Below are positions 1 to 64,000 of a stretch of DNA of 64,000 nt, piece by piece. The position numbers and the translations under genes are program-made. Origin of the DNA: Cohaesibacter intestini (GTDB taxonomy: Bacteria > Pseudomonadota > Alphaproteobacteria > Rhizobiales > Cohaesibacteraceae); the NCBI RefSeq assembly GCF_003324485.1, contig NZ_QODK01000003.1:310001-374000 (forward strand). The letters are read 5' to 3'. Under the pieces are notes generated by a model. The model was not told the origin of the DNA. It ran no database searches and saw only the letters and a list, made by a program, of their open reading frames with translations. The stretch's first letter is position 1, and each line of letters starts with the position of its first letter.

Positions 1-183
1 TGGAAATGGTTGGGTGTCAAACCCGGCAAGGCGGCACGCTATGACAATGCCATTCCGCATGAGATCGTCGAGGCCTTTGAACGGCGCGGCTTTATCTGGG
101 GCGGCAAATGGCATCATTTCGACGGCATGCACTTTGAATACCGCCCGGAATTGATCCTCTATGCGCGCCTGATGGGACAATAG
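1..183 (+). CDS. M15-family peptidase (3' end only)
   Basis: This is the last 60 codons of a gene whose start lies outside the window; frame 1 is open from the first base to the TAG at 181-183. The fragment contains WGGKWHHFDGMHFEYRP, which resembles the C-terminal zinc-site region of M15 (VanY / D-alanyl-D-alanine carboxypeptidase-like) metallopeptidases, where the D-x-MHFE segment supplies a metal-binding His. Such enzymes trim peptidoglycan stem peptides in the periplasm. The gene converges on the Sua5 gene, with only 18 bp between the two stops. The family call rests on this short conserved tail; the exact substrate cannot be judged. Confidence 0.65.
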   Translation, partial: WKWLGVKPGKAARYDNAIPHEIVEAFERRGFIWGGKWHHFDGMHFEYRPELILYARLMGQ

Positions 184-201
184 CACTCAAAACGGCTTGG
201 C

Positions 202-1230
202 TCAGCGCCCTTGCGCTGCTCGCCGCAATCGATCGTTGATCGCTTCGCCCAGCCCCCCATTGGGAATCGGGGCGACCGCAATCGCTTCAACATCGTCGCG
301 ATCCAGCGCCCGCAGGGCAGCGAACAATTTTTGTGCCGCTTCCATGCTGTCACCACGTTCAGACAGATTGATCATGGCAACCGCATCGCTGGAATATTCA
401 GGCAGCTCCGGCCCGAAAGCCAACAACGCTTCGCCATCTTCAATCTCGGTGGCATTCAAACGCACCGGAATGGAAGGCGCATAATGCGAGGACAGCATGC
501 CCGGCGATGTCGGTGTCTGATCGTTTGTTCCCGCACGGGCCAGCGGGCGATGCAGCACAGTTTCTATTGCATCAGTGGCGATCCCACCCGGTCTTAGCAA
601 AGTGACCTGCGCACCATCGACACATAGTATAACGGTGGATTCCACACCGACCCGGCACGGGCCGAGGTCTGCGATATAATCAATGCGCCCGGACAATTCT
701 TCCAGCACATGCGCGGCACTCGTCGGACTAACCCGGCCAGACCGGTTGGCTGACGGGGCGGCAAGCGGCTTGTCAATCGCGGCCGACAAGGCCCGCATCA
801 AGGGCGCATCCGGCACGCGCAAGGCCACAGTGTCGAGCCCGGCGGACGTCAGATCGGCAATCGGGCTGTCCGGCAGACGAGGCACCACCAAGGTCAACGG
901 TCCGGGCCAGAAGGCCTTGGCCAAAATCAGGGCTTCTTGATTGAAGAATCCATGGCGTTGGGCGGCCGCCAGATTGGGCAAATGCGAGATCAACGGGTTG
1001 AAACTTGGCCGATCCTTGGCGGCGAAAATCCCGGCCACGGCTTCCGGGTTGGTGGCATCGGCTGCCAGTCCATAGACTGTCTCGGTGGGGATGGCCACAA
1101 GGCCACCGTCGCTCAAACAGTCGCGCACACTGACAAAGCCTTCATCGCGGGCAAGGCTGTCGAGCGCCGCACCCGTGGCAGGGTCGATCAAACAGAGTTG
1201 CGGATGCCAGATTTCGGTCGGCTTGGTCAT
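202..1230 (-). CDS. sua5: L-threonylcarbamoyladenylate synthase (Sua5/YrdC type)
   Basis: Makes threonylcarbamoyl-AMP from threonine, bicarbonate and ATP, the first step of the t6A37 modification of ANN-decoding tRNAs; cytosolic. The 342-residue protein has the YrdC domain (PTETVYGLAA at 48-57, KDRPSFNPL at 72-80, WPGPLT at 108-113, APSANRSG at 158-165, GVESTV at 195-200). The linker SPGMLSSHYAP (242-252) then leads into the C-terminal Sua5 domain, so this is the long Sua5 form rather than short TsaC. I chose the ATG at 1230, preceded by AAGGAAAG; the frame stays open further upstream, but that part has no family resemblance. The gene is divergent from the acyl-CoA dehydrogenase. Confidence 0.93.
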   Translation of the reverse strand: MTKPTEIWHPQLCLIDPATGAALDSLARDEGFVSVRDCLSDGGLVAIPTETVYGLAADATNPEAVAGIFAAKDRPSFNPLISHLPNLAAAQRHGFFNQEALILAKAFWPGPLTLVVPRLPDSPIADLTSAGLDTVALRVPDAPLMRALSAAIDKPLAAPSANRSGRVSPTSAAHVLEELSGRIDYIADLGPCRVGVESTVILCVDGAQVTLLRPGGIATDAIETVLHRPLARAGTNDQTPTSPGMLSSHYAPSIPVRLNATEIEDGEALLAFGPELPEYSSDAVAMINLSERGDSMEAAQKLFAALRALDRDDVEAIAVAPIPNGGLGEAINDRLRRAAQGR

Positions 1231-1471
1231 GGAGGCGGCTTTCCTTGAAGTAAGGTGGATGCTTTTTATAAGAGCCCTGTCAATCCGTCCAGCATTGAAC
1301 GCAAAAGCAGGCGCTTCGCGTCGCAATTGCCCTTCAGGAAGTGGAAAAGCGCCTCTTTTGCTGCGAAGGAATGAACAACATTCCCTTGACGTACTCGTCA
1401 ACATAGTTACTCTTCCTGATCAATAGGGGCACCTGAAGGCTGCCCGGACGATTGATCGGGGAGGAACAATC

Positions 1472-3268
1472 ATGACCTATCGCACACCTGTTGCGGATAT
1501 GGCATTCACGCTCAAGCATGTTGCCGGTCTTGCAGAGATGCTCGGGGAGGGACTTTATCCCGACCTGTCTGACGATCTGGTCGATGCGATTATGGAAGAA
1601 GCCGGTCGCTTCAATACCGAAGAGGTCGCACCCAAGCTCGCCCATTCCGATCAGCATGGCTGCAGCCTCGAAGATGGCAAGGTGACCATCCCGCCGGGCT
1701 GGAAAGAGCTTTATCACGCTTGGGCAGAAGGTGGCTGGAACGCTCTGACCGGACCGGAAGAGTTTGGTGGGCAGGCACTGCCCCTGCAAATGGCCACTGC
1801 GGCCATGGAAGTCTGGAATCAGGGCTCGATGGCCTTTGCCATTGGTCCGACCTTGACCATGGGCTCGGTCGAGGCGATGGAACGGCATGCTTCCGACGAC
1901 CTGAAGGCCAAATATCTCGAAAAGCTGGTTTCCGGTGAATGGATGGGCACCATGAATCTGACCGAGCCGAGCTGTGGCTCGGACCTGTCGGGTATGCGCA
2001 CCCGCGCCGAGCCGGTGGGCGATGGCACCTACAGGATTTCTGGTCAGAAGATTTTCATCACCTATGGTGAGCATGACATCACCGACAATATCATTCATAT
2101 GGTGCTGGCCCGACTGCCCGATGCACCGGCAGGCACCCGTGGCATTTCGCTGTTTCTTGTGCCGAAATTCCTCGTCAATGAGGATGGGTCGCTCGGCGCG
2201 CATAATGACGTTCGGGCCGTCGGGCTGGAACACAAGATGGGCATCCATGCCTCGCCCACCTGCACGATGTCCTATGGCGACAATGGTGGGGCCATTGGCT
2301 GGTTGATCGGCGAGGAGAATCGTGGTTTGGCCGCCATGTTCACCATGATGAACAATGCCCGACTGATGGTTGGGGTTCAGGGCGTGGGGGTTGCTGAACG
2401 CGCGTTCCAGATGGCCCGCGACTATGCTGCCGAGCGCAAGCAGGGCAAAAGCGTTACGGCAGCAAAAGATGCCGAGATGGAGCCGATCATCGTTCATCCC
2501 GATGTGCGTCGCATGCTGATGACCATGGCTGCGGCGACGGAGGCCATCCGTTCGATCTGCTATCTTTGCGCCAATGCTCTTGACCGGACCAATGCCGCCG
2601 CAAAGGCAGGAGATGGTGAACAAGCCAAGCTTTGGGGCGAGCGAGCTGGCCTTTTGACACCGATTGCCAAGAGTTATTCCACCGACATGGGCACCGAGGT
2701 CGCCTCGCTTGGCATTCAGGTTCATGGCGGTATGGGATTCATTGAGGAAACTGGCGCAGCACAATTGTTGCGCGACAGTCGCATCGCCTCGATCTATGAA
2801 GGCACCAACGGCATTCAGGCCATCGACTTGGTGACCCGCAAGCTGCCCCTGTCCGACGGTATGGCGGTCAAGGAACTGTTTGTCGAAATGGGCATCTGGG
2901 CCAAAAAGGCTGCTGAAAGCGAGGACGCGGTTCTGGCTGATGCAGGCGAAGAGCTGGGCGAGAGCCTCGAGGATCTGAACTTCACCACCGAATGGCTGCT
3001 ATCTTGCCTGAAAGAAGGCCGCACTGAACTGGCGCTGGCAGGGGCGACCCCGTTCCAGCGCATGTTTGGCATCACCCTTGGCGGATGCCTGATGCTCAAG
3101 GGAGCGCTCAAGGCTGCGGAAAATGACGATCCTTCAGCGGCCCGCCGCAAGACACTGGCCAGCTTCTTTGCCACCAACATAGCACCGGAAACCACCGCCC
3201 TGATGGATCTGGTGATCAATGGTGGTGACGCAACGCTTGATAGCGACCTGATCCTTGCGGGCAACTAG
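1472..3268 (+). CDS. acyl-CoA dehydrogenase, large DmdC-like form
   Basis: FAD-dependent alpha,beta-dehydrogenation of an acyl-CoA thioester, with electrons passed to ETF. The protein has 598 residues against about 380 for classical acyl-CoA dehydrogenases, which places it in the long subfamily with an extra C-terminal helical domain. That subfamily includes methylthiopropanoyl-CoA dehydrogenase (DmdC). Visible motifs are the FAD/substrate segment MNLTEPSCGSDLSGM, the KIFITYGEH loop, and IYEGTNGIQ with the likely catalytic base E443. ATG 1472 follows GAGGAAC. A hairpin terminator follows the stop. The substrate cannot be read from sequence; a DMSP-related role is only suggested by AcuI about 10 kb away. 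Confidence 0.9.
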   Translation: MTYRTPVADMAFTLKHVAGLAEMLGEGLYPDLSDDLVDAIMEEAGRFNTEEVAPKLAHSDQHGCSLEDGKVTIPPGWKELYHAWAEGGWNALTGPEEFGGQALPLQMATAAMEVWNQGSMAFAIGPTLTMGSVEAMERHASDDLKAKYLEKLVSGEWMGTMNLTEPSCGSDLSGMRTRAEPVGDGTYRISGQKIFITYGEHDITDNIIHMVLARLPDAPAGTRGISLFLVPKFLVNEDGSLGAHNDVRAVGLEHKMGIHASPTCTMSYGDNGGAIGWLIGEENRGLAAMFTMMNNARLMVGVQGVGVAERAFQMARDYAAERKQGKSVTAAKDAEMEPIIVHPDVRRMLMTMAAATEAIRSICYLCANALDRTNAAAKAGDGEQAKLWGERAGLLTPIAKSYSTDMGTEVASLGIQVHGGMGFIEETGAAQLLRDSRIASIYEGTNGIQAIDLVTRKLPLSDGMAVKELFVEMGIWAKKAAESEDAVLADAGEELGESLEDLNFTTEWLLSCLKEGRTELALAGATPFQRMFGITLGGCLMLKGALKAAENDDPSAARRKTLASFFATNIAPETTALMDLVINGGDATLDSDLILAGN

Positions 3269-3293
3269 CCGTCCACACCGTGTTAGATATCCA

Positions 3294-3327
3294 GAGGCGC
3301 CTCGGTTCTTACCGGAGCGCCTTTTTT
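3294..3327 (+). terminator. Rho-independent terminator after the acyl-CoA dehydrogenase
   Basis: AGGCGC at 3295-3300 pairs with GCGCCT, the stem carries an internal mismatch, and a T6 run follows. It lies 26 bp after the stop. Confidence 0.7.
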
Positions 3328-3535
3328 GTTGGCCAACTGGTGCGTTGAGAACAAGGCACTCGGCTCGGTTTTCGCGAGCGTCTTGAGCTTCCTAAGGAAA
3401 TCTACTAGGCTATGAATTTGTTCCTATAGCATGTGACGACGTTCCCCGACGTTGTTTTTTGTCGCATGCCAATTGATATTGTCAAAATGATCTGGGGCGG
3501 TCTTTCGTGCCAGTTTTCAAATGAGGATTGAACCC

Positions 3536-5257
3536 ATGAAGTCAGGCAAGCATGTTGGCCTGTTTGCAGCAATTCTATTTACGCTCGGCTTTCTGTATCA
3601 ACCGGTGGTGCAGGCTCAAACTGCGGGCGAAATCGCCTTCTGGGAGACGGTCAGTCGCAATGCGTCACCGCGTATGCTGCGGCTCTATCTTGAAAAATAT
3701 CCCGACGGGCATTTTTCCGACCTGGCCCGGGTGATGCTTTCCGATGACACGGCTTCGGATCCATCCAGCAGCCAGTCATCCCGTCCCACGCCGCGACCAG
3801 AATCCCAAAATGGGCTGACAGAATGTGATCGTCTGGCCACGCATCCCGATGATCCAGATGGAACAGGGGCGTCGGTGTCCTGGTCGCAATTGAAAAAGCA
3901 ATCGGAAAGCGCCGTGCAGGCCTGCCTTCGGGCGGTCGAGAAAAAGAATGATGGCCGATCCAACTATCAGCTCTATCGCGCCTATCTGGCCAATGACCAA
4001 CCCTCTTTTGGCAAGGACTATCTTCTGAAAGCGGTTCGCAAGGGCTATTCCCATGCGCGCTTCATGCACGCGCAGAATCTGGCTGATGGGGACGCGAGTT
4101 TCAACAAAGATATACCCAAGGCCGTGAGGTTGCATCTGGCCAATGCCCGTGACGGCAACAGCTTGTCCGCCTTTCGCGCTGGTTATTACCTCACGCTCAA
4201 CAAGGATGTCCCGGCTGATTACGGCAAGGCCCTCCGGCTGCTCAAGCAGGCTGAAAAAGCCGGTCGCAAGGAGCCATTTTACAGCCTCGGCTGGATGCAT
4301 TATGCCGGCAAAGGGGTTTCCAAGGACCCGCAGCGTGCCCGATATTATTATCGAAAGGCCGTGGAAGCTGGACGATTTGGCGTCAACTCTTCTCGCACCC
4401 GTCTTGCCAAGATGATCATGGCGGATGTGGAGAACCGTCAGCGCAACACCGTTCGACCTGTTGGCCTTTCTGGCATACGCGAAGCTGCCACCTTGTATCG
4501 GGATGCACGCACCAAGAAATCCAAGAGCCATTCGGACTATATCCGCTTTCTGTCCGAAGGCATCCGCAAGGCCCATTACAACATCGCCAAGGCCAGAGCC
4601 AATGGCAATGGACTGTCTCAGAATGACCGCCAAGCCTATCAAAATTTTGTCGCCGACATGGAAGGCCGTCTGATGAGGGCGTTGCCGGAACGGGCGAAGG
4701 CCTTTCCGTCGAAATACCGGCAGCATTCCAGCAAGGCCATCAAGGCCAAGCTCTCTTCCTTCCGCAAAGTCGGCACACGCTCCGAAAACCGCATCAGCAC
4801 GATGAAGCGTTTCCAGTCCTGGTACTTCAAAAACAAGCAGGCCATGAAGAATAGCGGCGGCTCGTCCAAATATTGTTTGCGTACAAAGGCCAAGGCCAAT
4901 CGAGACAACTGGTATATGCGGATTACCAACAAATGCCCATTCCCGATGACTGCCTCTGTCTGGGTCAAGGTAACCTCGGAAGGCAGAAAGAAGCATGAGA
5001 GCACCAAGACGGTTCGGATCCCGGCCAATGGCTCCAAGACCCGCAAGGTCTATTATCGCTACACCAGTCGTGCCATCCGATCCACAAGCCGCATGCGGGC
5101 CTGTTTTGAACGATTGGGGGCCCCATTCGACATCAGGGGAACCAAGTTCAAATGCAAGGGTGTGCCCAGCACGGCACATCAAACATCCGTTGAACTGTCG
5201 CAAATCATGAGCAATCTTCGCTCGGTTGAAAATGATCTTGTGTCCGGAAAATTCTAG
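3536..5257 (+). CDS. exported Sel1/TPR-like repeat protein
   Basis: Exported or periplasmic protein of 573 residues; function unknown. A signal peptide is clear (KSGKHVG then a hydrophobic stretch to VVQAQ). Directly after it is FWETVSRNASPRMLRLYLEKYPDG, a short helical repeat often found at the N terminus of Sel1 and caspase-like proteins of alphaproteobacteria. The middle third has Sel1-type repeats such as GWMHYAGKGVSKDPQRARYYY. The C-terminal third is basic with several cysteines and resembles nothing I recognise. I prefer ATG 3536 over ATG 3521 because GAGG at 3523-3526 sits nine bases before it. Sel1 repeats usually mediate protein-protein contacts, so a scaffold role is plausible. Confidence 0.75.
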   Translation: MKSGKHVGLFAAILFTLGFLYQPVVQAQTAGEIAFWETVSRNASPRMLRLYLEKYPDGHFSDLARVMLSDDTASDPSSSQSSRPTPRPESQNGLTECDRLATHPDDPDGTGASVSWSQLKKQSESAVQACLRAVEKKNDGRSNYQLYRAYLANDQPSFGKDYLLKAVRKGYSHARFMHAQNLADGDASFNKDIPKAVRLHLANARDGNSLSAFRAGYYLTLNKDVPADYGKALRLLKQAEKAGRKEPFYSLGWMHYAGKGVSKDPQRARYYYRKAVEAGRFGVNSSRTRLAKMIMADVENRQRNTVRPVGLSGIREAATLYRDARTKKSKSHSDYIRFLSEGIRKAHYNIAKARANGNGLSQNDRQAYQNFVADMEGRLMRALPERAKAFPSKYRQHSSKAIKAKLSSFRKVGTRSENRISTMKRFQSWYFKNKQAMKNSGGSSKYCLRTKAKANRDNWYMRITNKCPFPMTASVWVKVTSEGRKKHESTKTVRIPANGSKTRKVYYRYTSRAIRSTSRMRACFERLGAPFDIRGTKFKCKGVPSTAHQTSVELSQIMSNLRSVENDLVSGKF

Positions 5258-5280
5258 GTCCCACGCCAAGAGCATAAAAG

Positions 5281-5311
5281 AAAAGCGCGGATCTCGGATC
5301 CGCGCTTTTTG
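5281..5311. terminator. bidirectional terminator
   Basis: A perfect 12-bp inverted repeat (AAAGCGCGGATC / GATCCGCGCTTT) around a 3-nt loop is flanked by A and T runs. It sits between the convergent Sel1 and M16 genes and can serve both strands. Confidence 0.9.
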
Positions 5312-5357
5312 TTGACTGACAATCTGACAATCTGGCGGTTTCGGCGCGTTGGCCTGT

Positions 5358-6848
5358 CTACTGGCTTTTGGCAGTCTGCTGCATCTGGTTGTCGTTTGCA
5401 GCGGCCTTGGGCTTTGACGGAGCGGCATCCGCGGTTTTCATCTGCTTGCCGACAGTGATCATCAACAGCTTGTTCGGGTTAAGCAGTTGGGCGGCCACAC
5501 GCTTGGCATCCTCAAGGGTCACTGCCTCGATATAGCTGTTGCGGCGTTCGAAATAGTCTTTGCCGAGCTCGGAATTTTGCACAGCGACCAGCTGACGAGA
5601 GATTTTCGACGAGCTGTCAAAGCGCAATGGATAGCTGCCGATGAGGTACTTTTTCGCCTCGGCCAGTTCCTCTGCGGTCGGGCCATCCTTGGCCATGCGG
5701 GCGATTTCCTGCTTCAGCAGCATGATCGCCTGCTGGGTATTGTCGGTACGGGTCGACATTCCGCCGCCAAACAGGGAAATATGATCGAGATCGGCAAGAT
5801 AGCTATAGACCCCGTAGGCAAGGCCGCGTTTCTCGCGCACTTCGTTGTAAAGGCGAGATGAGAAGCTGCCTCCACCCAGAACGTGATTGACCAGATAGGC
5901 GGGGAAGAAATCCGGATGCTTGCGATCGATGCCCGGCGCGCCAAACCGAATCGTCGTCTGTGGCGCGTCAAACGGCACTTCGATCAACCCGGTGCTGGAG
6001 AGCGTCACATCTTCGACCACTTTCAGCGCACCTTTTTCTGGCAGGGGCGCAAAAACCTGATCAAGGATCTTGGCCAGGCTTTCTGCATCAATCGCTCCAA
6101 CCACTCCGATGGTCAGATCCTGACGGGTAAAAATGGACTTGTGCATGGTCGTCAGATCGTCACGGCTGATGGCTGTGAGGCTCTCAACGGTGCCGCGTGA
6201 TGGCTTGCTGTAGGGATGACCCGGATAAGCCGCTTCGCCCCAGGCCTTGGCAACAATCGTCTCCGGTTGGGTGGAGGCGCGACGTACCGAGGAGATCCAG
6301 GTTGCCCGCATCCGCTCAATCGGATCGGCATCAAAGCGCGGCGCCTGAACGGCTTTGGCCAGGAGATCGAAACCGGCTGCTTGATTGGGGGTCAGAATTC
6401 TCAAAGAACCGAAGAAACGGTCGCGTCCCGCATCAAAGCCGAGTTTGATCGCATCCTTTTCCAAAGCGGTCTGAAAGGCCTTGGCATCCAGATCCGCAGC
6501 ACCCTCGTCCAGCAGGCTGGTCAGCATATTGACCGTGCCTTCCTTGCCTTCGGCATCCTGTGCCGTGCCACCGGCAAAGGAAAAGTCCATCGAGATGATC
6601 GGAACAGTATGGTCCTCCACCAGCCACGCTTTAATGCCGGACGGTGAGGTGACTTCCTGAATTTCCTGAGCTTTGGCAACAGACAGGCCGATCAGCATGG
6701 AAAGCGTTGCGATGAAAGTCACCAAGGTCAGATAGACCTTTGAATTGAGTTTGCGCGACGCGGATGGCTGCGGGGCACGCGGATGGCTGTCGGCCTTCGA
6801 TCTCTGGAAATGAGGGCCATGGTGAAAGGCAGCTTTATTGGTTTTCAT
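5358..6848 (-). CDS. M16-family peptidase-like protein, inactive-type partner
   Basis: Second gene of a pair of M16 (insulinase/processing-peptidase) proteins. It has 496 residues with a long basic N terminus and one hydrophobic export segment at about 38-60. The zinc motif HxxEH is absent: the aligned place reads TVNMLTSLLDEGA (105-117) with no histidine. The R/Y-containing C-terminal domain motif NEVREKRGLAYGVYS is kept, as in the non-catalytic subunit of bacterial heterodimeric M16B peptidases. The gap to the upstream active-type gene is only 12 bp, so the two are probably cotranslated and form a periplasmic or membrane-associated heterodimer. Confidence 0.88.
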   Translation of the reverse strand: MKTNKAAFHHGPHFQRSKADSHPRAPQPSASRKLNSKVYLTLVTFIATLSMLIGLSVAKAQEIQEVTSPSGIKAWLVEDHTVPIISMDFSFAGGTAQDAEGKEGTVNMLTSLLDEGAADLDAKAFQTALEKDAIKLGFDAGRDRFFGSLRILTPNQAAGFDLLAKAVQAPRFDADPIERMRATWISSVRRASTQPETIVAKAWGEAAYPGHPYSKPSRGTVESLTAISRDDLTTMHKSIFTRQDLTIGVVGAIDAESLAKILDQVFAPLPEKGALKVVEDVTLSSTGLIEVPFDAPQTTIRFGAPGIDRKHPDFFPAYLVNHVLGGGSFSSRLYNEVREKRGLAYGVYSYLADLDHISLFGGGMSTRTDNTQQAIMLLKQEIARMAKDGPTAEELAEAKKYLIGSYPLRFDSSSKISRQLVAVQNSELGKDYFERRNSYIEAVTLEDAKRVAAQLLNPNKLLMITVGKQMKTADAAPSKPKAAANDNQMQQTAKSQ

Positions 6849-6860
6849 CAGGTGATTCCC

Positions 6861-8621
6861 TTATCCTTTGATTTCGGTCTTCTGGGACGGTTTCGGCTTG
6901 GGATGTCCCTGAGGTCGCGATTGCGGTGCAGGTACCTTCGATGAGTCTTTCGGGGCGTGTTTTGGCATCGACATCTTGCGCGCTTTTGGGCCGGGCAGGG
7001 TCACAGCGTCCTTGTCTTGGACTGGATCTAGGGCAGGATCTGCCTTTGTATCTGACACTGCCCCGGCATCCGACTTTGCCTCCATTGGCTGCGCAGCTTT
7101 TGCGTCCGCGTCTGATGCTTTGACCATTTTTTCCGCTTCCGGTGGCAGCAAATAGCCGGTTACCGAGCGATGCTCCTGAAAATAGGTTTTGGCAGCTGTG
7201 ACCACCTGATCCGCGGTTGCTCCGGCAAGGCGCTGTGGCCAGCTTTTGATTCGCTCCAGTGTCGAGCCCGAGGTCAGGTTTGTGCCAACAATCCGCGCCA
7301 GTGTTGCCTGATTGTCCTGCGCAAAGAAGCCATCAGCCAGCATCGAGCGTTTGGCGCGTTGCATTTCCTCGTCAGTGACCCCGTCGGCAATGAGCTTGGC
7401 AATCTCTCCTTTGATGGCATCGAGCACATCCTCGACATTTTTGCCTTCAGCGGGGGAGCCATAGAATAAGAAGCTTGTATCATCGAGGCCACCGGACATG
7501 TAAAATGCCCCCGCAGACGTCGCGACCTTCTGCTTGATCACCAAAGACTGATAGAGCCGGGAATTGGTGCCGGAACCCAAAATATAACCAAGAATATCAA
7601 GGGCCTCAGCTTCCCCCGGTGCGGCGGAGGTTTCCGAAGGCGTCATGTATGAGCGTCGCACACTGGGTTCGCGCACCCGCTCGTGGCGCAAGGTGACGGT
7701 TCGGGCAGTGCGCTGCGGCGGTTCGGAGACCCGAATTCGCGGCGCGATATCGGCACGTTTGGCAATTTTCCCGTAAGTCTCTTTGGCCAATGCTTTGACT
7801 GCATCCGGGGTGACGTCCCCGGCGACAATCAGGATGGCATTGTTGGGTGTGTAGAACTTCTTGTAGAAATCGAGCGCGATTTCGCGGTTCAATCCCTTCA
7901 TTTCATGTTCCCAGCCAATGATCGGAATGCCGTAGGGGTGATTGCGATAAAGCGCAGCGCCCAACGCCTCGCCCAACTGGGCTGCAGGGTTGTTGTCAAT
8001 CCGGCTGGCGCGTTCCTCGAGGATCACCTGCAATTCAGGTTCGACCTGTTCCTTGCGCAGTTCCAGATTAATCATCCGGTCTGCTTCCAGTTCCATCATC
8101 AAGCGCAGATGCTGTTTGGCAACCCGTTGAAAATAGGCGGTATAGTCTTGCGACGTGAAGGCATTTTCCTGCCCGCCGATCGAGGCCACGATTTTGGAAA
8201 ACTCCCCGTCCGGATGGGCTGGAGTACCCTTGAACATCAAATGCTCGAGAAAATGCGCGATTCCCGACTTGCCCGGTTCTTCGTCAGCTGCTCCGACCTT
8301 GTACCAGACCATATGGGTGACCACGGGCGCCCGATGATCGGGAATCACCACCACCTGCATGCCATTGTCCAGCGAGAAACTGGCAAAATTGCTGCCAAGC
8401 TCTGGCAAATTGGAAAGATCCGAGCCCAGCAACGCGGAAACAGAAGGCGTGCCATTTGTCTTGGCTTCGGTCTGATTGCTGGTTGGGACCGACGGGGGAG
8501 CGGCGGAACCTGCCACTTCGGCCGACGACAACATCGTGCTGCCAAGAAAGCCACCAGCCACTAAGACCGTCAACAGGGCCAGTTTCGGGGAACGACTGTT
8601 AAGCAAGGAGCGAATTGGCAT
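6861..8621 (-). CDS. M16-family zinc peptidase, catalytic-type partner
   Basis: Exported zinc metallopeptidase of 586 residues. The N terminus MPIRSLLNSRSPKLALL leads into a hydrophobic segment ending near SSAEVAG, a signal peptide or anchor. The inverted zinc motif HFLEH is at 123-127, followed by the distal glutamate region MELEADRM. The C-terminal M16 domain follows. The last 80 or so residues are a low-complexity Lys/Pro/Ala tail, unusual for the family. ATG 8621 is set by GGAGGTTTG directly upstream. It is first in an operon with the non-catalytic partner 12 bp downstream. Peptide or misfolded-protein degradation in the envelope is the family expectation; the substrate is unknown. Confidence 0.92.
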   Translation of the reverse strand: MPIRSLLNSRSPKLALLTVLVAGGFLGSTMLSSAEVAGSAAPPSVPTSNQTEAKTNGTPSVSALLGSDLSNLPELGSNFASFSLDNGMQVVVIPDHRAPVVTHMVWYKVGAADEEPGKSGIAHFLEHLMFKGTPAHPDGEFSKIVASIGGQENAFTSQDYTAYFQRVAKQHLRLMMELEADRMINLELRKEQVEPELQVILEERASRIDNNPAAQLGEALGAALYRNHPYGIPIIGWEHEMKGLNREIALDFYKKFYTPNNAILIVAGDVTPDAVKALAKETYGKIAKRADIAPRIRVSEPPQRTARTVTLRHERVREPSVRRSYMTPSETSAAPGEAEALDILGYILGSGTNSRLYQSLVIKQKVATSAGAFYMSGGLDDTSFLFYGSPAEGKNVEDVLDAIKGEIAKLIADGVTDEEMQRAKRSMLADGFFAQDNQATLARIVGTNLTSGSTLERIKSWPQRLAGATADQVVTAAKTYFQEHRSVTGYLLPPEAEKMVKASDADAKAAQPMEAKSDAGAVSDTKADPALDPVQDKDAVTLPGPKARKMSMPKHAPKDSSKVPAPQSRPQGHPKPKPSQKTEIKG

Positions 8622-9187
8622 CAAACCTCCACCATTCGATTGATTGCGATCCCCCACATCGCCTGCTGTCACCGGTGCCCGGCTTTCCATGGTGATTGTG
8701 ACCATGGGGTTGCTGGGTGCCGAACGGGGGCATGAAAGATCGAAATATGGTCCGCTTTGGGCGAAGATGAGGCCAAAGCGGCCTTTTCTTGCGCTGGAAC
8801 ATGAAAATTTCGTAATTTCCCTAAGGTAGGGATCAATTCGATCACTCCCAAATGAAAAGTTCGTAAGGACGATCCATGTGGGGTGCACGAATAGATTCTT
8901 TTTTGAATGGATTTCTTCTCGATTATCCAGAATTATCCCCTCAATGGCCAAGACTAACAGCTAGGCCGGAAGGAAAACTGTCGGAAAAGCTTCTACTTTC
9001 GTGGTATATCGGCAGAAATCCGGATCAACGTCGCTCCGAAATCACGTGTTTTTTCGTGGATTTCCACCTGTTTTGCGCCGCTGGGACCGGTTTCGCATTC
9101 GCAATTGGGCGGAGAATGTATGGAAAAACGGTGTCGAATGATTGATAAATCAACAAATTCAATAAGATAGGATTGGTTAGAGTTATC
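8622..9187. other. intergenic region between the divergent M16 and atp operons
   Basis: No credible gene. It carries two near-identical 15-bp direct repeats, ATGAAAATTTCGTAA at 8801-8815 and ATGAAAAGTTCGTAA at 8852-8866, 51 bp apart. They lie where the promoter of the leftward M16 operon should be. The right end is AT-rich and leads into the atp promoter. Confidence 0.5.
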
Positions 9188-9216
9188 TTGACACCCCTTG
9201 CCCCCCCGATTATGGT
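9188..9216 (+). promoter_or_regulatory. sigma70-type promoter of the Fo operon
   Basis: TTGACA (9188-9193), a 17-bp C-rich spacer, then TATGGT (9211-9216). This is a near-consensus housekeeping promoter about 35 bp before the atpI start. Confidence 0.75.
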
Positions 9217-9250
9217 GCGCCCGTCTTTGACAGTGGCAGGAACAAACCGG

Positions 9251-9607
9251 ATGACCGGACAGAAAGATACGGAAATTCTGGGCGAAACTGCTGGTGACAA
9301 GGGTGGGAAGCTGGACAATCGCTTGGAGCAACTGGACGCTGAACTCTCTCGTTTGAAAGAGGATCAGGCGACAGATGCCCGCAAGCAGAGCCAACAGCAA
9401 TCCGGTGCAACAAGCCTCGCTCTGGCGTGGCGTTTGGGCTCGGAGTTCATTGCGGGCGTTCTGGTTGGCGGCGGAGTGGGCTTCCTGATTGACACATGGT
9501 TTGGGCTGGCACCTTGGGGATTGATTATTTTCCTTCTTCTCGGTTTTCTGGCTGGCATGCTAAACATGCTGCGCTCGGCGGGCAAAATTCCACCGCCGGG
9601 AGCTTGA
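9251..9607 (+). CDS. atpI: ATP synthase protein I (AtpI)
   Basis: Small membrane protein of 118 residues encoded first in Fo operons, thought to help assemble the c-ring and to be dispensable in many bacteria. A charged N-terminal half predicted to be helical (LEQLDAELSRLKEDQ) is followed by two membrane segments, FIAGVLVGGGVGFLIDTWF and APWGLIIFLLLGFLAGMLNML, the arrangement of AtpI/AtpZ-like proteins. I chose ATG 9251, nine bases after AGGA at 9238-9241; an earlier in-frame start would lie upstream of the promoter at 9188-9216. First gene of the Fo operon, 125 bp before atpB. Confidence 0.88.
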   Translation: MTGQKDTEILGETAGDKGGKLDNRLEQLDAELSRLKEDQATDARKQSQQQSGATSLALAWRLGSEFIAGVLVGGGVGFLIDTWFGLAPWGLIIFLLLGFLAGMLNMLRSAGKIPPPGA

Positions 9608-9732
9608 ATGAAACGGACGGAAGCTGCTAAAGGCATACCGATCCTAAAAAACACGTGCCGGATCTGCGGAGCATTGAGGCTGAGACCTTGTGCCCCGGAT
9701 AGGCTGAACCAGATTTAAAGAGGGCAATAGTC

Positions 9733-10482
9733 GTGGCCGGTCCTATTGAGCAATTCAAGATCAAGAACTTCTTCTCGCTTGGTGAAGTTGGCGGCGTCGA
9801 GTTCGCGATGACGAACTCCGCATTCTTCATGATCTTGATCGTTTTGACGATCTCCAGCTTCCTGATCCTGTCCACTTCTGGCCGTGGTCTGGTGCCGACC
9901 CGCTGGCAATCCGCGGCGGAACTCATGTATGAGCTTGTGGCGAGTACCTTACGAAACACCGCCGGCACGGAAGGCATGAAGTTCTTCCCACTGGTCTTCT
10001 CGCTCTTCGCCTTCGTGCTGACGGCCAACCTGATTGGCCTGTTTCCTTACTTCTTCACCGTGACCAGTCACCTGATCGTGACTCTGGCACTGGCCCTGTT
10101 GGTGATCACAACCGTGATCGTCTATGGTTTCATGCGCAACGGCATCGGCTTCCTGAAGCTGTTCGCACCATCCGGTCTTCCCGGTGCAATCGCACCTTTC
10201 ATTATCCTGATTGAAATTCTGTCATTCCTGTCGCGTCCGGTCAGCCTCTCTTTGCGTCTGTTCGGGAACATGCTTGCAGGCCACATCGTGTTGAAAGTTT
10301 TCGCCGGTTTTGTGGTCTCGCTGTCTGCGATGGGGGCCGTTGGCTGGTTTGGGGCCTTGTTCCCGTTCGCCATGACCATCGCTTTGACAGCTCTGGAGTT
10401 CCTGGTTGCAGTCCTGCAGGCCTACGTATTCACGATCCTGACCTGTGTCTATCTGAATGACGCGATCCATCCGTCGCACTAG
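9733..10482 (+). CDS. atpB: ATP synthase Fo subunit a
   Basis: Integral-membrane stator subunit forming the proton half-channels against the c-ring. The 249-residue sequence begins [16 protein letters not shown]. It contains the conserved helix with the essential arginine, [14 protein letters not shown], and the final helix [26 protein letters not shown], both diagnostic for AtpB. The start is GTG 9733, preceded by an AGAGGG Shine-Dalgarno. Located between atpI and atpE in the usual alphaproteobacterial order. The F1 genes are not in this window, as is normal for this class, where Fo and F1 operons are separate. Confidence 0.97.
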
Positions 10483-10574
10483 GATACACAGCAAGGTCCG
10501 TGTGGAACACAAATTCAACCCAACGAAAACTCTAATTCTCGAACTTCTCGATTGATGTAATAGGAGAGATTACA

Positions 10575-10802
10575 ATGGAAGCAGATGCAGCAAAGCTGAT
10601 TGGTGCTGGTATCGCATGTGTCGGTATGGGTGGCGCTGGTATCGGCGTTGGTACCATCTTCGGTAACTATCTGAGTGGCGCGCTTCGCAACCCTTCCGCC
10701 GCCCCTGCACAGTTCACCAACGCTCTGATTGGTGCAGCTCTTGCAGAAGGTCTTGGCATCTTCTCGCTGGTTATCGCACTCCTGCTCCTCTTCGTAGCTT
10801 AA
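10575..10802 (+). CDS. atpE: ATP synthase Fo subunit c
   Basis: 75-residue proteolipid that oligomerises into the rotating c-ring. Two membrane helices flank the polar loop R38-N39-P40. The ion-carrying carboxylate is E58 in [10 protein letters not shown]; the residue after it is Gly, not the Ser/Thr seen in sodium-binding c subunits, so proton coupling is expected. The N-terminal helix has the glycine-rich packing pattern [13 protein letters not shown] 10575 follows TAGGAGAG. Gene length and context (between atpB and the b subunits) are standard. Confidence 0.97.
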
Positions 10803-10972
10803 TTCGTTTCACCGATTTAAGCCGAACGAAGACTCAAAACACGTCAGAAGCCGTCTGACGCGGCCACCAAACTGTTCCGACAACGGAGCAGAAAAAGTGA
10901 CCAAGTGACGACAGCTCTTTCACCGCGAACAAGCTTCACGGCGGCTCTGGCTCTTTTGACTGGGAGATGACG

Positions 10973-11602
10973 ATGGCGCAGCAACAGAGTGATGCGCACG
11001 CAGAAACTGAACAAGCAGCCGAAGTCGGTCAGCCAATGGCAACCGAATCCGGCCAGCCAGTGAATGCGCATACGGAAGTTGCCGGGCACGGTGGTGATCA
11101 TCACGACGGCGGGGCTTTCCCTCCGTTTGATTCCACCACCTACGGCTCACAGCTTCTGTGGTTGGCCATCACCTTCGGACTTCTGTATTACATTATGTCC
11201 AAGGTGGCCCTGCCACGCATCGCAAATATTCTGGAAGTTCGGCGTGACCGAATTGCCAGTGATCTGGGTGAGGCTGAGCGTCTCAAGCGGGAGACCGATG
11301 AAGCAATTGCTTCTTACGAGCAGTCTCTTGCGGAAGCGCGCCAGAAAGCCCATGGCATTGCCCACACCGCCCGCGAAGAAGCCAAGACACAGTTCGACGC
11401 TGAATTCGCCAAGGTAGAGGCAGACATTGCCAAGCAGCTAACGGCAGCGGATGAGAAAATCACCGCAGTCAAAACAGCTGCCATGGGTGAAGTCGACGCC
11501 ATTGCCCAGAGCACAACCGAAGCCATTCTGGAGAAACTGCTTGGCTCCGGGGTCGCGAAAAAAGACATTGCAGCGGCTGTTTCGGCAGCTAAAGCGAACT
11601 AG
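10973..11602 (+). CDS. atpF': ATP synthase Fo subunit b'
   Basis: Peripheral-stalk subunit linking Fo to F1; alphaproteobacteria use a b/b' heterodimer. The 209-residue protein has an unusual N-terminal extension of about 45 residues rich in Gln, Glu, Gly and His (ending HGGDHHDGG). This is followed by FPPFDSTTYGSQLLWLAITFGLLYYIMSKVALP, the single membrane helix typical of b', and a long charged coiled coil. I favour ATG 10973 (GGGAG six bases upstream) over ATG 10967, which would overlap that Shine-Dalgarno. It is followed 11 bp later by atpF. The 170-bp gap before it holds no gene. Confidence 0.93.
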   Translation: MAQQQSDAHAETEQAAEVGQPMATESGQPVNAHTEVAGHGGDHHDGGAFPPFDSTTYGSQLLWLAITFGLLYYIMSKVALPRIANILEVRRDRIASDLGEAERLKRETDEAIASYEQSLAEARQKAHGIAHTAREEAKTQFDAEFAKVEADIAKQLTAADEKITAVKTAAMGEVDAIAQSTTEAILEKLLGSGVAKKDIAAAVSAAKAN

Positions 11603-11613
11603 GGGAGTGACCA

Positions 11614-12096
11614 ATGGGTGATGCTACTTTATGGGCCCTTGTTGCTCTGGTCTTGTTCCTTGCCCTCATCGTCAAGATGGGTGTGCCGGGCAAGATCGCT
11701 GACGCTCTGGACAAACGCGCCAAAGGCATCGAAGACGAGCTGGATCAAGCCCGTCGCTTGCGCGAAGAAGCTCAGGCCCTGCTCGCTGAATATCAGCGTA
11801 AGGCCCGTGAGGCCGAAAGCGAAGCTGAGGAAATCATAACCCTCGCCAAGCGTGAAGCAGAAGCGATGGAACGGGAAGCACGCGCCAAGATCACGGACTA
11901 TGTGGCCCGCCGCACCAAGCAGGCCGAAGACAAGATTGCACAGGCCGAAGGCCAGGCGATCGCCGAGGTCAAGGGCGCAGCGACCGATCTGGCCGTCAAG
12001 GCAGCTGAAGGCATTTTGACGAAGGAAATGGCTGGCAAGTCCGGCAAGGACCTTTTGAAAGCCTCTATCGCCGAGCTCGGCACCAAGCTGAACTGA
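11614..12096 (+). CDS. atpF: ATP synthase Fo subunit b
   Basis: Second peripheral-stalk subunit, partner of the preceding b' protein. The 160 residues comprise an N-terminal membrane helix (LWALVALVLFLALIVKMGVPGKI) and an uninterrupted Ala/Glu/Arg/Lys-rich coiled coil, DKRAKGIEDELDQARRLREE onward, as in other alphaproteobacterial AtpF. ATG 11614 is preceded by AGGGGAG. It is the last gene of the operon: a terminator follows 40 bp after the stop. In many relatives rnhB follows atpF; here an unrelated convergent gene does. Confidence 0.95.
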   Translation: MGDATLWALVALVLFLALIVKMGVPGKIADALDKRAKGIEDELDQARRLREEAQALLAEYQRKAREAESEAEEIITLAKREAEAMEREARAKITDYVARRTKQAEDKIAQAEGQAIAEVKGAATDLAVKAAEGILTKEMAGKSGKDLLKASIAELGTKLN

Positions 12097-12133
12097 GCAA
12101 TCCGCGTTTCGCAATAGCCGAATGCAAACAATT

Positions 12134-12169
12134 GAAAAGCCGTGGCTGCAGTGCCGCGGCTTTTTTTTT
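12134..12169 (+). terminator. terminator of the Fo operon
   Basis: AAAGCCGTGGC pairs with GCCGCGGCTTT (one G-U pair) around a short loop, followed by a run of nine Ts. Confidence 0.88.
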
Positions 12170-12450
12170 GTGGCTCGCATGCATCGCACTATCTTTGACA
12201 ATGCGCTCCGAGATCCATGATTGAGTCCTCAATGCCCACAACACAGACGACCTCATGAAAGCGGCTATCGTCGCTGGCGCACACTATGTCGGAGGCTCAC
12301 AGTGCGATGGGGCGATCTGATCCGGGACATGGTGTTTTTGATTTGGTGACATGCGCAGGCACATTCACCACCGCCCATGGTCACCCCGCGCCCACCAAAT
12401 ACGATAGTGAATTCGAGCTGTCCCAGTCCAACGTGGTCTTTTTGCAGGTG

Positions 12451-13179
12451 CTATAGGCCATCCCCCAGCAACCACTTCACCCCTGTGCGAAAACCGACGA
12501 CACAGATCCCGGCAAAGACACCATTGCAGGCGCGTTTGACATCCTTGAGGAACTGCGGATCATCCAGGCGATAGGAGAGGGCGCGCGGTTCCTCGCGCAA
12601 CCAGATGATCAGGGTGGTGTGCGGTTCATAATGCTTGGCGGCCTTGCGCAACACCGCACGCAACACTTCCTGTTCAACTTCATGAACTTCATAGCCAAAC
12701 TTCGAAGCGATTCCCATATGCATGCCGATGCGCGAGATTTCCCGGTCACGTCGCACCAGATCCGCGCCCTGACGGGGATTCATCGCGCGGGTGATTTCCA
12801 GATACCCTTCCCGGTCCGGCGAGATATGCGGTTGATTGGAGACAATGCGATAAAGGGCGTCAAAGCTGCAGCCATTCTGCGTTTTGGGGTCCGCGCAGCC
12901 TGTTCGACACGTGCAGACCTCCACAGTCGAATCCCAATAACGCATGTCTCCGGCAATATGCTTGCCAAACAAAAGCAAAGGGAGCCACTCATCAACATGC
13001 TTGGCTCCCGGCCCGACGTGGGAAGTGGATGGATGTTGCTGGACAAAGCTCGGTCGCTCGTTGGCCAACGCGCGGTCGAAATTCTGTATTCGGATGCTCT
13101 CTTCCCAAAACAGCGCTTCAAAATCGCAGATGTTGAGCCAGTCCGTTAAAGCTGGGTCAGATGGACTTTCATAAATCAT
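12451..13179 (-). CDS. hypothetical protein
   Basis: Unrecognised 242-residue protein, probably cytosolic: no signal peptide or membrane span. The N-terminal part is acidic and Trp-rich (ALTDWLNICDFEALFWEES). A cysteine group CTCRTGCADPKTQNGC in the middle could bind a metal. The C terminus is basic and hydrophobic. ATG 13179 begins MIYESPSD; the frame also opens at a TTG at 13254 but without better support. Codon use is like its neighbours, so I believe it is coding. It lies alone, convergent with the Fo operon and divergent from acuI. About 280 bp between the Fo terminator and its stop hold nothing I recognise. Confidence 0.55.
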   Translation of the reverse strand: MIYESPSDPALTDWLNICDFEALFWEESIRIQNFDRALANERPSFVQQHPSTSHVGPGAKHVDEWLPLLLFGKHIAGDMRYWDSTVEVCTCRTGCADPKTQNGCSFDALYRIVSNQPHISPDREGYLEITRAMNPRQGADLVRRDREISRIGMHMGIASKFGYEVHEVEQEVLRAVLRKAAKHYEPHTTLIIWLREEPRALSYRLDDPQFLKDVKRACNGVFAGICVVGFRTGVKWLLGDGL

Positions 13180-13516
13180 TCGACTGCTTCCCAGAATCGT
13201 TTGATCACATCCATTCGTGCTACTATTGAGCCATGAAACCGAAACAAAAATCAACTTCTATGCATTTTTGCCCGTGCGAGACTATATCTGGTAGGTGCAC
13301 CGCTTGCGCTTATAGCGCCGCATAGCATGCTCCTAAAACATGGGCTGCATGCATGACTTCCCTTTGACAGACCTTTGGAAAAAGTGTTTCGATGCGTGTT
13401 GAATGCAAGGGAGCAGGATCGGGTGATGGTTCGTGGATAACCCGTCATAATTGCGCTCTAGATTTCTGTCAAAAACAACGCCTTGCGGCATAGAATATTG
13501 GAAGGGAAACGTCCCC

Positions 13517-14509
13517 ATGGGCTCATTCAAAGCCATCGTTATCGATCGCGGTGAAGACAAAAAGCAGACAGTCTCCGCTCGACAGTTGACAGAAGCAGAC
13601 CTGATGGAAGGCGATGTGACCATCAAGGTCAGCCATTCCACGGTCAACTACAAGGACGGGCTGGCCATTACCGGCAAAAGCCCCGTCGTTCGCCGGTGGC
13701 CGATGGTGCCTGGCATTGACATGGCTGGCACGGTTATGAAATCCGACAATCCGGATTTCAAAGAAGGCGACGCGGTGATCCTCAATGGCTGGGGCGTCGG
13801 TGAAACCCATATGGGTGCTTACAGTGAAGTGGCCCGCGTCAAGGGTGACTGGCTGATCCACAAACCTGACGCGCTGACCCCGGCTCAATGCATGGGCATC
13901 GGCACAGCGGGCTATACTGCCATGCTCTGTGTGTTGGCGTTGGAGAATGCTGGTGTCACCCCGGACAAGGGGCCTGTATTGGTCACTGGGGCCGCAGGTG
14001 GTGTTGGCTCGGTAGCAGTAGCTATTCTCTCAAAACTCGGATATCATGTGGTCGCGTCGACCGGTCGGCTAACCGAGGAGGCCTATCTGAAAGGTCTCGG
14101 TGCGGCAGAGCTGATCGATCGCAACGAACTATCGGGAGAAGGCCGACCGCTGGGCAAGGAACTCTGGGCTGGCGCAGTCGATGCGGTTGGCAGCAAGACT
14201 TTGGCCAATGTGCTTTCACAGATCAAGTATGGTGGTGCTGTGGCAGCCTGTGGTCTGGCTCAAGGCTTTGACCTGCCGACGACGGTGATGCCATTCATTC
14301 TGCGCGGTGTCAGCCTGCTGGGTGTCGACTCGGTCATGGTCGAACGTTCCAAGCGGATCGCCGCATGGCAACGTCTGGCGACAGATCTCGATCTGGCAAA
14401 GCTGGAAAGCCTGACCAAGACCGTCAATTTCGATGATGTCATCCAATCCGCCGAAGACATCGTTGAGGGTCGTGTGAGAGGTCGTGTAATCGTCAATATC
14501 GGTGCCTAA
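13517..14509 (+). CDS. acuI: acrylyl-CoA reductase (AcuI/YhdH family)
   Basis: NADPH-dependent medium-chain reductase that converts toxic acryloyl-CoA to propionyl-CoA, a step in DMSP and 3-hydroxypropionate catabolism. The 330-residue length matches AcuI/YhdH. Motifs are the N-terminal GroES-like part VNYKDGLAITGKSPVVRRWP followed by PGIDMAGTV, the Rossmann motif GAAGGVGSVAVAIL, and the family C terminus GRVRGRVIV. No zinc-ligand pattern is present, as expected for this subfamily. ATG 13517 has AGGGA upstream; a longer frame from 13451 lacks resemblance. It is monocistronic with its own terminator. The DmdC-like dehydrogenase at the left of the window may act in a connected pathway. Confidence 0.9.
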   Translation: MGSFKAIVIDRGEDKKQTVSARQLTEADLMEGDVTIKVSHSTVNYKDGLAITGKSPVVRRWPMVPGIDMAGTVMKSDNPDFKEGDAVILNGWGVGETHMGAYSEVARVKGDWLIHKPDALTPAQCMGIGTAGYTAMLCVLALENAGVTPDKGPVLVTGAAGGVGSVAVAILSKLGYHVVASTGRLTEEAYLKGLGAAELIDRNELSGEGRPLGKELWAGAVDAVGSKTLANVLSQIKYGGAVAACGLAQGFDLPTTVMPFILRGVSLLGVDSVMVERSKRIAAWQRLATDLDLAKLESLTKTVNFDDVIQSAEDIVEGRVRGRVIVNIGA

Positions 14510-14536
14510 CCGCGTCTAGACTATCGAAACAAAAGC

Positions 14537-14563
14537 AAATGGTCGCTTTTGGCGACCATTTTT
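14537..14563 (+). terminator. terminator after acuI
   Basis: AAATGGTCGC pairs with GCGACCATTT around TTTTG, followed by Ts. Confidence 0.85.
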
Positions 14564-14894
14564 GCATCAAAAGCGACCTGCAATAAGGGAGGGAGATGCG
14601 GTTAACATTCCGTTTTTCATTTTGTCACTAAGACCAATGAGCAAAGACTTGTTGCTTGTTCAGATTTTAAAAAAATGAACAATGGACGCGAGAGTTGATG
14701 CAAATGCCAACCTTTGATGGCGTTTGGGTGCATCGCTCACAAGGCAATTGCATAGAAAGAAGCTAGGGCGCATATGGAAAGTGAGTGAACGAGACATAAG
14801 AGCAATCGAAGACCCGAAACGGGATCGCCAATTGCCAGTAGGTTCCTCTCTTGACCGCCCAGCATAAACAGGCAAGGCAAACCCGGACGACATC
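14564..14894. other. leader region of the TetR gene
   Basis: About 330 bp without a gene. It contains an AT-rich patch near 14660-14690 that could hold a promoter for the TetR gene, but no clear -35/-10 pair or palindrome. Confidence 0.4.
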
Positions 14895-15515
14895 ATGCCA
14901 CACAAACGCAAGAATTTTACCAATGAGGCCCGCAAGACTCGCGATTTGATTCTCGATATCGCGGAGGTCGAGATTGCGGAAAAAGGTGTCGAAGGCTTGC
15001 GCTTGCGGGACATTGCGGATCAGGTTGGCATTCAGCTTCCCTCTCTGTATGCCCACTTTGCCAGCCGCAAGGAACTGCTTGAGGCTCTGGCTGATCAACT
15101 GATGGATGAGCTGATTGCAGTCTACGAGCAGCTTGACGGCTTGCCGCCACGCGAAGCCTTGCTGGCCAGCGCAGATCGGACAATCGATTTCTATGTCGCG
15201 AAACGGGGCTATGCCCGCCTGCTTCTGGCGGACTTCCCCGCCCCCTATGATCATTCGATCTTCAACAAAACCAACGTGAAAATCGGGCGTGTGATCAAAA
15301 TTATCAACCAGTCGATTCAGCAAGGCATTGCCGAAGGCACCGTGAGGGACATTCCACCTGACTTGTTCCTGTCCTTCCGGATGGGGGTGACATTGTTTCC
15401 TCTCTTCATGCGTGGCAACAGTGAGCAAAAGGAGATGGTCCGCGATCCCGAAGTGATTGAGCGGATCAAGCGAGAATCCAACCGCCTGCTTTCCCTCTAT
15501 ATCACGCCGTCCTGA
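14895..15515 (+). CDS. TetR/AcrR-family regulator
   Basis: 206-residue repressor-type regulator. The N-terminal helix-turn-helix is typical: RDLILDIAEVEIAEKGVEGL then LRDIADQVGIQLPSLYAHF and SRKELLEALADQ. The ligand-binding domain has no signature that identifies an inducer, although the basic RGYARLLLADFPAPYD region suggests a fatty-acid or aromatic-type family member. The start ATG lies after GACATC with only a weak Shine-Dalgarno. It has no close same-strand target: acuI lies upstream with its own terminator, and the next gene downstream is a small ORF 560 bp away. A perfect-arm palindrome at 15677-15692 is a possible binding site. Confidence 0.85.
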   Translation: MPHKRKNFTNEARKTRDLILDIAEVEIAEKGVEGLRLRDIADQVGIQLPSLYAHFASRKELLEALADQLMDELIAVYEQLDGLPPREALLASADRTIDFYVAKRGYARLLLADFPAPYDHSIFNKTNVKIGRVIKIINQSIQQGIAEGTVRDIPPDLFLSFRMGVTLFPLFMRGNSEQKEMVRDPEVIERIKRESNRLLSLYITPS

Positions 15516-15676
15516 TCAGCACGCGACCTCGAACCATTTACTGGCTACATCGTGAGCATTTCTGAATTTCTGCCCAAGAAAAGAGCAGGGAGCGGAATTG
15601 CTTGCCTCCGTGCGACTGCTTAATCTTGGGGCAACCGCCCTAAGAGTGGTCAAAAAAAGACAGCTCCCCCACGAAT

Positions 15677-15692
15677 TACGACTTCAGTCGTA
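15677..15692. promoter_or_regulatory. 16-bp palindrome, candidate operator
   Basis: TACGACT and AGTCGTA are perfect 7-bp arms around TC. There is no T-run, so it reads as a protein site rather than a terminator. The TetR gene ends 160 bp upstream. Confidence 0.4.
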
Positions 15693-15991
15693 TGCCTCTA
15701 GCGCATATCGCGCATGAAATTTTTGCATATGTGTCGATAAATCTGGAAAAATCCGTTCGCCAGTCCCATCTCTCGCAAAGCTTCGGTGAAGTCTAAAGGG
15801 GTGGAGTGAAATAAATGAACTTATATGTGGAAATATTTTAAACAATATTTCAATTAATGCATTGATGATTAATATTTGTTGTCCATGATGGAGTGATCGA
15901 AACTGGCTTTAAATTTGCAAAGCTGGAATGTGAGCCATGCTGCATCCAAAATTGGGACTGAAATTTTTCGGGGATAGAAAAGCGGTGTCAG

Positions 15992-16004
15992 GTTTGAGTC
16001 AAAC
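15992..16004. promoter_or_regulatory. 13-bp palindrome upstream of the miniprotein gene
   Basis: GTTTGA-G-TCAAAC has perfect 6-bp arms and lies 21 bp before a TATAGT -10-like hexamer. That is where a regulator of the 50-residue ORF would bind. Confidence 0.4.
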
Positions 16005-16076
16005 TGATGCCCTACCATCATGCGGTATAGTTCGTTCAACCCTTGTTACCTTGGCAAAAGTGCGTGAGAGAAAGCC

Positions 16077-16229
16077 ATGACTGAACAGACCAAAAACTAC
16101 GTCAAAGAAGACCAACTGGAAAAAGAATACCACAAAATCGGTATTGGTGCGATTGCCGCAGCATCTTGCGTCAAGAAGCATCACGAACAGAAGCACACCG
16201 ATTACGATCCGCATCCGGAAAACTACTAA
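16077..16229 (+). CDS. 50-residue His-rich miniprotein
   Basis: Small ORF that looks genuinely coding: ATG 16077 sits six bases after GAGAG, codon choice follows neighbouring genes, and a promoter-like TATAGT is 46 bp upstream. The product starts MTEQTKNYVKEDQLEKEYHK, has a short hydrophobic middle (IGIGAIAAASCV), and ends with a His/Asp/Pro-rich tail (KKHHEQKHTDYDPHPENY). It has five histidines and one cysteine (C31), which could bind a metal. I recognise no family. It is monocistronic, ending before a terminator 160 bp downstream that may also serve the convergent exporter gene. Confidence 0.5.
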   Translation: MTEQTKNYVKEDQLEKEYHKIGIGAIAAASCVKKHHEQKHTDYDPHPENY

Positions 16230-16385
16230 GTTTCCCCATGTTTGTGCTGACAGCTGGGTGACGTCCTGTCATCTACGCCAGTTGGTGGCCTGTTCGATCG
16301 ATCGCCGGATGTCCGGAGCGCATGCCTGCAGTCGGTCACTGACAGAACAGGGCTGTTGGGCAAGATCATCGGCTACAGATTATCA

Positions 16386-16418
16386 AAAAAGCGCATGCCT
16401 GTCGGATGCGCTTTTTTT
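16386..16418. terminator. bidirectional terminator
   Basis: AAAAGCGCAT pairs with ATGCGCTTTT around a 9-nt loop, with A and T runs on either side. It lies between the miniprotein gene and the convergent LysE-type gene. Confidence 0.85.
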
Positions 16419-16493
16419 GTTGCCACCCCGGCGCGCCCCGGAATGATCAGAAGTTCCCAGAAGTTTCATGCCTGATGGCATCAACGGTGATGG

Positions 16494-17117
16494 TCAGTCT
16501 GCGATGAAGCTCCAGATCAATGTCAAGGCGATCGTCCACATGACAAGGCCAATGAAGAAATCAAGAATGCGCCAAGCAAGGGGTTTTTCGAACAACGGCG
16601 TGAGAATGCGGGCGCCATAGCCCAGCGCGAAAAACCAGACAAATGACGCTGACATTGCCCCGATGCCGTAAATCCAGCGGGCATGTCCTTCCCATTGCGC
16701 TGACAGGCTGCCAATCAGCAGCACCGTATCGAGATAGACATGCGGGTTGAGATAGGTGAAGGCCAGCACGGTCAGGATGGCGCGTTTCAGACTGATTGCA
16801 CCTCCATTGCCGACATGCATCTCTTCGCTTTTGAAGGCACGCAGAAAGGCCTGACCGCCATAGACGGCAAGGAACAGAAAACCACCCCAGGTGATGATCG
16901 TCAGGATCATCTCTGATTTCTTGACCAGCACCCCCATGCCAGCGACGCCAGCCGCGATCATGAGAGCGTCTGACAAGGCACATACAAGGACCACAGGCAA
17001 GACATGCTGTCTCTGTAGGCCCAGTTTCAGAACGAAGGCATTTTGCGCGCCGATGGCAATGATGAGGGACGCGCCGATGATGAAGCCCTGAATGAGCGGG
17101 GCAAGGGAAAAAGTCAT
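16494..17117 (-). CDS. LysE/ArgO-family amino-acid exporter
   Basis: Inner-membrane exporter of 207 residues with about six hydrophobic segments, probably for a basic amino acid. The N-terminal signature LIQGFIIGASLIIAIGAQNAF matches the LysE/ArgO family, followed by TYLNPHVYLDTVLLIGS, a second conserved motif (N-P-x-x-Y/W-D). ATG 17117 is chosen because the family sequence begins right there; ATG 17171 would add 18 atypical residues. No ArgP-like LysR regulator is adjacent, unlike many argO loci. The gene upstream on the same strand is an exported FG-GAP-like protein 170 bp away, probably not co-transcribed. Confidence 0.88.
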   Translation of the reverse strand: MTFSLAPLIQGFIIGASLIIAIGAQNAFVLKLGLQRQHVLPVVLVCALSDALMIAAGVAGMGVLVKKSEMILTIITWGGFLFLAVYGGQAFLRAFKSEEMHVGNGGAISLKRAILTVLAFTYLNPHVYLDTVLLIGSLSAQWEGHARWIYGIGAMSASFVWFFALGYGARILTPLFEKPLAWRILDFFIGLVMWTIALTLIWSFIAD

Positions 17118-17290
17118 GGGCCTGAGATCTGTGATGATTGGAAATGAGGTGAGGGCAGGGATCCCCTTCATACTCCATTTCCGTGGGCAAATCAGTCACT
17201 GACTTGCCTTGTCTCCCCTCCATTGTTGATAACACGCCTTCGCCAATATCGGACGCATGTGGCGTGGGGACCTCCGCACGCACTGAGGCC

Positions 17291-18238
17291 TCAATCGAAC
17301 CAGTGGCCGCTGGGATCATCCAACTGATAAAGCTGCCCGTCTGCCAAAACCAGCATGACGGATTGATGCCCACTGGTGTCCCTTTGGACGCCGAAATCGC
17401 GCACAGGCCGTGCAGGCAGAGGCACGAAGGCCAGAATAGTGAGTTGATCCCCATCCAGCAGCAACAACCGCCTTTGCCGGGCGTCTGGTAGCAAGATGCG
17501 CCGGGCCTTGCCTTTGGAAAGCACGGCAGAAAGCCCAAGCGCCCGGCTGCCGATGGTATGGTTTGAAAATCCCTCAGCGACGGCGATGCGGCGGAATGCG
17601 CCCCCAGCATAGCGCCAGATCTGCAGCTGCCCACCAATGTGCGGCGTGCGCACCAGCCCGACCCGCACCTCCCCGGTGTCAGGGGCATCAAGCAGAATGG
17701 ACGGATTGAGCCAGCGGTTCGCCGTGCCAATGGCGGTATTCTCGGCCAAAATTTCAAGCTTGCCGTTGCGCAACCCCAAAATGCTAAGCGCCGCCCCTTT
17801 GGTCAGATAGGACCGCACCAGGACGATTTCTGTGCGCCCGTCTCCATCGAGATCCGCAAGGCGGGGATGCAGATCCTCAAACACGGAATCGTCAGGCAGA
17901 ACAAAGCTGACAAGCATGCCATCTTTGCGCCGAGCCGTAACCGCTCCGGCCTCGATGGCATCTCCCATCACTCCGTGGCGATAGCGGTCTGTGGGTTGGC
18001 TGAGCCAGACTGCTCGAATGTCGCCATTGGCCTTGGCGACGCGCCCGTCAGGCAATGGGGCACCATGAGCGCGCCGCTCACTTTCAGACAAGGCTGGACC
18101 TACAGGGACAACGGCGGCCGGTGCTGTGCCGATGCGGTTGAGTCGCAGGGATTCTGCTGCTTCGGCTGTCAGAGGCAGACACAGCAAACCACTGAGACAA
18201 GAAACAAGGATCGTTCGGACAAGGACCATGCACTGCAC
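17291..18238 (-). CDS. exported FG-GAP/VCBS-like protein
   Basis: 315-residue secreted protein of unknown function. A signal peptide is visible (TILVSCLSGLLCLPLTAEAAES, cleavage probably after AEA). The body contains repeated beta-propeller-type blades, the clearest being HPRLADLDGDGRTEIVLVRS, where DLDGDG is the calcium-binding loop of FG-GAP/VCBS repeats. Later segments (HIGGQLQIWRY, LLLLDGDQLTILAF) look like further blades. ATG 18238 is followed by another ATG at 18229; either could start. It lies between the exporter and pdxH on the same strand but is separated from pdxH by a terminator, so it is probably transcribed on its own. Confidence 0.72.
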   Translation of the reverse strand: MQCMVLVRTILVSCLSGLLCLPLTAEAAESLRLNRIGTAPAAVVPVGPALSESERRAHGAPLPDGRVAKANGDIRAVWLSQPTDRYRHGVMGDAIEAGAVTARRKDGMLVSFVLPDDSVFEDLHPRLADLDGDGRTEIVLVRSYLTKGAALSILGLRNGKLEILAENTAIGTANRWLNPSILLDAPDTGEVRVGLVRTPHIGGQLQIWRYAGGAFRRIAVAEGFSNHTIGSRALGLSAVLSKGKARRILLPDARQRRLLLLDGDQLTILAFVPLPARPVRDFGVQRDTSGHQSVMLVLADGQLYQLDDPSGHWFD

Positions 18239-18347
18239 CCTTCAGATAGCAAGTTTGACCATCCTTACCACGCAAGCGGAAAGCCGGGAGATAACGTTCC
18301 GTCCGTGTTGGTCACACTGCCGTGAAGTCCCGTTTGCTCAGACAAGC

Positions 18348-18383
18348 AAAAGCCCGGAACAAGCAAGGCTCGTCCGGGCTTTT
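18348..18383 (-). terminator. terminator after pdxH
   Basis: AAAAGCCCGGA pairs perfectly with TCCGGGCTTTT around a 14-nt loop. It lies just past the pdxH stop. Confidence 0.85.
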
Positions 18384-18417
18384 GATATCTGTACTGGATT
18401 GACAGCAGTCCGTCAGA

Positions 18418-19014
18418 TCATGGATAGAGCTGGCTCTTTTGCCAGCCACCTTCAACGGCGTTGAATTGAACGCGGTCATGCAGGCGGAAGGGGCGATCAT
18501 GCCAGAATTCCATCTGCTCTGGTTTGACAATGAAACCGGACCAATAGTCAGGCCGCGGAACCTTGCCCAGACCATACTTGGCGGTATATTCCGCCACCGC
18601 CTTCTCCAGCGCAAAGCGGCTTTCAAGGGGGCGGGATTGTTTCGACGCCCAGGCACCGATCCGGCTGCCACGAGCGCGGGAATGGAAATAGGCATCCGCT
18701 TCTTCCTGTGTCACCACACTGACCGGGCCGCGAATACGGATCTGGCGTCTGAGGCTCTTCCAATGAAACAGCAGGGCAGCCTTTTGTGAGGCCAGCAATT
18801 CCCGTCCTTTGGCACTTTCGAAGTTGGTATAGAAGACGAATCCCTCTTCAGAGAAATCCTTCAACAGAACCATGCGGACATTCGGCATACCACTTTCGTC
18901 TACCGTCGCAACGGCCATGGCGTTCGGGTCGTTCGGTTCGCTGGCTTCAGCATCCTTCAGCCAAGCAGAAAACAGCTCCAGAGGCTTGTTTGCCTCAATA
19001 AAGTTACCAGTCAT
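18418..19014 (-). CDS. pdxH: pyridoxamine 5'-phosphate oxidase
   Basis: FMN enzyme oxidising pyridoxine or pyridoxamine 5'-phosphate to pyridoxal 5'-phosphate, the last step of PLP synthesis and salvage. The 198 residues match PdxH. Diagnostic segments are [54 protein letters not shown]-like (here [17 protein letters not shown]) and the C terminus [23 protein letters not shown] 19014 follows AGGAAAG; the upstream open frame has no homology. Divergent from a lipoprotein gene with about 90 bp between them, which must hold both promoters. Confidence 0.96.
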
Positions 19015-19105
19015 TAACTTTCCTAGCAGAAAATAAAACGAGGTGTGACAGGCGGGTTTCGTTGCGACAATGCAGCTTTGCCCGGCTATTGTAAAGGACA
19101 GCAAC

Positions 19106-19567
19106 GTGATTGGTCAGAGCTACCATACATCTATACCCACCATCCTCAAGAAGGGTGTTCGGATGTGTGCCTTGGCCGCCTGTTGCTCGCTTGGCGCCTG
19201 CGCATCCATCGGAATTGGTGGCCCTGAGGTGGATACAGCGACAACCGGATCCATCGGCACCACCCCGTCTCTTCTGGCGGGCATTGATCCGTCTGACTGG
19301 CAGATTTTGTTGGCCAAGATTTCATCCTTCGATCAAGGGGATTTAAACACCGATTTGGCGACCGGCAATTGGGACAATCCCGTGACCGGATCAAAGGGAC
19401 GCATCACGCAAGTCAAAATGCTGCCCACTCTGGTCGATCAGGAATGCCGCTTCTTCAAAAGCTCGATGCATCGTGTGACCGGGGTTGAGAATATTCAGGG
19501 TGAAATCTGCCGTGTGCCAAACGGCGATTGGCAGATTACCGGTTTTGCCAGTGGCACGCCGGCCTGA
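19106..19567 (+). CDS. lipoprotein, RT0821/Lpp0805-like
   Basis: Small outer-membrane-type lipoprotein of 153 residues. The N terminus has a basic stretch (ILKKGVR), a short hydrophobic core ([13 protein letters not shown]) and a lipobox L-G-A-C with lipidated C32. The body resembles the RT0821/Lpp0805 surface-protein family: [13 protein letters not shown] is the typical soluble-domain start, and paired cysteines flank ECRFFKSS...GEICR. The start is uncertain: GTG 19106 has AAGGA seven bases upstream, whereas ATG 19070 has none. Function unknown; divergent from pdxH and followed by a terminator. Confidence 0.7.
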
Positions 19568-19602
19568 TCCAGCAGAAGCAGACATGCAAATGAAAGGGAA
19601 TT

Positions 19603-19633
19603 AGAGCACCTGGCGGGTGCTCTTGTTGTTTGT
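19603..19633. terminator. terminator between lipoprotein and MFS genes
   Basis: AGAGCACC pairs with GGTGCTCT around TGGCG, then TGTTGTTTG. It lies between two convergent genes. Confidence 0.7.
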
Positions 19634-19636
19634 GCC

Positions 19637-20857
19637 TCAGGCTTCGTTGGTCTGAAGGCGAGCAACGGCTTCTTCCTTGATCGGCCAATGAACCAAAGCG
19701 GCAAACACCCCCAGTCCGATAGAAATGAACCAGATCACGTCATAGCTGCCAAAGGCATCATAGAGCACACCGCCAAGCCAGACGCCAAGAAAGGCACCAA
19801 TCTGGTGGGACAGGAAGACAAACCCGAATAAAGTTGCCACATAGCGGGTGCCAAACATCTTCATCACCAGCCCCTGTGTTGGCGGCACGGTGGAAAGCCA
19901 CAGCAGCCCCATCAGGGCAGAGAATACAAGAATCGACGGAACGGAGACTGGCAGGATTACAAAACCGGTAATCACGACCGCCCGCGCCAGATAAATGAAA
20001 CTGAGCATGTAGCGCAGCTGCACCCGCCCGCCAAGAATGCCTGCCGTGAAGGCCCCGATCATGTTGAACAGGCCAATCAGCGCAATAGCCCAGCCACCCC
20101 ATTTGGCATCTATGCCATAGTCGGCGATGAAGGGCGGCAGGTGGGTCGTGATGAAGGCCACATGCCAGCCGCAGACAAAGAAACCGAAGGCCAGCAGAAT
20201 GTAGGAATTGTGGCCAAAGGCCTCCCGCAAGGCGTCGAGCAGGCTCTGGTCCGCCTGACCACCTGTCGCGAATGCAGCAGGTTTGCCGCGAAAGATCGGG
20301 GCAATCAGCGGCACGATCAGCACGATCACCGCCATGATGGCAAGGGTCTCACGCCAGCCATAGGCCGCCAACAGGCCTTGACTGATCGGCGCAAACAGAA
20401 ACTGACCCATCGAGCCTGCTGCGGTTCCCAGGCCGAAAGCAACGGAGCGATAATGTGGGGGCAAGAGGCGGGTAAAGGCAGCGAGCACCAGAAAGAAGCC
20501 TGACCCTGCAATGCCGATCCCCATCAGGACGCCTGCGCTCATGGTGAAAGAGGTGGGATCGGTTACGCCGGACATCCAATAAAGCGATACCGCATAGGTC
20601 AACGCCCCGGCAGTCAGGACCTTGGCCGTGCCAAACCGGTCAGCGATCATGCCGACAATTGGTTGTGCGACGCCCCAGACCAGATTCTGCATGGCGATGG
20701 CCAATGAAAAGACTTCACGGCTCCAGCCATTCTCGACAGTGACGGGGTTGAGAAAAAAGCCCATGGTTGAGCGCGGCCCAAAGCCAATGATCGCGACAAG
20801 ACAACCCAAAAATATGATCAGGCCATAGGGTAGGCGGCTTTTTGGTAGTTCGGTCAT
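19637..20857 (-). CDS. MFS transporter
   Basis: Major facilitator superfamily transporter of 406 residues with 12 predicted membrane helices. The loop 2-3 motif GMIADRFGTAKVL matches MFS motif A. The pattern STMGFFLNPVTVENGWSREVFSLAIAMQN resembles the oxalate/formate antiporter-like group (OFA/monocarboxylate-type) of alphaproteobacteria, so a small organic anion is a reasonable guess, but the substrate cannot be read. The C-terminal half has the second motif-A-like TRYVATLFGFVFLSHQIG. ATG 20857 follows GGGAGACG. It is the first gene leftward from a 730-bp gene-free region shared with nadA. Confidence 0.88.
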   Translation of the reverse strand: MTELPKSRLPYGLIIFLGCLVAIIGFGPRSTMGFFLNPVTVENGWSREVFSLAIAMQNLVWGVAQPIVGMIADRFGTAKVLTAGALTYAVSLYWMSGVTDPTSFTMSAGVLMGIGIAGSGFFLVLAAFTRLLPPHYRSVAFGLGTAAGSMGQFLFAPISQGLLAAYGWRETLAIMAVIVLIVPLIAPIFRGKPAAFATGGQADQSLLDALREAFGHNSYILLAFGFFVCGWHVAFITTHLPPFIADYGIDAKWGGWAIALIGLFNMIGAFTAGILGGRVQLRYMLSFIYLARAVVITGFVILPVSVPSILVFSALMGLLWLSTVPPTQGLVMKMFGTRYVATLFGFVFLSHQIGAFLGVWLGGVLYDAFGSYDVIWFISIGLGVFAALVHWPIKEEAVARLQTNEA

Positions 20858-21150
20858 GGATCCGTCTCCCAATATCGGATGGAATCACAAGGCATGAAGA
20901 GTGCTGCCGATTCCCAAGAGGCGCCAGTTTAAGCGTCAAAAGGCCTCAGGAAAAGTGATTATTCATGATCAATGCATCAAATTCTTTCATCAATAAGCAC
21001 TGTCTCATAGGCATATTTGTCATGTATCTGTCACGTTACCGTCTTATGGTCATAGCCATTGAGTGATCATCAAGATCTTTGAAGCCAAGCTTTTTTTACA
21101 TGGTTGCTATCATCTGATTTTCAGAGCGACAGTATATTTGAAACTCTTCG

Positions 21151-21186
21151 AAAAACCCGTATCCCTTTCAAGAGATACGGGTTTTT
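21151..21186 (+). terminator. orphan Rho-independent terminator
   Basis: AAAAACCCGTATC pairs perfectly with GATACGGGTTTTT around a 10-nt loop. No ORF precedes it on the plus strand. Confidence 0.8.
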
Positions 21187-21320
21187 CACCTTCCAGCCTC
21201 TTGAAACAGCGTCCTTGATGGCGTCATAGCAGCCCTTCCGTCATGCATACTTACGGCTCCGACTTAGGTAGCACTTATCCCCTGTTGCTCGGTGGGGTCT
21301 GGAATTTTCAATAGTCTGCA

Positions 21321-21392
21321 CCTATATTAGCATTCGAAAAACAATCGAGACCTGCCATGCGGCAGGAGGACCAGCGGAGCGCTGGTTGTTTT
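21321..21392 (+). ncRNA. candidate small RNA ending in two hairpins
   Basis: Two adjacent perfect stem-loops, CCTGCC-ATGC-GGCAGG (21351-21366) and ACCAGCG-GAG-CGCTGGT (21370-21386), are followed by TGTTTT. This is the layout of a small RNA with its own terminator. A poor promoter match (TTGCTC, 18 bp, CAATAG) lies at 21285-21314. Start and existence of the transcript are inferred. Confidence 0.35.
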
Positions 21393-21402
21393 ATGGCCCC
21401 CT

Positions 21403-21423
21403 TTATGCTCAAGTTGAGTATAA
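21403..21423. promoter_or_regulatory. palindromic operator upstream of nadA, probably NadQ-type
   Basis: TTATGCTCAA (21403-21412), one G, then TTGAGTATAA (21414-21423); the arms match at 9 of 10 positions. Alphaproteobacterial nadABC operons are commonly repressed by NadQ through an operator in this position; the assignment is inferred from context. It lies about 160 bp before nadA. Confidence 0.55.
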
Positions 21424-21585
21424 GTAATGAAGCGCAAGTTGGCAATTTACCAGTGTCATTACATGTGCCGATAAGCCATCAAACACCAGACAGTCGAGCC
21501 GGGTTGCAATCACACCGGCAAGACCCGAAGGCGGGAGGCATCATCCTCCGGCCATCCGTTCCGCAAAAGAGAGGAGGCTCAAAGC

Positions 21586-22662
21586 ATGATGCCTGCACAA
21601 AGCGCGACCGATTTTGCGACCCGTAATCCGAGCAAAGCCGCCAAGGAACGCGGTATTTTGCCGATGCCTTCGCTCGAATATACCGACGAAGTGGCTGCCG
21701 AAACCGCGCCCATCTATGAGCTGGTCAAGAATGTCATTCCTCCAATTGAATGGCCATTCCATGCGCCTTACATCTCCGCCATCAACAAGATCAAGAAAGA
21801 GCGCGGCGCGGTCATTCTGGCCCACAATTACCAAACCCCGGAAATCTTCCATGGCGTTTCGGACTTCAAGGGCGACAGCCTGCAGTTGGCTATTGAGGCG
21901 GCCCGCTCGGACGCGGATCTGATCATCCAGTGTGGCGTTCATTTCATGGCCGAAACCTCGAAGATTCTCTGCCCGGAAAAAACGGTGTTGATTCCCGATG
22001 CGACGGCAGGTTGCTCGCTGGCCTCCTCGATCACCGCGGCTGATGTGCGCGCCTTGCGTGACAAATATCCCGGTGTTCCGATCATCACCTATGTCAATAC
22101 CAGTGCCGACGTGAAGGCCGAATGTGACATCTGCTGCACCTCTTCCAACGCCGTGCAGGTGGTAGAGAGCATGGGCACTGACAGGGTCTTGCTGATCCCG
22201 GATCAGTATCTGGCCAAGAATGTTGCCCGTCAGACGGATGTCGAAGTTCTGACCTATGCGGGATCCTGCGAAGTGCATGAGCGTTTCTCGGCAGATGAAA
22301 TCCGCTCCTACCGTCGCCAGATGCCGGATGTACAGATCATTGCGCACCCGGAATGCCCGCCAGAAGTGGTTGAAGAGGCCGATTTCTCCGGCTCTACCAA
22401 GGGCATGATTGACTGGGTGCTCAACAACCGGCCGGAAAAGGTGATGATGATCACCGAATGCTCGATGGCCGACAATGTGGCCAGCGAAGCGCCGGACGTG
22501 AATTTCGTCCGTCCTTGCAATCTGTGTCCGCACATGAAGAAGATCACCCTGCCGAAAATCCTCGACAGCCTGCTCTATATGCAGGAGGAGGTTACCGTGG
22601 ATCCGTTGGTCTCCGACAAGGCCCGTTTGGCGGTTGAACGGATGATCAATCTGAAATCCTAA
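21586..22662 (+). CDS. nadA: quinolinate synthase A
   Basis: Condenses iminoaspartate (from NadB) with dihydroxyacetone phosphate to quinolinate, using a [4Fe-4S] cluster. The 358-residue protein shows the family signatures [39 protein letters not shown] and [10 protein letters not shown], including the three cluster cysteines (in QCGVHF, PECPPE and PCNLCPH). Two ATGs (21586, 21589) follow GAGGAGG; the first is annotated. A hairpin with GGAGG in its stem (21534-21549) lies in the leader. First gene of nadA-nadB-nadC, the de novo NAD pathway from aspartate. Confidence 0.97.
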
Positions 22663-22671
22663 CCGAGCCGC

Positions 22672-22715
22672 GGCCCGGTCTACTCGCCTTTTGCAGAGGT
22701 ATGACCGGGTCTTTT
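22672..22715 (+). terminator. terminator or attenuator between nadA and nadB
   Basis: GCCCGGTC (22673-22680) pairs with GACCGGGT (22703-22710), followed by CTTTTT. It sits inside the nad gene cluster, so it may reduce rather than stop read-through. Confidence 0.6.
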
Positions 22716-22761
22716 TCGTTTGCGTGCCCTTGGTTCCTGTGATTGTGTTTTCACTGGTTCA

Positions 22762-22805
22762 ATTGTCTCACAAGCCATTGTCTCACAAGCCATTGTCTCA
22801 CAAGT
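22762..22805. repeat. three tandem 15-bp repeats upstream of nadB
   Basis: Unit ATTGTCTCACAAGCC, present three times without gaps (22762-22776, 22777-22791, 22792-22805, the last ending T after CAAG). Each unit has a small dyad TTGT-CTC-ACAA. They end 15 bp before the nadB ATG. Confidence 0.85.
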
Positions 22806-22820
22806 CAGGGACACCTCGCG

Positions 22821-24452
22821 ATGATCTTCTCCGCGCCCGATGATTTCCGTCCGGCAAGCTGGCAAACCAACGATGATGTGATCATCGTCGGTGGTGGCTT
22901 GGCTGGCCTGTTCTGTGCCTACAAACTGGCCCCGCGCCCGGTCACCGTCATTTCGGCGGCTCCCATTGGCGAAGGCTCGTCCTCCGTCTGGGCACAGGGA
23001 GGCATCGCCGCCGCCGTGTCCGAAGGCGATAGCGTCGAGGCCCACCTCAAGGATACGGTTTCGGCCGGTGCGGGCATCGTTGACGAGCAGATTGCCCGTT
23101 TGATGGTCTCATCTGCGGCGGATCGTATTCTCGATCTGCTGGAGGTTGGCGTGCCGTTTGACAAGGATTTGCGCGGCACCCTCAAACTGAGCCGTGAGGC
23201 AGCCCATTCCGCCAACCGCATCGTGCGGGTGTCCGGCGATATGGCAGGCGCATCCATCATGCGTGCCCTTATCAAGCGGGTTCAGGATTTGCCATCCATC
23301 CGTATCGTCTCGGACTATCAGGCCGAACGACTGCACATGAATGGCCGCTATGTTGAGGGCGTCATTGCCCGTGCACGCACCAGTTCCGAGACCGAAAGCA
23401 TCAGCACCGTTCTATTCCCCGCCCGCGCCGTTGTGCTGGCGTCCGGGGGCAGTGGCCACTTATATCGGGTTACCACCAACCCAGTCGAATCCAAAGGCGA
23501 TGGCATCGCCATGGCTGCCCGGGCGGGTGCTGTTATTGCAGACCCAGAATTCATGCAGTTCCACCCCACAGCGCTTGACTTTGACAAGGATCCGGCCCCT
23601 TTGGCAACCGAAGCCCTACGCGGCCACGGTGCTCACCTGATCGACAATGATGGCCATCGCTTCATGCTTGATGAGCATCCCGATGCCGAGTTGGCCCCAC
23701 GGGATATTGTCGCCCGCGCCATCCATCGACAAGTGGAACAAGGCAAAGGCGCCTTTCTTGATTGCCGAGCGGCGATCGGTGAGAAATTCCCCGAAGACTT
23801 CCCGACGGTCTTTGCCTATGCCCAGGCGGCAGGGCTCGATCCGCGTAAGGACCCATTGCCCATTGCGCCAGCGGCCCACTATCATATGGGCGGCGTGCTG
23901 ACCGACGCCATGGGGCGCACGACGCTGGACGGTCTTTGGGCCGCAGGCGAGGTAACCTCGACCGGGGCGCATGGTGCCAATCGTTTGGCCTCCAACTCCT
24001 TGCTTGAAGCCGTCGTCTTTGCGTCCTTTGTTGCCGAAGACATCAATCGACAGGTCAACAGCCCCCAAATTCACGTCCGCGAGCCACTGGCCAATCAGGA
24101 CCAGTTGCCCGGCGTGCCTCAACCGGCAAAAGATGTGAAAAAGCTGCGCAAGACCATGAGCCGCTATGTTGGCGTGGAGCGCAATGGGGAAGGGCTGGAA
24201 AAGGCCTTGCAGATCATTGTGAAACTGGAGAAAAAAGCAGTCAGCAACAGCTTTCGCAATCAACTGATCACAGCAAAATTGATGACGGCCTCTGCCTTGC
24301 AACGCACCGAAAGTCGGGGTGGCCATTATCGCACTGATTATCCTACGCCAGATAAGGCGTGGGAAAAGCGGACCTACATGACCCTGAAACAAGCCGATGC
24401 CATCGTGGCAGCCGTTCTTGAGAAGCATCACGGTGAGGAAGATCTGGACTGA
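22821..24452 (+). CDS. nadB: L-aspartate oxidase
   Basis: FAD enzyme oxidising aspartate to iminoaspartate, which NadA uses. The protein has 543 residues from ATG 22821. FAD-binding [17 protein letters not shown] is followed by [19 protein letters not shown], the HYHMGG active-site segment, [17 protein letters not shown] and [11 protein letters not shown]. The C-terminal helical region is present. An upstream TTG at 22743 keeps the frame open through tandem repeats but adds an unnatural [15 protein letters not shown] segment; AGGGA before 22821 supports the shorter form. It is separated from nadA by a terminator-like hairpin and the repeats, and sits 97 bp before nadC. Confidence 0.96.
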
Positions 24453-24549
24453 GCGGCACGTCAATCGGACCAACTGACATCTACCCACCCACCAATGAGC
24501 CATAGCAATTTGTCTCGACCGGAGCGTCGACTAGGAGGATATCTCGCCC

Positions 24550-25443
24550 ATGAGCGAAGCGACCAGCTTTTCAGCAGACAAGCTCTATCTGCCACAACCC
24601 ATCATTGACGAGGCAGTGCTGGCGGCGCTGAAAGAGGATCTGGGACTGGCCGGGGACATCACGACCCTGTCGACGATCCCCGAAACCGCCCACGCAAAAG
24701 CCGTGATTGCCGCCCGTGACGAAGGAGTCATTTCCGGTATCCCGCTGGCAGACAGCGCCTTCCGGTTGATCGGCAAATGGCATGGTGAAATTGTCACCTT
24801 CAGCCCACAAATGGAAGATGGCACGGAAGTCAGAAAGGGTGACGTGGTGGCCCGCATTTTTGGCCCCGCCCGTCTGGTGCTGTCAGCCGAGCGCATCGCC
24901 CTCAACTTTATGGGCCGCATGTCTGGCATTGCCACGGCAACCAACCAGATGGTAAAGCTGACCGAAGGCACCGACGCCAAAGTGACCTGCACCCGGAAGA
25001 CCACTCCGGGTCTCAGGGCCTTTGAAAAATATGCCGTGAAATGCGGCGGCGGCTCGAACCATCGGTTTGGCCTTGATGACGCGATCCTGATTAAGGACAA
25101 CCATATTGCCGTCTCCGGCTCTGTCACCGAAGCGATCCGTCGTGCCCGCGATTATGTCGGCCATCTGGTCAAGGTGGAAATCGAAGTTGATACCCTCGAG
25201 CAGCTCAAAGAAGCCATCGCAGCCAAGCCCGATGTTGTCATGCTCGACAATATGGGCCCGGAGACCATTCGCGAGGCACTCGCCATGATGGAAGGCACGG
25301 GCATCATTTCCGAGGCTTCCGGTGGTGTCAGCCCTGAGACCATCCGTGCGGTGGCCCAAACTGGCGTTGACTTCATTTCCGCCGGTTACATCACCCATTC
25401 GGCCCCCAACTTCGATTTGGGCCTCGATATCACGGTCAGCTGA
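24550..25443 (+). CDS. nadC: nicotinate-nucleotide pyrophosphorylase (carboxylating)
   Basis: Quinolinate phosphoribosyltransferase: quinolinate plus PRPP gives nicotinate mononucleotide, CO2 and PPi. The 297 residues carry the signatures LKEDLGLAGDITT, ERIALNFMGRMSGIAT, TRKTTPGLRAFEKYAVKCGGG, HRFGLDDAILIKDNHI, EIEVDTLEQ, MLDNMGPE, EASGGVSPETI and DFISAGYITHSAP, a complete active site. ATG 24550 follows AGGAGGATATC. Last gene of the nad cluster; a terminator lies 29 bp after the stop. Confidence 0.97.
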   Translation: MSEATSFSADKLYLPQPIIDEAVLAALKEDLGLAGDITTLSTIPETAHAKAVIAARDEGVISGIPLADSAFRLIGKWHGEIVTFSPQMEDGTEVRKGDVVARIFGPARLVLSAERIALNFMGRMSGIATATNQMVKLTEGTDAKVTCTRKTTPGLRAFEKYAVKCGGGSNHRFGLDDAILIKDNHIAVSGSVTEAIRRARDYVGHLVKVEIEVDTLEQLKEAIAAKPDVVMLDNMGPETIREALAMMEGTGIISEASGGVSPETIRAVAQTGVDFISAGYITHSAPNFDLGLDITVS

Positions 25444-25471
25444 TCGGGCCTGGATACGCCACAGAACAAGC

Positions 25472-25500
25472 AAAACCCCGGTGCAGTGCATCGGGGTTTT
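25472..25500. terminator. terminator after nadC
   Basis: AAAACCCC pairs with GGGGTTTT around a 13-nt centre. It can also serve the convergent FAA-hydrolase gene. Confidence 0.8.
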
Positions 25501-25525
25501 GTGTTTTGCTCTCAAGGATGACGGC

Positions 25526-26230
25526 TCAGACGACGCGAAAAGACAGCGCGGCAATATCCTCCACCGCGCAGTCGATACGGTCGCCGATCTGAACAGAGCT
25601 GACCCCGGCTGGCGTTCCGGTGAAAATTACGTCCCCGGCGGCAAGTTTAAATTGCTTTGACAGTTCGCTGATGACCTCTGGTACGCTCCAGATCAAGTGG
25701 TCGAGCGTGCTGTCCTGTTGCAGCTCGCCATTCCTCTTGAGCCAGATGCGCCTGCCCGTAAGCGAGGAAGCAGCGCTGGCAGGCACAATGGACGAAGCGG
25801 GCGCTGAGGCTTCAAACGCCTTTGCTGCGGCCCAAGGGCGACCCTGTTTTTTTGCCTGAGCCTGAAGATCCCTGCGGGTGAAGTCGACCCCGACGCCATA
25901 GCCGAAGATCAGGTTTTCAGCCTCATCGACCGGAATATCGCACCCACCTGCCTTCAAGGTGACGAGCAACTCGACCTCAAAATGCACGTCCTTGCTCAGG
26001 GGCGGGTAGGGAAAGTCCGCATCACACAGGATATTGTCCGGATTTTTCTGGAAGAAAAAAGGCCGTTCGCGGTCGGGATCGTGTCCCATTTCGATGGCAT
26101 GGGCGGCATAGTTGCGACCAACACAATAAATCCGCCTGATGGGAAAAAGCTGATCTGATCCGGTGATCGGCAGCGTGGGAACGCTCGGTTGCGGGATGGC
26201 ATATGGGGAGCCAACATCCTTGCTGTTCAT
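25526..26230 (-). CDS. fumarylacetoacetate hydrolase-family protein
   Basis: Metal-dependent hydrolase, isomerase or decarboxylase of the FAH superfamily, 234 residues, cytosolic. Recognisable parts are YCVGRNYAAHAIEMG, the metal-binding VHFEVELLVTL (Glu-x-Glu), GYGVGVDFTRRDLQ, the substrate-loop-like QGRPWAAAKAFEASAP and VIFTGTPAGVSSVQIGD. This is the short bacterial form related to acylpyruvases and YcgM-type oxaloacetate decarboxylases. In this family the exact substrate often differs from the name. Nothing in the flanks (nadC, DUF805 genes) suggests a catabolic operon. Confidence 0.88.
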   Translation of the reverse strand: MNSKDVGSPYAIPQPSVPTLPITGSDQLFPIRRIYCVGRNYAAHAIEMGHDPDRERPFFFQKNPDNILCDADFPYPPLSKDVHFEVELLVTLKAGGCDIPVDEAENLIFGYGVGVDFTRRDLQAQAKKQGRPWAAAKAFEASAPASSIVPASAASSLTGRRIWLKRNGELQQDSTLDHLIWSVPEVISELSKQFKLAAGDVIFTGTPAGVSSVQIGDRIDCAVEDIAALSFRVV

Positions 26231-26385
26231 GGCGAGACCTGCTGTATGAAAGAGATGAAATTGATTTGTTGTTTCAAGTCAATACACGGTTTGGCCTGTG
26301 CGTCAACAGAGCAGCATGCGGCCCGGTTCGCTAAAGAACACCCTGGCGCGCTTCAACCCGTGAGACGCAAAGTCAGGTTTTGGTC

Positions 26386-27084
26386 CTATTTGTCCTTGAA
26401 CCGTTCCTGCGTCGTCTGGAACCCATCCTTGCGGGTGGATGGGGTTCGCCATGAGGGGCGAGACGGAGCTGTCTCCTTTGTCCTCGGTTCGGGTTTGGGT
26501 TCGGGTTCGGGGTTGGATGGAGGGCGCCGTCCTGATGCTTCGTCCTCAACGATATCTTCTGACATACGGTCGTCTGGCACCGCATCCTCATCCCTTGGCA
26601 GGCCTCGATAGCGTCGTCCCTCATGCTGGGCTGGCGCATCGCTTGTCCCGCGCTGCCAGTCTTGTTGGAGATTAGAGGACGGGTCAAGCGGATCGGGACC
26701 AAACCGGTTGGGGCCATCGGTGCCGCGTCGGATCAGCAGATAAAGAAAGAACAGCATCCCCAACAGGGGCACAAAGACGATAAAGAACCACCAGCCGCTC
26801 ATGTCGCTGTCATGCAGGCGACGCACCATGACTGCCAGATTGGGAGTTATGGTTGCCAGTGTTACAATCGTTGAAAGTGGGCCATTATGCTCCACGGAAA
26901 AGGCGCCCGGACCTCGCATCATATGCACTTGGGTCGCCAGAAATGAGATGTCGACGATCTGCGCCGCAGTCGCGATCAGAATTATCGCCAGCGTCCACCA
27001 CCAATATTCCGAACGCAGGGCGCGGCCCTTGAAGGTGGCATATTTCTTGAAAAAGACTGTTTGAACCGCTGTCGTGAAATGCAT
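26386..27084 (-). CDS. DUF805 membrane protein with long charged tail
   Basis: Inner-membrane protein of unknown function, 232 residues. DUF805 signature: FFKKYATFKGRALRSEYWWW near the N terminus, then RRLHDSDMSGWWFFIVFVPLLG and a final helix before the RFGPDP motif. After the membrane domain (about 140 residues) comes a hydrophilic tail of some 90 residues, rich in Pro, Glu and Arg (SNPEPEPKPEPRTKE), which most DUF805 proteins lack. ATG 27084 is preferred over ATG 27093, as the family pattern starts there. Tandem with a second DUF805 gene 73 bp upstream on the same strand; the two share little sequence outside the motifs. Confidence 0.85.
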   Translation of the reverse strand: MHFTTAVQTVFFKKYATFKGRALRSEYWWWTLAIILIATAAQIVDISFLATQVHMMRGPGAFSVEHNGPLSTIVTLATITPNLAVMVRRLHDSDMSGWWFFIVFVPLLGMLFFLYLLIRRGTDGPNRFGPDPLDPSSNLQQDWQRGTSDAPAQHEGRRYRGLPRDEDAVPDDRMSEDIVEDEASGRRPPSNPEPEPKPEPRTKETAPSRPSWRTPSTRKDGFQTTQERFKDK

Positions 27085-27157
27085 GATGACCATCCAGCAA
27101 AAGACATATCGTCAAGCATTGCAGTGATCATTGTGTCTGGCAAGTAGACGGACAATT

Positions 27158-27646
27158 TTATTCAGCGGGTGCGTAAGACGAACCGGTCGCTTCGCTATGG
27201 CTGTTCTGGTTGTTCGTCTCGGACTGCATCACATGGGCCAGCGCCAGAGGGTCCGCCCCAAAGCGATTGAAGCCTTGCTGTCCCTTGCGACCCAAAAGAT
27301 AGGCCAGCGGCAGCCAGCCCAACAGCGGCAAGAGGCCAAGCAACGACCACCAGCCATCAAACCCCCGATCGTGCAGGCGGCGCACGGTGAGAGAGACCAG
27401 TGGTGGCGTGAAGACGAGCAGGAACAAAGGCACGAATGGTTCGCGCCCTCCAAACAGGTCTCTCAGCACGATCAGCAAGCCCGTTGGCTGTGCCTCGCGA
27501 AAATATGTTACGTCAGCACCAATCGCGGCAAAGAACATCAGCACATAAACCGTCAGGAACAGCCAGAATTCTCTGCGAGGCGCGCGTCCCGAATAGAGGA
27601 ATGTCGCCCGAAAGATCATGAATAGCTTCTGATAGAAAGAAAACAT
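27158..27646 (-). CDS. DUF805 membrane protein
   Basis: Second DUF805 family member, 162 residues with about four membrane helices. The signature includes FLYSGRAPRREFWLF, VRRLHDRGFDGWWSLLGLLPLLG and GFNRFGADPLA. It has only a short polar C-terminal tail. It precedes the other DUF805 gene in the same direction, so the two are probably one transcription unit that arose by duplication. DUF805 members have been linked to amino-acid transport or envelope functions, but not conclusively. The start ATG 27646 has no strong Shine-Dalgarno. Confidence 0.87.
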   Translation of the reverse strand: MFSFYQKLFMIFRATFLYSGRAPRREFWLFLTVYVLMFFAAIGADVTYFREAQPTGLLIVLRDLFGGREPFVPLFLLVFTPPLVSLTVRRLHDRGFDGWWSLLGLLPLLGWLPLAYLLGRKGQQGFNRFGADPLALAHVMQSETNNQNSHSEATGSSYAPAE

Positions 27647-28014
27647 CGGCTGGCTCCGGTCGCCTTGCTTGGTAAGCGAACTCTAGTCAGGAGCTTATGG
27701 TTAATCAATTCTTAAGGGAACTATTTTGCCGCCCATGGTTAATGCGGTGGACGAGTGAGCCCATCACCTCTCATCCTTACGCAAGGCGAGGGGCCAAAAA
27801 AGGGGCACCCTGTGAGCAGCAAGGCCTCTCCCTTTGGCGAGGATCGGGGCGTGGATCATCTCGCAATGCTTGTATTGTCATCGTCTTGCCCCAAATGTTG
27901 CATTGACTTGCATGCCCGTCCTCCCGTTGGATAGGGTATCCTGAAAATTACGGATAGCGGGGAATCTCAGCCAGCAGTCAAAGATTGGCGAGCCCCTTGG
28001 AGGAGTATCCGACT
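27647..28014. other. intergenic region upstream of the deacetylase gene
   Basis: About 370 bp between the divergent DUF805 and deacetylase genes. TTGACT at 27903-27908 might be a -35, but I find no well-spaced -10. There is no credible ORF or repeat. Confidence 0.35.
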
Positions 28015-28950
28015 GTGTCCACGGTCTATATCACGCACCCGTCTTTTCTCAAGCACGAGACCCCGGAGGGGCATCCCGAACGCCCCGATCGCATGCGAGC
28101 GGTCAATATGGCGCTTGAACATGAGAAATTCCACTTCATGCCGCGCGAAGAGGCGCAGATGGGACGGCGTGAAGACATTGTGCGCTGCCATCCGGAAAAT
28201 CATGTTGGCATGCTGGAAAGTGTATCGCCCGAAACTGGTCTGGTCTCGATCGACGGCGACACCACTTTGTCGCCGGGCACGCTGGATGCTGCCCTCTATG
28301 CCGTAGGCGCGTCGACGCAGGCCGTCGACGAGGTAATGCAGGGGCATTCCCATAATGCCTTTTGCGGTATTCGCCCTCCGGGTCACCATGCGGAAATCAA
28401 CCGGGCTATGGGCTTTTGCTTTTTCAACAATGCGGCCGTTGCAGCCCGATACGCTCAGGCCAAGTATGACGCCGAGCGGATCGCTGTGATCGACTTTGAT
28501 CTCCATCACGGCAATGGCACGCAGGACATTTTCTGGGATGATCCGAGTCTGATGTATTGCTCCACGCACCAGATGCCACTTTATCCAGGCACCGGTGAAT
28601 GGAACGAGACCGGCAAGGATGACGAGGGCAACATCGTCAATGCGCCCCTTGCCGCAGGCAATGGCTCCGATCACATTCGTGAAGCATTCGAAACCCGGAT
28701 TCTCCCGTCCCTATACAATTTCAGCCCCGATCTGGTGATCATTTCCGCCGGATTTGACGCTCATATCCGCGATCCCCTAGGGGATCTTACGTGCACCGAG
28801 GCAGATTTCTCGTGGATGACTGGCAAGTTGATGGACGTGGCTGACAAATGCTGTAACAATCGCATTGTCTCCCTGCTGGAAGGCGGCTACGACCTGACGG
28901 CGCTTGCGCGGTCAGTGGCTGTGCATGTCGACAGGCTGATGCATGGATAG
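28015..28950 (+). CDS. histone deacetylase-family protein (acetylpolyamine/acetyl-amine deacetylase type)
   Basis: Zinc-dependent deacetylase of the arginase/HDAC fold, 311 residues; bacterial members act on acetylpolyamines, acetoin-related or other small acetylated amines. Active-site segments are all present: RPPGHHAE (charge-relay histidines), GFCFFNNAAVAA, DFDLHHGNGTQDIF with the zinc-binding D and H, and ISAGFDAH with the other zinc Asp. The start is GTG 28015, nine bases after GGAGGAG. It is followed by xseB 260 bp downstream, an association common in Hyphomicrobiales with no known functional reason. Confidence 0.92.
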   Translation: MSTVYITHPSFLKHETPEGHPERPDRMRAVNMALEHEKFHFMPREEAQMGRREDIVRCHPENHVGMLESVSPETGLVSIDGDTTLSPGTLDAALYAVGASTQAVDEVMQGHSHNAFCGIRPPGHHAEINRAMGFCFFNNAAVAARYAQAKYDAERIAVIDFDLHHGNGTQDIFWDDPSLMYCSTHQMPLYPGTGEWNETGKDDEGNIVNAPLAAGNGSDHIREAFETRILPSLYNFSPDLVIISAGFDAHIRDPLGDLTCTEADFSWMTGKLMDVADKCCNNRIVSLLEGGYDLTALARSVAVHVDRLMHG

Positions 28951-29210
28951 GGCATTCTGCCAGCGGGGCAAAGTTGGCGACATCTTGACCAAGAGCAATC
29001 CTGCGATCCTGTTCGTGCGATTGCGATAATAGGCGGAAAGACACAAGGCCGACTCCGGGGTCCACGTTCTGGCAGGCACTGGGCCCTTTTTCTTTGCCTG
29101 ATGTTCTCTTTTCCAAGCCGAATTTTCCATGTAAGAAAGAGAGTAAGAATCGCGAACCCATTCGTGATTCTGGCGTTTCAAGGCTACCCCGTCATCAAAG
29201 GAACTTCACC

Positions 29211-29447
29211 ATGTCCGACCTTTCCAATCTCACCTTCGAAGCCGCATTGGCTGAGCTGGAGCAGATCGTGCAGCGCCTCGAGCGGGGCGATGTCGCACTG
29301 GAAAAGTCCATCGAAGCCTATGAGCGGGGCGAAGCACTCAAGCGCCACTGTGACACTTTGCTGAAAAAGGCAGAAGAGAAGGTCGAGAAAATCCGCCTGT
29401 CCACCGAAGGGCAGGCAGCAGGCACCGAGCCCCTCGACGTCGACTGA
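29211..29447 (+). CDS. xseB: exodeoxyribonuclease VII small subunit
   Basis: Small subunit of ExoVII, which degrades single-stranded DNA to oligonucleotides; several XseB copies bind one XseA. The 78 residues carry the family pattern [33 protein letters not shown] and [21 protein letters not shown], two amphipathic helices. ATG 29211 follows AAAGGAAC; the longer open frame from 29094 lacks a ribosome site. xseA is not in this window. In related genomes dxs often follows; here a crotonase gene does. Confidence 0.95.
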
Positions 29448-29603
29448 CTGACTTCTCGCCGACCGATTGCACGGCCACACCTCTCTTCTGTGACGCAATG
29501 CGCGATGGTGGCAAAAGCGCTGTCTTTGCGTTTCGCTCTTGTTTGAACGAATTGTTCCGTTTACGTTAGGTGTAGATGTGATGGCTCTGAGGGAGAGAGA
29601 CAA

Positions 29604-30359
29604 ATGAGTGAATGCGCTTGGGTCAAGGTTGAGGTGATGGACGGTATCCGCACGATCCGGCTGGACCGCCCTGAAAAGAAAAACGCCCTGACCGCCGATA
29701 TGTATGATGCCATCGCCAAAGGCTTGCGCGAGGCCAATCTTGACGACGCAACCCGCGTGACGGTCCTGCTTGGCGTGCCGGGGGCCTTCAGCGCCGGCAA
29801 TGACATCGGTGATTTCGTCAACATGGCTCAGAGCGGTGCCTTGGGCGAGCCGATAATCGCCTTTCTCGACACATTGGCTGAGTGTGGTAAACCACTGATT
29901 GCGGGTGTCGATGGATTGGCAATCGGAGTTGGCACCACCCTGTTGCTCCATTGCGATTATGTGGTGGCGTCTGACCGTTCCGTGTTCAAGACGCCTTTCA
30001 CGGACCTCGCTCTTGTGCCCGAAGCGGCAAGCACTTTGCTGGCGCCTCGCATAATGGGACATGCGCGCGCCTTCGAGCTTTTGTGCATGGGCGAGGCCTT
30101 TGATGCTGCCGCAATGGAAAAGGCGGGAGTGGTCAACAAGGTGACCTCTGCCGAGGCGCTGGAACAGACCGCGTTGCAAGCAGCAGAAAAAATCGCATCC
30201 AAACCGGTGGGGGCCATGAAGTTGTCCCGCGACCTGATGCGCCAGAGCCATGTGGCCGACGTCAAGGCCCGCATCCGCGAAGAAGCGGACTGTTTTGCCA
30301 AACAGCTCAAATCAAGCGAGGCGATGGCCGCCTTTGCCTCCTTCCTCAATCGGAAATGA
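29604..30359 (+). CDS. enoyl-CoA hydratase/isomerase family protein
   Basis: Crotonase-fold enzyme of 251 residues, acting on acyl-CoA thioesters. Oxyanion-hole segments FSAGNDIGDF and DGLAIGVGTTLLLHCD are visible. The position corresponding to the second catalytic Glu lies in LALVPEAAS; the first Glu (usually in E-x-x-x-N-G loops) is not evident. Isomerase or hydratase activity therefore cannot be fixed. The NDIGDF loop resembles PaaG/PaaB-like members. ATG 29604 follows GGGAGAGAGACAA. Single gene, convergent with a small membrane-protein gene 16 bp downstream. Confidence 0.9.
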   Translation: MSECAWVKVEVMDGIRTIRLDRPEKKNALTADMYDAIAKGLREANLDDATRVTVLLGVPGAFSAGNDIGDFVNMAQSGALGEPIIAFLDTLAECGKPLIAGVDGLAIGVGTTLLLHCDYVVASDRSVFKTPFTDLALVPEAASTLLAPRIMGHARAFELLCMGEAFDAAAMEKAGVVNKVTSAEALEQTALQAAEKIASKPVGAMKLSRDLMRQSHVADVKARIREEADCFAKQLKSSEAMAAFASFLNRK

Positions 30360-30375
30360 GACCGAAGAGGGCAGG

Positions 30376-30624
30376 TCAGTCTTCTGACGGCTTGCCTTCA
30401 TCCTCAGCATCTGGCGCGTCTGTCGGACCTTTCGTGACAGCTGGCATGAACAACACCACCAGAATGCCGAAACCGCAGGTCACAACACTGAGCACGAACC
30501 AGAGAAAGCCCGAGCGTCCCTTTGCCTTGGCGGTGATGGCGCCTATGGTGCCAGCCAGAATCAATACCTGCAGAACGATCATCTCGTAACTGCCGATCTG
30601 AAAAATGCCGGGTAGGGAAGGCAT
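30376..30624 (-). CDS. small membrane protein
   Basis: 82-residue hypothetical protein with two hydrophobic segments (EMIVLQVLILAGTIGAITA and FLWFVLSVVTCGFGILVVLFM) and a polar acidic tail (PTDAPDAEDEGKPSED). It looks like an inner-membrane protein of PLDc_N or phage-shock-like size, but no motif identifies it. ATG 30624 follows AGGAGACG. It converges on the crotonase gene with 16 bp between the stops. Confidence 0.7.
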   Translation of the reverse strand: MPSLPGIFQIGSYEMIVLQVLILAGTIGAITAKAKGRSGFLWFVLSVVTCGFGILVVLFMPAVTKGPTDAPDAEDEGKPSED

Positions 30625-30851
30625 ACGCGTCTCCTTGGTCTGAGCTCAGTCATGGATTAGGCGTTGAAGCGGCAAAAAGCAATGGGGTGGGCTGCGAGAT
30701 ACGCACAAACCTGAACATTGAGCTGGTAGCGCGAATGGCTCGATCAGAGTATAACCGCGAGGCAGAAGAGCCAACTGGCTTCCCCGTTTGCCCCATTTGG
30801 GGGAGGGGATGCTAGTCTATTGGCCAGGATAACCAGCCCCAAGGATCCAAC

Positions 30852-31067
30852 ATGTCTCTACTCATCACGATTTTGCGTGCCATTGCTGTTGTCAGCATTC
30901 TTGTCGCTCTGGCGATCTATCTGGAATTCTGGAATGTCGCCGAGATCATCACCGCTGCCGAGGGACATTCGGAGCGCATCATGCAGGTGATGGTCATCGC
31001 TTCGGTCTTCATGTTTATCGGTGCGGCCTATATCGAGGAAAAGATCCTCAAGCGCAAGACACGCTAG
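30852..31067 (+). CDS. small membrane protein
   Basis: 71-residue hypothetical with two hydrophobic segments (IAVVSILVALAIYLEFW, IMQVMVIASVFMFIGAAYI) and a basic C terminus (EEKILKRKTR). Nothing further can be said about function. ATG 30852 is preceded by AAGGATCC. Its stop overlaps the stop of the convergent SGNH-hydrolase gene by four bases. Confidence 0.68.
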   Translation: MSLLITILRAIAVVSILVALAIYLEFWNVAEIITAAEGHSERIMQVMVIASVFMFIGAAYIEEKILKRKTR

Positions 31068-31723
31068 GCCCAGCCTTTCTCCAGCGCAGCCTTCCAGGCA
31101 CTCCATGCCCCGACCTGATCGGCAATCACCTGATAGCCCATGCCGGTCGGGTGCAGACCATCCGCTCCTTCACTCAAGGATCGGCGATAGACAGGACTTT
31201 GGCTGAGCGCCTCATAAAGATTGAAGAAGGCGATGTCATTGTCCTTGCAGATGTCCCGATAGAGGAGGCTAACCGCTGCGATATCCTCGAGGCGGAAGTC
31301 AAGGCTCGGTTGCTTCTCCATCTTGAAAGGCATCCGGTTCTCATCAATCAGTGGCGGCCCGATCACCAGAAGCGTCGCAATTGCGCTGAGATCTGAGACC
31401 AGCTCGCGAAAATTGCGCAACAGGCTGGCCTGAGGCGTGCGTGGTTTGCCTTGGTAGTCCCCTTCGGCAAAGCGGCTGAGATCATTGGCGCCTGTTCCCA
31501 GAATGATGATTGGTCCCATCGTGCGCTGAAATCGCTGCTCGCACTCCTGACGCGCGCGTTTCCTGAACTGGTTCAATGTTTGGCCGCGGATACCCAGATT
31601 GTAGGAGACAAAGGCACTGTCTTCGCCCCGATGGGCCTGCCACAACCGCCCCGGCCAGCCCAGACCGGCCTCATCTCCCATCCCTTCAACGGTGGAGGCT
31701 CCGACAAAACAGATGCGGCGCAT
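31064..31723 (-). CDS. SGNH/GDSL-type hydrolase
   Basis: Serine esterase/lipase of the SGNH superfamily, 219 residues, no signal peptide. Block I is CFVGASTVEGMGDEAG with nucleophile S10, the variant G-x-S rather than GDSL. The oxyanion Gly is in YNLGIRGQT and the Asn in LGTGANDLS. Block V is DGLHPTGMGYQ with the catalytic Asp-His pair. ATG 31723 has AAGGAG upstream. Likely a small-ester deacylase. It overlaps the preceding membrane-protein gene tail to tail. Confidence 0.87.
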   Translation of the reverse strand: MRRICFVGASTVEGMGDEAGLGWPGRLWQAHRGEDSAFVSYNLGIRGQTLNQFRKRARQECEQRFQRTMGPIIILGTGANDLSRFAEGDYQGKPRTPQASLLRNFRELVSDLSAIATLLVIGPPLIDENRMPFKMEKQPSLDFRLEDIAAVSLLYRDICKDNDIAFFNLYEALSQSPVYRRSLSEGADGLHPTGMGYQVIADQVGAWSAWKAALEKGWA

Positions 31724-31849
31724 AATGGTGCTCCTTGGAAATGGGCAGGAAAGGGGAAAGGGTATCAGGACAGGCTTTGCTTCAGCCGGTCTTTTTAATA
31801 CAAGGAAGCAGGAGGCAAGAAAAGATGGTAGAAGAGGATTAATGCACTT

Positions 31850-32251
31850 ATGAGCAACGCACTCTGCCCATGCGGCACTGGCCAGCCACTCTCTGCCTGT
31901 TGCGGCACCTTTCATGATGGGGCAGCCCTGCCGCAAACCGCTGAACAGCTGATGCGCTCTCGCTATGCCGCTTTTGCCTTGCAGCGGATCGACTATCTGC
32001 GCGATACCCTCTGGCCCGCCTATCAAACCGGTTTTGACCCCTTTGCCACCGCCAAATGGGCCGCCGACAATCATTGGGTTGGCCTAACCATTTTGGGCAA
32101 AAATTCGGGCGGGGCGAAAGACCGAAAGGGAACGGTTTTGTTCGAGGCCCGCTATTTGGCCGGGGGATCACTGCAAACTCACCGTGAAAATAGCCTGTTC
32201 AAGAAGAAATCCGGCCGATGGTATTATGTCGAAGCAGTGGAAGAGACCTGA
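31850..32251 (+). CDS. YchJ-family SEC-C motif protein
   Basis: 133-residue protein of the UPF0225/YchJ family. The N-terminal zinc motif CPCGTGQPLSACC is the SEC-C type (four cysteines). It is followed by the NTF2-like YchJ domain: ALPQTAEQLMRSRYAAFAL, WVGLTILGK and FEARYLAGG...HRENSLFKKKSGRWYYVE. Cellular role unknown; it may be RNA- or ribosome-linked through the SEC-C zinc knuckle. ATG 31850 has no strong Shine-Dalgarno. Ends 77 bp before the NemR-like gene. Confidence 0.88.
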   Translation: MSNALCPCGTGQPLSACCGTFHDGAALPQTAEQLMRSRYAAFALQRIDYLRDTLWPAYQTGFDPFATAKWAADNHWVGLTILGKNSGGAKDRKGTVLFEARYLAGGSLQTHRENSLFKKKSGRWYYVEAVEET

Positions 32252-32291
32252 AAATACTGTGAAATGTGCAAAAATACGGGTAAGTACCAAC

Positions 32292-32306
32292 TAGACGATT
32301 GGTCTA
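32292..32306. promoter_or_regulatory. NemR-type operator 1
   Basis: TAGAC-GATTG-GTCTA, a perfect 5-bp dyad 21 bp before the NemR-like start codon. The same pattern occurs upstream of the reductase at 32994-33008. Confidence 0.75.
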
Positions 32307-32327
32307 TCTGATGCTTAGCTTGATTCC

Positions 32328-32918
32328 ATGCAGAACAAAGGCACCCACACGCGCGATCACATACTCACCATCGGACGGGATCTTATGTCCGAGCGAGGCT
32401 TCAATGCGCTTGGCTTGGGCGAATTGCTCAAGACCGCCAAGGTGCCGAAGGGCTCCTTCTACCACTATTTTGAATCTAAGGAAGATTTCGGCTGCGCTTT
32501 GCTCGAGCGGTATGTCGAATCCTATCACCAGCGTCTGGATGAACTCTGGGTGGACAAGGCCGTAAGCGGTCGCGACCATCTGATGTCCTTCTTTAACATG
32601 TGGATGATCCGGCAATCGACCCGCCAGAGCGCGCAGCAATGCCTGATTGTCAAGTTGGGAGCTGAGATCTCCGACATGTCAGATGGCATGCGCAGGATCC
32701 TCGCCGAAGGCACCAGTTCGATTGTTGAGCGAATGGTGGACCAGATCAAGATTGGCATCACCGATCGGTCGATCCCGAGCCATGTTGAACCACGCTCCTT
32801 GGCCAACCATCTTTATCAAATGTGGCTGGGGGCCAGCTTGCTGGCAAAACTTGACCAGTCGATTCAACCATTTCAGTCTGCCCTGAAAAACACAGAATCC
32901 CTGCTTCCTCGTCCTTAG
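32328..32918 (+). CDS. nemR: NemR-like TetR-family electrophile/bleach sensor
   Basis: 196-residue repressor closely resembling E. coli NemR: HTRDHILTIG, GLGELLKTAKVPKGSFYHYF, SKEDFGCALLERYVESYHQRL and YQMWLGASLLAK. In E. coli a redox-sensitive Cys106 forms a bond with Lys175 upon oxidation by hypochlorite or modification by quinones and glyoxals, releasing DNA. Here the equivalents are C105 (QQCLIVKLGAE) and K174 (LLAKLDQS), both conserved with a shift of one. It precedes a CurA-like reductase by 121 bp, and both genes carry the same palindrome, so the pair should be an autoregulated detoxification unit. Confidence 0.85.
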   Translation: MQNKGTHTRDHILTIGRDLMSERGFNALGLGELLKTAKVPKGSFYHYFESKEDFGCALLERYVESYHQRLDELWVDKAVSGRDHLMSFFNMWMIRQSTRQSAQQCLIVKLGAEISDMSDGMRRILAEGTSSIVERMVDQIKIGITDRSIPSHVEPRSLANHLYQMWLGASLLAKLDQSIQPFQSALKNTESLLPRP

Positions 32919-32993
32919 TAATCCAACACATCACCCGAAGATCTCCTTTCACGAGACGGAATGGTGAGATAGAAATCTTGCAATCAAAAAATA

Positions 32994-33008
32994 CAGACGA
33001 CTGGTCTA
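32994..33008. promoter_or_regulatory. NemR-type operator 2
   Basis: CAGAC-GACTG-GTCTA matches the first operator at 13 of 15 positions and lies 31 bp before the reductase start. A further half site AGCTGGTCTAA follows at 33013-33023. Confidence 0.75.
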
Positions 33009-33039
33009 ATATAGCTGGTCTAACAGGAAATAAAACAAG

Positions 33040-34074
33040 ATGACACAATCAGAAAAAGCCAACCGCCAGCTGCTTCTGGCCGAACGCCCTGTCGGGTCGC
33101 CCGATGACAAGACCTTGAAAATGGTCACGGAAGAAATCCCTAAACCGGGAGAGGGGCAGATGCTCATTCGCACGGTCTATCTCTCCCTTGACCCTTATAT
33201 GCGCGGACGGATGAGTGACGCCAAATCCTACGCCGAACCGGTGGCCGTGGGACAGGTTATGGTCGGAGGCACTGTTGGGCGCGTCGTGACCTCCCACCTT
33301 GATGGGTTTGAGACGGGGGACTGGGTGCTGTCCTTCAGCGGCTGGCAGGATTATGCCCTGTCCGATGGCACGATGGTGCAGAATATGGGCAAGGATCCGA
33401 TCAATCCTTCTTGGGCCCTTGGTGTTTTGGGCATGCCCGGATTGACGGCCTATGCCGGTTTGCTTAAGATTGGCGAGCCGAAGGCAGGGGAAACGGTTGT
33501 TGTTGCCGCTGCCACCGGCGCAGTTGGTGCACAGGTGGGTCAGATCGCAAAATTGCAGGGATGTCATGTGGTTGGCATCGCCGGCGGCGCGGAAAAATGC
33601 ACCTATGCGGTTGAAGCGTTGGGGTTTGACGCCTGCATTGACCGCTATGCGGATGATTTTGAAGCCCAACTGGCCGCCGCAGTCCCTGCAGGCATCGATG
33701 TTTATTTCGAAAATGTCGGCGGCAAAGTCTTGATGGCTGTGTTGCCGCTGCTCAATCCCAAGGCCCGCATTCCGCTTTGCGGCGTCATTTCGCGGTACAA
33801 TGCAACCGGTCAGGCCGAAGGCCCTGATCTGTCCGGCCAACTGATGACGATGCTCCTCGTCAACAGGGTCAAACTGCAGGGTTTCATCGTTTTTGATGAC
33901 TTTGGCCATGTCTATCCCGAGTTTGCCAGCCAGATGACTGAATGGATAAAGCTCGGCAAGATCAAGTATCGCGAACATATGGTCGAGGGTTTGGAGAATG
34001 CGCCCTCCGCTTTCATTGATCTGCTTGAAGGCCGCAACTTCGGCAAGATGGTCATCAAGGTCGGGGCGCATTGA
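33040..34074 (+). CDS. curA: NADP-dependent medium-chain oxidoreductase (CurA-like)
   Basis: Zinc-free medium-chain reductase of the leukotriene B4 dehydrogenase/CurA group, 344 residues, which reduces alpha,beta-unsaturated carbonyls with NADPH. Signature segments are SLDPYMRGRMSDAKSYAEP, the nucleotide fold VVAAATGAVGAQVGQIAK, GIAGGAEKCTYAVE, FENVGGKVLMAVLPLLN and YREHMVEGLENAPSAFIDLL. ATG 33040 is preceded by AACAGGAAAT. Located directly downstream of the NemR-like sensor with matching operators, which points to reactive-electrophile detoxification; the physiological substrate is not known. Confidence 0.9.
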   Translation: MTQSEKANRQLLLAERPVGSPDDKTLKMVTEEIPKPGEGQMLIRTVYLSLDPYMRGRMSDAKSYAEPVAVGQVMVGGTVGRVVTSHLDGFETGDWVLSFSGWQDYALSDGTMVQNMGKDPINPSWALGVLGMPGLTAYAGLLKIGEPKAGETVVVAAATGAVGAQVGQIAKLQGCHVVGIAGGAEKCTYAVEALGFDACIDRYADDFEAQLAAAVPAGIDVYFENVGGKVLMAVLPLLNPKARIPLCGVISRYNATGQAEGPDLSGQLMTMLLVNRVKLQGFIVFDDFGHVYPEFASQMTEWIKLGKIKYREHMVEGLENAPSAFIDLLEGRNFGKMVIKVGAH

Positions 34075-34105
34075 CCGCCCTTTACCAAGCCTGAAAAGAC
34101 CGTGT

Positions 34106-34132
34106 TAAGCCCACCACAAGGTGGGCTTTTCG
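34106..34132 (+). terminator. terminator after the reductase gene
   Basis: AAGCCCACC pairs with GGTGGGCTT around ACAA, then TT. Confidence 0.85.
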
Positions 34133-34220
34133 GTATTGCGACAAGTGGTTGAGTTCCTTCTGGCTATTTCATAAGCTTCATCACAGAGATCAGTGCCCCC
34201 TCAGCAATGGAACTCATGCC

Positions 34221-35363
34221 TTGTCCCGTCCCTTGCCTTACCCGGATCTTTACACCTTGAAAGATCGCTCTCGCCTGCCTCCGGCGTTGCAGACAGCGCT
34301 ATTCGAGTTGGGCAAGGCAATCCGGGAAGGAACCCTACATCCCGAGCAGATTGATGCCTTTCGTGTTGCACTGGCAGAGCTGCCCGCCTCGGCGGTCGTG
34401 GATGCAGCCGGGGTCATCTCCAAATGTGCAAAGCTCAATTGGCGGGTCGATTGGTCCACCTGCAGTCAACCCTCTGAGCAGTCGGTTTTTGATGAACTCA
34501 AGAGGGATCTGCCGGAGGGGTTGCTAAGTGTCAAAGCCCCTTTCCTCACCAAGGAACTGCGCTTGATGCAGACCCCCCCGCATCTATGTTGGTTGTTCGC
34601 CTATCACGATTCTGGCTATGTCCGGCAAATGGCGATGCACCTGATCAATATGCCACCTGCGTCTCCATTTGACGTCGGCACTCTTGTCTATCGGATGAAT
34701 GACTGGGTCGCTGCTGTGCGCAAGGCAGCGCTTGATAGCGCCAAACGGCTGTTGCCGCTGACAGACACTGCGGTCATCGCCGACAGCGCTTTGTTCCTTC
34801 TTGACTATTCAAAGCACCTCATCCGATGGGATCCAGAAGCCAGAGCGTTGGTTGATACGGCAATGCAGAGATCCGAATGTCTGGCCGCCATCATAGAGCT
34901 GATCTGTGAAAGCCGTGATGGAACCGGAGCGAAAGGATTGAAGGCTCTTTTGCCCAACGAGGACCTCGACCCCCATATCCCGACATTGGCAGCAGAAGCC
35001 TCCCAGCCTCATCTGCGGGCTCTGGCCATGCAGATATTGCTCAGCGGTGAAGTCTCATGGATCGACGGTTACAAGCCGGGCCTGATCGAAGATTATCGTG
35101 GCCGCTTCATGCAGGAGCGCAATGTTGTCTGCCGTCCTCTCGGCCTGAAGGTCGATCTCGACTTCTGGATCGAGGCAGCCGCATCGGACAAATCGGCCAG
35201 TGTGCGCAAACTGGCGGCGGATGCCCTCATAGCCAGACGGGAGACTGCAAGCCCGGCACTGGATGCTTTGGCGCTCCAATTATGCACTGATCGCAATGAG
35301 GCTGTCGCGGAGCGGGCACGCTTTTACTTGGAAAAGCGGTCGAGCGAACCCGTGATGAACTGA
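34221..35363 (+). CDS. hypothetical HEAT-like repeat protein
   Basis: About 380 residues, probably soluble and all-helical; no family recognised. Helical pairs with hydrophobic periodicity suggest HEAT/ARM repeats (YVRQMAMHLINMP, WVAAVRKAALDSAKRLLPL, ASVRKLAADALIARRE, EAVAERARFYLEKR). The start is uncertain: no ATG is in frame before residue 100. TTG 34221 (SRPLPYPDLYTL) has GGAA eight bases upstream; a TTG at 34149 would add 24 residues. ATGs at 34207 and 34216 are in another frame and stop quickly, so a frameshift or an unusual start is possible. Confidence 0.6.
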   Translation: MSRPLPYPDLYTLKDRSRLPPALQTALFELGKAIREGTLHPEQIDAFRVALAELPASAVVDAAGVISKCAKLNWRVDWSTCSQPSEQSVFDELKRDLPEGLLSVKAPFLTKELRLMQTPPHLCWLFAYHDSGYVRQMAMHLINMPPASPFDVGTLVYRMNDWVAAVRKAALDSAKRLLPLTDTAVIADSALFLLDYSKHLIRWDPEARALVDTAMQRSECLAAIIELICESRDGTGAKGLKALLPNEDLDPHIPTLAAEASQPHLRALAMQILLSGEVSWIDGYKPGLIEDYRGRFMQERNVVCRPLGLKVDLDFWIEAAASDKSASVRKLAADALIARRETASPALDALALQLCTDRNEAVAERARFYLEKRSSEPVMN

Positions 35364-35693
35364 TTCAATGCTGTCTTGAAAGGCAGCTTGCACCTCTGAT
35401 TGACTGGTTTTTGAGCGCTCAGAGACTACCAAAACGGGTATGTCGAGCTATTTCGACATATTTGTGGGGATCCTGATCGCGGGTCTGGTCTTCGCCCCAT
35501 TGTCATGAAACAGTTGTCGCAGGCCGCTAACTTGGCTCGCACTTCAGACGGCTGACGGTGCGCTGAAGACGAAATTCCTTAAGCCATGCTGTCCATATCG
35601 CTCAGACACAAAGAAGCGGGGCTCACTTGCATGGCGGCTCTGGACGTGTCCAGACGAGGGGAGACATAGTTTCTTTTGGAGGTTTCAACCATT
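35364..35693. other. leader region of the 5'-nucleotidase gene
   Basis: 330 bp without a gene. A stretch TTGTCAT at 35500 followed by TTGTCGC at 35514 resembles a PHO box, but the spacing is three bases too long. Confidence 0.35.
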
Positions 35694-37304
35694 ATGAAAA
35701 CACTTTTCACTGGCGTGGCTGCCTTGGCTCTGACGGCAGGATTTGCCAGCTCTGCCAATGCGGATTTCTCTCTCAACATTCTCCATATCAACGATTTGCA
35801 CTCCCGGATCGAGTCGATCAACAAGTATGATTCGACCTGCAACGCCAAAGGCGAAGAAGAAGGCAAATGCTATGGTGGTATCGCGCGCGTCAAAACGATG
35901 ATCGACCAGCGTCGCGACGCACTGAAAGCCGCAGGCAAGAATGTTCTGACCATCGATGCCGGTGACCAGTTTCAGGGGTCGCTCTTCTATTCCACCTACA
36001 AGGGCGCTGCCGCAGTCGAGTTCATGAATGGCATTGGCTTTGACGTCATGGCCGTTGGCAACCACGAGTTTGACGATGGCCCGAAAGGCCTCTCTGACTT
36101 TGTTGACAAGGCCGAGTTCCCGGTCATTTCCGGCAATATCGACGTCTCCAGCGAACCGCTGCTCAAAGGCAAGATCAAGGGCTACATCGTCAAGGAAGTC
36201 GGTGGCGAGAAAATCGGTCTCATCTCCACCTTGGCAGAAGACACCGTTGAAACCTCGTCTCCAGGCGACAAGGTCATCTTCTCTTCGTCCGAGGATTATC
36301 TCAAACAGGCCGTGCAGGAACTGACAGAACAGGGCGTCAACAAGATCATCGCTGTCACCCATGAAGGTCTGCCAAAAGACATGGATCTTGCCTCCAAGGT
36401 TGCTGGCATCGACCTGATTGTTGGTGGCCATTCCCACACCTTGCTCTCCAACACCGACAAGAAGGCCGCAGCCCCTTATCCGGTGATGGTCAAGAATCCG
36501 GACGGCAAGGACGTGCCGATCGTGCAGGCCTATGCCTATTCGAAATATGTTGGCGACATCGAAGTGACCTTTGATGACAAGGGCGAAGTCGTCTCTGCCA
36601 AGGGCGATCCGATCCTGCTCGACAAGTCTGTCCTGCCGAACGAAGCCTTTGCCAAGCGCGTTGCTGAGCTGGGTGCGCCAATCGAAGAGCTGAAAGTCAA
36701 GGTGATCGGCTCCTCCAAGGCGTTGATCGACGGGTCTCGCGAAAAATGCCGCCAGATGGAATGCGAAATGGGTAACCTCGTCGCCGATGCCATGCTGGAG
36801 CGCATGAAGGGGCAGGGCATCTCCATCGCCATCCAGAATGGCGGCGGTTTGCGTGCCTCCATCAATGATGGTGAAATCACCATGGGCGAAGTTCTTACCG
36901 TTCTGCCATTCCAGAACACCGCTGCGACCTTCCAGTTGAAGGGGGCCGATGTGGTTGCCGCTTTGGAAAATGGCGTCTCTCAGGTGGAAGAAGTCAAAGG
37001 CCGCTTCCCGCAGGTCGCCGGTCTGAAATTCAGCTGGACCCGTGCCAAGCCAGTTGGCGAGCGCATCACTGCCGTTGAAGTGATGCAAGATGGCAAATGG
37101 GCCCCTATCGACATGGAAGCCACCTATGGTGTGGTCTCCAACAACTATATGCGCTCTGGTGGCGACGGCTATAAAGTCTTCAAAACCAACGGCATGAATG
37201 CCTATGATTATGGTCCGGGCCTTGAGCAGCTTGTTGCAGATTATCTGTCCAACAATCCCGATTATGCGCCCGTGATTGACGGCCGTATCAGCGAAGTCAA
37301 ATAA
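35694..37304 (+). CDS. secreted 5'-nucleotidase / metallophosphatase (UshA-like)
   Basis: Periplasmic two-domain nucleotidase of 536 residues that dephosphorylates nucleotides or nucleotide sugars. Signal peptide MKTLFTGVAALALTAGFASSANA. Metal-site motifs of the N-terminal calcineurin-like domain: ILHINDLHSR, IDAGDQFQGS, VGNHEFDDG, THEGL and VGGHSHT. The C-terminal substrate domain has IQNGGGLRASI, LPFQNTAATFQLKG and NNYMRSGGDGY, which stacks the base. ATG 35694 follows GGAGG. A terminator follows the stop, so it is monocistronic. Probably part of phosphate or nucleoside scavenging. Confidence 0.94.
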   Translation: MKTLFTGVAALALTAGFASSANADFSLNILHINDLHSRIESINKYDSTCNAKGEEEGKCYGGIARVKTMIDQRRDALKAAGKNVLTIDAGDQFQGSLFYSTYKGAAAVEFMNGIGFDVMAVGNHEFDDGPKGLSDFVDKAEFPVISGNIDVSSEPLLKGKIKGYIVKEVGGEKIGLISTLAEDTVETSSPGDKVIFSSSEDYLKQAVQELTEQGVNKIIAVTHEGLPKDMDLASKVAGIDLIVGGHSHTLLSNTDKKAAAPYPVMVKNPDGKDVPIVQAYAYSKYVGDIEVTFDDKGEVVSAKGDPILLDKSVLPNEAFAKRVAELGAPIEELKVKVIGSSKALIDGSREKCRQMECEMGNLVADAMLERMKGQGISIAIQNGGGLRASINDGEITMGEVLTVLPFQNTAATFQLKGADVVAALENGVSQVEEVKGRFPQVAGLKFSWTRAKPVGERITAVEVMQDGKWAPIDMEATYGVVSNNYMRSGGDGYKVFKTNGMNAYDYGPGLEQLVADYLSNNPDYAPVIDGRISEVK

Positions 37305-37327
37305 GCGTCATTCGTTGTTTGGTATCG

Positions 37328-37357
37328 AACCCGGCAGGCCAATGTCTGCCGGGTTTT
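37328..37357 (+). terminator. terminator after the 5'-nucleotidase gene
   Basis: AACCCGGCAG pairs perfectly with CTGCCGGGTT around GCCAATGT, then TT. Confidence 0.88.
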
Positions 37358-37477
37358 CTGTCGCTCGCCAAAGAGGCCAATTGGCGCACCGGCGTCATTT
37401 GGTTGAGACACGTCTGGCGAGGCTCTACAATGGCGGCGGCATTGCACCGGATGCACATCAAAAGGGGAGAAAGACGG

Positions 37478-38143
37478 ATGAACCTGATACTGGGACTGAC
37501 GCTAGCCTTGATCGTCTTTCTGATGGCCAACGGGCTTTATCGTGTGATCAATCGCCCACGGGCAAAGCCGATTGACAAGACTGCTCGACCCAACTCAGCT
37601 TTGTTGGTGATCGACATGCAGCATGATTTCACCCGTGCCAGCGGCAAGTTGGCCCATGATCCCGAGCGACGTCTTGTTGCTTTCCACCAGATCAATGAAC
37701 TGGCGGCCGAGGCGCATCAGCTCGGTATCCCGGTGATCGAAATCAGTCATGCCTTCACCGATCCGCTGGAAAAACTTGTCGTCAAGATCATCGCAGGTGG
37801 CGCTGGCATCGAAGGCTCTCTGGGGCTCAAGCGAGACGATGCGCTGACCTATGAGGCCAATTATCATGTTTGGAAGCATGAGGGGGACAGCTTCACTGCA
37901 CCCATGTTCACCCGCTATCTCGATGATCATGAAATCGGCCATCTCTACATCACAGGACAGGATGCAACGGCTTGCATCAACGCAACCGCCAAGGCAGCTC
38001 TCAAGCGTCATTATGACGTCACCCTGATCGACGATGCGATCCTTGCCCGCAATGGGGGAAAGTGGCAGGCAATGAAGGACAAACTCCTTGCTTCAGGGGC
38101 AAGGCTCGCAACCGGTTTGGGTTTGTCAGCAGGCCCAGTATAG
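37478..38143 (+). CDS. membrane-anchored isochorismatase-family cysteine hydrolase
   Basis: 221-residue cysteine hydrolase with an N-terminal hydrophobic anchor (NLILGLTLALIVFLMANGLY), unusual for this mostly cytosolic family. The catalytic triad D46 (LLVIDMQHDF), K133 (HVWKHEGD) and C166 (GQDATACINATAKAAL) is intact. Family members hydrolyse nicotinamide, ureas or isochorismate; the substrate here cannot be read. ATG 37478 follows AAAGGGGAG; longer frames from 37319 lie across the preceding terminator and are not coding. Confidence 0.87.
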   Translation: MNLILGLTLALIVFLMANGLYRVINRPRAKPIDKTARPNSALLVIDMQHDFTRASGKLAHDPERRLVAFHQINELAAEAHQLGIPVIEISHAFTDPLEKLVVKIIAGGAGIEGSLGLKRDDALTYEANYHVWKHEGDSFTAPMFTRYLDDHEIGHLYITGQDATACINATAKAALKRHYDVTLIDDAILARNGGKWQAMKDKLLASGARLATGLGLSAGPV

Positions 38144-38325
38144 CAGAGGTGATAGACCACGCCGCCGCCATTCAATCCGTGATTTCCTCATGCCACCAGC
38201 AGCCATGCGGTCAGGTCACATCCGCCTTGTTGAAATCGTCCAGCAAAAGGCAGGTAAATCATCAGCAAATTCATGCGATAAGCTTGAAAAAGTCATCGAA
38301 TTGTCATACTCCAGTAAACACATGT

Positions 38326-38402
38326 CGGAGTGTAGCGCAGCCTGGTAGCGCACCTCGTTCGGGACGAGGGGGTCGGAGGTTCGAATCCTCTCACTCCGAC
38401 CA
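38326..38402 (+). tRNA. tRNA-Pro (anticodon CGG)
   Basis: 77-nt cloverleaf. The acceptor CGGAGTG pairs with CACTCCG, the discriminator is A, and CCA (38400-38402) is encoded. The anticodon stem CCTCG/CGAGG holds the loop TTCGGGA, giving anticodon CGG, which reads proline CCG codons. The T arm is GGAGG-TTCGAAT-CCTC(T). A TTGAAA/CATACT promoter-like pair lies at 38284-38310. Confidence 0.95.
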
Positions 38403-38710
38403 TTTTCCAAAACAGATGCCTCTTCAGAATGCCATCGGACGTGCATGCCTCAAGCCGCCGAGATGAGAATCCTTGTCTGTATTCCGTCTTGAAGAAAAAG
38501 CCGGGACATGACGGCCCACGCCTGATCATCAATCACATTTTTGTGAGCCGGTGCTTTCATACGTCCAGAAATTCAAGCAGTTACCTCTGCAGAGCCTGAC
38601 CCACCTGCGGAAAGCAGTTCACTTGGTTTTACAACGACCAACTTTTCTCTATCATGAGGGAATATGCTTAGTTGTCTTGTTTGATATTGATTTGATCTCT
38701 GGGTGGAACA

Positions 38711-40516
38711 ATGCCTTTTCCGAACCTGTTTTTCTTGCCCCGGTCGCTGGCCGTGGCAATCGTGTCTGTATGTGTCTCTTTCATCTCACTGTTTGGCCCA
38801 TTGCAGGCGACGCGTGCACAAACCGCCGGGGAAGTGCTGTTCGTCCTTGACGGGTCCAACTCCATGTGGGGGCAGATTGATGGCATCGCCAAGATTGCCA
38901 TTGCCAAGGATGTCATGAGTGATCTGATCACCGACTGGGATGCCAAGGTTCCCGTTGGCATGATGATCTATGGGCACAGGCGGAAAGGGGATTGTCAGGA
39001 TATTGAAGTGGTGGCAATGCCCGGACAGGTCGATAGACCCCTGCTGATCGACAAGGTCAAATCCATTTCCCCCCGTGGCAAGACCCCGATCAGTCTGTCT
39101 CTGACCATGGCGTCTGCTCAGCTCCTTTTGAAAAATCTTGGCAAGTATCCCAAACCACGCTCTTCTCTGGTGCTGGTCAGTGACGGTCTTGAAACCTGTG
39201 GGGCCGACCCCTGCGAGACCGCGCGCAATCTCGATTTGGCCAATCCCGGTTTGGATGTTCATGTCATCGGCTTTGATGTCACCAACGAGGAATCCCTTGC
39301 ACTTCAATGCATCGCAGACAATTCCGGGGGCAAATTCTTTCGTGCCAACAATGCCAGTGAATTGCAGGCGGCGCTGAAGGAAACCGTCAAGTTGGCCAAG
39401 GCCGAGCCCAAGCCCGCCCCGCCGCCAGCCCCACCTGCGACAGCCTCAAAGACTTCCGAGCCGGAGCCGGCGGACCCTGAGCCATCCCTGTTCCTCTATG
39501 CCAAATTGTGTGAAAGCTGCGATCGGCTCGCGGCCAACAAAGTCCGCTGGTCGGTCAAGGAAAGAGACGGAGGAAGCCTTTATGAAGGTCTCGGCATCCT
39601 TTATCCCTCTGACCCTGTTTTGGCTCCGGGACGGTATCCAGTGACCGCACGCTATGAATCAAGCGTACTGGTCCGGGACACCGAGCTGATCATCGGAGAC
39701 GATGGCCAGCAAGTTGGCGCGGTCAATCTGATGGGTGGCACGGCCACACTTTTTGCCTATGCGACCGACGACAAGAGCATCGCCGCCGACCCGATACTCT
39801 ATCAGTTCTTCCCCCTCAAGGATGGTAAGGCTGCGGCCAAAGCCTTGACCGAGGCGGCCTCGTCCAACAGCCTGACATGGTTGCCCGCAGGGCGTTTCAA
39901 GGTCGTGGCATCCCACGGCACAATCAAGGAAAGCGCTGAAATCGACATTCTGCCGGGAGAGAAAACCCGCCACGACTTCGACATGCGCGTGGGTTATATC
40001 CAGCCCAGCTCGGTTCTCAGCGCTGGCACCAAACCCTTGGGTGGCTTTGCGGATTATGCGGTGTTCAAGACCGAACAAGACGCCCGGACCAAACAAACCC
40101 TCGATAGCTTGCTTTTCCTGCCCGGATCGCAAAAAGCCAAGAAGCCGCTGAAACCGGGGCAGTATGTCATCAAGGCCTTCGTCAATTACAATCGCGGCGG
40201 CCCCTCGATGTCGCGAATCTTTCCGCTCGAGATCAAGGCCAACGAAACCGCAACGCCCCAGCTTGACATGCAAGCTGGATTGCTGAGCCACAAAGTCGGC
40301 AGCGCCAGCGGGCAGCGGATCATCAATATCGATTACATGCGCGCCAGCGATGACAAACGGGTCCATTACTTCAATCAAGGCACGACCAAGACGCTGGCTT
40401 TGCCACAGGATCGCTACTATCTGCGTGTGATGATTTCGGGCGGCAAGACCTTCAACACCGATGCATTCGATATCAAGGTCGGGCAGGCAACCAATCTGGA
40501 TGTGGCCATTCCGTAA
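38711..40516 (+). CDS. exported von Willebrand factor A domain protein
   Basis: 601-residue protein exported by an N-terminal signal peptide (SLAVAIVSVCVSFISLFGPL to TRA). The VWA domain follows at once: MIDAS residues D47-x-S49-x-S51 (FVLDGSNSMWG), the Thr site in RGKTPISLSL, and SDGLETCGAD. A Pro/Ala/Lys linker (about 235-260) leads to beta-rich repeats (LTWLPAGRFKVVASHGT, LLFLPGSQ, LKPGQYVIKAFVNY) that resemble carboxypeptidase-regulatory-like folds. VWA-MIDAS proteins bind partners through a metal. It is followed closely by a coiled-coil protein gene, with which it probably forms an operon. Confidence 0.82.
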   Translation: MPFPNLFFLPRSLAVAIVSVCVSFISLFGPLQATRAQTAGEVLFVLDGSNSMWGQIDGIAKIAIAKDVMSDLITDWDAKVPVGMMIYGHRRKGDCQDIEVVAMPGQVDRPLLIDKVKSISPRGKTPISLSLTMASAQLLLKNLGKYPKPRSSLVLVSDGLETCGADPCETARNLDLANPGLDVHVIGFDVTNEESLALQCIADNSGGKFFRANNASELQAALKETVKLAKAEPKPAPPPAPPATASKTSEPEPADPEPSLFLYAKLCESCDRLAANKVRWSVKERDGGSLYEGLGILYPSDPVLAPGRYPVTARYESSVLVRDTELIIGDDGQQVGAVNLMGGTATLFAYATDDKSIAADPILYQFFPLKDGKAAAKALTEAASSNSLTWLPAGRFKVVASHGTIKESAEIDILPGEKTRHDFDMRVGYIQPSSVLSAGTKPLGGFADYAVFKTEQDARTKQTLDSLLFLPGSQKAKKPLKPGQYVIKAFVNYNRGGPSMSRIFPLEIKANETATPQLDMQAGLLSHKVGSASGQRIINIDYMRASDDKRVHYFNQGTTKTLALPQDRYYLRVMISGGKTFNTDAFDIKVGQATNLDVAIP

Positions 40517-40577
40517 CGTGGTCATTGCACGCGCTGGCAATGCGTCGGGGATCGGTATGAAATGCGGAGGTGGGATG

Positions 40578-42818
40578 ATGAGTGGGACGGCAAGGGACGT
40601 GTCAAAGGGCGGGGGCAACGCCTTGGCTGCTCTCGCAGGGCTTCTGTTTGCCATGATGGCGACTGTCTCCCAGGTCGGGGCGGAGACCGGGGACAGGTTT
40701 CAAACCCTCCTGTCGCGGGTGGAAGCCTTGCAGCAGCGCGCAGGCAACAAGGCAAGCGACTGTTCCGAGGACGCATGTGGTCCCAAACAATGTCGTGGCG
40801 AAGCCCATATTCTGGCCGATCTCACCAATGTCAGAACCGCGCTGGACCGCTATGCGGAAACGCTCGAAGCCGAAGAGGCGTTGCTGGAGAAGGCCAATCT
40901 GGAGGCCATAACCAACAATGACCGCCTGTCCGGTCAACTCGAAGCCGCCCGGATTGCAGCCAGTTCATCGCGGGCAACTGACGAAATGCTCGGCACTGCG
41001 ACCGAGGTTAATGGCGTCATCGACAATCTAAGGGGCATGGCCCAACAGTCCCTCACTGAGACACTCCGCAATCCGGCTGCCATCTGGGAGACGATCAAGG
41101 ATCTCAATTCTCTGCTCAATCGCTTTGACCACAGCTACAACCATCTCCAGCATCAGGTGGAGTCCATCACCTACCAGCCGGATGTCAGTGATGCCGCGGC
41201 CAAAGACCGGATCAACCTCAAGGCATTGCTTGAGGATAGCCTGCTGATTGACAATTTGCCCTTGATCAACGAGGCAGGCAGGACCGCCATCAAGGAGAAT
41301 AGCAGCAACGCGGTTGACGCTCTGAGCGCCCGTGACGAACTGGTCAAAATGCAAAAGGAGTTGAAGGAGCTTGGTGCAATGGCCGACACTTGGCAGAAGG
41401 AAGGCACAAAGGCCCTTTCCGACGCCAAGGCAAAAGTGCGGGCCAATGCGATGCGCAATGTCGCTTTCGCCATGACCCAGATTGCATCGCGCTATGTGAA
41501 GACCAAAATTTCCGAACCAGCCCTGACGGATTTTCGCGCCAAGATTCAAAAGGCACGTCAACAATTCGCAGCTCAGGGACATCCATATCTCAAACAAGTC
41601 GCCGCGCAGGAAGAGGTCCGCGATCAGCTCAGCCGCCTGTCAAAACTGGACGCCAAGCTGAAAAAGGCGATCGATACGATTGCGCCTTGCGCTCATAGCC
41701 GCTGCAATTCCACCACTGCGACCCGCGGGCTTGTCGATTTGCCACCGCTTGAACGCGATCCGCGCAATGGCAAAGTGCGGCTCCAAGAAGCGCAAACGGA
41801 CTTGCAGGGCAAGCTCGACCAGATGGTCGGAGCGCTTGAAGGCCATCTTGAAACGGCGGCGGCAGAGCTTCACACCATCACGGATGATGATTTGATCTTC
41901 AAACCGCAATGCGCCCAGTGCCGCTCACTGGCTTTGGACCTCAAGGCCAATGGCGACAGGCTGGCTTTTGTTGGCAAACGCCTCGCCGCCTTGCCCGATA
42001 CCAATGTCTCAGAATTGCGCGCCATGAAAAACAAGCGCGAGGCGCTATTGCGTGAGGCCGAAGAGGCCAATGCTCTCTACAAGGAGCGCACAGAAGGGCG
42101 CATCGGTCGCAAGTTCGGTAAGTTGCATGCGGACGGTCAGGCAGAGTTGCTTGAGATTGCACGCACCATGCGTCGTCTGGCCGGAGAGGCACGAACCCTG
42201 CGCCACAAAATCCGCCGTATCGAGGCGATCAACAATGAAAATACGGCCTTGATCCGCGCCCAGACGGCGGGAAAACAGGCCCAGAAAGCCCTGCTGGAAC
42301 GCTTCTATGCCTGCAATGACAGGGTTTGTCGTGGGCAGGAAAAGCCAACACAGGCCGAGCTGATGCCAAACAATGGGGCGCAGCAAGGATCTGAATCCGT
42401 GGCAGACAGGCGCGATCCGGACTGTGATGAAGAGGCACCAGGTCGACCCGGCTCCAAAGGCGTTATGACCAAGGTCACCACGACACCGCTGGGTGCGACG
42501 CCGTCGGTCAGCACATCGGTCACGACCACCCCCCTTTCGGTGTCCGAACCATCCAGCAATCCCGCTCTTGTTGGCAAAATCACACCATCCGCCCCCCCAG
42601 TGAAACAGGAGAAAGGCGATGCAGTTCTGTTGAGCTTTCCGGGCATCTTCGAGAATGTCTATTTTTGCAACAAGCCAGGAAATGGCGGCAAATTAAGCAG
42701 ATGTGTCGATGAAATCGAAACGAACGATGAGTGTTGGGTGCCGCGCTGGATCGCAGCCAAAGGCGTCAAAAGCTGCAAAGAGGCAATCGCGTTGGAGAAG
42801 AAAGGCCGTGATCAGTAG
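40578..42818 (+). CDS. exported cysteine-containing coiled-coil protein
   Basis: 746-residue protein of no recognised family, with a signal peptide (NALAALAGLLFAMMATVSQVGAET). It is almost entirely alpha-helical with heptad-like Leu/Ala spacing, broken by cysteine pairs (CSEDACGPKQC, CAHSRC, CAQC, CNDRVC) that could form disulfides or bind metals. A Thr/Ser/Pro-rich segment precedes a short C-terminal domain with four more cysteines. ATG 40578 is chosen because GGAGG sits seven bases before it; ATG 40557 is also possible. It starts about 60 bp after the VWA gene stop and shares its export signal, so the pair probably acts together outside the membrane. Confidence 0.7.
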   Translation: MSGTARDVSKGGGNALAALAGLLFAMMATVSQVGAETGDRFQTLLSRVEALQQRAGNKASDCSEDACGPKQCRGEAHILADLTNVRTALDRYAETLEAEEALLEKANLEAITNNDRLSGQLEAARIAASSSRATDEMLGTATEVNGVIDNLRGMAQQSLTETLRNPAAIWETIKDLNSLLNRFDHSYNHLQHQVESITYQPDVSDAAAKDRINLKALLEDSLLIDNLPLINEAGRTAIKENSSNAVDALSARDELVKMQKELKELGAMADTWQKEGTKALSDAKAKVRANAMRNVAFAMTQIASRYVKTKISEPALTDFRAKIQKARQQFAAQGHPYLKQVAAQEEVRDQLSRLSKLDAKLKKAIDTIAPCAHSRCNSTTATRGLVDLPPLERDPRNGKVRLQEAQTDLQGKLDQMVGALEGHLETAAAELHTITDDDLIFKPQCAQCRSLALDLKANGDRLAFVGKRLAALPDTNVSELRAMKNKREALLREAEEANALYKERTEGRIGRKFGKLHADGQAELLEIARTMRRLAGEARTLRHKIRRIEAINNENTALIRAQTAGKQAQKALLERFYACNDRVCRGQEKPTQAELMPNNGAQQGSESVADRRDPDCDEEAPGRPGSKGVMTKVTTTPLGATPSVSTSVTTTPLSVSEPSSNPALVGKITPSAPPVKQEKGDAVLLSFPGIFENVYFCNKPGNGGKLSRCVDEIETNDECWVPRWIAAKGVKSCKEAIALEKKGRDQ

Positions 42819-42827
42819 GGGAAAAAG

Positions 42828-42873
42828 CCACGTGTCAGACGGCCGTGAGACCATCTGACACGTGACGCTTTTT
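42828..42873. terminator. bidirectional terminator
   Basis: CACGTGTCAGA (42829-42839) pairs perfectly with TCTGACACGTG (42854-42864). A run of As lies before it and Ts after it, so it serves both convergent units. Confidence 0.88.
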
Positions 42874-43615
42874 AGTGGAGATAGGCGCCACCACAAACCG
42901 GGTTATAGGTGCCGGTGACATGCCCACTTTTCGGATCAGCAAGGAAGCGAACCGTATTGGCAACATCGTCCGGTGTCGCAATCTTCTGGGTCGGAGTGAA
43001 GTTGCGGATCATCTCCTTGAACTCGTCAGGAGCGTCTTTCGTCGCATCGGTTTCCACCAGCCCAGGGGCCACAATATTGGCCGTGATGCCGTGCGGGCCG
43101 AGTTCCTGCGCGAGGTATTTGCAGAAGCTGTCCAACGCGCCTTTTGCCGTTCCATGGGCGATAAAGCTTGGCGCAGGGGCTTCCGAGAGCGTGCTGGAAA
43201 TGAAAATCAGACGACCAAACCCTTTGTTCCGCATGGAATCCACGGCCAGTTTTGCGGCCTGATAGGATGCGTGCATTTCGTCGTTGAGTTTCTGGGAGAA
43301 TTCTTCCCAGCTCTGGTCGACAAAAGGCTTTGCCGTGAAATGCATGTTGGCGTTCGACACCAGCACATCAACGCCACCATAGTCGCGGTCGATGGTGGCA
43401 AACATGTTGGCAAGCTCGGTATCGTCGCGCACGTCGGCACGAAGGGATACAGCCTCACCGCCTGCTTGCGTGATTTCAGCAACCAGAGCGTCGGCCGCTT
43501 CAACGCTGTTTACGTAATTGATGAAAACCCGGTAGCCATCTTCAGCCAGGGCTTTTGCACTAGCCGCACCAATACCTCTGGCTCCTCCGGTAACGAGCGC
43601 GTTGCGTTTGCTCAT
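42872..43615 (-). CDS. SDR-family oxidoreductase with altered active site
   Basis: 247-residue short-chain dehydrogenase related to FabG. Cofactor motif TGGARGIGAAS is intact; NNAG is changed to SNAN (87-90). The active-site serine is at 140/141 (FISSTLS) and K158 is present, but the tyrosine of Y-x-x-x-K is histidine (H154, IAHGTAK). Dehydrogenase chemistry is therefore uncertain. A few SDRs are known to lack the Tyr or to function as binding proteins. Encoded 57 bp behind the MarR gene on the same strand; probably co-transcribed and under its control. Confidence 0.85.
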   Translation of the reverse strand: MSKRNALVTGGARGIGAASAKALAEDGYRVFINYVNSVEAADALVAEITQAGGEAVSLRADVRDDTELANMFATIDRDYGGVDVLVSNANMHFTAKPFVDQSWEEFSQKLNDEMHASYQAAKLAVDSMRNKGFGRLIFISSTLSEAPAPSFIAHGTAKGALDSFCKYLAQELGPHGITANIVAPGLVETDATKDAPDEFKEMIRNFTPTQKIATPDDVANTVRFLADPKSGHVTGTYNPVCGGAYLH

Positions 43616-43672
43616 GTTTCATCTCCATTGTTTGATCAAGTTGTGGGAATGTTATTTGGCGCAGCTTCGCGA

Positions 43673-44149
43673 TCAGGTCTCTGTTGAGGGGGCTGATGTC
43701 TTGTCGTTGCAACTGCGCAAATTCGTAACGATCTTGACGAGCAATTGTTTGGTGTTGACCAGCTCGTCCTTAGCGATCTCTGTCTCTGCATCGCGCAACA
43801 CGGAGCGTGCGATTTCGGAGCATCGGGCGGCGAGTGCCTTGGCGTCTGGCGTGGCGATCAACACATGCTTGCGTCCATCGTCGGTGTCTTTTGTGCGTTG
43901 GACCCAGCCGCGCTTTTCAAGGCCGACAACAAGACGGCTGACGCTGGATTTTTCCAAATAGAGCGCTTCAGCCAATTCGGTTTGCGACAGGCCCTCCATA
44001 TTGATCAGGACCAGAAGCGCACCCCATTGTTCGGCGGTCATGCGAATGCCCGCATGATGGAAGCGCGAAACCAACAGGTTGCTGAACAACCGGTTGGCAA
44101 GGCCCGTGAGGTGGCCCAAAGATTTTTCAATGTCATACAGCTGGGTCAT
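43673..44149 (-). CDS. MarR-family regulator
   Basis: 158-residue winged-helix repressor. The pattern MTAEQWGALLVLINMEGLSQTELAEALYLEKSSVSRLVVGLEKRGWVQR is the standard MarR wHTH, followed by D-G-R-K in the wing (DDGRKHVL). Several Cys residues near the C terminus (ARCSEI, RSCND) could allow redox sensing. ATG 44149 is chosen; upstream residues show no homology. A near-palindrome AGTTG-N6-CAACT lies 4-19 bp upstream of this start, the natural autoregulatory site. Transcribed ahead of the altered SDR. Confidence 0.88.
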   Translation of the reverse strand: MTQLYDIEKSLGHLTGLANRLFSNLLVSRFHHAGIRMTAEQWGALLVLINMEGLSQTELAEALYLEKSSVSRLVVGLEKRGWVQRTKDTDDGRKHVLIATPDAKALAARCSEIARSVLRDAETEIAKDELVNTKQLLVKIVTNLRSCNDKTSAPSTET

Positions 44150-44152
44150 GAA

Positions 44153-44168
44153 AGTTGTATATGCAACT
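44153..44168. promoter_or_regulatory. putative MarR operator
   Basis: AGTTG-TATATG-CAACT with perfect 5-bp outer arms. It immediately precedes the MarR start codon on the minus strand. Confidence 0.55.
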
Positions 44169-44293
44169 AAATTCCTGCTGTCAATCGGAATGACACGATT
44201 GTCGCAGTGGTTTCCCCGGAATCGACAAAGGGGCAGGTGTTCAACCTGTCCCTTTGTTTGACGATGATGGGTCGCAAGCAAGTACGGATTGAC

Positions 44294-44707
44294 CTACTGA
44301 GCCCAGCGCTGCTGCAATGGCAGCTTGAGGGCAAAGGCGCCGCTGCCCAGAAAGACAATGGCAATCTGAACGGCGATCCAGAAGGCAGGATATTCCCAGC
44401 CTCCGCCCTGACTGGCAAAGGAGAAGCCGTTGCCAGCATGCACAAATGTTGCGCCCAAAAGCGTCGGGATGAGCGCCAAAGCGGCGATCCGGGTGGCTGT
44501 GCCTGTGATCAGGGCGAGGCCACCGCCCAACTCGGCAAAGATGACGAGATAGGCAAACAGGGCGGGAAAGCCGAGGCTTTCGAAAAAACCGACAGTGCCG
44601 GGAATGGTGAAAACAAACACCTTGGTCAAACCATGGGAGAGGAACAGGGCACCAGAGGTGACCCGCAGGACAAAGGCGGCGAAGGGAGCGGTTTGGCTAT
44701 CAATCAT
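44294..44707 (-). CDS. DoxX-family membrane protein
   Basis: 137-residue protein with four hydrophobic segments. The DoxX pattern is FVLRVTSGALFLSHGLTKVF then LVIFAELGGGLALITG and ATFVHAGNGF. DoxX-like proteins are linked to quinone or thiol redox processes and to detoxification clusters; no catalytic function is fixed. The ATG at 44707 has only a weak ribosome site. It is divergent from a LysR gene 215 bp to the right, which likely controls it, and lies upstream of the MarR/SDR pair but with its own gap. Confidence 0.88.
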   Translation of the reverse strand: MIDSQTAPFAAFVLRVTSGALFLSHGLTKVFVFTIPGTVGFFESLGFPALFAYLVIFAELGGGLALITGTATRIAALALIPTLLGATFVHAGNGFSFASQGGGWEYPAFWIAVQIAIVFLGSGAFALKLPLQQRWAQ

Positions 44708-44922
44708 GGTCAGGGTCTTTCATAAAAGCTGTCGGGCGGAGTAGGGGCCACCACCTGGATTTGTGGGTATCGAAGGATGCGTCCCGTTCGGCGCTTGACT
44801 GTCTTGCGCTTCAGAGCGGGATGCCTTGGGATGGCGCCACTATGCCTCTTGACTAAATTCAATGAAATGGCGAAAAAGCGGAATGTCTATCCTTATTTTG
44901 TTCTTAATATAGGAGCCGCCCC

Positions 44923-45822
44923 ATGGATCTCGTCGATTGCATGAAAGCCTTTGTTGCCACCGCGCAGACCGGATCCTTCACCGAAGCGGCCAACCGGCTG
45001 GGTATGTCGAACCGGCTGACATCGAAATATGTCGCAGAACTGGAAAGCCGCATAGGCACGCGCTTGTTGCAGCGAACCACCCGCAAGGTCGGTCTGACGC
45101 CGGCTGGGGAAGATTTGCTCGCACGTGCGCCTGCTCTACTGGATGAACTCGATGATCTCATCGGCTCGATGTCGGAACAGTCGAAAGGCTTTACGGGCTT
45201 GTTGCGTATTTCCGCACCCGTCACGTTTGGCGAGGTTTACATCCATGCCATGATCCGGCGGTTCGCGGCACAGCATCCCGCCTTGAAGATCGATCTGCGC
45301 CTCAGTGATGCCTATATCGATCTGGCCAAGGAGGGCATCGATCTTGCCTTTCGCATCGGGACGCCCAGTGTCTCGTCCCTCAAGGCCCGCAAGTTGGGCA
45401 TGCTCGCCAGCCATCTGGTGGCATCGCCGGACTATGTTGCGCAATATGGAGCGCCCAGCCGACCGGAAGACCTTGTGGACCATCGCTGCATTGTCGATAC
45501 CAATCGGCGCGATCCCTCCCGTTGGACGTTCATCAAAGCGGGAGAGACAAGCACGGTGCAAACCAACCGCCACTTCATGGTCAACAGCGCACGGGTGGCA
45601 AATGAATGGGCCATCGCCGGAGAAGGAGTTGCCTATTGTCCTGCTTTTGTGGTCGCCGATGCGATGGATAAGGGTGCTTTGGTGCCTTTGTTGCCGGACT
45701 ATCAAATGGAAAGCCACCCGATCAGCGCGGTTTATCTGTCAGGCACTGTTCTGCCCCGCAAGGTCAGAGGCCTGATCGACTTTGCCCTTGCGGATATCCG
45801 CGACAAGGGGCTGCTGGAATAG
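44923..45822 (+). CDS. LysR-family regulator 1
   Basis: 299-residue LysR-type regulator. HTH: MDLVDCMKAFVATAQTGSFTEAANRLGMSNRLTSKYVAELE, then RIGTRLLQRTTRKVGLTPAGE. The effector domain is of the CrgA/DsdC-like group (LRISAPVTFGEVYIHAMIRRF). ATG 44923 follows AGGAGCC. It lies divergent from the DoxX gene and just before the YgiD/YqjG pair, either of which could be its target. Confidence 0.9.
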   Translation: MDLVDCMKAFVATAQTGSFTEAANRLGMSNRLTSKYVAELESRIGTRLLQRTTRKVGLTPAGEDLLARAPALLDELDDLIGSMSEQSKGFTGLLRISAPVTFGEVYIHAMIRRFAAQHPALKIDLRLSDAYIDLAKEGIDLAFRIGTPSVSSLKARKLGMLASHLVASPDYVAQYGAPSRPEDLVDHRCIVDTNRRDPSRWTFIKAGETSTVQTNRHFMVNSARVANEWAIAGEGVAYCPAFVVADAMDKGALVPLLPDYQMESHPISAVYLSGTVLPRKVRGLIDFALADIRDKGLLE

Positions 45823-46137
45823 CTTTTGATTAAGAATATTTCATGGATAGTTATTCTATATATACGCCATTTTGTTGACGAGTGTTAAGGCGCATAGTGG
45901 CTCCAGAAGAAAGGCAAGGGTTGGTTTGGCCGATCCTTTGAAGTTTGGAGCAAAGACATGAACAGCGCAAAAGATACCATGGTCGTCCTCGGGTCCAGAA
46001 GAGGGCCAATGCCAGCGAAGGTGATTGGCAGAGCCATTCTGTGCCTGCTGCGTGACGCCTCAACGCGCCCCTTTGCGTGGTCTGATTGCCTGTTTTCCTC
46101 CCGTGCCTGACAATTTCCGACAAGATTGGAGCCACTC
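45823..46137. other. intergenic region before the YgiD-type gene
   Basis: 315 bp. It contains AGAATA and TATTCT (arms of an inverted repeat 13 bp apart) near 45833-45857 and AT-rich DNA. No gene is credible. A TTGACG hexamer at 45875-45880 has no well-spaced -10. Confidence 0.4.
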
Positions 46138-46962
46138 ATGAGTGCATCATATGCCCTTGAAAAACTCAAAGACCGCCTGACGCTGTCCGAACGTATGCCA
46201 GTGGTCTTTCTGGGTCATGGTAGCCCGATGAATGCCATAGAAGACACCCCCTATTCCCGCAGCTGGACCGATTTGGGCAAGAGCTTGCCCCAGCCTCAGG
46301 CGATTCTGGTGGTTTCGGCACACTGGATGACCCGAGGCCATACGCTGGTCGACATTTCCGCAATGCCTAAAACCATTCACGACTTTTATGGCTTCCCTCA
46401 ACAACTCTATAACGAGACCTATCCTGCCAAGGGGGATCCGGAGTTGGCCCGCGAGGTGGTCTCCCTGCTTGCCAGCCATCATGCGCAAGAGGATGACCGC
46501 TGGGGCCTTGATCATGGGGCCTGGACGGTGCTGAAATTTCTGTTTCCAAATGCAGATGTGCCGGTCTTCCAACTCTCCATCGATCTTGCCATGCCATTTG
46601 AAGAGCATCTCGAGGTGGGCAAGACCTTGGCCAGCCTGCGCGATCGTGGGGTGCTGATCCTTGGCTCAGGTAACATCGTACACAATCTTCATGCCCTGCG
46701 GATGGACGGCAAGGCACATGACTTTGCCCTCGCGTTTGACGCCCATTTTGAACAGCGTTTAACGGCTCGGGACATGGGGGCCTTGGCCGATCGCAAGGCC
46801 ATGGGCAACCTGTTCCAGCTCGCCCATCCCTCGAGCGACCATTATATTCCGGCCCTGACGATTGCCGGGGCGGCAAGCGAGCAAGACACGCTCACCTATT
46901 TGACCGAAGACCTGGCAATGGGGGCTGTTTCCATGCGCTCTTTTATTTTCCACGGCAGCTAA
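46138..46962 (+). CDS. ygiD: extradiol ring-cleavage dioxygenase-like protein (YgiD/DODA class III)
   Basis: Zinc or iron enzyme of the class III extradiol dioxygenase superfamily, 274 residues, resembling E. coli YgiD (a DOPA 4,5-dioxygenase in vitro). The metal/active-site histidines sit in FLGHGSPMNA, VSAHWMTRGH, HDFYGFP, GLDHGAW and PSSDHYIPAL, all conserved. ATG 46138 is preceded by GGAG. It is 24 bp before the GS-hydroquinone reductase gene, so both are co-transcribed. Catechol-type substrates and quinones are a natural pair for these two enzymes. Confidence 0.93.
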   Translation: MSASYALEKLKDRLTLSERMPVVFLGHGSPMNAIEDTPYSRSWTDLGKSLPQPQAILVVSAHWMTRGHTLVDISAMPKTIHDFYGFPQQLYNETYPAKGDPELAREVVSLLASHHAQEDDRWGLDHGAWTVLKFLFPNADVPVFQLSIDLAMPFEEHLEVGKTLASLRDRGVLILGSGNIVHNLHALRMDGKAHDFALAFDAHFEQRLTARDMGALADRKAMGNLFQLAHPSSDHYIPALTIAGAASEQDTLTYLTEDLAMGAVSMRSFIFHGS

Positions 46963-46986
46963 GCCCCAAAGCAAAGGAACAGAACC

Positions 46987-47955
46987 ATGCTTGTAAATGG
47001 CAAATGGACCAAGGACTGGCAGCCGGTCCAGAAATCGGACAAAGAAGGCCGCTTCATTCGGCAAGTCTCGTCCTTTCGCAATTGGATCACCCCGGACGGA
47101 CGCCCCGGACCGACAGGGAATGGCGGCTTCAAGGCTGAAGCCGGACGCTATCGCCTCTATGTTGCGTTGATCTGCCCATGGGCTTCGCGCACACTGATTG
47201 CCCGCAAATTGAAAGGGCTCGAAGAGATTATTCCGGTGACGGTGGTCAATCCGGTGCTGTCCGATGAAGGATGGCAGTTCGGTGGTTATCCCGGTGTCGA
47301 TGAAGACCCTCTTTTCAAGGCCACCTATCTGCATGAGATCTATAGTCGGGCGGATACCAATTTTACCGGTCGTGCAACAGTGCCGTTCCTGTGGGACATA
47401 CAGCAAAATGTCATGGTCAACAATGAAAGCGCCGACATTCTGCGGATGTTTGATTCTGCTTTCGATGCGATCATCCCGTCTGATTTGCGCCTTTATCCAG
47501 AAGCCTTGGGAGACGAGATCAATCGCCTCAATGTCGAGATTTATGACAAATTGAACAACGGGGTGTATCGCGCAGGCTTTGCCTCAAGCCAGCAAAGCTA
47601 TGACGAAGCGGTTTCCGATGTCTTTGGCATTCTGGACAGGCTGGAAAGCCGCCTTGAAGGACAGGACTATCTCATTGGCAACCAGCTGACGGAAACAGAT
47701 ATCCGCACTTTCGTCACGCTCATTCGCTTCGATGCGGCCTATCATGGCATCTTCAAGACCAACCGCAGACAGATTAAGGATTATGCCAACCTGTCTGCCT
47801 ATATGGAGCGCATCCTGCGTTTGCCCGGCGTGATCGAGACGGTGAATATGGATCATATCACCCGCGGCTATTACGCGATCAAGGCCCTTAATCCGCTGGG
47901 CATCAGACCAACCGGCCCAGCCCATATCGAGGCTTTGCTCGCATCGGTGGCCTGA
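46987..47955 (+). CDS. yqjG: glutathionyl-hydroquinone reductase (YqjG/Ecm4 type)
   Basis: Xi-class glutathione transferase of 322 residues that reduces glutathionyl-hydroquinones. The active site CPWA (C63 in ALICPWASR) is the hallmark of the class, followed by VNPVLSDEGWQF, GRATVPFLWD, NESADILRMFD and YLIGNQLTETDIRTFVTLIRFDAAYHGIFK. Detoxifies halogenated or other quinones. ATG 46987 follows AAGGAAC. It shares an operon with the YgiD-like dioxygenase gene; a convergent gene starts 26 bp after its stop. Confidence 0.96.
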   Translation: MLVNGKWTKDWQPVQKSDKEGRFIRQVSSFRNWITPDGRPGPTGNGGFKAEAGRYRLYVALICPWASRTLIARKLKGLEEIIPVTVVNPVLSDEGWQFGGYPGVDEDPLFKATYLHEIYSRADTNFTGRATVPFLWDIQQNVMVNNESADILRMFDSAFDAIIPSDLRLYPEALGDEINRLNVEIYDKLNNGVYRAGFASSQQSYDEAVSDVFGILDRLESRLEGQDYLIGNQLTETDIRTFVTLIRFDAAYHGIFKTNRRQIKDYANLSAYMERILRLPGVIETVNMDHITRGYYAIKALNPLGIRPTGPAHIEALLASVA

Positions 47956-47981
47956 TCAGGCCCAACGCGAGCAAAGGCAAG

Positions 47982-48950
47982 TCAGGAAGCTGGCTCGCCT
48001 TGCCAGCTGCCAGTCTGATCGAGGGCTGGCCAGCGGTCGAGCAACTGCCCATGCCCGGGCAGTGCCTGCTCGACCAGCCAGACTTCATCCGGTATCACAT
48101 CAATGATCCGCTCCGCCCCGGCAAAGGCCGATACCCTGTCTTGTGACCAATCCACCTTGCCGCGCCCGGTCAAAACCAGAGCTGCACCGGTTTCGAAGTT
48201 GGGCACGAACAAACCAACCCGTCCGTCCTCTTCGATGTTGCCGAGCGTATTGAAGAATTTGTTGCCGGAAAAATCCGGGAAAGACAGGCTTCCGTCGTCA
48301 TTGATGCCAAGAAAACCCGGTTTGCCGCCACGATGGGACGCATCCACCCCGGCACGTGGGTCGCTGGTCAGCTCCTTTGACCGAGAGGCAATGAAGAAGG
48401 TGTCAGCTTGGCTGATCAGCGCTTTGGCGTCGGACGTCAGGCTATCGAGCTTCACAGCCATGGGCTTCAGATGATCCTGCTCCTGCCAATCAATCTCCCG
48501 CGTTTGGATATATTGCGGACAATTGCCAAAGCTCTGATCGACGGCCACCAGCAAGCCTTCATCGGATTCCAGCAATGTGCCGTTCAGCCTGTTGCGCCGT
48601 CTGGTGGTCAGTTGCAGTCCGATGGCTCCAACCTTGGCCCCGGCCGACACGTCCAGTTTGAGAATGTCCGTCAAAGGCGGTTTGCCATCCACGACAAGAC
48701 GATCGGCGCGTGGTGAGGTCAGAAAGCCGGGTGCCCCAAAGACCGGCACGCTCCAGACCCGCCCCGCTTGATCCGTCAATCCAATGAACAGCACTGGAAG
48801 GCTGGCAAAAAAGCGCCGATGCTGATCGGGCATGGCGGAGCGGATCGCCCGGCTCACCATGTCGACATAGTCTTCCGATACTGCGGCGCGCGCCTGAACA
48901 GCACGCTCACCGGCATGGAAAACAGAACGAGGCTCTTTGAAAATAGTCAC
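47982..48950 (-). CDS. pyridoxamine 5'-phosphate oxidase-like FMN-binding protein
   Basis: 322-residue protein with a PNPOx-like split barrel. FASLPVLFIGLTDQAGRVW resembles the N-terminal barrel strand pair, and the C-terminal half has DPRAGVDASHRGGKPGFLGI, LSFPDFSGNKFFNTLGNI and GLFVPNFETGAALVLTGRG. This matches the larger PNPOx-like proteins often fused or linked to flavin reductases; FMN or heme binding is expected, the substrate is not. It lies 24 bp downstream of the GST gene on the same strand and is probably its operon partner. Confidence 0.82.
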   Translation of the reverse strand: MTIFKEPRSVFHAGERAVQARAAVSEDYVDMVSRAIRSAMPDQHRRFFASLPVLFIGLTDQAGRVWSVPVFGAPGFLTSPRADRLVVDGKPPLTDILKLDVSAGAKVGAIGLQLTTRRRNRLNGTLLESDEGLLVAVDQSFGNCPQYIQTREIDWQEQDHLKPMAVKLDSLTSDAKALISQADTFFIASRSKELTSDPRAGVDASHRGGKPGFLGINDDGSLSFPDFSGNKFFNTLGNIEEDGRVGLFVPNFETGAALVLTGRGKVDWSQDRVSAFAGAERIIDVIPDEVWLVEQALPGHGQLLDRWPALDQTGSWQGEPAS

Positions 48951-48974
48951 GGGGTCGGGTCCTTACTTGAGAAA

Positions 48975-49601
48975 TTATGCCAGCTTGGGCAGGGGAGAGG
49001 CTGCCATTGCCACGAAATGCGGCTGCTGCTCGATACGGTCAAGCCAGCTGCGAATATGCGAATAGGCGTCAAGGCTGACTCCACCCTCGGGCGCATGGGC
49101 TATGTAGCTGTAACCCGCCACATCGGCAATGGAAATTGAATCGCTGGCGAGCCATTCGCGATCACTTAAATGTGCGTTCATGATCTCGAACAGGGCATGT
49201 GCCTTGCTGATCGCTCCCTGATGATCAATCGGAGCGCCGAACAGGGTGACCAGACGGGCCGCACAGGGGCCGGAAAAGATCTGATCGGCGGCAATCGTCA
49301 ACCAACGCTGCACTTCTGCCGCTTGCTTTGGATCGCTTGGCAACCAGTTGGAGGTCGGTGCATAGGTCTGAACCAGATAAACAAGTATGGCGTTGGAATC
49401 CGACAGGGTAAAGCCATTGTCATCAATTGCCGGTACCTTGCCAAACGGGCTGAGTTTGAGGAAATCCGGCGCCTTGTGCGCCCCGTTGGCGAGGTCAACA
49501 TCAATGGCCTCATAGGTCAGATCGAGAAGAGCCAACATCAGCTCAACGCGATGGGAGTGGCCGGATAGAGGATATCTGTAAAGCTTGATCGGTGTGGTCA
49601 T
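48975..49601 (-). CDS. glutathione S-transferase
   Basis: 208-residue cytosolic GST. The N-terminal thioredoxin fold has LYRYPLSGHSHRVELMLALL with Ser/His near the glutathione site; KVPAIDDNGFTLSDSNAILVYL is the cis-Pro and gamma-site segment. The C-terminal helical domain has the N-capping-type motif SISIADVAGYSYI. Substrates are probably electrophiles. ATG 49601 follows AGGATCC on the minus strand. Divergent from LysR 2 (150 bp) with a perfect palindrome between them; first gene of a GST/PNPOx-like unit. Confidence 0.92.
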   Translation of the reverse strand: MTTPIKLYRYPLSGHSHRVELMLALLDLTYEAIDVDLANGAHKAPDFLKLSPFGKVPAIDDNGFTLSDSNAILVYLVQTYAPTSNWLPSDPKQAAEVQRWLTIAADQIFSGPCAARLVTLFGAPIDHQGAISKAHALFEIMNAHLSDREWLASDSISIADVAGYSYIAHAPEGGVSLDAYSHIRSWLDRIEQQPHFVAMAASPLPKLA

Positions 49602-49693
49602 GGGAGGATCCTGACGCGGTTTCTAGGAGACGGATTTGACGGGCTGGATGCGCTTGCATCGCTGTGACCACAAGATATATCTTCCATGCATTG

Positions 49694-49706
49694 ATTATAA
49701 TAATCG
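49694..49706. promoter_or_regulatory. 13-bp palindrome between GST and LysR 2
   Basis: GATTAT-A-ATAATC, perfect 6-bp arms. It lies in the 150-bp divergent region where the LysR regulator would be expected to act. Confidence 0.5.
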
Positions 49707-49752
49707 GCTTTTGCAATTGTTTGTTTCATAAAATAATAGTAATTTGACGATT

Positions 49753-50667
49753 ATGGATCGCATACAAACGCTGGAAATCTTTGTCGCCGTGGCCAAAGCC
49801 GAGAGCTTTGTGGCTGGCGCACGTGCGCTTGGACTGAGTGCGCCTTCCGTTACCCGTGGCATCAATGCGCTGGAGGAACGGTTGGGCGTGCGGCTTTTTA
49901 CCCGGACCACACGCAAGGTGCGGCTGACTGAGGTCGGTGCCGCCTATCTGGCCGACACGCAAGCTGTCCTTGCCCAATTGCAGGCCGCCGATGATGCGGC
50001 CTCCGGTGCCGCTGTCAGGCCACAAGGTCATTTGCGGATCACCTGCCCGTCAGAATTTGGCCGTCTCCATATCATGCCGGTTGTCACGGCCTATCTCGAC
50101 GCTCACCCCGATGTCACCGCTCAGGTGCTGGTGGTTGACCGGATCGTCAATATCATCGAGGAAGGGGTAGATGTGGCCCTGCGCATCGGCCATTTGCCCT
50201 CTTCGGGCCTGACCGCCATAAGGGTGGGGGAGGTGCGGATGGTCATTTGTGGTGCGCCGGACTATTTCGCCCGCTGGGGCCGTCCTGACAAGCCAGAAGA
50301 TTTGTCTGAGCATCGGATCATTGCCACTGCAACCGACGGTCCGACCACCGAATGGCGGTTCGGTCCGAAAGAGACCCAAAGCGTCCGTCTCAACCCGACC
50401 CTGGAAGTGACCAGTGTCGCTGCCTCAATCAACGTCGCCCGCGAGGGCTGGGGGCTTTGTCGGGCTTTGTCCTATCAAGTCTCGGATGATATCCGTGCCG
50501 GGCGTCTTGAGCCTGTTCTGGAAGCTTACCGTGCGGATCCTGTGCCCGTACATCTGGTGCATGCAGGCGGCGGACGCACCAGCGTCAAGCTGCGCAGCTT
50601 TCTCGATTTTGCCCGTATTGCATTGAGATCGGAGGAAACCCAGAGGAAGCTCACCTTTGATCCTTAA
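49753..50667 (+). CDS. LysR-family regulator 2
   Basis: 304-residue LysR-type regulator, of the same CrgA-like group as LysR 1. HTH: RIQTLEIFVAVAKAESFVAGARALGLSAPSVTRGINALEERLGVRLFTRTTRKVRLTEVG. Effector domain begins LRITCPSEFGRLHIMPVV. ATG 49753 is chosen over a TTG at 49744. It is divergent from GST/PNPOx and 154 bp upstream of yghU; either could be the target. There is no terminator evident after it. Confidence 0.9.
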   Translation: MDRIQTLEIFVAVAKAESFVAGARALGLSAPSVTRGINALEERLGVRLFTRTTRKVRLTEVGAAYLADTQAVLAQLQAADDAASGAAVRPQGHLRITCPSEFGRLHIMPVVTAYLDAHPDVTAQVLVVDRIVNIIEEGVDVALRIGHLPSSGLTAIRVGEVRMVICGAPDYFARWGRPDKPEDLSEHRIIATATDGPTTEWRFGPKETQSVRLNPTLEVTSVAASINVAREGWGLCRALSYQVSDDIRAGRLEPVLEAYRADPVPVHLVHAGGGRTSVKLRSFLDFARIALRSEETQRKLTFDP

Positions 50668-50821
50668 ATCTGCAACATGGCTCGCACAGAATTGATCGGC
50701 CTGTGTCAGATTTCCCTCAATCCCATCTTTATTTCACCGCGCCACTTGCTACATAAATGCCAACAGCAAATGGCTGCACCGACGCCACAATCTGACGCTG
50801 AAGAGCGAAAAGGAAGCCGAC

Positions 50822-51685
50822 ATGACCGACAAGCACGACTATGTACCACCGAAAGTTTGGGTATGGGATCAGGAAAATGGCGGCGAATGGGCCAAGATCA
50901 ATCGCCCGATTTCCGGTGCTACCCATGAAAAGGATCTGCCACAGGGCGCGCATCCGCTTCAGCTTTATTCCCTCGCCACGCCAAATGGCCAGAAAGTGAC
51001 GATCATGCTTGAAGAGCTTCTGGCGCTTGGGGTCAAGGAAGCGGAATATGACGCATGGTTGATCAAGATCGGTGATGGCGAACAATTCTCCTCGGGCTTT
51101 GTCGATATCAATCCGAACTCGAAAATCCCGGCCCTGTTCGACAAAGATCGCGGCGTGCGGGTGTTTGAATCCGGTGCCATTCTGCTCTATCTGGCGGAAA
51201 AATTCGGCCACTTCCTGCCGACCGACATTGCCAAACGGACTGAGGTGATGAACTGGCTCTTCTGGCTGCAGGGCTCGGCGCCTTATCTCGGCGGCGGCTT
51301 TGGTCATTTCTACGCCTATGCGCCGTTCAAATTCGAATATGCCATCGACCGCTTCACCATGGAGGCCAAGCGCCAGCTCGACGTACTGGACAAGGAACTG
51401 GCCAACCATCGCTATCTTGGTGGCGACGAATACACCATCGCCGACATGGCAACATGGCCTTGGTATGGCAATCTGGCACTCGGCAATCAATATAATGCGG
51501 GCGAGTTCCTGCAGGTCGAGGACTATAAGAATGTCCGCCGCTGGGCCAAGGAAATCTTGGCGCGTCCAGCGGTACAGCGCGGTCGGATCGTCAACCGAGT
51601 GAACGGCGATCTGAGCGAGCAGCTGCATGAACGCCATGATGCGTCGGATTTTGACCTGCGCACGCAAGACAAGCTTGAAGGCTGA
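50822..51685 (+). CDS. yghU: glutathione-dependent disulfide-bond oxidoreductase (YghU)
   Basis: GST-like protein of 287 residues (nu-class), reducing disulfides and hydroperoxides with glutathione. Family features: YVPPKVWVWDQENGGEWAKINRPISGATHEK at the N terminus, SLATPNGQKVTIMLEEL at the glutathione site, and VDINPNSKIPAL then FESGAILLYLAEKFG. The C-terminal domain has LGGDEYTIADMATWPWY. ATG 50822 follows GGAAGCCGAC. A terminator lies 22 bp after the stop. Its placement beside LysR 2 adds to the thiol and electrophile theme of this region. Confidence 0.95.
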   Translation: MTDKHDYVPPKVWVWDQENGGEWAKINRPISGATHEKDLPQGAHPLQLYSLATPNGQKVTIMLEELLALGVKEAEYDAWLIKIGDGEQFSSGFVDINPNSKIPALFDKDRGVRVFESGAILLYLAEKFGHFLPTDIAKRTEVMNWLFWLQGSAPYLGGGFGHFYAYAPFKFEYAIDRFTMEAKRQLDVLDKELANHRYLGGDEYTIADMATWPWYGNLALGNQYNAGEFLQVEDYKNVRRWAKEILARPAVQRGRIVNRVNGDLSEQLHERHDASDFDLRTQDKLEG

Positions 51686-51706
51686 TAAAGGTCTTCTGAA
51701 TAGACA

Positions 51707-51740
51707 AGCCGCCGATCCATCCGGACCGGCGGCTTTTTCA
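51707..51740. terminator. bidirectional terminator
   Basis: AAGCCGCCG pairs perfectly with CGGCGGCTT around a 12-nt loop, followed by Ts. It lies between the convergent yghU and adhE genes. Confidence 0.87.
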
Positions 51741-51758
51741 TTTCAGCGACAAGAAGAC

Positions 51759-54455
51759 TTAAGACGCTTTCTTCTTGCTCGCGGCCTTGATCGGCACCAC
51801 CTGCTCGGCAACCGCCTCGACAGTCTCATCAGTCTCAAGAGTCTCGTGCTGCTCGTCATAGACCTCGCGATAGGCCCGGCCATAGAAGCTGTCGAGCAGC
51901 AGCTGTTTGAGCTCGGTGATCAGTGGGAAGCGCGGATTGGCCCCGGTGCATTGATCATCAAAGGCCCAGACAGCCAGCTCATCCACCTTGGCAAGGAAGT
52001 CCGCTTCGCTGACGCCAGCGGCCTGAATGGAGGATGGGATTTCCAGATCGCTCTTCAGCTCTTCGATCCAGCTGATCAGATTTTCCACCTTCTCATCATT
52101 GTCCTTGCCACCAAGGCCCAGATGATCGGCAATTTCGCCATAGCGGCACTTGGATTTCGGCCGGTCATATTGCGAGAAGGCCGTCTGCTTGGTTGGATTG
52201 TCGTTCGCATTATAGCGGATCACGTTCGAGATCAGCAGGGCATTCGACAAGCCATGTGGCAGATGGAAGGCCGCGCCGATCTTGTGCGCCATCGAGTGGC
52301 AGACACCCAGAAACGCATTGGCAAAGGCAATCCCGGCGATGGTGGCAGCATTATGCACCTTCTCGCGGGCAACCGGATTGCTGGCCCCTTCCTTATAGGC
52401 GGCTGGCAGGGACCCCCGCAGCATTTTCAGCGCCATCAGCCCCTGACCATCGGAAAACTCATTGGCCATGACAGAGACATAGCTTTCGAGCGCATGGGTC
52501 ACCGCATCAATGCCACCATAGGCGGTCAGCGATTTCGGCATATTCATCACCAGATTGGCGTCGACAATTGCCATGTCCGGCGTCAGCTGATAATCGGCCA
52601 ACGGATATTTGATACCGGTGCTGTCATCCGTCACCACGGCGAATGGCGTGGCTTCCGAGCCGGTGCCCGAGGTGGTCGGAATGGCCACAAAGCTCGCTTT
52701 CTCGCCCATTTTCGGGAAGGGATAGATCCGCTTGCGGATATCCATGAAGCGCAAGGCCAGATCCTTGAACTTGACCTCCGGGTGTTCATACAGAACCCAG
52801 ATGATCTTGGCCGCATCCATCGGCGAGCCGCCACCAAAGGCGATGATCACATCGGGATTGAAGGCAGCGGCCTTCTCAACCCCCTTGCGGACATCGGACA
52901 GGGTCGGATCAGCTTCCACATCGGCAAAGATGTCGACATCAATCCGGTGTGAGCGGAGCAGGGCGGTCACTTCATCCAAATAGCCATTGGAGAACAGGAA
53001 CCGGTCGGTGACGATCAGCGCCCGTTGCTTGCCATTCAGATCTTTGAGGGCTTCTGGCAAACAGCCACGGCGGAAATAGATCGACTTCGGCACCTTGTGC
53101 CAGAGCATATTTTCTTCGCGCATGGCCACGATCTTCTTGTTCAGCAAATGCTTGGGACCGACATTCTCGGAAATCGAGTTGCCACCCCAAGAGCCGCAGC
53201 CAAGGGTCAGTGATGGTGCGACGCTGAAATTGTAAAGATCGCCGATGCCCCCTTGCGAGGATGGCATATTGACCAGAATCCGGCCCGTTTTCATCTTCTT
53301 GCCGAAATCCTCAATCCGGTCCTGACAGCGGTCCTGATCGGTATAAAGCACCGAGGTATGGCCAATCCCGCCCAGCGACACCAGCTCGGCGCAGGTGTTG
53401 GCTGCTGCCTCATAATCCTTGCGGCGATAAAGCGCGAGGGTAGGGGACAGCTTCTCATGGGCGAAATGCTCGTCTTCGACCCCGTCGACTTCGGCAATCA
53501 GCACTTTGGTGTCGAGTGGCACCTTGATCCCGGCCAGTTTGGCGATTTTCACCGCCGACTGTCCGACCACTTCATTACTCAGCCGGCCATTGGGGAAAAC
53601 CGTCTGGCGCACAGCCCCAGTTTCATTGCCCGAGAGCACATATCCCCCATGTTGGGCAAAGCGTTCACGCACCTGATCATAGATCGCGTCAACCACCACA
53701 ACGGCCTGCTCGGAGGCGCAGATCATGCCACTGTCAAAGGTCTTCGACATCAGGATCGAAGCCACCGCACGCTTGATATCCGCATGCTCGTCAATCAGCA
53801 CCGGCGCATTGCCCGCGCCCACGCCAATGGCTGGTTTGCCCGAGGAATAAGCCGCTTTCACCATGCCCGGACCACCGGTTGCCAGCACAAGGCTGATGTC
53901 GGGGTGACGCATCAAGGCGTTGGACAGATCAAGGGTCGGCTCTTCGATGAAGCTGATAATATCTTTCGGCGCACCTGCGGCAACGGCAGCATCAAGTACA
54001 ATGCGTGCGGCTTCACAGGTCGCCTTCTTGGCGCGCGGATGCGGGCTGAGAATGATACCATTGCGGGTCTTGAGCGAAATCAGCGCCTTGAAGATCGCTG
54101 TCGATGTCGGGTTGGTCGTCGGTACGATGCCGCAAATCACCCCCACCGGTTCGGCGATGGTCAGCGTGCCGCCCTCATTATCCTCCGAGATGACGCCGCA
54201 AGTCTTCTCGTCTTTGTATTTGTTGTAAATATATTCCGAGGCGAAATGGTTCTTGACCACCTTGTCCTCGACCACCCCCATGCCGGTTTCTTCAGACGCC
54301 ATCATGGCCAGCGGAATGCGCGCTTCTGCGGCCGCAAAAGCGGCATAGCGGAAGATCCGATCGACTTGTTCCTGGGTGAAAGTGGCAAACTCAGCCTGCG
54401 CCTTGACGGTGCGGGCGACCAGAGCATCCAGCTCTTTGATTGTTGCAACTGCCAT
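51759..54455 (-). CDS. adhE: bifunctional acetaldehyde-CoA/alcohol dehydrogenase
   Basis: 898-residue fusion of an N-terminal CoA-acylating aldehyde dehydrogenase and a C-terminal iron alcohol dehydrogenase, converting acetyl-CoA to ethanol with two NADH; forms spirosomes in E. coli. ALDH: AEPVGVICGIVPTTNPTS, ATGGPGMVKAAYSSGKPAIGVGAGN, catalytic Cys in SGMICASEQAVV. ADH: AFGGGSPMDAAKIIW, TTSGTGSEATPFAV, and iron-ligand region NAFLGVCHSMAHKIGAAFHLPHG. ATG 54455 follows AGGAGTGC. A Lys/Ala tail ends the protein. Indicates fermentative ethanol metabolism, uncommon in alphaproteobacteria. Confidence 0.97.
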   Translation of the reverse strand: MAVATIKELDALVARTVKAQAEFATFTQEQVDRIFRYAAFAAAEARIPLAMMASEETGMGVVEDKVVKNHFASEYIYNKYKDEKTCGVISEDNEGGTLTIAEPVGVICGIVPTTNPTSTAIFKALISLKTRNGIILSPHPRAKKATCEAARIVLDAAVAAGAPKDIISFIEEPTLDLSNALMRHPDISLVLATGGPGMVKAAYSSGKPAIGVGAGNAPVLIDEHADIKRAVASILMSKTFDSGMICASEQAVVVVDAIYDQVRERFAQHGGYVLSGNETGAVRQTVFPNGRLSNEVVGQSAVKIAKLAGIKVPLDTKVLIAEVDGVEDEHFAHEKLSPTLALYRRKDYEAAANTCAELVSLGGIGHTSVLYTDQDRCQDRIEDFGKKMKTGRILVNMPSSQGGIGDLYNFSVAPSLTLGCGSWGGNSISENVGPKHLLNKKIVAMREENMLWHKVPKSIYFRRGCLPEALKDLNGKQRALIVTDRFLFSNGYLDEVTALLRSHRIDVDIFADVEADPTLSDVRKGVEKAAAFNPDVIIAFGGGSPMDAAKIIWVLYEHPEVKFKDLALRFMDIRKRIYPFPKMGEKASFVAIPTTSGTGSEATPFAVVTDDSTGIKYPLADYQLTPDMAIVDANLVMNMPKSLTAYGGIDAVTHALESYVSVMANEFSDGQGLMALKMLRGSLPAAYKEGASNPVAREKVHNAATIAGIAFANAFLGVCHSMAHKIGAAFHLPHGLSNALLISNVIRYNANDNPTKQTAFSQYDRPKSKCRYGEIADHLGLGGKDNDEKVENLISWIEELKSDLEIPSSIQAAGVSEADFLAKVDELAVWAFDDQCTGANPRFPLITELKQLLLDSFYGRAYREVYDEQHETLETDETVEAVAEQVVPIKAASKKKAS

Positions 54456-55305
54456 GGTTGCACTCCTGTAATTTGGACACAAAAACCCGTTCGGCGTCAT
54501 CATCGATGATCCGTTGAATGCTTTTGTATCTGACCTGTGTCACGTGCCTCGGGTGAGGTGTCACGCGCTTCCCGAAAGCGTCGATCTTTGCTTGAAATCC
54601 CGCCAAAAGGTTGGAATTCCGCCTGTTTGCCAGACAGCGAAGACAGCACGGATCGCCTTTGTTCCAGAAGTCCTTTGCGGACTGAGGCAGCGATCGCCTT
54701 CAAGATGAGAAAATAGTAATGTTGCAAATTCCGTTGGGTCAATCTGCAAATATACGTGCATCATTACTTCAAAAGGCGAGGTTTATGTTGAAAAACATGC
54801 TTGATATAGAGCGATAACCGGAAATTAGGGGTGGGATTTATTTAATTTTATTCTTGAAATAAGTTGCACTTATTAATTGCACATTTCGTGCCAACCTCTA
54901 ATCATTCGCGAAGTGAAAATGCTGAAGGTTGAAATATTCTGCAATCGGTTTCGGTGGATATCTTTTGATGGTCAAACGGTGCAATAGGCAAACAAATTAC
55001 GGAAATATGCCTGATATTGCGATTCGAATGGGCATAGGCTGGCGACCAAAATGCGTCAAATATCCGACTTGGATATGGTCTTTTTGATCAAAAAATTGCA
55101 ACCGGTCACAAAAAATGAGGAAAAGCCCGACGAAGTATGATAAATCTGATGGCAGGACTGGGAGGTCTGATCGACAAATACTTCGATTGGGCATAGTTAC
55201 GAAATAGGGATCGGTATGACTGGATGGCTCTTGGGCGCTGTGTTGCCGCCACGCCAAGCCACCGATTGATATATATGGGCAACACAAGGCAGGGAGAGGC
55301 TCCAC
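54456..55305. other. long AT-rich regulatory region upstream of adhE and iolB
   Basis: 850 bp between the divergent genes with no credible ORF. It contains TTGCAC twice (54864 and 54877) and a 14-bp perfect palindrome TTTTTGA-TCAAAAA at 55081-55094. I find no clean FNR-type TTGAT-N4-ATCAA site. Its length suggests complex control of adhE, or an unannotated RNA. Confidence 0.45.
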
Positions 55306-56103
55306 ATGGCAAATCTACTTCATCGCCCTCAGGCGACCCATGGCAAAGTGCAAGAAATCACCCCGGAATCTGCCGGATGGCGCTATGTTGGCTTCGACGT
55401 CCACAAACTGCATGCCGGGGAAGTGGCATCCGGTGAGACAGGCGATCAGGAAGTGATGCTGGTCATGGTGGAAGGCAAGGCCCAGTTTGATGCTGCCGGG
55501 CAAAGCTGGGGCGAGCTCGGCGACCGGATGAATGTGTTCGAGAAGATCCCGCCACATTGCCTCTATATCCCCAATGGTGAAAGTTGGAAAGCGGTTGCGA
55601 CCACCGACTGCACCATCGCTGTCTGCAAGGCTCCGGGCCTGTCCGGCCACAAGGCACGCCATATCGGCCCTGCTGACATCAGTCTTGATGAGCGCGGCGA
55701 GGGCGCCAATAAGCGCTTCGTCAATGTCATCGCCATGGATGAGCAGGATTTCTGCGACAGCCTGCTGGTGACCGAAGTTTTCACTCCGGCAGGAAACTGG
55801 TCTTCCTATCCGTCCCATCGCCATGATGAAGACAATTACCCGGACATCACTTTCCTTGAGGAAACCTATTATCATCGCCTCAATCCGAGCAACGGCTTTG
55901 GCGTTCAGCGGGTCTATACTGATGATGCCTCGCTTGATGAAACGATGGCGGTGCATGATGGGGATGTGGTCTGCGTGCCTCGTGGCTACCATCCTTGCGG
56001 CACGCCCTACGGCATCGAAATGTATTATCTCAATGTGATGGCAGGTCCTTTGCGCAAATGGCGCTTCATAGCCGCCCCGGAAATGGAAGATTTGCTTGTC
56101 TAG
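55306..56103 (+). CDS. iolB: 5-deoxy-glucuronate isomerase
   Basis: Cupin-fold isomerase of myo-inositol catabolism, turning 5-deoxy-D-glucuronate into 2-deoxy-5-keto-D-gluconate. The 265 residues show family patterns: GWRYVGFDVHKLHAGE, PPHCLYIPNGESW, SSYPSHRHDEDNYPD, ETYYHRLNPSNGFGVQRVYTDD and VPRGYHPCGTPYGIEMYYLNVMAG, with the metal-binding His/Glu cluster. ATG 55306 follows GGGAGAGGCTCCAC. No other iol gene (iolG, iolE, iolC, iolD) is in this window. It is isolated, followed by a strong stem-loop and an EamA transporter gene. Confidence 0.95.
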   Translation: MANLLHRPQATHGKVQEITPESAGWRYVGFDVHKLHAGEVASGETGDQEVMLVMVEGKAQFDAAGQSWGELGDRMNVFEKIPPHCLYIPNGESWKAVATTDCTIAVCKAPGLSGHKARHIGPADISLDERGEGANKRFVNVIAMDEQDFCDSLLVTEVFTPAGNWSSYPSHRHDEDNYPDITFLEETYYHRLNPSNGFGVQRVYTDDASLDETMAVHDGDVVCVPRGYHPCGTPYGIEMYYLNVMAGPLRKWRFIAAPEMEDLLV

Positions 56104-56137
56104 GCAGACAGTGGTTGCTATTGCTGTCGCATCTTTC

Positions 56138-56168
56138 ACGAGCTCGGGACGATCTGTCCCGGGCTCGT
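56138..56168 (+). terminator. strong stem-loop after iolB
   Basis: ACGAGCTCGGGAC pairs with GTCCCGGGCTCGT (one G-U) around GATCT. A weak T tract follows. It lies between iolB and the transporter gene. Confidence 0.65.
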
Positions 56169-56186
56169 CTTCACTTTGGAGATGCA

Positions 56187-57089
56187 ATGAAAACCGCGCA
56201 TATGGGCATATCCTCCGTCAATGCGACCCTGCTGCTGTTCCTCGCCTCCTTTCTGGCTGGTGCGGGCTGGATCTTTTCGATTCATGCTCTTGAGGGACTG
56301 CCTCCCTTACTCTTCATCGGCAGCCGCTTTTTTCTGGCAGGCGTCGCAGTTGCTGCCACGACAGGCCACCTGCGGTCCCTGATCGATCGGCGCTTCTTTT
56401 TTCAGATCCTGCCCGGTGCTCTGTTTTTTGCCCTGTCGATGATTTGCTGGACGCAAGGGTTGGCCCAGACCACCAGCCCCGGCGTGTCTGCCTTCATTTC
56501 CTCGACCAGCAATCTGATGGTGCCCTTTTTAGGGGTGATGCTGTTTGGTTGGGCCTTTTATCGCTCAACGGCAATTGCCATCGCCCTTGCTGCGATTGGT
56601 CTGGCGTGCCTTTTTCTGGGACCGGGAGCGCGGGTCGAGATGGCGCATCTCTATTTTACGGTTGCAGCTTTGCTCTTGGCCTTCGGACTTGCATTGGTCA
56701 AAAACAGGCTCAATAGCCTCAACGCCATGCAGACCACATCAGGCTTTCTGTTCTTTGCGGGCATCATCATCCTGTCCGCGGCTTTCCCAGTAGAAGGTCT
56801 GCCTGACCAGATGCCCGGTCTGGAAACATGGGGGTGGTTTACTGCCAGCCTCGTGCTGTGCACCTATGTCCGCTTTATCCTGCAATTTGCTGGGCAGCAA
56901 AGGGTCAGTCTTGCCAAGGCGGGCTTGATCATGAGCCTTGAGCCAGTCTGGGTGCTGGGCTTGAGCATTCTGGTGTTCGATGAACGCCCCGGACTGGCCC
57001 AAGCAGCAGGCTGTGCCTTGGTAATGACCGCTATTCTCTATGAAAATCGTCAGGATCGCCGCCGCTCTGCCATTGGGGTTACTGGCTGA
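56187..57089 (+). CDS. EamA/DMT-family transporter
   Basis: Inner-membrane drug/metabolite transporter of 300 residues with ten predicted helices in two EamA halves (LLLFLASFLAGAGWIFSIHAL, then TSPGVSAFISSTSNLMVPFLGVMLFG and TVAALLLAFGLALVKNRLNS). The substrate is unknown; EamA proteins commonly export amino acids or small metabolites. ATG 56187 follows GGAG. Placed 83 bp after iolB, separated by a stem-loop. Whether it takes part in inositol metabolism is open. Confidence 0.85.
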   Translation: MKTAHMGISSVNATLLLFLASFLAGAGWIFSIHALEGLPPLLFIGSRFFLAGVAVAATTGHLRSLIDRRFFFQILPGALFFALSMICWTQGLAQTTSPGVSAFISSTSNLMVPFLGVMLFGWAFYRSTAIAIALAAIGLACLFLGPGARVEMAHLYFTVAALLLAFGLALVKNRLNSLNAMQTTSGFLFFAGIIILSAAFPVEGLPDQMPGLETWGWFTASLVLCTYVRFILQFAGQQRVSLAKAGLIMSLEPVWVLGLSILVFDERPGLAQAAGCALVMTAILYENRQDRRRSAIGVTG

Positions 57090-57215
57090 CCGATCATTCG
57101 CATTTCCATGCTGGCTTGCCACTTTCTGGCGCACCAAACAGGGCAGATGAAAGGCGCGAGTAGCGGGGGTGTCAGGGGAGATATGCCCTACCGGATCAAT
57201 GGCGGGTGTGTCGGA

Positions 57216-59291
57216 TCAAGCCCAGGAGATTTCCAGATCGCCATTCTCACCAGCCACAGCCAACTGGATGAATTTGGGTGGGTCCTGCAGGATCTTCAAA
57301 AAGGCATCAAGCGGTTGCGGTTTTGAGAAGAGGTAGCCCTGATATTGGTTGCAATGATTGAGCTGCAGCCATTCCAGCTGATCCATCGTCTCCACCCCTT
57401 CAGCAACGGCGGTGATGCCGACCAGCCGACAGAGGGACAGGATCATATTGACCACCGAGGTCTGATCTTCGATCATCTGAATGAAGGATCGGTCAACCTT
57501 GAGCACCGAGATTGGATATTGATGGATATAGGCAAGGTTCGAATAACCGGTGCCGAAATCATCAACGGCAATCGAGAAACCGGCCCGGCGCAGATCGAGC
57601 AGGGTTTGTTTGGCGTCGAAGCCTTCACCAACCAGCATGCTTTCGGTGATTTCGATTTCGATGCGGCTTGAAGGGCACTGGGTTTTGGCCAGATTGCTCT
57701 TCAGGCGCGAGACGAAATCGGGGCGCTCGAACTGTTTAGGCGAAATATTGATCGAAATTGGCAAATCGAAGCCTTCAGCGGCCATCCTGCGTTGATCGCG
57801 ACCGGCCTGTGTCACAATCCAGTCGCCCACCTGATGGATCATGCCGGTTTCTTCAAGCGCTTCAATGAACATGCCCGGCGGGACGACGCCCTGCTCGGGA
57901 TGATACCAGCGCATCAGGGCTTCGGCACCGAGGATTGTTTGCTTGAGACAATCGACCCGCGGCTGATAGTAAAGCCTGAACTCCCCTTCGCTCATGGCGC
58001 GGGTGAGGTCTTTCTCCAGCGTCTGCTTGAGGATCGCTGCCTGCTGTAAATCCTGACGGAAATAGCGATAGGTGTCACGCCCGGCGTCCTTGGCCTCATA
58101 AAGAGCAAGGTCTGCATGGCGCATCAGCGTGGAAACATCGGATCCGTGCTCAGGGCATATGCTGATGCCGATGCTGGCGCGGCTGTGGACCATGTGGCCG
58201 CCGATCATGCATTCGGATGAAAGCTCCTTGAGCAAGTCAACGCAAACCGTTTCCAGCTCCGTCTTGGTTTCAAACGGCAAAAGGACGATGAATTCATCGC
58301 CGCCCAACCGCCCGATCGAGGCACGGGCGCCCACCAATCGGTCGAGAATCAAGGCGATATGGACCAGCAATTGGTCGCCAGCCATATGGCCCATTGTGTC
58401 ATTGATCGTCTTGAAGTTATCCAGATCGATCAGCAACATCGCCATCGGCTTGTTTTCGCGAATGCGCTTGCTCAGAATGCCCGGAAACTCGTTATTGACA
58501 TAATTGCGGCTGTGCAGACCGGTCAGCATGTCATGATGGGCCATGAAGCTGATCCGTCGTTCCTGTTCCTTCAGGCCGGTAACATCGACCTCGGACAGGA
58601 TGTAACTCGCTTCGCCAGTTTGCGCATCATTGCAGTTGCGTGCTGAAATCTCATGCCATCTGATCCCGTCCTGAACGGAAACTTCGCAGATTGCTGTGGC
58701 CTTGTTGTCATGCTCCAGTGCCTCAAGCAGGTGCGAATAGTCGGCCTTGTCCAGAAACCGGGCTTTGAGCGAAAGCTGATCATCGCCGTAAACATCGTGT
58801 GCATGCTTGTTTGCATAAATCGGCTCCCCATTCATTGAGAATAGGGTGATGCAAACAGGGATATTGTTCAGAGCCTTGACACTGTGCAGTCGATCTGTGC
58901 TCCGGGCGGGCACTTCTCGCGCCGTGCAAAGGGCACCAATCCGGTGATCGGACAGGGTGTGTCGCCGAAGTTGAACTTCGTAGCGCTGTTCTTCATCGTC
59001 TGGATAGAGCGTCCAGAGCTCCTTGAAGGTGTCGGATTCGGTTGCGAAGATTTTCTGATAGCCGGAAAGCCGATCGACAAGTTGGGGGCCGAGATCCTTG
59101 CTGACATCACGCTGATAGAGTGCCTCAAGGCTCTCTGCCTGCCAAAGGCGGCGGGCTGCATCATTCGCCCAGATGATCCGACATCTGTCGATATCAAAGA
59201 CCCATATGGGAGCGCTTACAGCCATCACATCTGACAACGTAACAATGTCTCGCTCGCCTTGTGGGTGCTCGATTGGCATGAATCGCCCCAT
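57216..59291 (-). CDS. PAS-PAS-GGDEF-EAL cyclic-di-GMP protein
   Basis: 691-residue signalling protein, no membrane helix, so cytosolic. Two PAS-like sensor domains (about 20-125 and 135-245) precede a GGDEF domain with intact GGDEF at 330-334 and an EAL domain with EAL at 457-459, DDFGTGYS at 577-584 and EGVET at 631-635. The inhibitory I-site RxxD upstream of GGDEF is missing (323-325 read RAS). Both synthesis and hydrolysis motifs are present, so net activity may depend on the PAS input. Single gene; AT-rich DNA with an inverted repeat lies upstream. Confidence 0.93.
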   Translation of the reverse strand: MGRFMPIEHPQGERDIVTLSDVMAVSAPIWVFDIDRCRIIWANDAARRLWQAESLEALYQRDVSKDLGPQLVDRLSGYQKIFATESDTFKELWTLYPDDEEQRYEVQLRRHTLSDHRIGALCTAREVPARSTDRLHSVKALNNIPVCITLFSMNGEPIYANKHAHDVYGDDQLSLKARFLDKADYSHLLEALEHDNKATAICEVSVQDGIRWHEISARNCNDAQTGEASYILSEVDVTGLKEQERRISFMAHHDMLTGLHSRNYVNNEFPGILSKRIRENKPMAMLLIDLDNFKTINDTMGHMAGDQLLVHIALILDRLVGARASIGRLGGDEFIVLLPFETKTELETVCVDLLKELSSECMIGGHMVHSRASIGISICPEHGSDVSTLMRHADLALYEAKDAGRDTYRYFRQDLQQAAILKQTLEKDLTRAMSEGEFRLYYQPRVDCLKQTILGAEALMRWYHPEQGVVPPGMFIEALEETGMIHQVGDWIVTQAGRDQRRMAAEGFDLPISINISPKQFERPDFVSRLKSNLAKTQCPSSRIEIEITESMLVGEGFDAKQTLLDLRRAGFSIAVDDFGTGYSNLAYIHQYPISVLKVDRSFIQMIEDQTSVVNMILSLCRLVGITAVAEGVETMDQLEWLQLNHCNQYQGYLFSKPQPLDAFLKILQDPPKFIQLAVAGENGDLEISWA

Positions 59292-59673
59292 ACAATTTGC
59301 CTGTTAAGCCTATGATTGGATCCACGATCCTTCTCGGGCGGAACAGGTTCCTTCGCCTCATCCTTGCCTTTTTTGCTCATTGCTTTTTTGCTGCAACTTA
59401 AACAAAATTAGACAGACTGATGCTCAAACAGGTAAAGCATCAGCAGTAAATATTGATTTAATAAGAAAGTCCTTGATAACAAGTTAAAGTTGCGATTGCC
59501 GAAAACAAAGGGGAAATGGATCAGTTATTGGTCAATAATCAAATATTGAAATAGGGAGAAATACGTACTCAACTTTGACAATTTGAATGGATGGAGCCGA
59601 TTTACCAGATTTTGGCTGCGACTGACGAATTTACACTTTGATTAAGATGTTGAAATCGCAGAAACCTGCCATT
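59292..59673. other. AT-rich region upstream of the GGDEF-EAL gene
   Basis: 380 bp without a gene. CTGATGCT (59417-59424) and AGCATCAG (59436-59443) form a perfect 8-bp inverted repeat. CAATA and TATTG arms occur at 59533-59548. Confidence 0.4.
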
Positions 59674-60207
59674 TTACCAGTTTCCCATTGTATCGATGTC
59701 ATTCCAGACAATGATGTCAACATTGACAGGATTGCCGAAAATTTCCTCTTTCTGCCGTTTTAAAGGGTTACCACCAAGTCGCAGATAAAAGTCTCGTGCT
59801 CTGACATTTTCAGTGATGACAGACAGTGCGACCGTTCGTTTCTTTCGCAATAAAAGCTGTTTAAAAGCAGCTGCCATCAAAGTTTTTCCAATGCCTTTGC
59901 CAGTTTCCGTAGGGTCACAATGCAGATTGTCGATGAACGGGTTCGGGCGACACCAGACCGCAATGAACCCCACCATTCGCTCCTCATCCTGCGTGTCGAA
60001 TGCAACCAGCAATAGATCTTCCGGTCTGATGCGACACCGGTCCCAGTAGGCTCTGACATCCTGTTCCGCCCTGTCTCTGAGGTAGCTCGGCGGCAGAAAT
60101 GATTTGTAGGCATCCCGCCAACTGGTCAACTGAAGGTTGGCAATCGCGGCAAGGTCCGATCGTCTGGCTGCGCGAATGAAGGGGGCTGACCCACATGCGT
60201 TATTCAT
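59674..60207 (-). CDS. GNAT-family N-acetyltransferase
   Basis: 177-residue acetyltransferase. Acetyl-CoA binding motif A reads DPTETGKGIGKTLM, followed by the beta5/alpha4 segment VITENVRARDFYLRLGGNPL. The substrate cannot be inferred. ATG 60207 follows GAGGATCC. Located just downstream of the LysR 3 gene on the same strand (24 bp between), so they may be co-transcribed. Confidence 0.88.
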   Translation of the reverse strand: MNNACGSAPFIRAARRSDLAAIANLQLTSWRDAYKSFLPPSYLRDRAEQDVRAYWDRCRIRPEDLLLVAFDTQDEERMVGFIAVWCRPNPFIDNLHCDPTETGKGIGKTLMAAAFKQLLLRKKRTVALSVITENVRARDFYLRLGGNPLKRQKEEIFGNPVNVDIIVWNDIDTMGNW

Positions 60208-60230
60208 GGGGACTGGATCCTCATGTTGGC

Positions 60231-61166
60231 TTATAGAGATGGGCTTTTTAGATCCGCAGGCAATGTCCGGGCCACAGACTTGACCAGATCGCGGAACCAT
60301 TTGTGCCGAGGTGAATGGCGGTTGCGGACATGCCACACCATGTAGAAGTCGATTGGATCCAGCGGTACGGGTGTTTTGACCCAGGCGAAATCACGAAAGA
60401 TCGAGTTGGCCATCCGCGACGGTGCCGTGGCCAGCATGTTGGAGCCGCGGACAAGCGTTGCTGCGGCCGAGAAATTCGGCCCCAGATAGGAAACCTTGCG
60501 GCTGAGGCCACGCGCCTTGAGATAGCGGTCGATATGGGTGTCTTCGTCATGACCAAGGCACAGAATGGCATGGTCTGCTTCCAGAAACTGCTCCAGAGTG
60601 TCAGGGGCATCTCGCACAGACGCATCATAGTAGGTGATCTGATGATCCGTGCAGATTTTCGAAATCACCAAATCCGCCGCGTCCTGCGGTGGATAGGGGC
60701 ACAGTTCCAGATCCACCAAGCCATTGCATTGGGAGGAAGTCTGCGTCACATGCCGCTGATGAGTCCGCAGGCTGCTGTTTGGGGCTTCCTGTATCAGCCG
60801 TTTGAAAATTTCCGGCACCAACAAGTCATGCTCAAAATCGTTGCAAATGATCGAGAAACGGTCCTTGGACTGGGCCGGATTGAAATCACTCTGGCTATAT
60901 AGGTCCTCAATCCCCTGCAAAACCTGATCAATGCCGTCCATCATTGCTTCGACACGCTCGGTCGGCACCATTGATCGCCCGACCTTGATGAAAAGCGGAT
61001 CGCCGAGCAATCCGCGCAGCCGATCAAGCGAGTGACTGACAGAAGATTGCGTGACGCCAAGAAGGCGTGCCGTCTCTGTTACGGATCGCAACTCATAAAT
61101 CTGCCGCAACATATAGAGCGAACGGCCGTCGAGGGATAAGTGATCGATATTCTTCATAATAGACAT
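60231..61166 (-). CDS. LysR-family regulator 3
   Basis: 311-residue LysR-type regulator. HTH: LYMLRQIYELRSVTETARLLGVTQSSVSHSLDRLRGLLGDPLFIKVGRSMVPT, of the NodD/PnbR-like subgroup with a longer N terminus. The effector domain ends DLVKSVARTLP. ATG 61166 is annotated; 61157 is also possible. Divergent from the flavodoxin-like gene with a TTCAT/ATGAA dyad in between (61185-61201). Possibly cotranscribed with the GNAT gene. Confidence 0.88.
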   Translation of the reverse strand: MSIMKNIDHLSLDGRSLYMLRQIYELRSVTETARLLGVTQSSVSHSLDRLRGLLGDPLFIKVGRSMVPTERVEAMMDGIDQVLQGIEDLYSQSDFNPAQSKDRFSIICNDFEHDLLVPEIFKRLIQEAPNSSLRTHQRHVTQTSSQCNGLVDLELCPYPPQDAADLVISKICTDHQITYYDASVRDAPDTLEQFLEADHAILCLGHDEDTHIDRYLKARGLSRKVSYLGPNFSAAATLVRGSNMLATAPSRMANSIFRDFAWVKTPVPLDPIDFYMVWHVRNRHSPRHKWFRDLVKSVARTLPADLKSPSL

Positions 61167-61184
61167 TACTCTAATGCACTTGAG

Positions 61185-61201
61185 TTCATGAGATCAATGA
61201 A
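61185..61201. promoter_or_regulatory. LysR-type binding site candidate
   Basis: TTCAT-GAGATCA-ATGAA, dyad with 5-bp perfect arms. It lies 18 bp from the LysR 3 start and about 100 bp before the flavodoxin gene. Confidence 0.45.
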
Positions 61202-61303
61202 TATTTTCTTGACTATCAGCGGGCAGTCAGGACGTGCCAGACGATCATGGTGACCCGCCTCAAATTTTACTTTCCTCCCAAGTGAGCAATGAAGGAAAAT
61301 ATC

Positions 61304-61891
61304 ATGTCTGATCATCGCGAAGTCTCTGTCATTCTCGTCTATCACAGTGGCTATGGCCACACTGAAGCCATCGCCAAATCAGTAGCCAAAGGGGTAGCCG
61401 ACGTCGAGGGCGTATCCATCGAACTGATCAAGGCAGACGACGAAAACAAGGATTGGGACAAGTTGGCCGCCGCCGACGCCATCATCTTTGGCAGCCCGAC
61501 CTATATGGGCTCCGTGTCGGCCCAGTTCAAAGGCTTCATGGATGAAAGCTCCAAAGTCTGGTTCGCTCATGGCTGGAAAGGCAAGGTCGCAGCCGGCTTC
61601 ACCGTTTCTGCCTCGCAATCCGGCGATAAGCTCAATTCTCTCATTCAGATGTCTGTCTTTGCGGCCCAGCATGGCATGATCTGGGTGCCAACCGGCATGA
61701 TGCCCGGCAACAACACCTCCGAAGCAAGCCAGGAAGATCTCAACCGCATCGGCTCCTATCTCGGCATGATGGCGCAGGCCAACGCCGATCAGGGGGCAGA
61801 TGTGGCGCCCCCGGCAACCGATCATCGCACCGCCGTGCATTTTGGTGCGCATGTTGCCCAGAGCGCCAAACGTTGGGTTGCCGGGGCCTGA
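61304..61891 (+). CDS. flavodoxin-fold NAD(P)H:quinone oxidoreductase-like protein (WrbA-like)
   Basis: 195-residue flavodoxin-fold protein. FMN phosphate loop YHSGYGHTEAIAKSVA, the 50s-type loop FGSPTYMGSVSAQFKGFMDE, and TVSASQSGDKLNSL form the flavin site, as in WrbA-type quinone reductases or multimeric flavodoxin. ATG 61304 is chosen, preceded by AAGGAAA; ATG 61289 overlaps that site. Divergent from LysR 3, which probably regulates it. Two-electron reduction of quinones would fit the theme of the window. Confidence 0.87.
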   Translation: MSDHREVSVILVYHSGYGHTEAIAKSVAKGVADVEGVSIELIKADDENKDWDKLAAADAIIFGSPTYMGSVSAQFKGFMDESSKVWFAHGWKGKVAAGFTVSASQSGDKLNSLIQMSVFAAQHGMIWVPTGMMPGNNTSEASQEDLNRIGSYLGMMAQANADQGADVAPPATDHRTAVHFGAHVAQSAKRWVAGA

Positions 61892-61923
61892 TCCATCTGA
61901 TGGATCCCCTCCAAGACACGCGA

Positions 61924-61956
61924 AGCAGAAGGTCATCGGCCTTCTGCTTTTTTTGT
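61924..61956 (+). terminator. terminator after the flavodoxin-like gene
   Basis: AGCAGAAGG pairs with CCTTCTGCT around a 7-nt loop, then a T-run. Confidence 0.87.
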
Positions 61957-62097
61957 GCCTCTTCTGCCTAACGGCAATTGAGATTGTGCGCAATCGGCTC
62001 TAAGCTGCACGCCAGTTGACGGTGCGTCGTCAACGGCCAGATGCAAGGCCTATGGCCTGAATGGGACTGGCGAAACGAAGGCGACGAGAGCGGATTG

Positions 62098-62985
62098 ATG
62101 TCGGGGAAATACAAGTTCAAGTCCTCCCGAATGGCGGTTTGGGCGCTGTGGTTGGCACGGTTGACCATACCTGTTGCGATCATCTCGTTCCTGCTGATGC
62201 GGTTTGGCGGGATGCATCCTTCCATCGCAGTCTATTGCTTTGGAGCTGCCATCGCTCTGTCTTTTCTGTCAATTCTCGCCAGTTTGGTAGCCTTTCCTGC
62301 CATCTGGTTTGAAGGCTATCGTGGTGGTCAACGGCTGTGGGGAACCTTCTTGCGCAGCCTCATCATCATCCTTCCTGCCCTGACTCTGGCCTATTTCTAC
62401 TTTTCCCGTCCGGCCTTTTCCGACTTGTCGACCAATCCGGTTGAGCCACCAGAATTCAGCGCGGCCTGGACCTATCGCCATGATTCAGACAATTCCCTTG
62501 ATGTTGGCAGTCTCGAAGTGCGCGAAAAACAGGCTTTGGCCTATCCGGACCTTGAAAGCCTTTACATCGATCATTCCAGCGAGCTGGTCTATCTGGTGGT
62601 GGAAGACGAGTTGAAGAAGGCGAAATGGGACATCATCCGGCAAACCGACCAGCGCGACAGCATTGATGGGGCGCTGTTTGAGGCTCATACCCGTTCCCTT
62701 GTCACCGGCTTGCACTATGTGATGGCAATCCGCCTAACTCCTGATAGCGAGTTTGCGACCATCGTCGATATGCGCTCCGCCTCGCTTTGGGGGCCGCACG
62801 ATCTTGGCCTCAATGCTCGCCGCATTCAGGGCTTTTTTGCCTCTGTGCAGGAGCGGTTGGAACAAGGTGTGCAGCATTTCGAGTTGCAGCTGGAGGAAAT
62901 CAAGCGACAGCGTCGGTTGGAGCAGGGGCCATTGCCTCGGCCAAAACCCAAACGTCGTCCTGATGCAACGGTGCGCACCGGCTGA
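62098..62985 (+). CDS. DUF1499-like membrane protein
   Basis: 295-residue membrane protein. Three N-terminal hydrophobic segments (WLARLTIPVAIISFLLMRF, FGAAIALSFLSILASLVAFP and SLIIILPALTLAYFYFS) are followed by a soluble domain with the DUF1499-like features YLVVEDELKKAKW, LFEAHTRSLVTG and RSASLWGPHDLGLNARRIQGFFAS. The C terminus is basic and Pro-rich. ATG 62098 is tentative; ATG 62041 would lengthen it by 19 residues. Function unknown; MBL-fold gene converges at 50 bp. Confidence 0.75.
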   Translation: MSGKYKFKSSRMAVWALWLARLTIPVAIISFLLMRFGGMHPSIAVYCFGAAIALSFLSILASLVAFPAIWFEGYRGGQRLWGTFLRSLIIILPALTLAYFYFSRPAFSDLSTNPVEPPEFSAAWTYRHDSDNSLDVGSLEVREKQALAYPDLESLYIDHSSELVYLVVEDELKKAKWDIIRQTDQRDSIDGALFEAHTRSLVTGLHYVMAIRLTPDSEFATIVDMRSASLWGPHDLGLNARRIQGFFASVQERLEQGVQHFELQLEEIKRQRRLEQGPLPRPKPKRRPDATVRTG

Positions 62986-63035
62986 TCACCGTCAACGGCG
63001 GTGGAGAGTGAGGCAGCAGTGGGAAGGACCAGTGG

Positions 63036-63950
63036 CTAACCGATCAGTTTGAATCGGGCCCTTAGCGAGGGGACCGCATCAAGGCAGCGCACGCGACCCC
63101 GTTCGACCAGATATTCTATTTGGGCAAACATGGACAGACTTGCCGCCCCATGCAGGGATGGATCCGTATCCTTGTAGACCGTCGCGACCATGGCAGGGAT
63201 CGTCTCATCTCCCGCATGCAGCCGATCGATCAGAGCCTGTTCACGAGCGAGCCTGTGCTCTTTCAGTCCCACCAGGAACGGAGCGGGATCGTGCAACACG
63301 CCCCCATGGCCGGGCCAGTAGACCGCATCATTCCGACCCATCAGTTTTTCCAGGCTATCCATGAACTCGGCCATCGACCCATCCGGTGGGGCAACGATGG
63401 AAGTTGACCATGCCATCACATGGTCAGCGGAAAACATCCCCGATCCATCGGTGAATGCAAAGGAGAGATGATTGGTCGTATGGCCCGGCGTATGAAGCAC
63501 TTCAAGGCTCCAGTCCTTGCCGTTGATGCGATCACCATCCCCGACCCGATGATCAATCTGTAGCTCCAGATCCGCCGAGGCATCAAGCGGGTTCATCTCC
63601 CCCAGATGCAGCGCACGGGCCGGCCGGTGCGGACCTTCCGCATAGATTGGTGCACCACAATGCCGTTGCAACAGAGCGGCTCCGGGCGAATGGTCCACAT
63701 GAGTATGGCTGATCAATATATGGCTGATGGTTTCCCCGTCGGTTGCCCGCAACAGAGCCTTGATATGGGCTTCATCTGCTGGACCGGGATCGAGAATGGC
63801 AACGTCTCCCTCGCCAATGATGTAGCTGTTGGTGCCCAGATAAGTGAAGGGACCGGGATTGTTGCAAGTCACCCGACGCACACCGGAAGACAGCTTTGTG
63901 GCCTGTCCATAGTCTGGGGTGAAATCTCTGTTGAAGTGCAAGGGTGCCAT
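63036..63950 (-). CDS. MBL-fold metallo-hydrolase (LACTB2-like)
   Basis: 304-residue metallo-beta-lactamase-fold hydrolase. Zinc motif HTHVDHSPGAAL is the H-x-H-x-D-H signature; later ligands are in HTPGHTTNHLSF, FSADHVMAW and WPGHGGVL. The N terminus TCNNPGPFTYLGTNSYIIG and the helical C-terminal region match LACTB2-type proteins, some of which are endoribonucleases or thioesterases. ATG 63950 is chosen over a TTG at 63971. Right edge of the window; the last 50 bases hold nothing I recognise. Confidence 0.92.
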   Translation of the reverse strand: MAPLHFNRDFTPDYGQATKLSSGVRRVTCNNPGPFTYLGTNSYIIGEGDVAILDPGPADEAHIKALLRATDGETISHILISHTHVDHSPGAALLQRHCGAPIYAEGPHRPARALHLGEMNPLDASADLELQIDHRVGDGDRINGKDWSLEVLHTPGHTTNHLSFAFTDGSGMFSADHVMAWSTSIVAPPDGSMAEFMDSLEKLMGRNDAVYWPGHGGVLHDPAPFLVGLKEHRLAREQALIDRLHAGDETIPAMVATVYKDTDPSLHGAASLSMFAQIEYLVERGRVRCLDAVPSLRARFKLIG

Positions 63951-64000
63951 ACAGCCGTCTCGTTCTGTCAAAGGGACTGGGTGAAGATTCTCATCCGGTA

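Follow-up and report, generated by a model that had tools for sequence, protein, structure and literature searches.

Two adjacent genes in the window, the 64,000-nucleotide stretch of Cohaesibacter intestini DNA analysed here, appear to be the local form of an envelope cassette that is apparently undescribed. In it the VWA protein is retained, and the large protein beside it belongs to different and seemingly unrelated kinds from one bacterium to another. The best reading is that of a patchily distributed, envelope-associated cassette of VWA, SH3b and large proteins with a variable large component, of which the window holds a reduced two-gene form. A VWA gene of the relevant clade and, directly downstream, a large exported-looking protein without a Pfam domain are present, while the SH3b gene (0 in the genome) and a partner homologous to any of the partner families A, B or C are absent. 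The features of the region are the following:

38326..38402, plus strand: tRNA-Pro(CGG), the left edge of a variable segment
38409..45845, no strand: 7.4-kb variable segment, missing at the same site in the relative G012, carrying the VWA pair and SDR, MarR, DoxX and LysR genes
38628..38655, plus strand: weak sigma-70-like promoter match, TTTACA-16-TATCAT, 55 bp upstream of the VWA start
38711..40516, plus strand: gene of an exported-looking VWA protein, 601 aa, recognised by Pfam VWA, MIDAS and Cys conservation, and tree
40517..40577, plus strand: 61-bp gap between the VWA and coiled-coil genes, with GGAGGTG before 40578 and no terminator-like site listed in the scan
40578..42818, plus strand: gene of an exported-looking coiled-coil protein with CX4C pairs, 746 aa, found in this genome only among the collections searched
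42827..42866, no strand: strong inverted repeat between two convergent units, from terminator scan and folding

The product of the first gene carries a Pfam VWA domain (PF00092, E 6.2e-10, 40 bits against a gathering cutoff of 23.8) at about residues 42-220, followed by a Pro-rich linker and a C-terminal half, and the codon usage of its ORF is coding-like (score 123, own gene caller). The first-pass annotation had described a complete MIDAS in this protein, and D47, S49 and S51 were indeed found, together with T125 and D158 (DxSxS...T...D), which we take to be the MIDAS Thr and Asp from their position and from general knowledge of VWA domains. All five positions are invariant in 24/24 aligned homologues, 12 inside the clade and 12 outside it. 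The C267xxC270 motif of the C-terminal half is clade-wide, and this half is probably beta-rich, because a sub-threshold match to PF13620 was obtained for residues 563-599. The hydrophobicity profile of the protein has a single hydrophobic stretch, which is N-terminal and would suit a signal peptide, and no further membrane segment. Inspection of residues 1-40 by eye revealed no L-x-[GA]-C lipobox, C21 being inside the hydrophobic run.

Read as its longest ORF, the second gene would begin at 40461, overlapping the VWA gene; a start at 40578, with GGAGGTG just before it, gives 746 aa, and starts giving 753 aa (40557) or 747 aa (40575) are also possible. Codon usage, scored for the longest form, is coding-like (139, own gene caller). 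The only hydrophobic stretch of the 746-aa protein is its N-terminus, again consistent with a signal peptide. The earlier proposal that both products are exported is therefore in line with a single N-terminal hydrophobic stretch in each, a criterion of hydrophobicity and not of a signal-peptide predictor. The protein has 14 cysteines (62, 67, 72, 371, 376, 445, 448, 579, 584, 616, 697, 709, 719 and 733), among which there are four CX4C pairs against 0.25 expected, at least four being found in 0/5000 shuffles. The periodicity of its hydrophobic residues is strongest at 3.5, as in coiled coils. Its initial description as a helical protein with repeated cysteine pairs thus holds, as does its assignment to no family, since the best matches were all at noise level (E 0.02 in Pfam, 0.03 in NCBIfam, 0.02 in PHROGs, 0.07 in PADLOC and 0.4 among PDB sequences). 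The structure model is poor (pLDDT 46.6) and mostly helical in content, and a Foldseek search with it found 0 matches at E 0.001.

Homologues of the 746-aa protein were found at E 0.001 in 0/17 other genus members and 0/60 other relatives, and none was accepted among 296 other genomes of the order or among plasmids and phages. Likewise, a search of genome contigs and viral contigs with exact short patterns, which reaches close relatives only, returned none. When the threshold was relaxed to E 1, two genus members gave matches of E 0.2. Two matches in the order were rejected. The match in G035 (E 0.008) is a short frame adjoining a trpA-like gene. The match in G218 (E 0.001) covers 88 residues of a 734-aa protein among flagellar-looking genes, read as FlhA-like; proteins of this kind are widespread, yet it was the sole one among 297 genomes to match.

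With regard to gene organisation, the two genes had been noted as adjacent and some 60 bp apart, and a gap of 61 bp on the same strand was measured. The number of sigma-70-like matches in the region, 2, is close to the 1.8 expected by chance. The scan lists the repeat at 42827..42866 (18 pairs) as a terminator-like site for the minus strand alone, and so for the SDR gene; it folds with a z of -3.8, 0/200 shuffles folding as well. On the plus-strand side of this hairpin TTTTT follows a few bases further on, and the hairpin may also end the VWA unit. The VWA and coiled-coil genes would be co-transcribed.

The window VWA belongs to a clade of 12 rows (support 100/100, midpoint root). A large protein of 835-1200 aa follows the VWA gene in 8/12 of the closest loci, sometimes beyond an SH3b protein of about 133 residues, and a Pfam domain was found in 0/8 of these large proteins. 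Synteny in relatives, the lack of which would have refuted the initial proposal, stands in part: the 746-aa protein occurs in no relative (0/17 in the genus and 0/60 among the other relatives, E 0.001) and the exact pair is not syntenic, while VWA homologues followed by a large domain-less protein recur in 8/12 loci. A non-VWA gene on the same strand, at least 700 aa long and no more than three genes and 600 bp away, was present in 8/11 clade loci with a called VWA gene vs 3/72 VWA loci outside the clade, with a Fisher p of 6e-7 that is descriptive, because the clade set was fixed after the neighbourhoods had been seen, L073 (a VWA fragment) was left out of the tree, and the room filter (more than 3.5 kb) was applied to outside loci alone. 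The count becomes 8/12 with L061, whose VWA was missed by the gene caller and where no partner was seen; the four clade loci without a large partner are L033, L061, L063 and L065. The partner in L064 has an N-terminus that is only weakly signal-like.

Relatives of the SH3b protein (Pfam SH3_3) were found in 6/106 fetched loci and relatives of the YARHG protein (Pfam YARHG) in 4/106, every one in the clade. No SH3b relative was found in L034, L060, L061, L063, L065 or L073, and no relative of the SH3b and YARHG proteins of L032 was found in the window's genome. Elsewhere, G018 has SH3b and a protein with a family-A match of 150-220 residues, without VWA, and G036 has VWA, SH3b and a family-C protein. 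However, 20/22 further loci with an SH3b relative show neither a VWA nor an A-C partner within about four genes, which rules out SH3b as an exclusive cassette marker. The proline-rich tail of some partners was considered as an SH3b ligand and is too variable for use. That the cassette came from a phage or a plasmid found no support: viral contigs contained no relatives of the VWA and family-A alignments, and neither the family-A protein of L059 nor the family-C protein of L062 had a match in plasmids. A VWA match occurs in 68 plasmid records, none with a place covering 80% of the protein, and among the 20 matches listed coverage extends over about residues 2-228.

The large partners form three sequence families (A, B and C), none of which matches the window partner (probability at most 0.24% against the three profiles in hhalign). 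The window VWA is sister to that of L032 (support 95/92) among family-A loci, and since it is nested there, its partner has probably been exchanged or has diverged past recognition. It is quite unlikely, in our view, that the coiled coil descends from family A, as a true orthologue changed past recognition, and is not a replacement. The nested position would agree with this, as would the much faster evolution of the partner (L032 and L059 share 56% identity in VWA and about 23% in the partner) and the long predicted helices of family A, which come from a low-confidence model of three sequences (pLDDT 49.6; 0 Foldseek matches at E 0.001). Against it, BLAST, hhalign and tblastn gave no match between the window partner and family A despite 62% VWA identity between the window and L032, while family-A partners from loci with similar or lower VWA identity can still be matched with one another, those of L032 and L059 at E 4e-24. 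Moreover, all four clade members of family A have a hydrophobic stretch at about residues 340-390 that the window partner lacks, and cysteines number 1-6 in families A-C (1-4 in family A) vs 14 here. In MAFFT, unrelated partners were pairwise 20-27% identical, which is background and was left unused. We infer partner exchange rather than extreme divergence. That the large proteins act as effectors, secreted or dependent on cell contact, e.g., pore-forming, with VWA and SH3b as export or immunity helpers, appears very improbable. A variable large component beside a conserved helper would suit such effectors, as would the C-terminal module common to families A and B and the mid-protein hydrophobic stretch of family A, also present in one of two family-C members tested; however, no large protein has a Pfam domain, fold matches were not significant, and the window protein has no hydrophobic stretch past its signal.

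The genomic site bears on whether the two genes belong together at all. The 7.4-kb segment is missing in G012, the nearest relative by flank identity, and integrase genes lie next to the same tRNA-Pro in 3/12 fetched genus loci holding that tRNA. Together with the restriction of the coiled coil to this genome, these observations would fit accidental neighbours: the coiled-coil gene would be cargo with no relation to the VWA gene, carried at a hot spot of integration beside tRNA-Pro, and the VWA protein would act alone, e.g., as an adhesin. This we regard as unlikely: the genes share a strand and are 61 bp apart with no terminator-like site listed between them, and large proteins stand behind close VWA homologues elsewhere, in G010 at a site away from this tRNA-Pro. 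The tRNA-Pro 3' end has no exact repeat of at least 12 bases elsewhere in the window, and no integrase was found among the six segment genes searched with Pfam; the segment may have been gained here or lost in G012. The SDR, MarR, DoxX and LysR genes, identified by Pfam, are passengers that we do not claim as part of the VWA pair.

CglB and BatA are VWA proteins of bacterial envelopes, and the window VWA scored 14.0 bits against the CglB model (NF033757, equivalog cutoff 200) and 18.6 bits against the BatA-like model (NF047508, cutoff 380). McaA/McaB, as described in the part of the source used here, serve magnetosome positioning, McaA being a VWA protein from a magnetotactic bacterium that has a predicted periplasmic location and a MIDAS both intact and critical for function (PMC9512821). 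The resemblance lies in an intact-MIDAS VWA, which in McaA acts together with a second protein; however, McaA is reported to have a TM segment and a cytoplasmic C-terminus, and the window VWA has a single N-terminal hydrophobic stretch. Bd0875, according to the portion of its report considered, is a VWA/MIDAS adhesin that a Gram-negative bacterium exports; it also contains a small beta-rich domain, and its function requires the MIDAS (PMC11003981). Unlike the window VWA, which by eye has no lipobox and carries its extra sequence C-terminally, Bd0875 has a lipobox and a MIDAS domain inserted in the small domain. The MoxR-vWA ternary conflict systems, as far as the sections covered describe them, likewise combine a constant VWA component with variable further ones (PMC7159879). 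However, they are centred on a MoxR AAA+ ATPase, none of which was found with Pfam among nine neighbour genes (34149-38143 and 42872-47955), and the window pair is exported-looking. YARHG and SH3b wall-associated proteins have also been described (PMC3355149); YARHG and SH3_3 occur in fuller relatives of the locus, and both are absent from the window. The main text of that paper has 0 occurrences of 'Helix-turn-helix', and no VWA neighbourhood was found in the part of it covered.

From the gene organisation we infer that the two proteins co-operate. That one transcription unit encodes two exported proteins with a joint role in the envelope or at the surface, with a constant VWA and a variable partner slot, is in our judgement an even call; against joint function, the window partner has no homologue, and its link to VWA rests on one genome. 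Both proteins would be periplasmic or at the surface and in physical contact. The MIDAS may hold a metal and, together with the C-terminal half, would capture or position the long exported partner. The partner slot would be filled by families A, B and C in other lineages, and here by a coiled coil that local disulphides probably stiffen. The small SH3b protein of fuller loci may tie the assembly to the cell wall, as is usual for such domains, and the divergently transcribed, probably DNA-binding transmembrane YARHG protein may regulate the locus through wall sensing. A wider and tentative proposal, which we consider possible though doubtful, is an undescribed modular envelope system of alphaproteobacteria, in which a fixed MIDAS-VWA receptor, often with SH3b and a YARHG-type transmembrane regulator, displays a giant exported protein drawn from several unrelated ones. 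Horizontal transfer would swap the partners, or they would change very rapidly, as in systems exposed to arms-race or kin-recognition pressure, and the window partner would be so far unique.

To our knowledge, exported VWA proteins are frequent in bacteria, and most of them lack a known ligand. A clade with a fixed VWA protein and a swapped apparent partner names candidate ligands for direct tests. If the proposal is true, it would be a variable envelope system that family libraries have missed, because its large proteins match no Pfam model.

The gene pair under study and the elements around it are as follows.

38326-38402, tRNA-Pro(CGG), beside the variable segment; with 5'-nucleotidase and isochorismatase genes it makes up the left flank
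38711-40516, plus strand, VWA gene: 601 aa, hydrophobic N-terminal signal, Pfam VWA domain, Pro-rich linker, then roughly 340 more residues
40578-42818, plus strand, gene of the 746-aa partner: signal-like N-terminus and cysteine-bearing C-terminal tail
42827-42866, strong inverted repeat between the VWA/partner unit and a convergent SDR gene
from 46126, LigB-type dioxygenase and GST genes

The Pfam VWA domain covers residues 42-220 of the 601-aa protein (E 6.2e-10), and a sub-threshold PF13620 match lies at the end of its C-terminal part. Residues D47, S49 and S51 of the metal-binding site (MIDAS), together with T125 and D158, the last two assigned by position, are invariant in all 24 aligned homologues. 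The partner gene starts 61 bp after the VWA gene, and its product shows a hydrophobic period of 3.5 residues and four CX4C pairs against 0.25 expected (0 of 5000 shuffles). The first-pass annotation of adjacent signal-bearing genes, one with a complete MIDAS and the other with repeated cysteine pairs, is sound, since both genes, their signals, the MIDAS and the pairs were found as stated. The inverted repeat was scored terminator-like by the scan on the minus strand only; its plus-strand RNA folds well too, with TTTTT a few bases past the stem.

No relative of the 746-aa partner was accepted in 17 other genus members, 60 other relatives or 296 other order genomes (overlapping sets), nor in genome_contigs, viral contigs, plasmids or phages, and profile libraries and PDB sequences gave nothing above noise. 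Two genus members match at E 0.2, and two weak order-level matches were judged spurious. Among the collections searched, the protein is unique to the window's genome.

Many genomes match the VWA domain as such (44 of 61), but few have the full architecture: the C-terminal 343 residues match at E 1e-10 in 5 of 397 order genomes, spanning 4 of 141 genera, and in 2 of 385 class genomes. All of these counts include the genome of the window. Further named loci, from the best 80 of 396 relatives in genome_contigs, belong to Labrenzia, Oricola (two), Hoeflea, Leisingera and Roseibium, to MAGs of Phyllobacteriaceae and Rhizobiaceae (one each) and to an unclassified alphaproteobacterium. In a midpoint-rooted tree of 24 VWA proteins, the window protein falls within a fully supported clade of 12, whose named members are alphaproteobacteria; locus L073 (L-numbers denote fetched loci in relatives, G-numbers relative genomes), a VWA fragment only, was joined to the clade set by its C-terminus. 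Tandem pairs of different wider-family VWA genes occur in several order genomes (L048, L050, L051, L035).

A large protein is encoded downstream of the VWA gene at 8 of 12 clade loci, the window not counted, by our simple codon-usage caller, in which starts and small genes are approximate. The loci sort by partner family.

Family A: L032, L058, L059, L060
Family B: L034, L064
Family C: L062, L073
No large partner: L033 (SH3b only); L061 (neighbourhood read by eye), L063, L065 (none)

None of the eight has a Pfam match above cutoff, and seven have an N-terminal hydrophobic stretch above our threshold, the L064 partner lying just under it (1.22 vs 1.4). In hhalign (E 2e-6), about 110 columns at the C-terminus align between families A and B as a common module. 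Family C has no match to A, nor by BLAST to B, and the window partner matches none of the three. Beyond the module, the remainder of the family-B proteins (L064:11538-14189 and L034:158-3001) is without match to family A. At L073, a third gene (5948-8617), after the VWA fragment and the family-C gene, encodes transglutaminase-like and TPR domains. Of 87 VWA loci outside the clade, some of them possibly near-duplicates, 15 were dropped for too little room; the 72 that had over 3.5 kb of room include 3 where the same position is taken by a gene encoding 700 aa or more. The clade's excess (Fisher p 6e-7; L061 and L119, with no VWA called in either, left out) is a descriptive value, since the clade set was fixed after the neighbourhoods had been seen, and the room filter was applied outside the clade alone.

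The window VWA is sister to that of L032 (support 95/92), nested among family-A loci. The VWA proteins of window and L032 are 62% identical, and their partners show no match even at E 10; those of L032 and L059 are 56% identical, and their partners match at E 4e-24. Partner replacement is the simpler way to account for this pattern; very fast divergence of the window partner may account for it too.

In L032, L058, L059, L062 and L064, a gene for an SH3b-domain protein of about 133 aa separates the VWA gene from the partner gene, with an extra called 164-aa frame between SH3b and partner in L064; in L033 an SH3b gene also follows the VWA gene. SH3_3 was shown by test in L032 and G036, the other assignments being by similarity. 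SH3b relatives (E 1e-8) occur in 22 of 347 order genomes. As an exclusive marker of the VWA/SH3b/large-protein cassette SH3b is ruled out, because 20 of 22 further loci have neither a VWA nor an A-C partner within about four genes; the other two are G036 (VWA-SH3b-family C, its VWA protein different and shorter) and G018 (SH3b with a family-A-like protein, VWA being absent). Cassettes of this sort tend to hold the closest SH3b relatives: of the five at least 57% identical, four lie in one (G010, G018, G031 and G036; G321 not). A family-A profile matches 2 of 367 order genomes (G010, G018), each time adjoining SH3b. At L182:7372-9556, a peptidoglycan-binding-domain protein (PF01471) directly follows a close SH3b relative, with no VWA there.

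Upstream of VWA, a divergent YARHG-domain gene is present in L032, L064 and L073 (by Pfam) and in L034 (by similarity). The first three proteins have a hydrophobic stretch near residue 125, and we read the N-terminus as probably HTH-like, with one sub-threshold HTH_3 match. Within the genus, the YARHG regulator and a clear SH3b relative occur only in G010; the SH3b match in G006 is weak (E 7e-4). At G010's second VWA locus the regulator is split over two overlapping frames (L034:4922-5732) and may be broken or misassembled. YARHG and SH3_3 domains have both been tied to the cell wall (PMC3355149), peptidoglycan binding by YARHG being its authors' hypothesis.

Over the left flank the genus member nearest to the window is G012 (81%). 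There the same flank genes run through a short spacer straight to the dioxygenase and GST genes, so 38409-45845 is absent, which may reflect either gain in the window or loss in G012. The same 7.4-kb segment carries SDR, MarR, DoxX and LysR genes (42872-45822). Gene content past tRNA-Pro(CGG) varies between species of the genus. An integrase gene adjoins this tRNA in 3 of 12 fetched genus loci holding it, and the site resembles a hot spot of integration within the genus. The integrases are PF00589 members in three other species (L147, L148, L154).

We propose that the metal site or the C-terminal half of the VWA protein would serve to capture or position the exported partner close to the cell wall, the partner slot varying among loci. 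Precedents for the proposed role of the metal site are McaA, whose MIDAS mutant fails to complement (PMC9512821), and Bd0875, which is impaired by MIDAS mutations (PMC11003981). Among the matches listed in open-licence PMC literature the VWA-SH3b-large-protein cassette is not described, which is not proof of absence. Its parts are of known kinds; their combination with a variable partner seems to be new.
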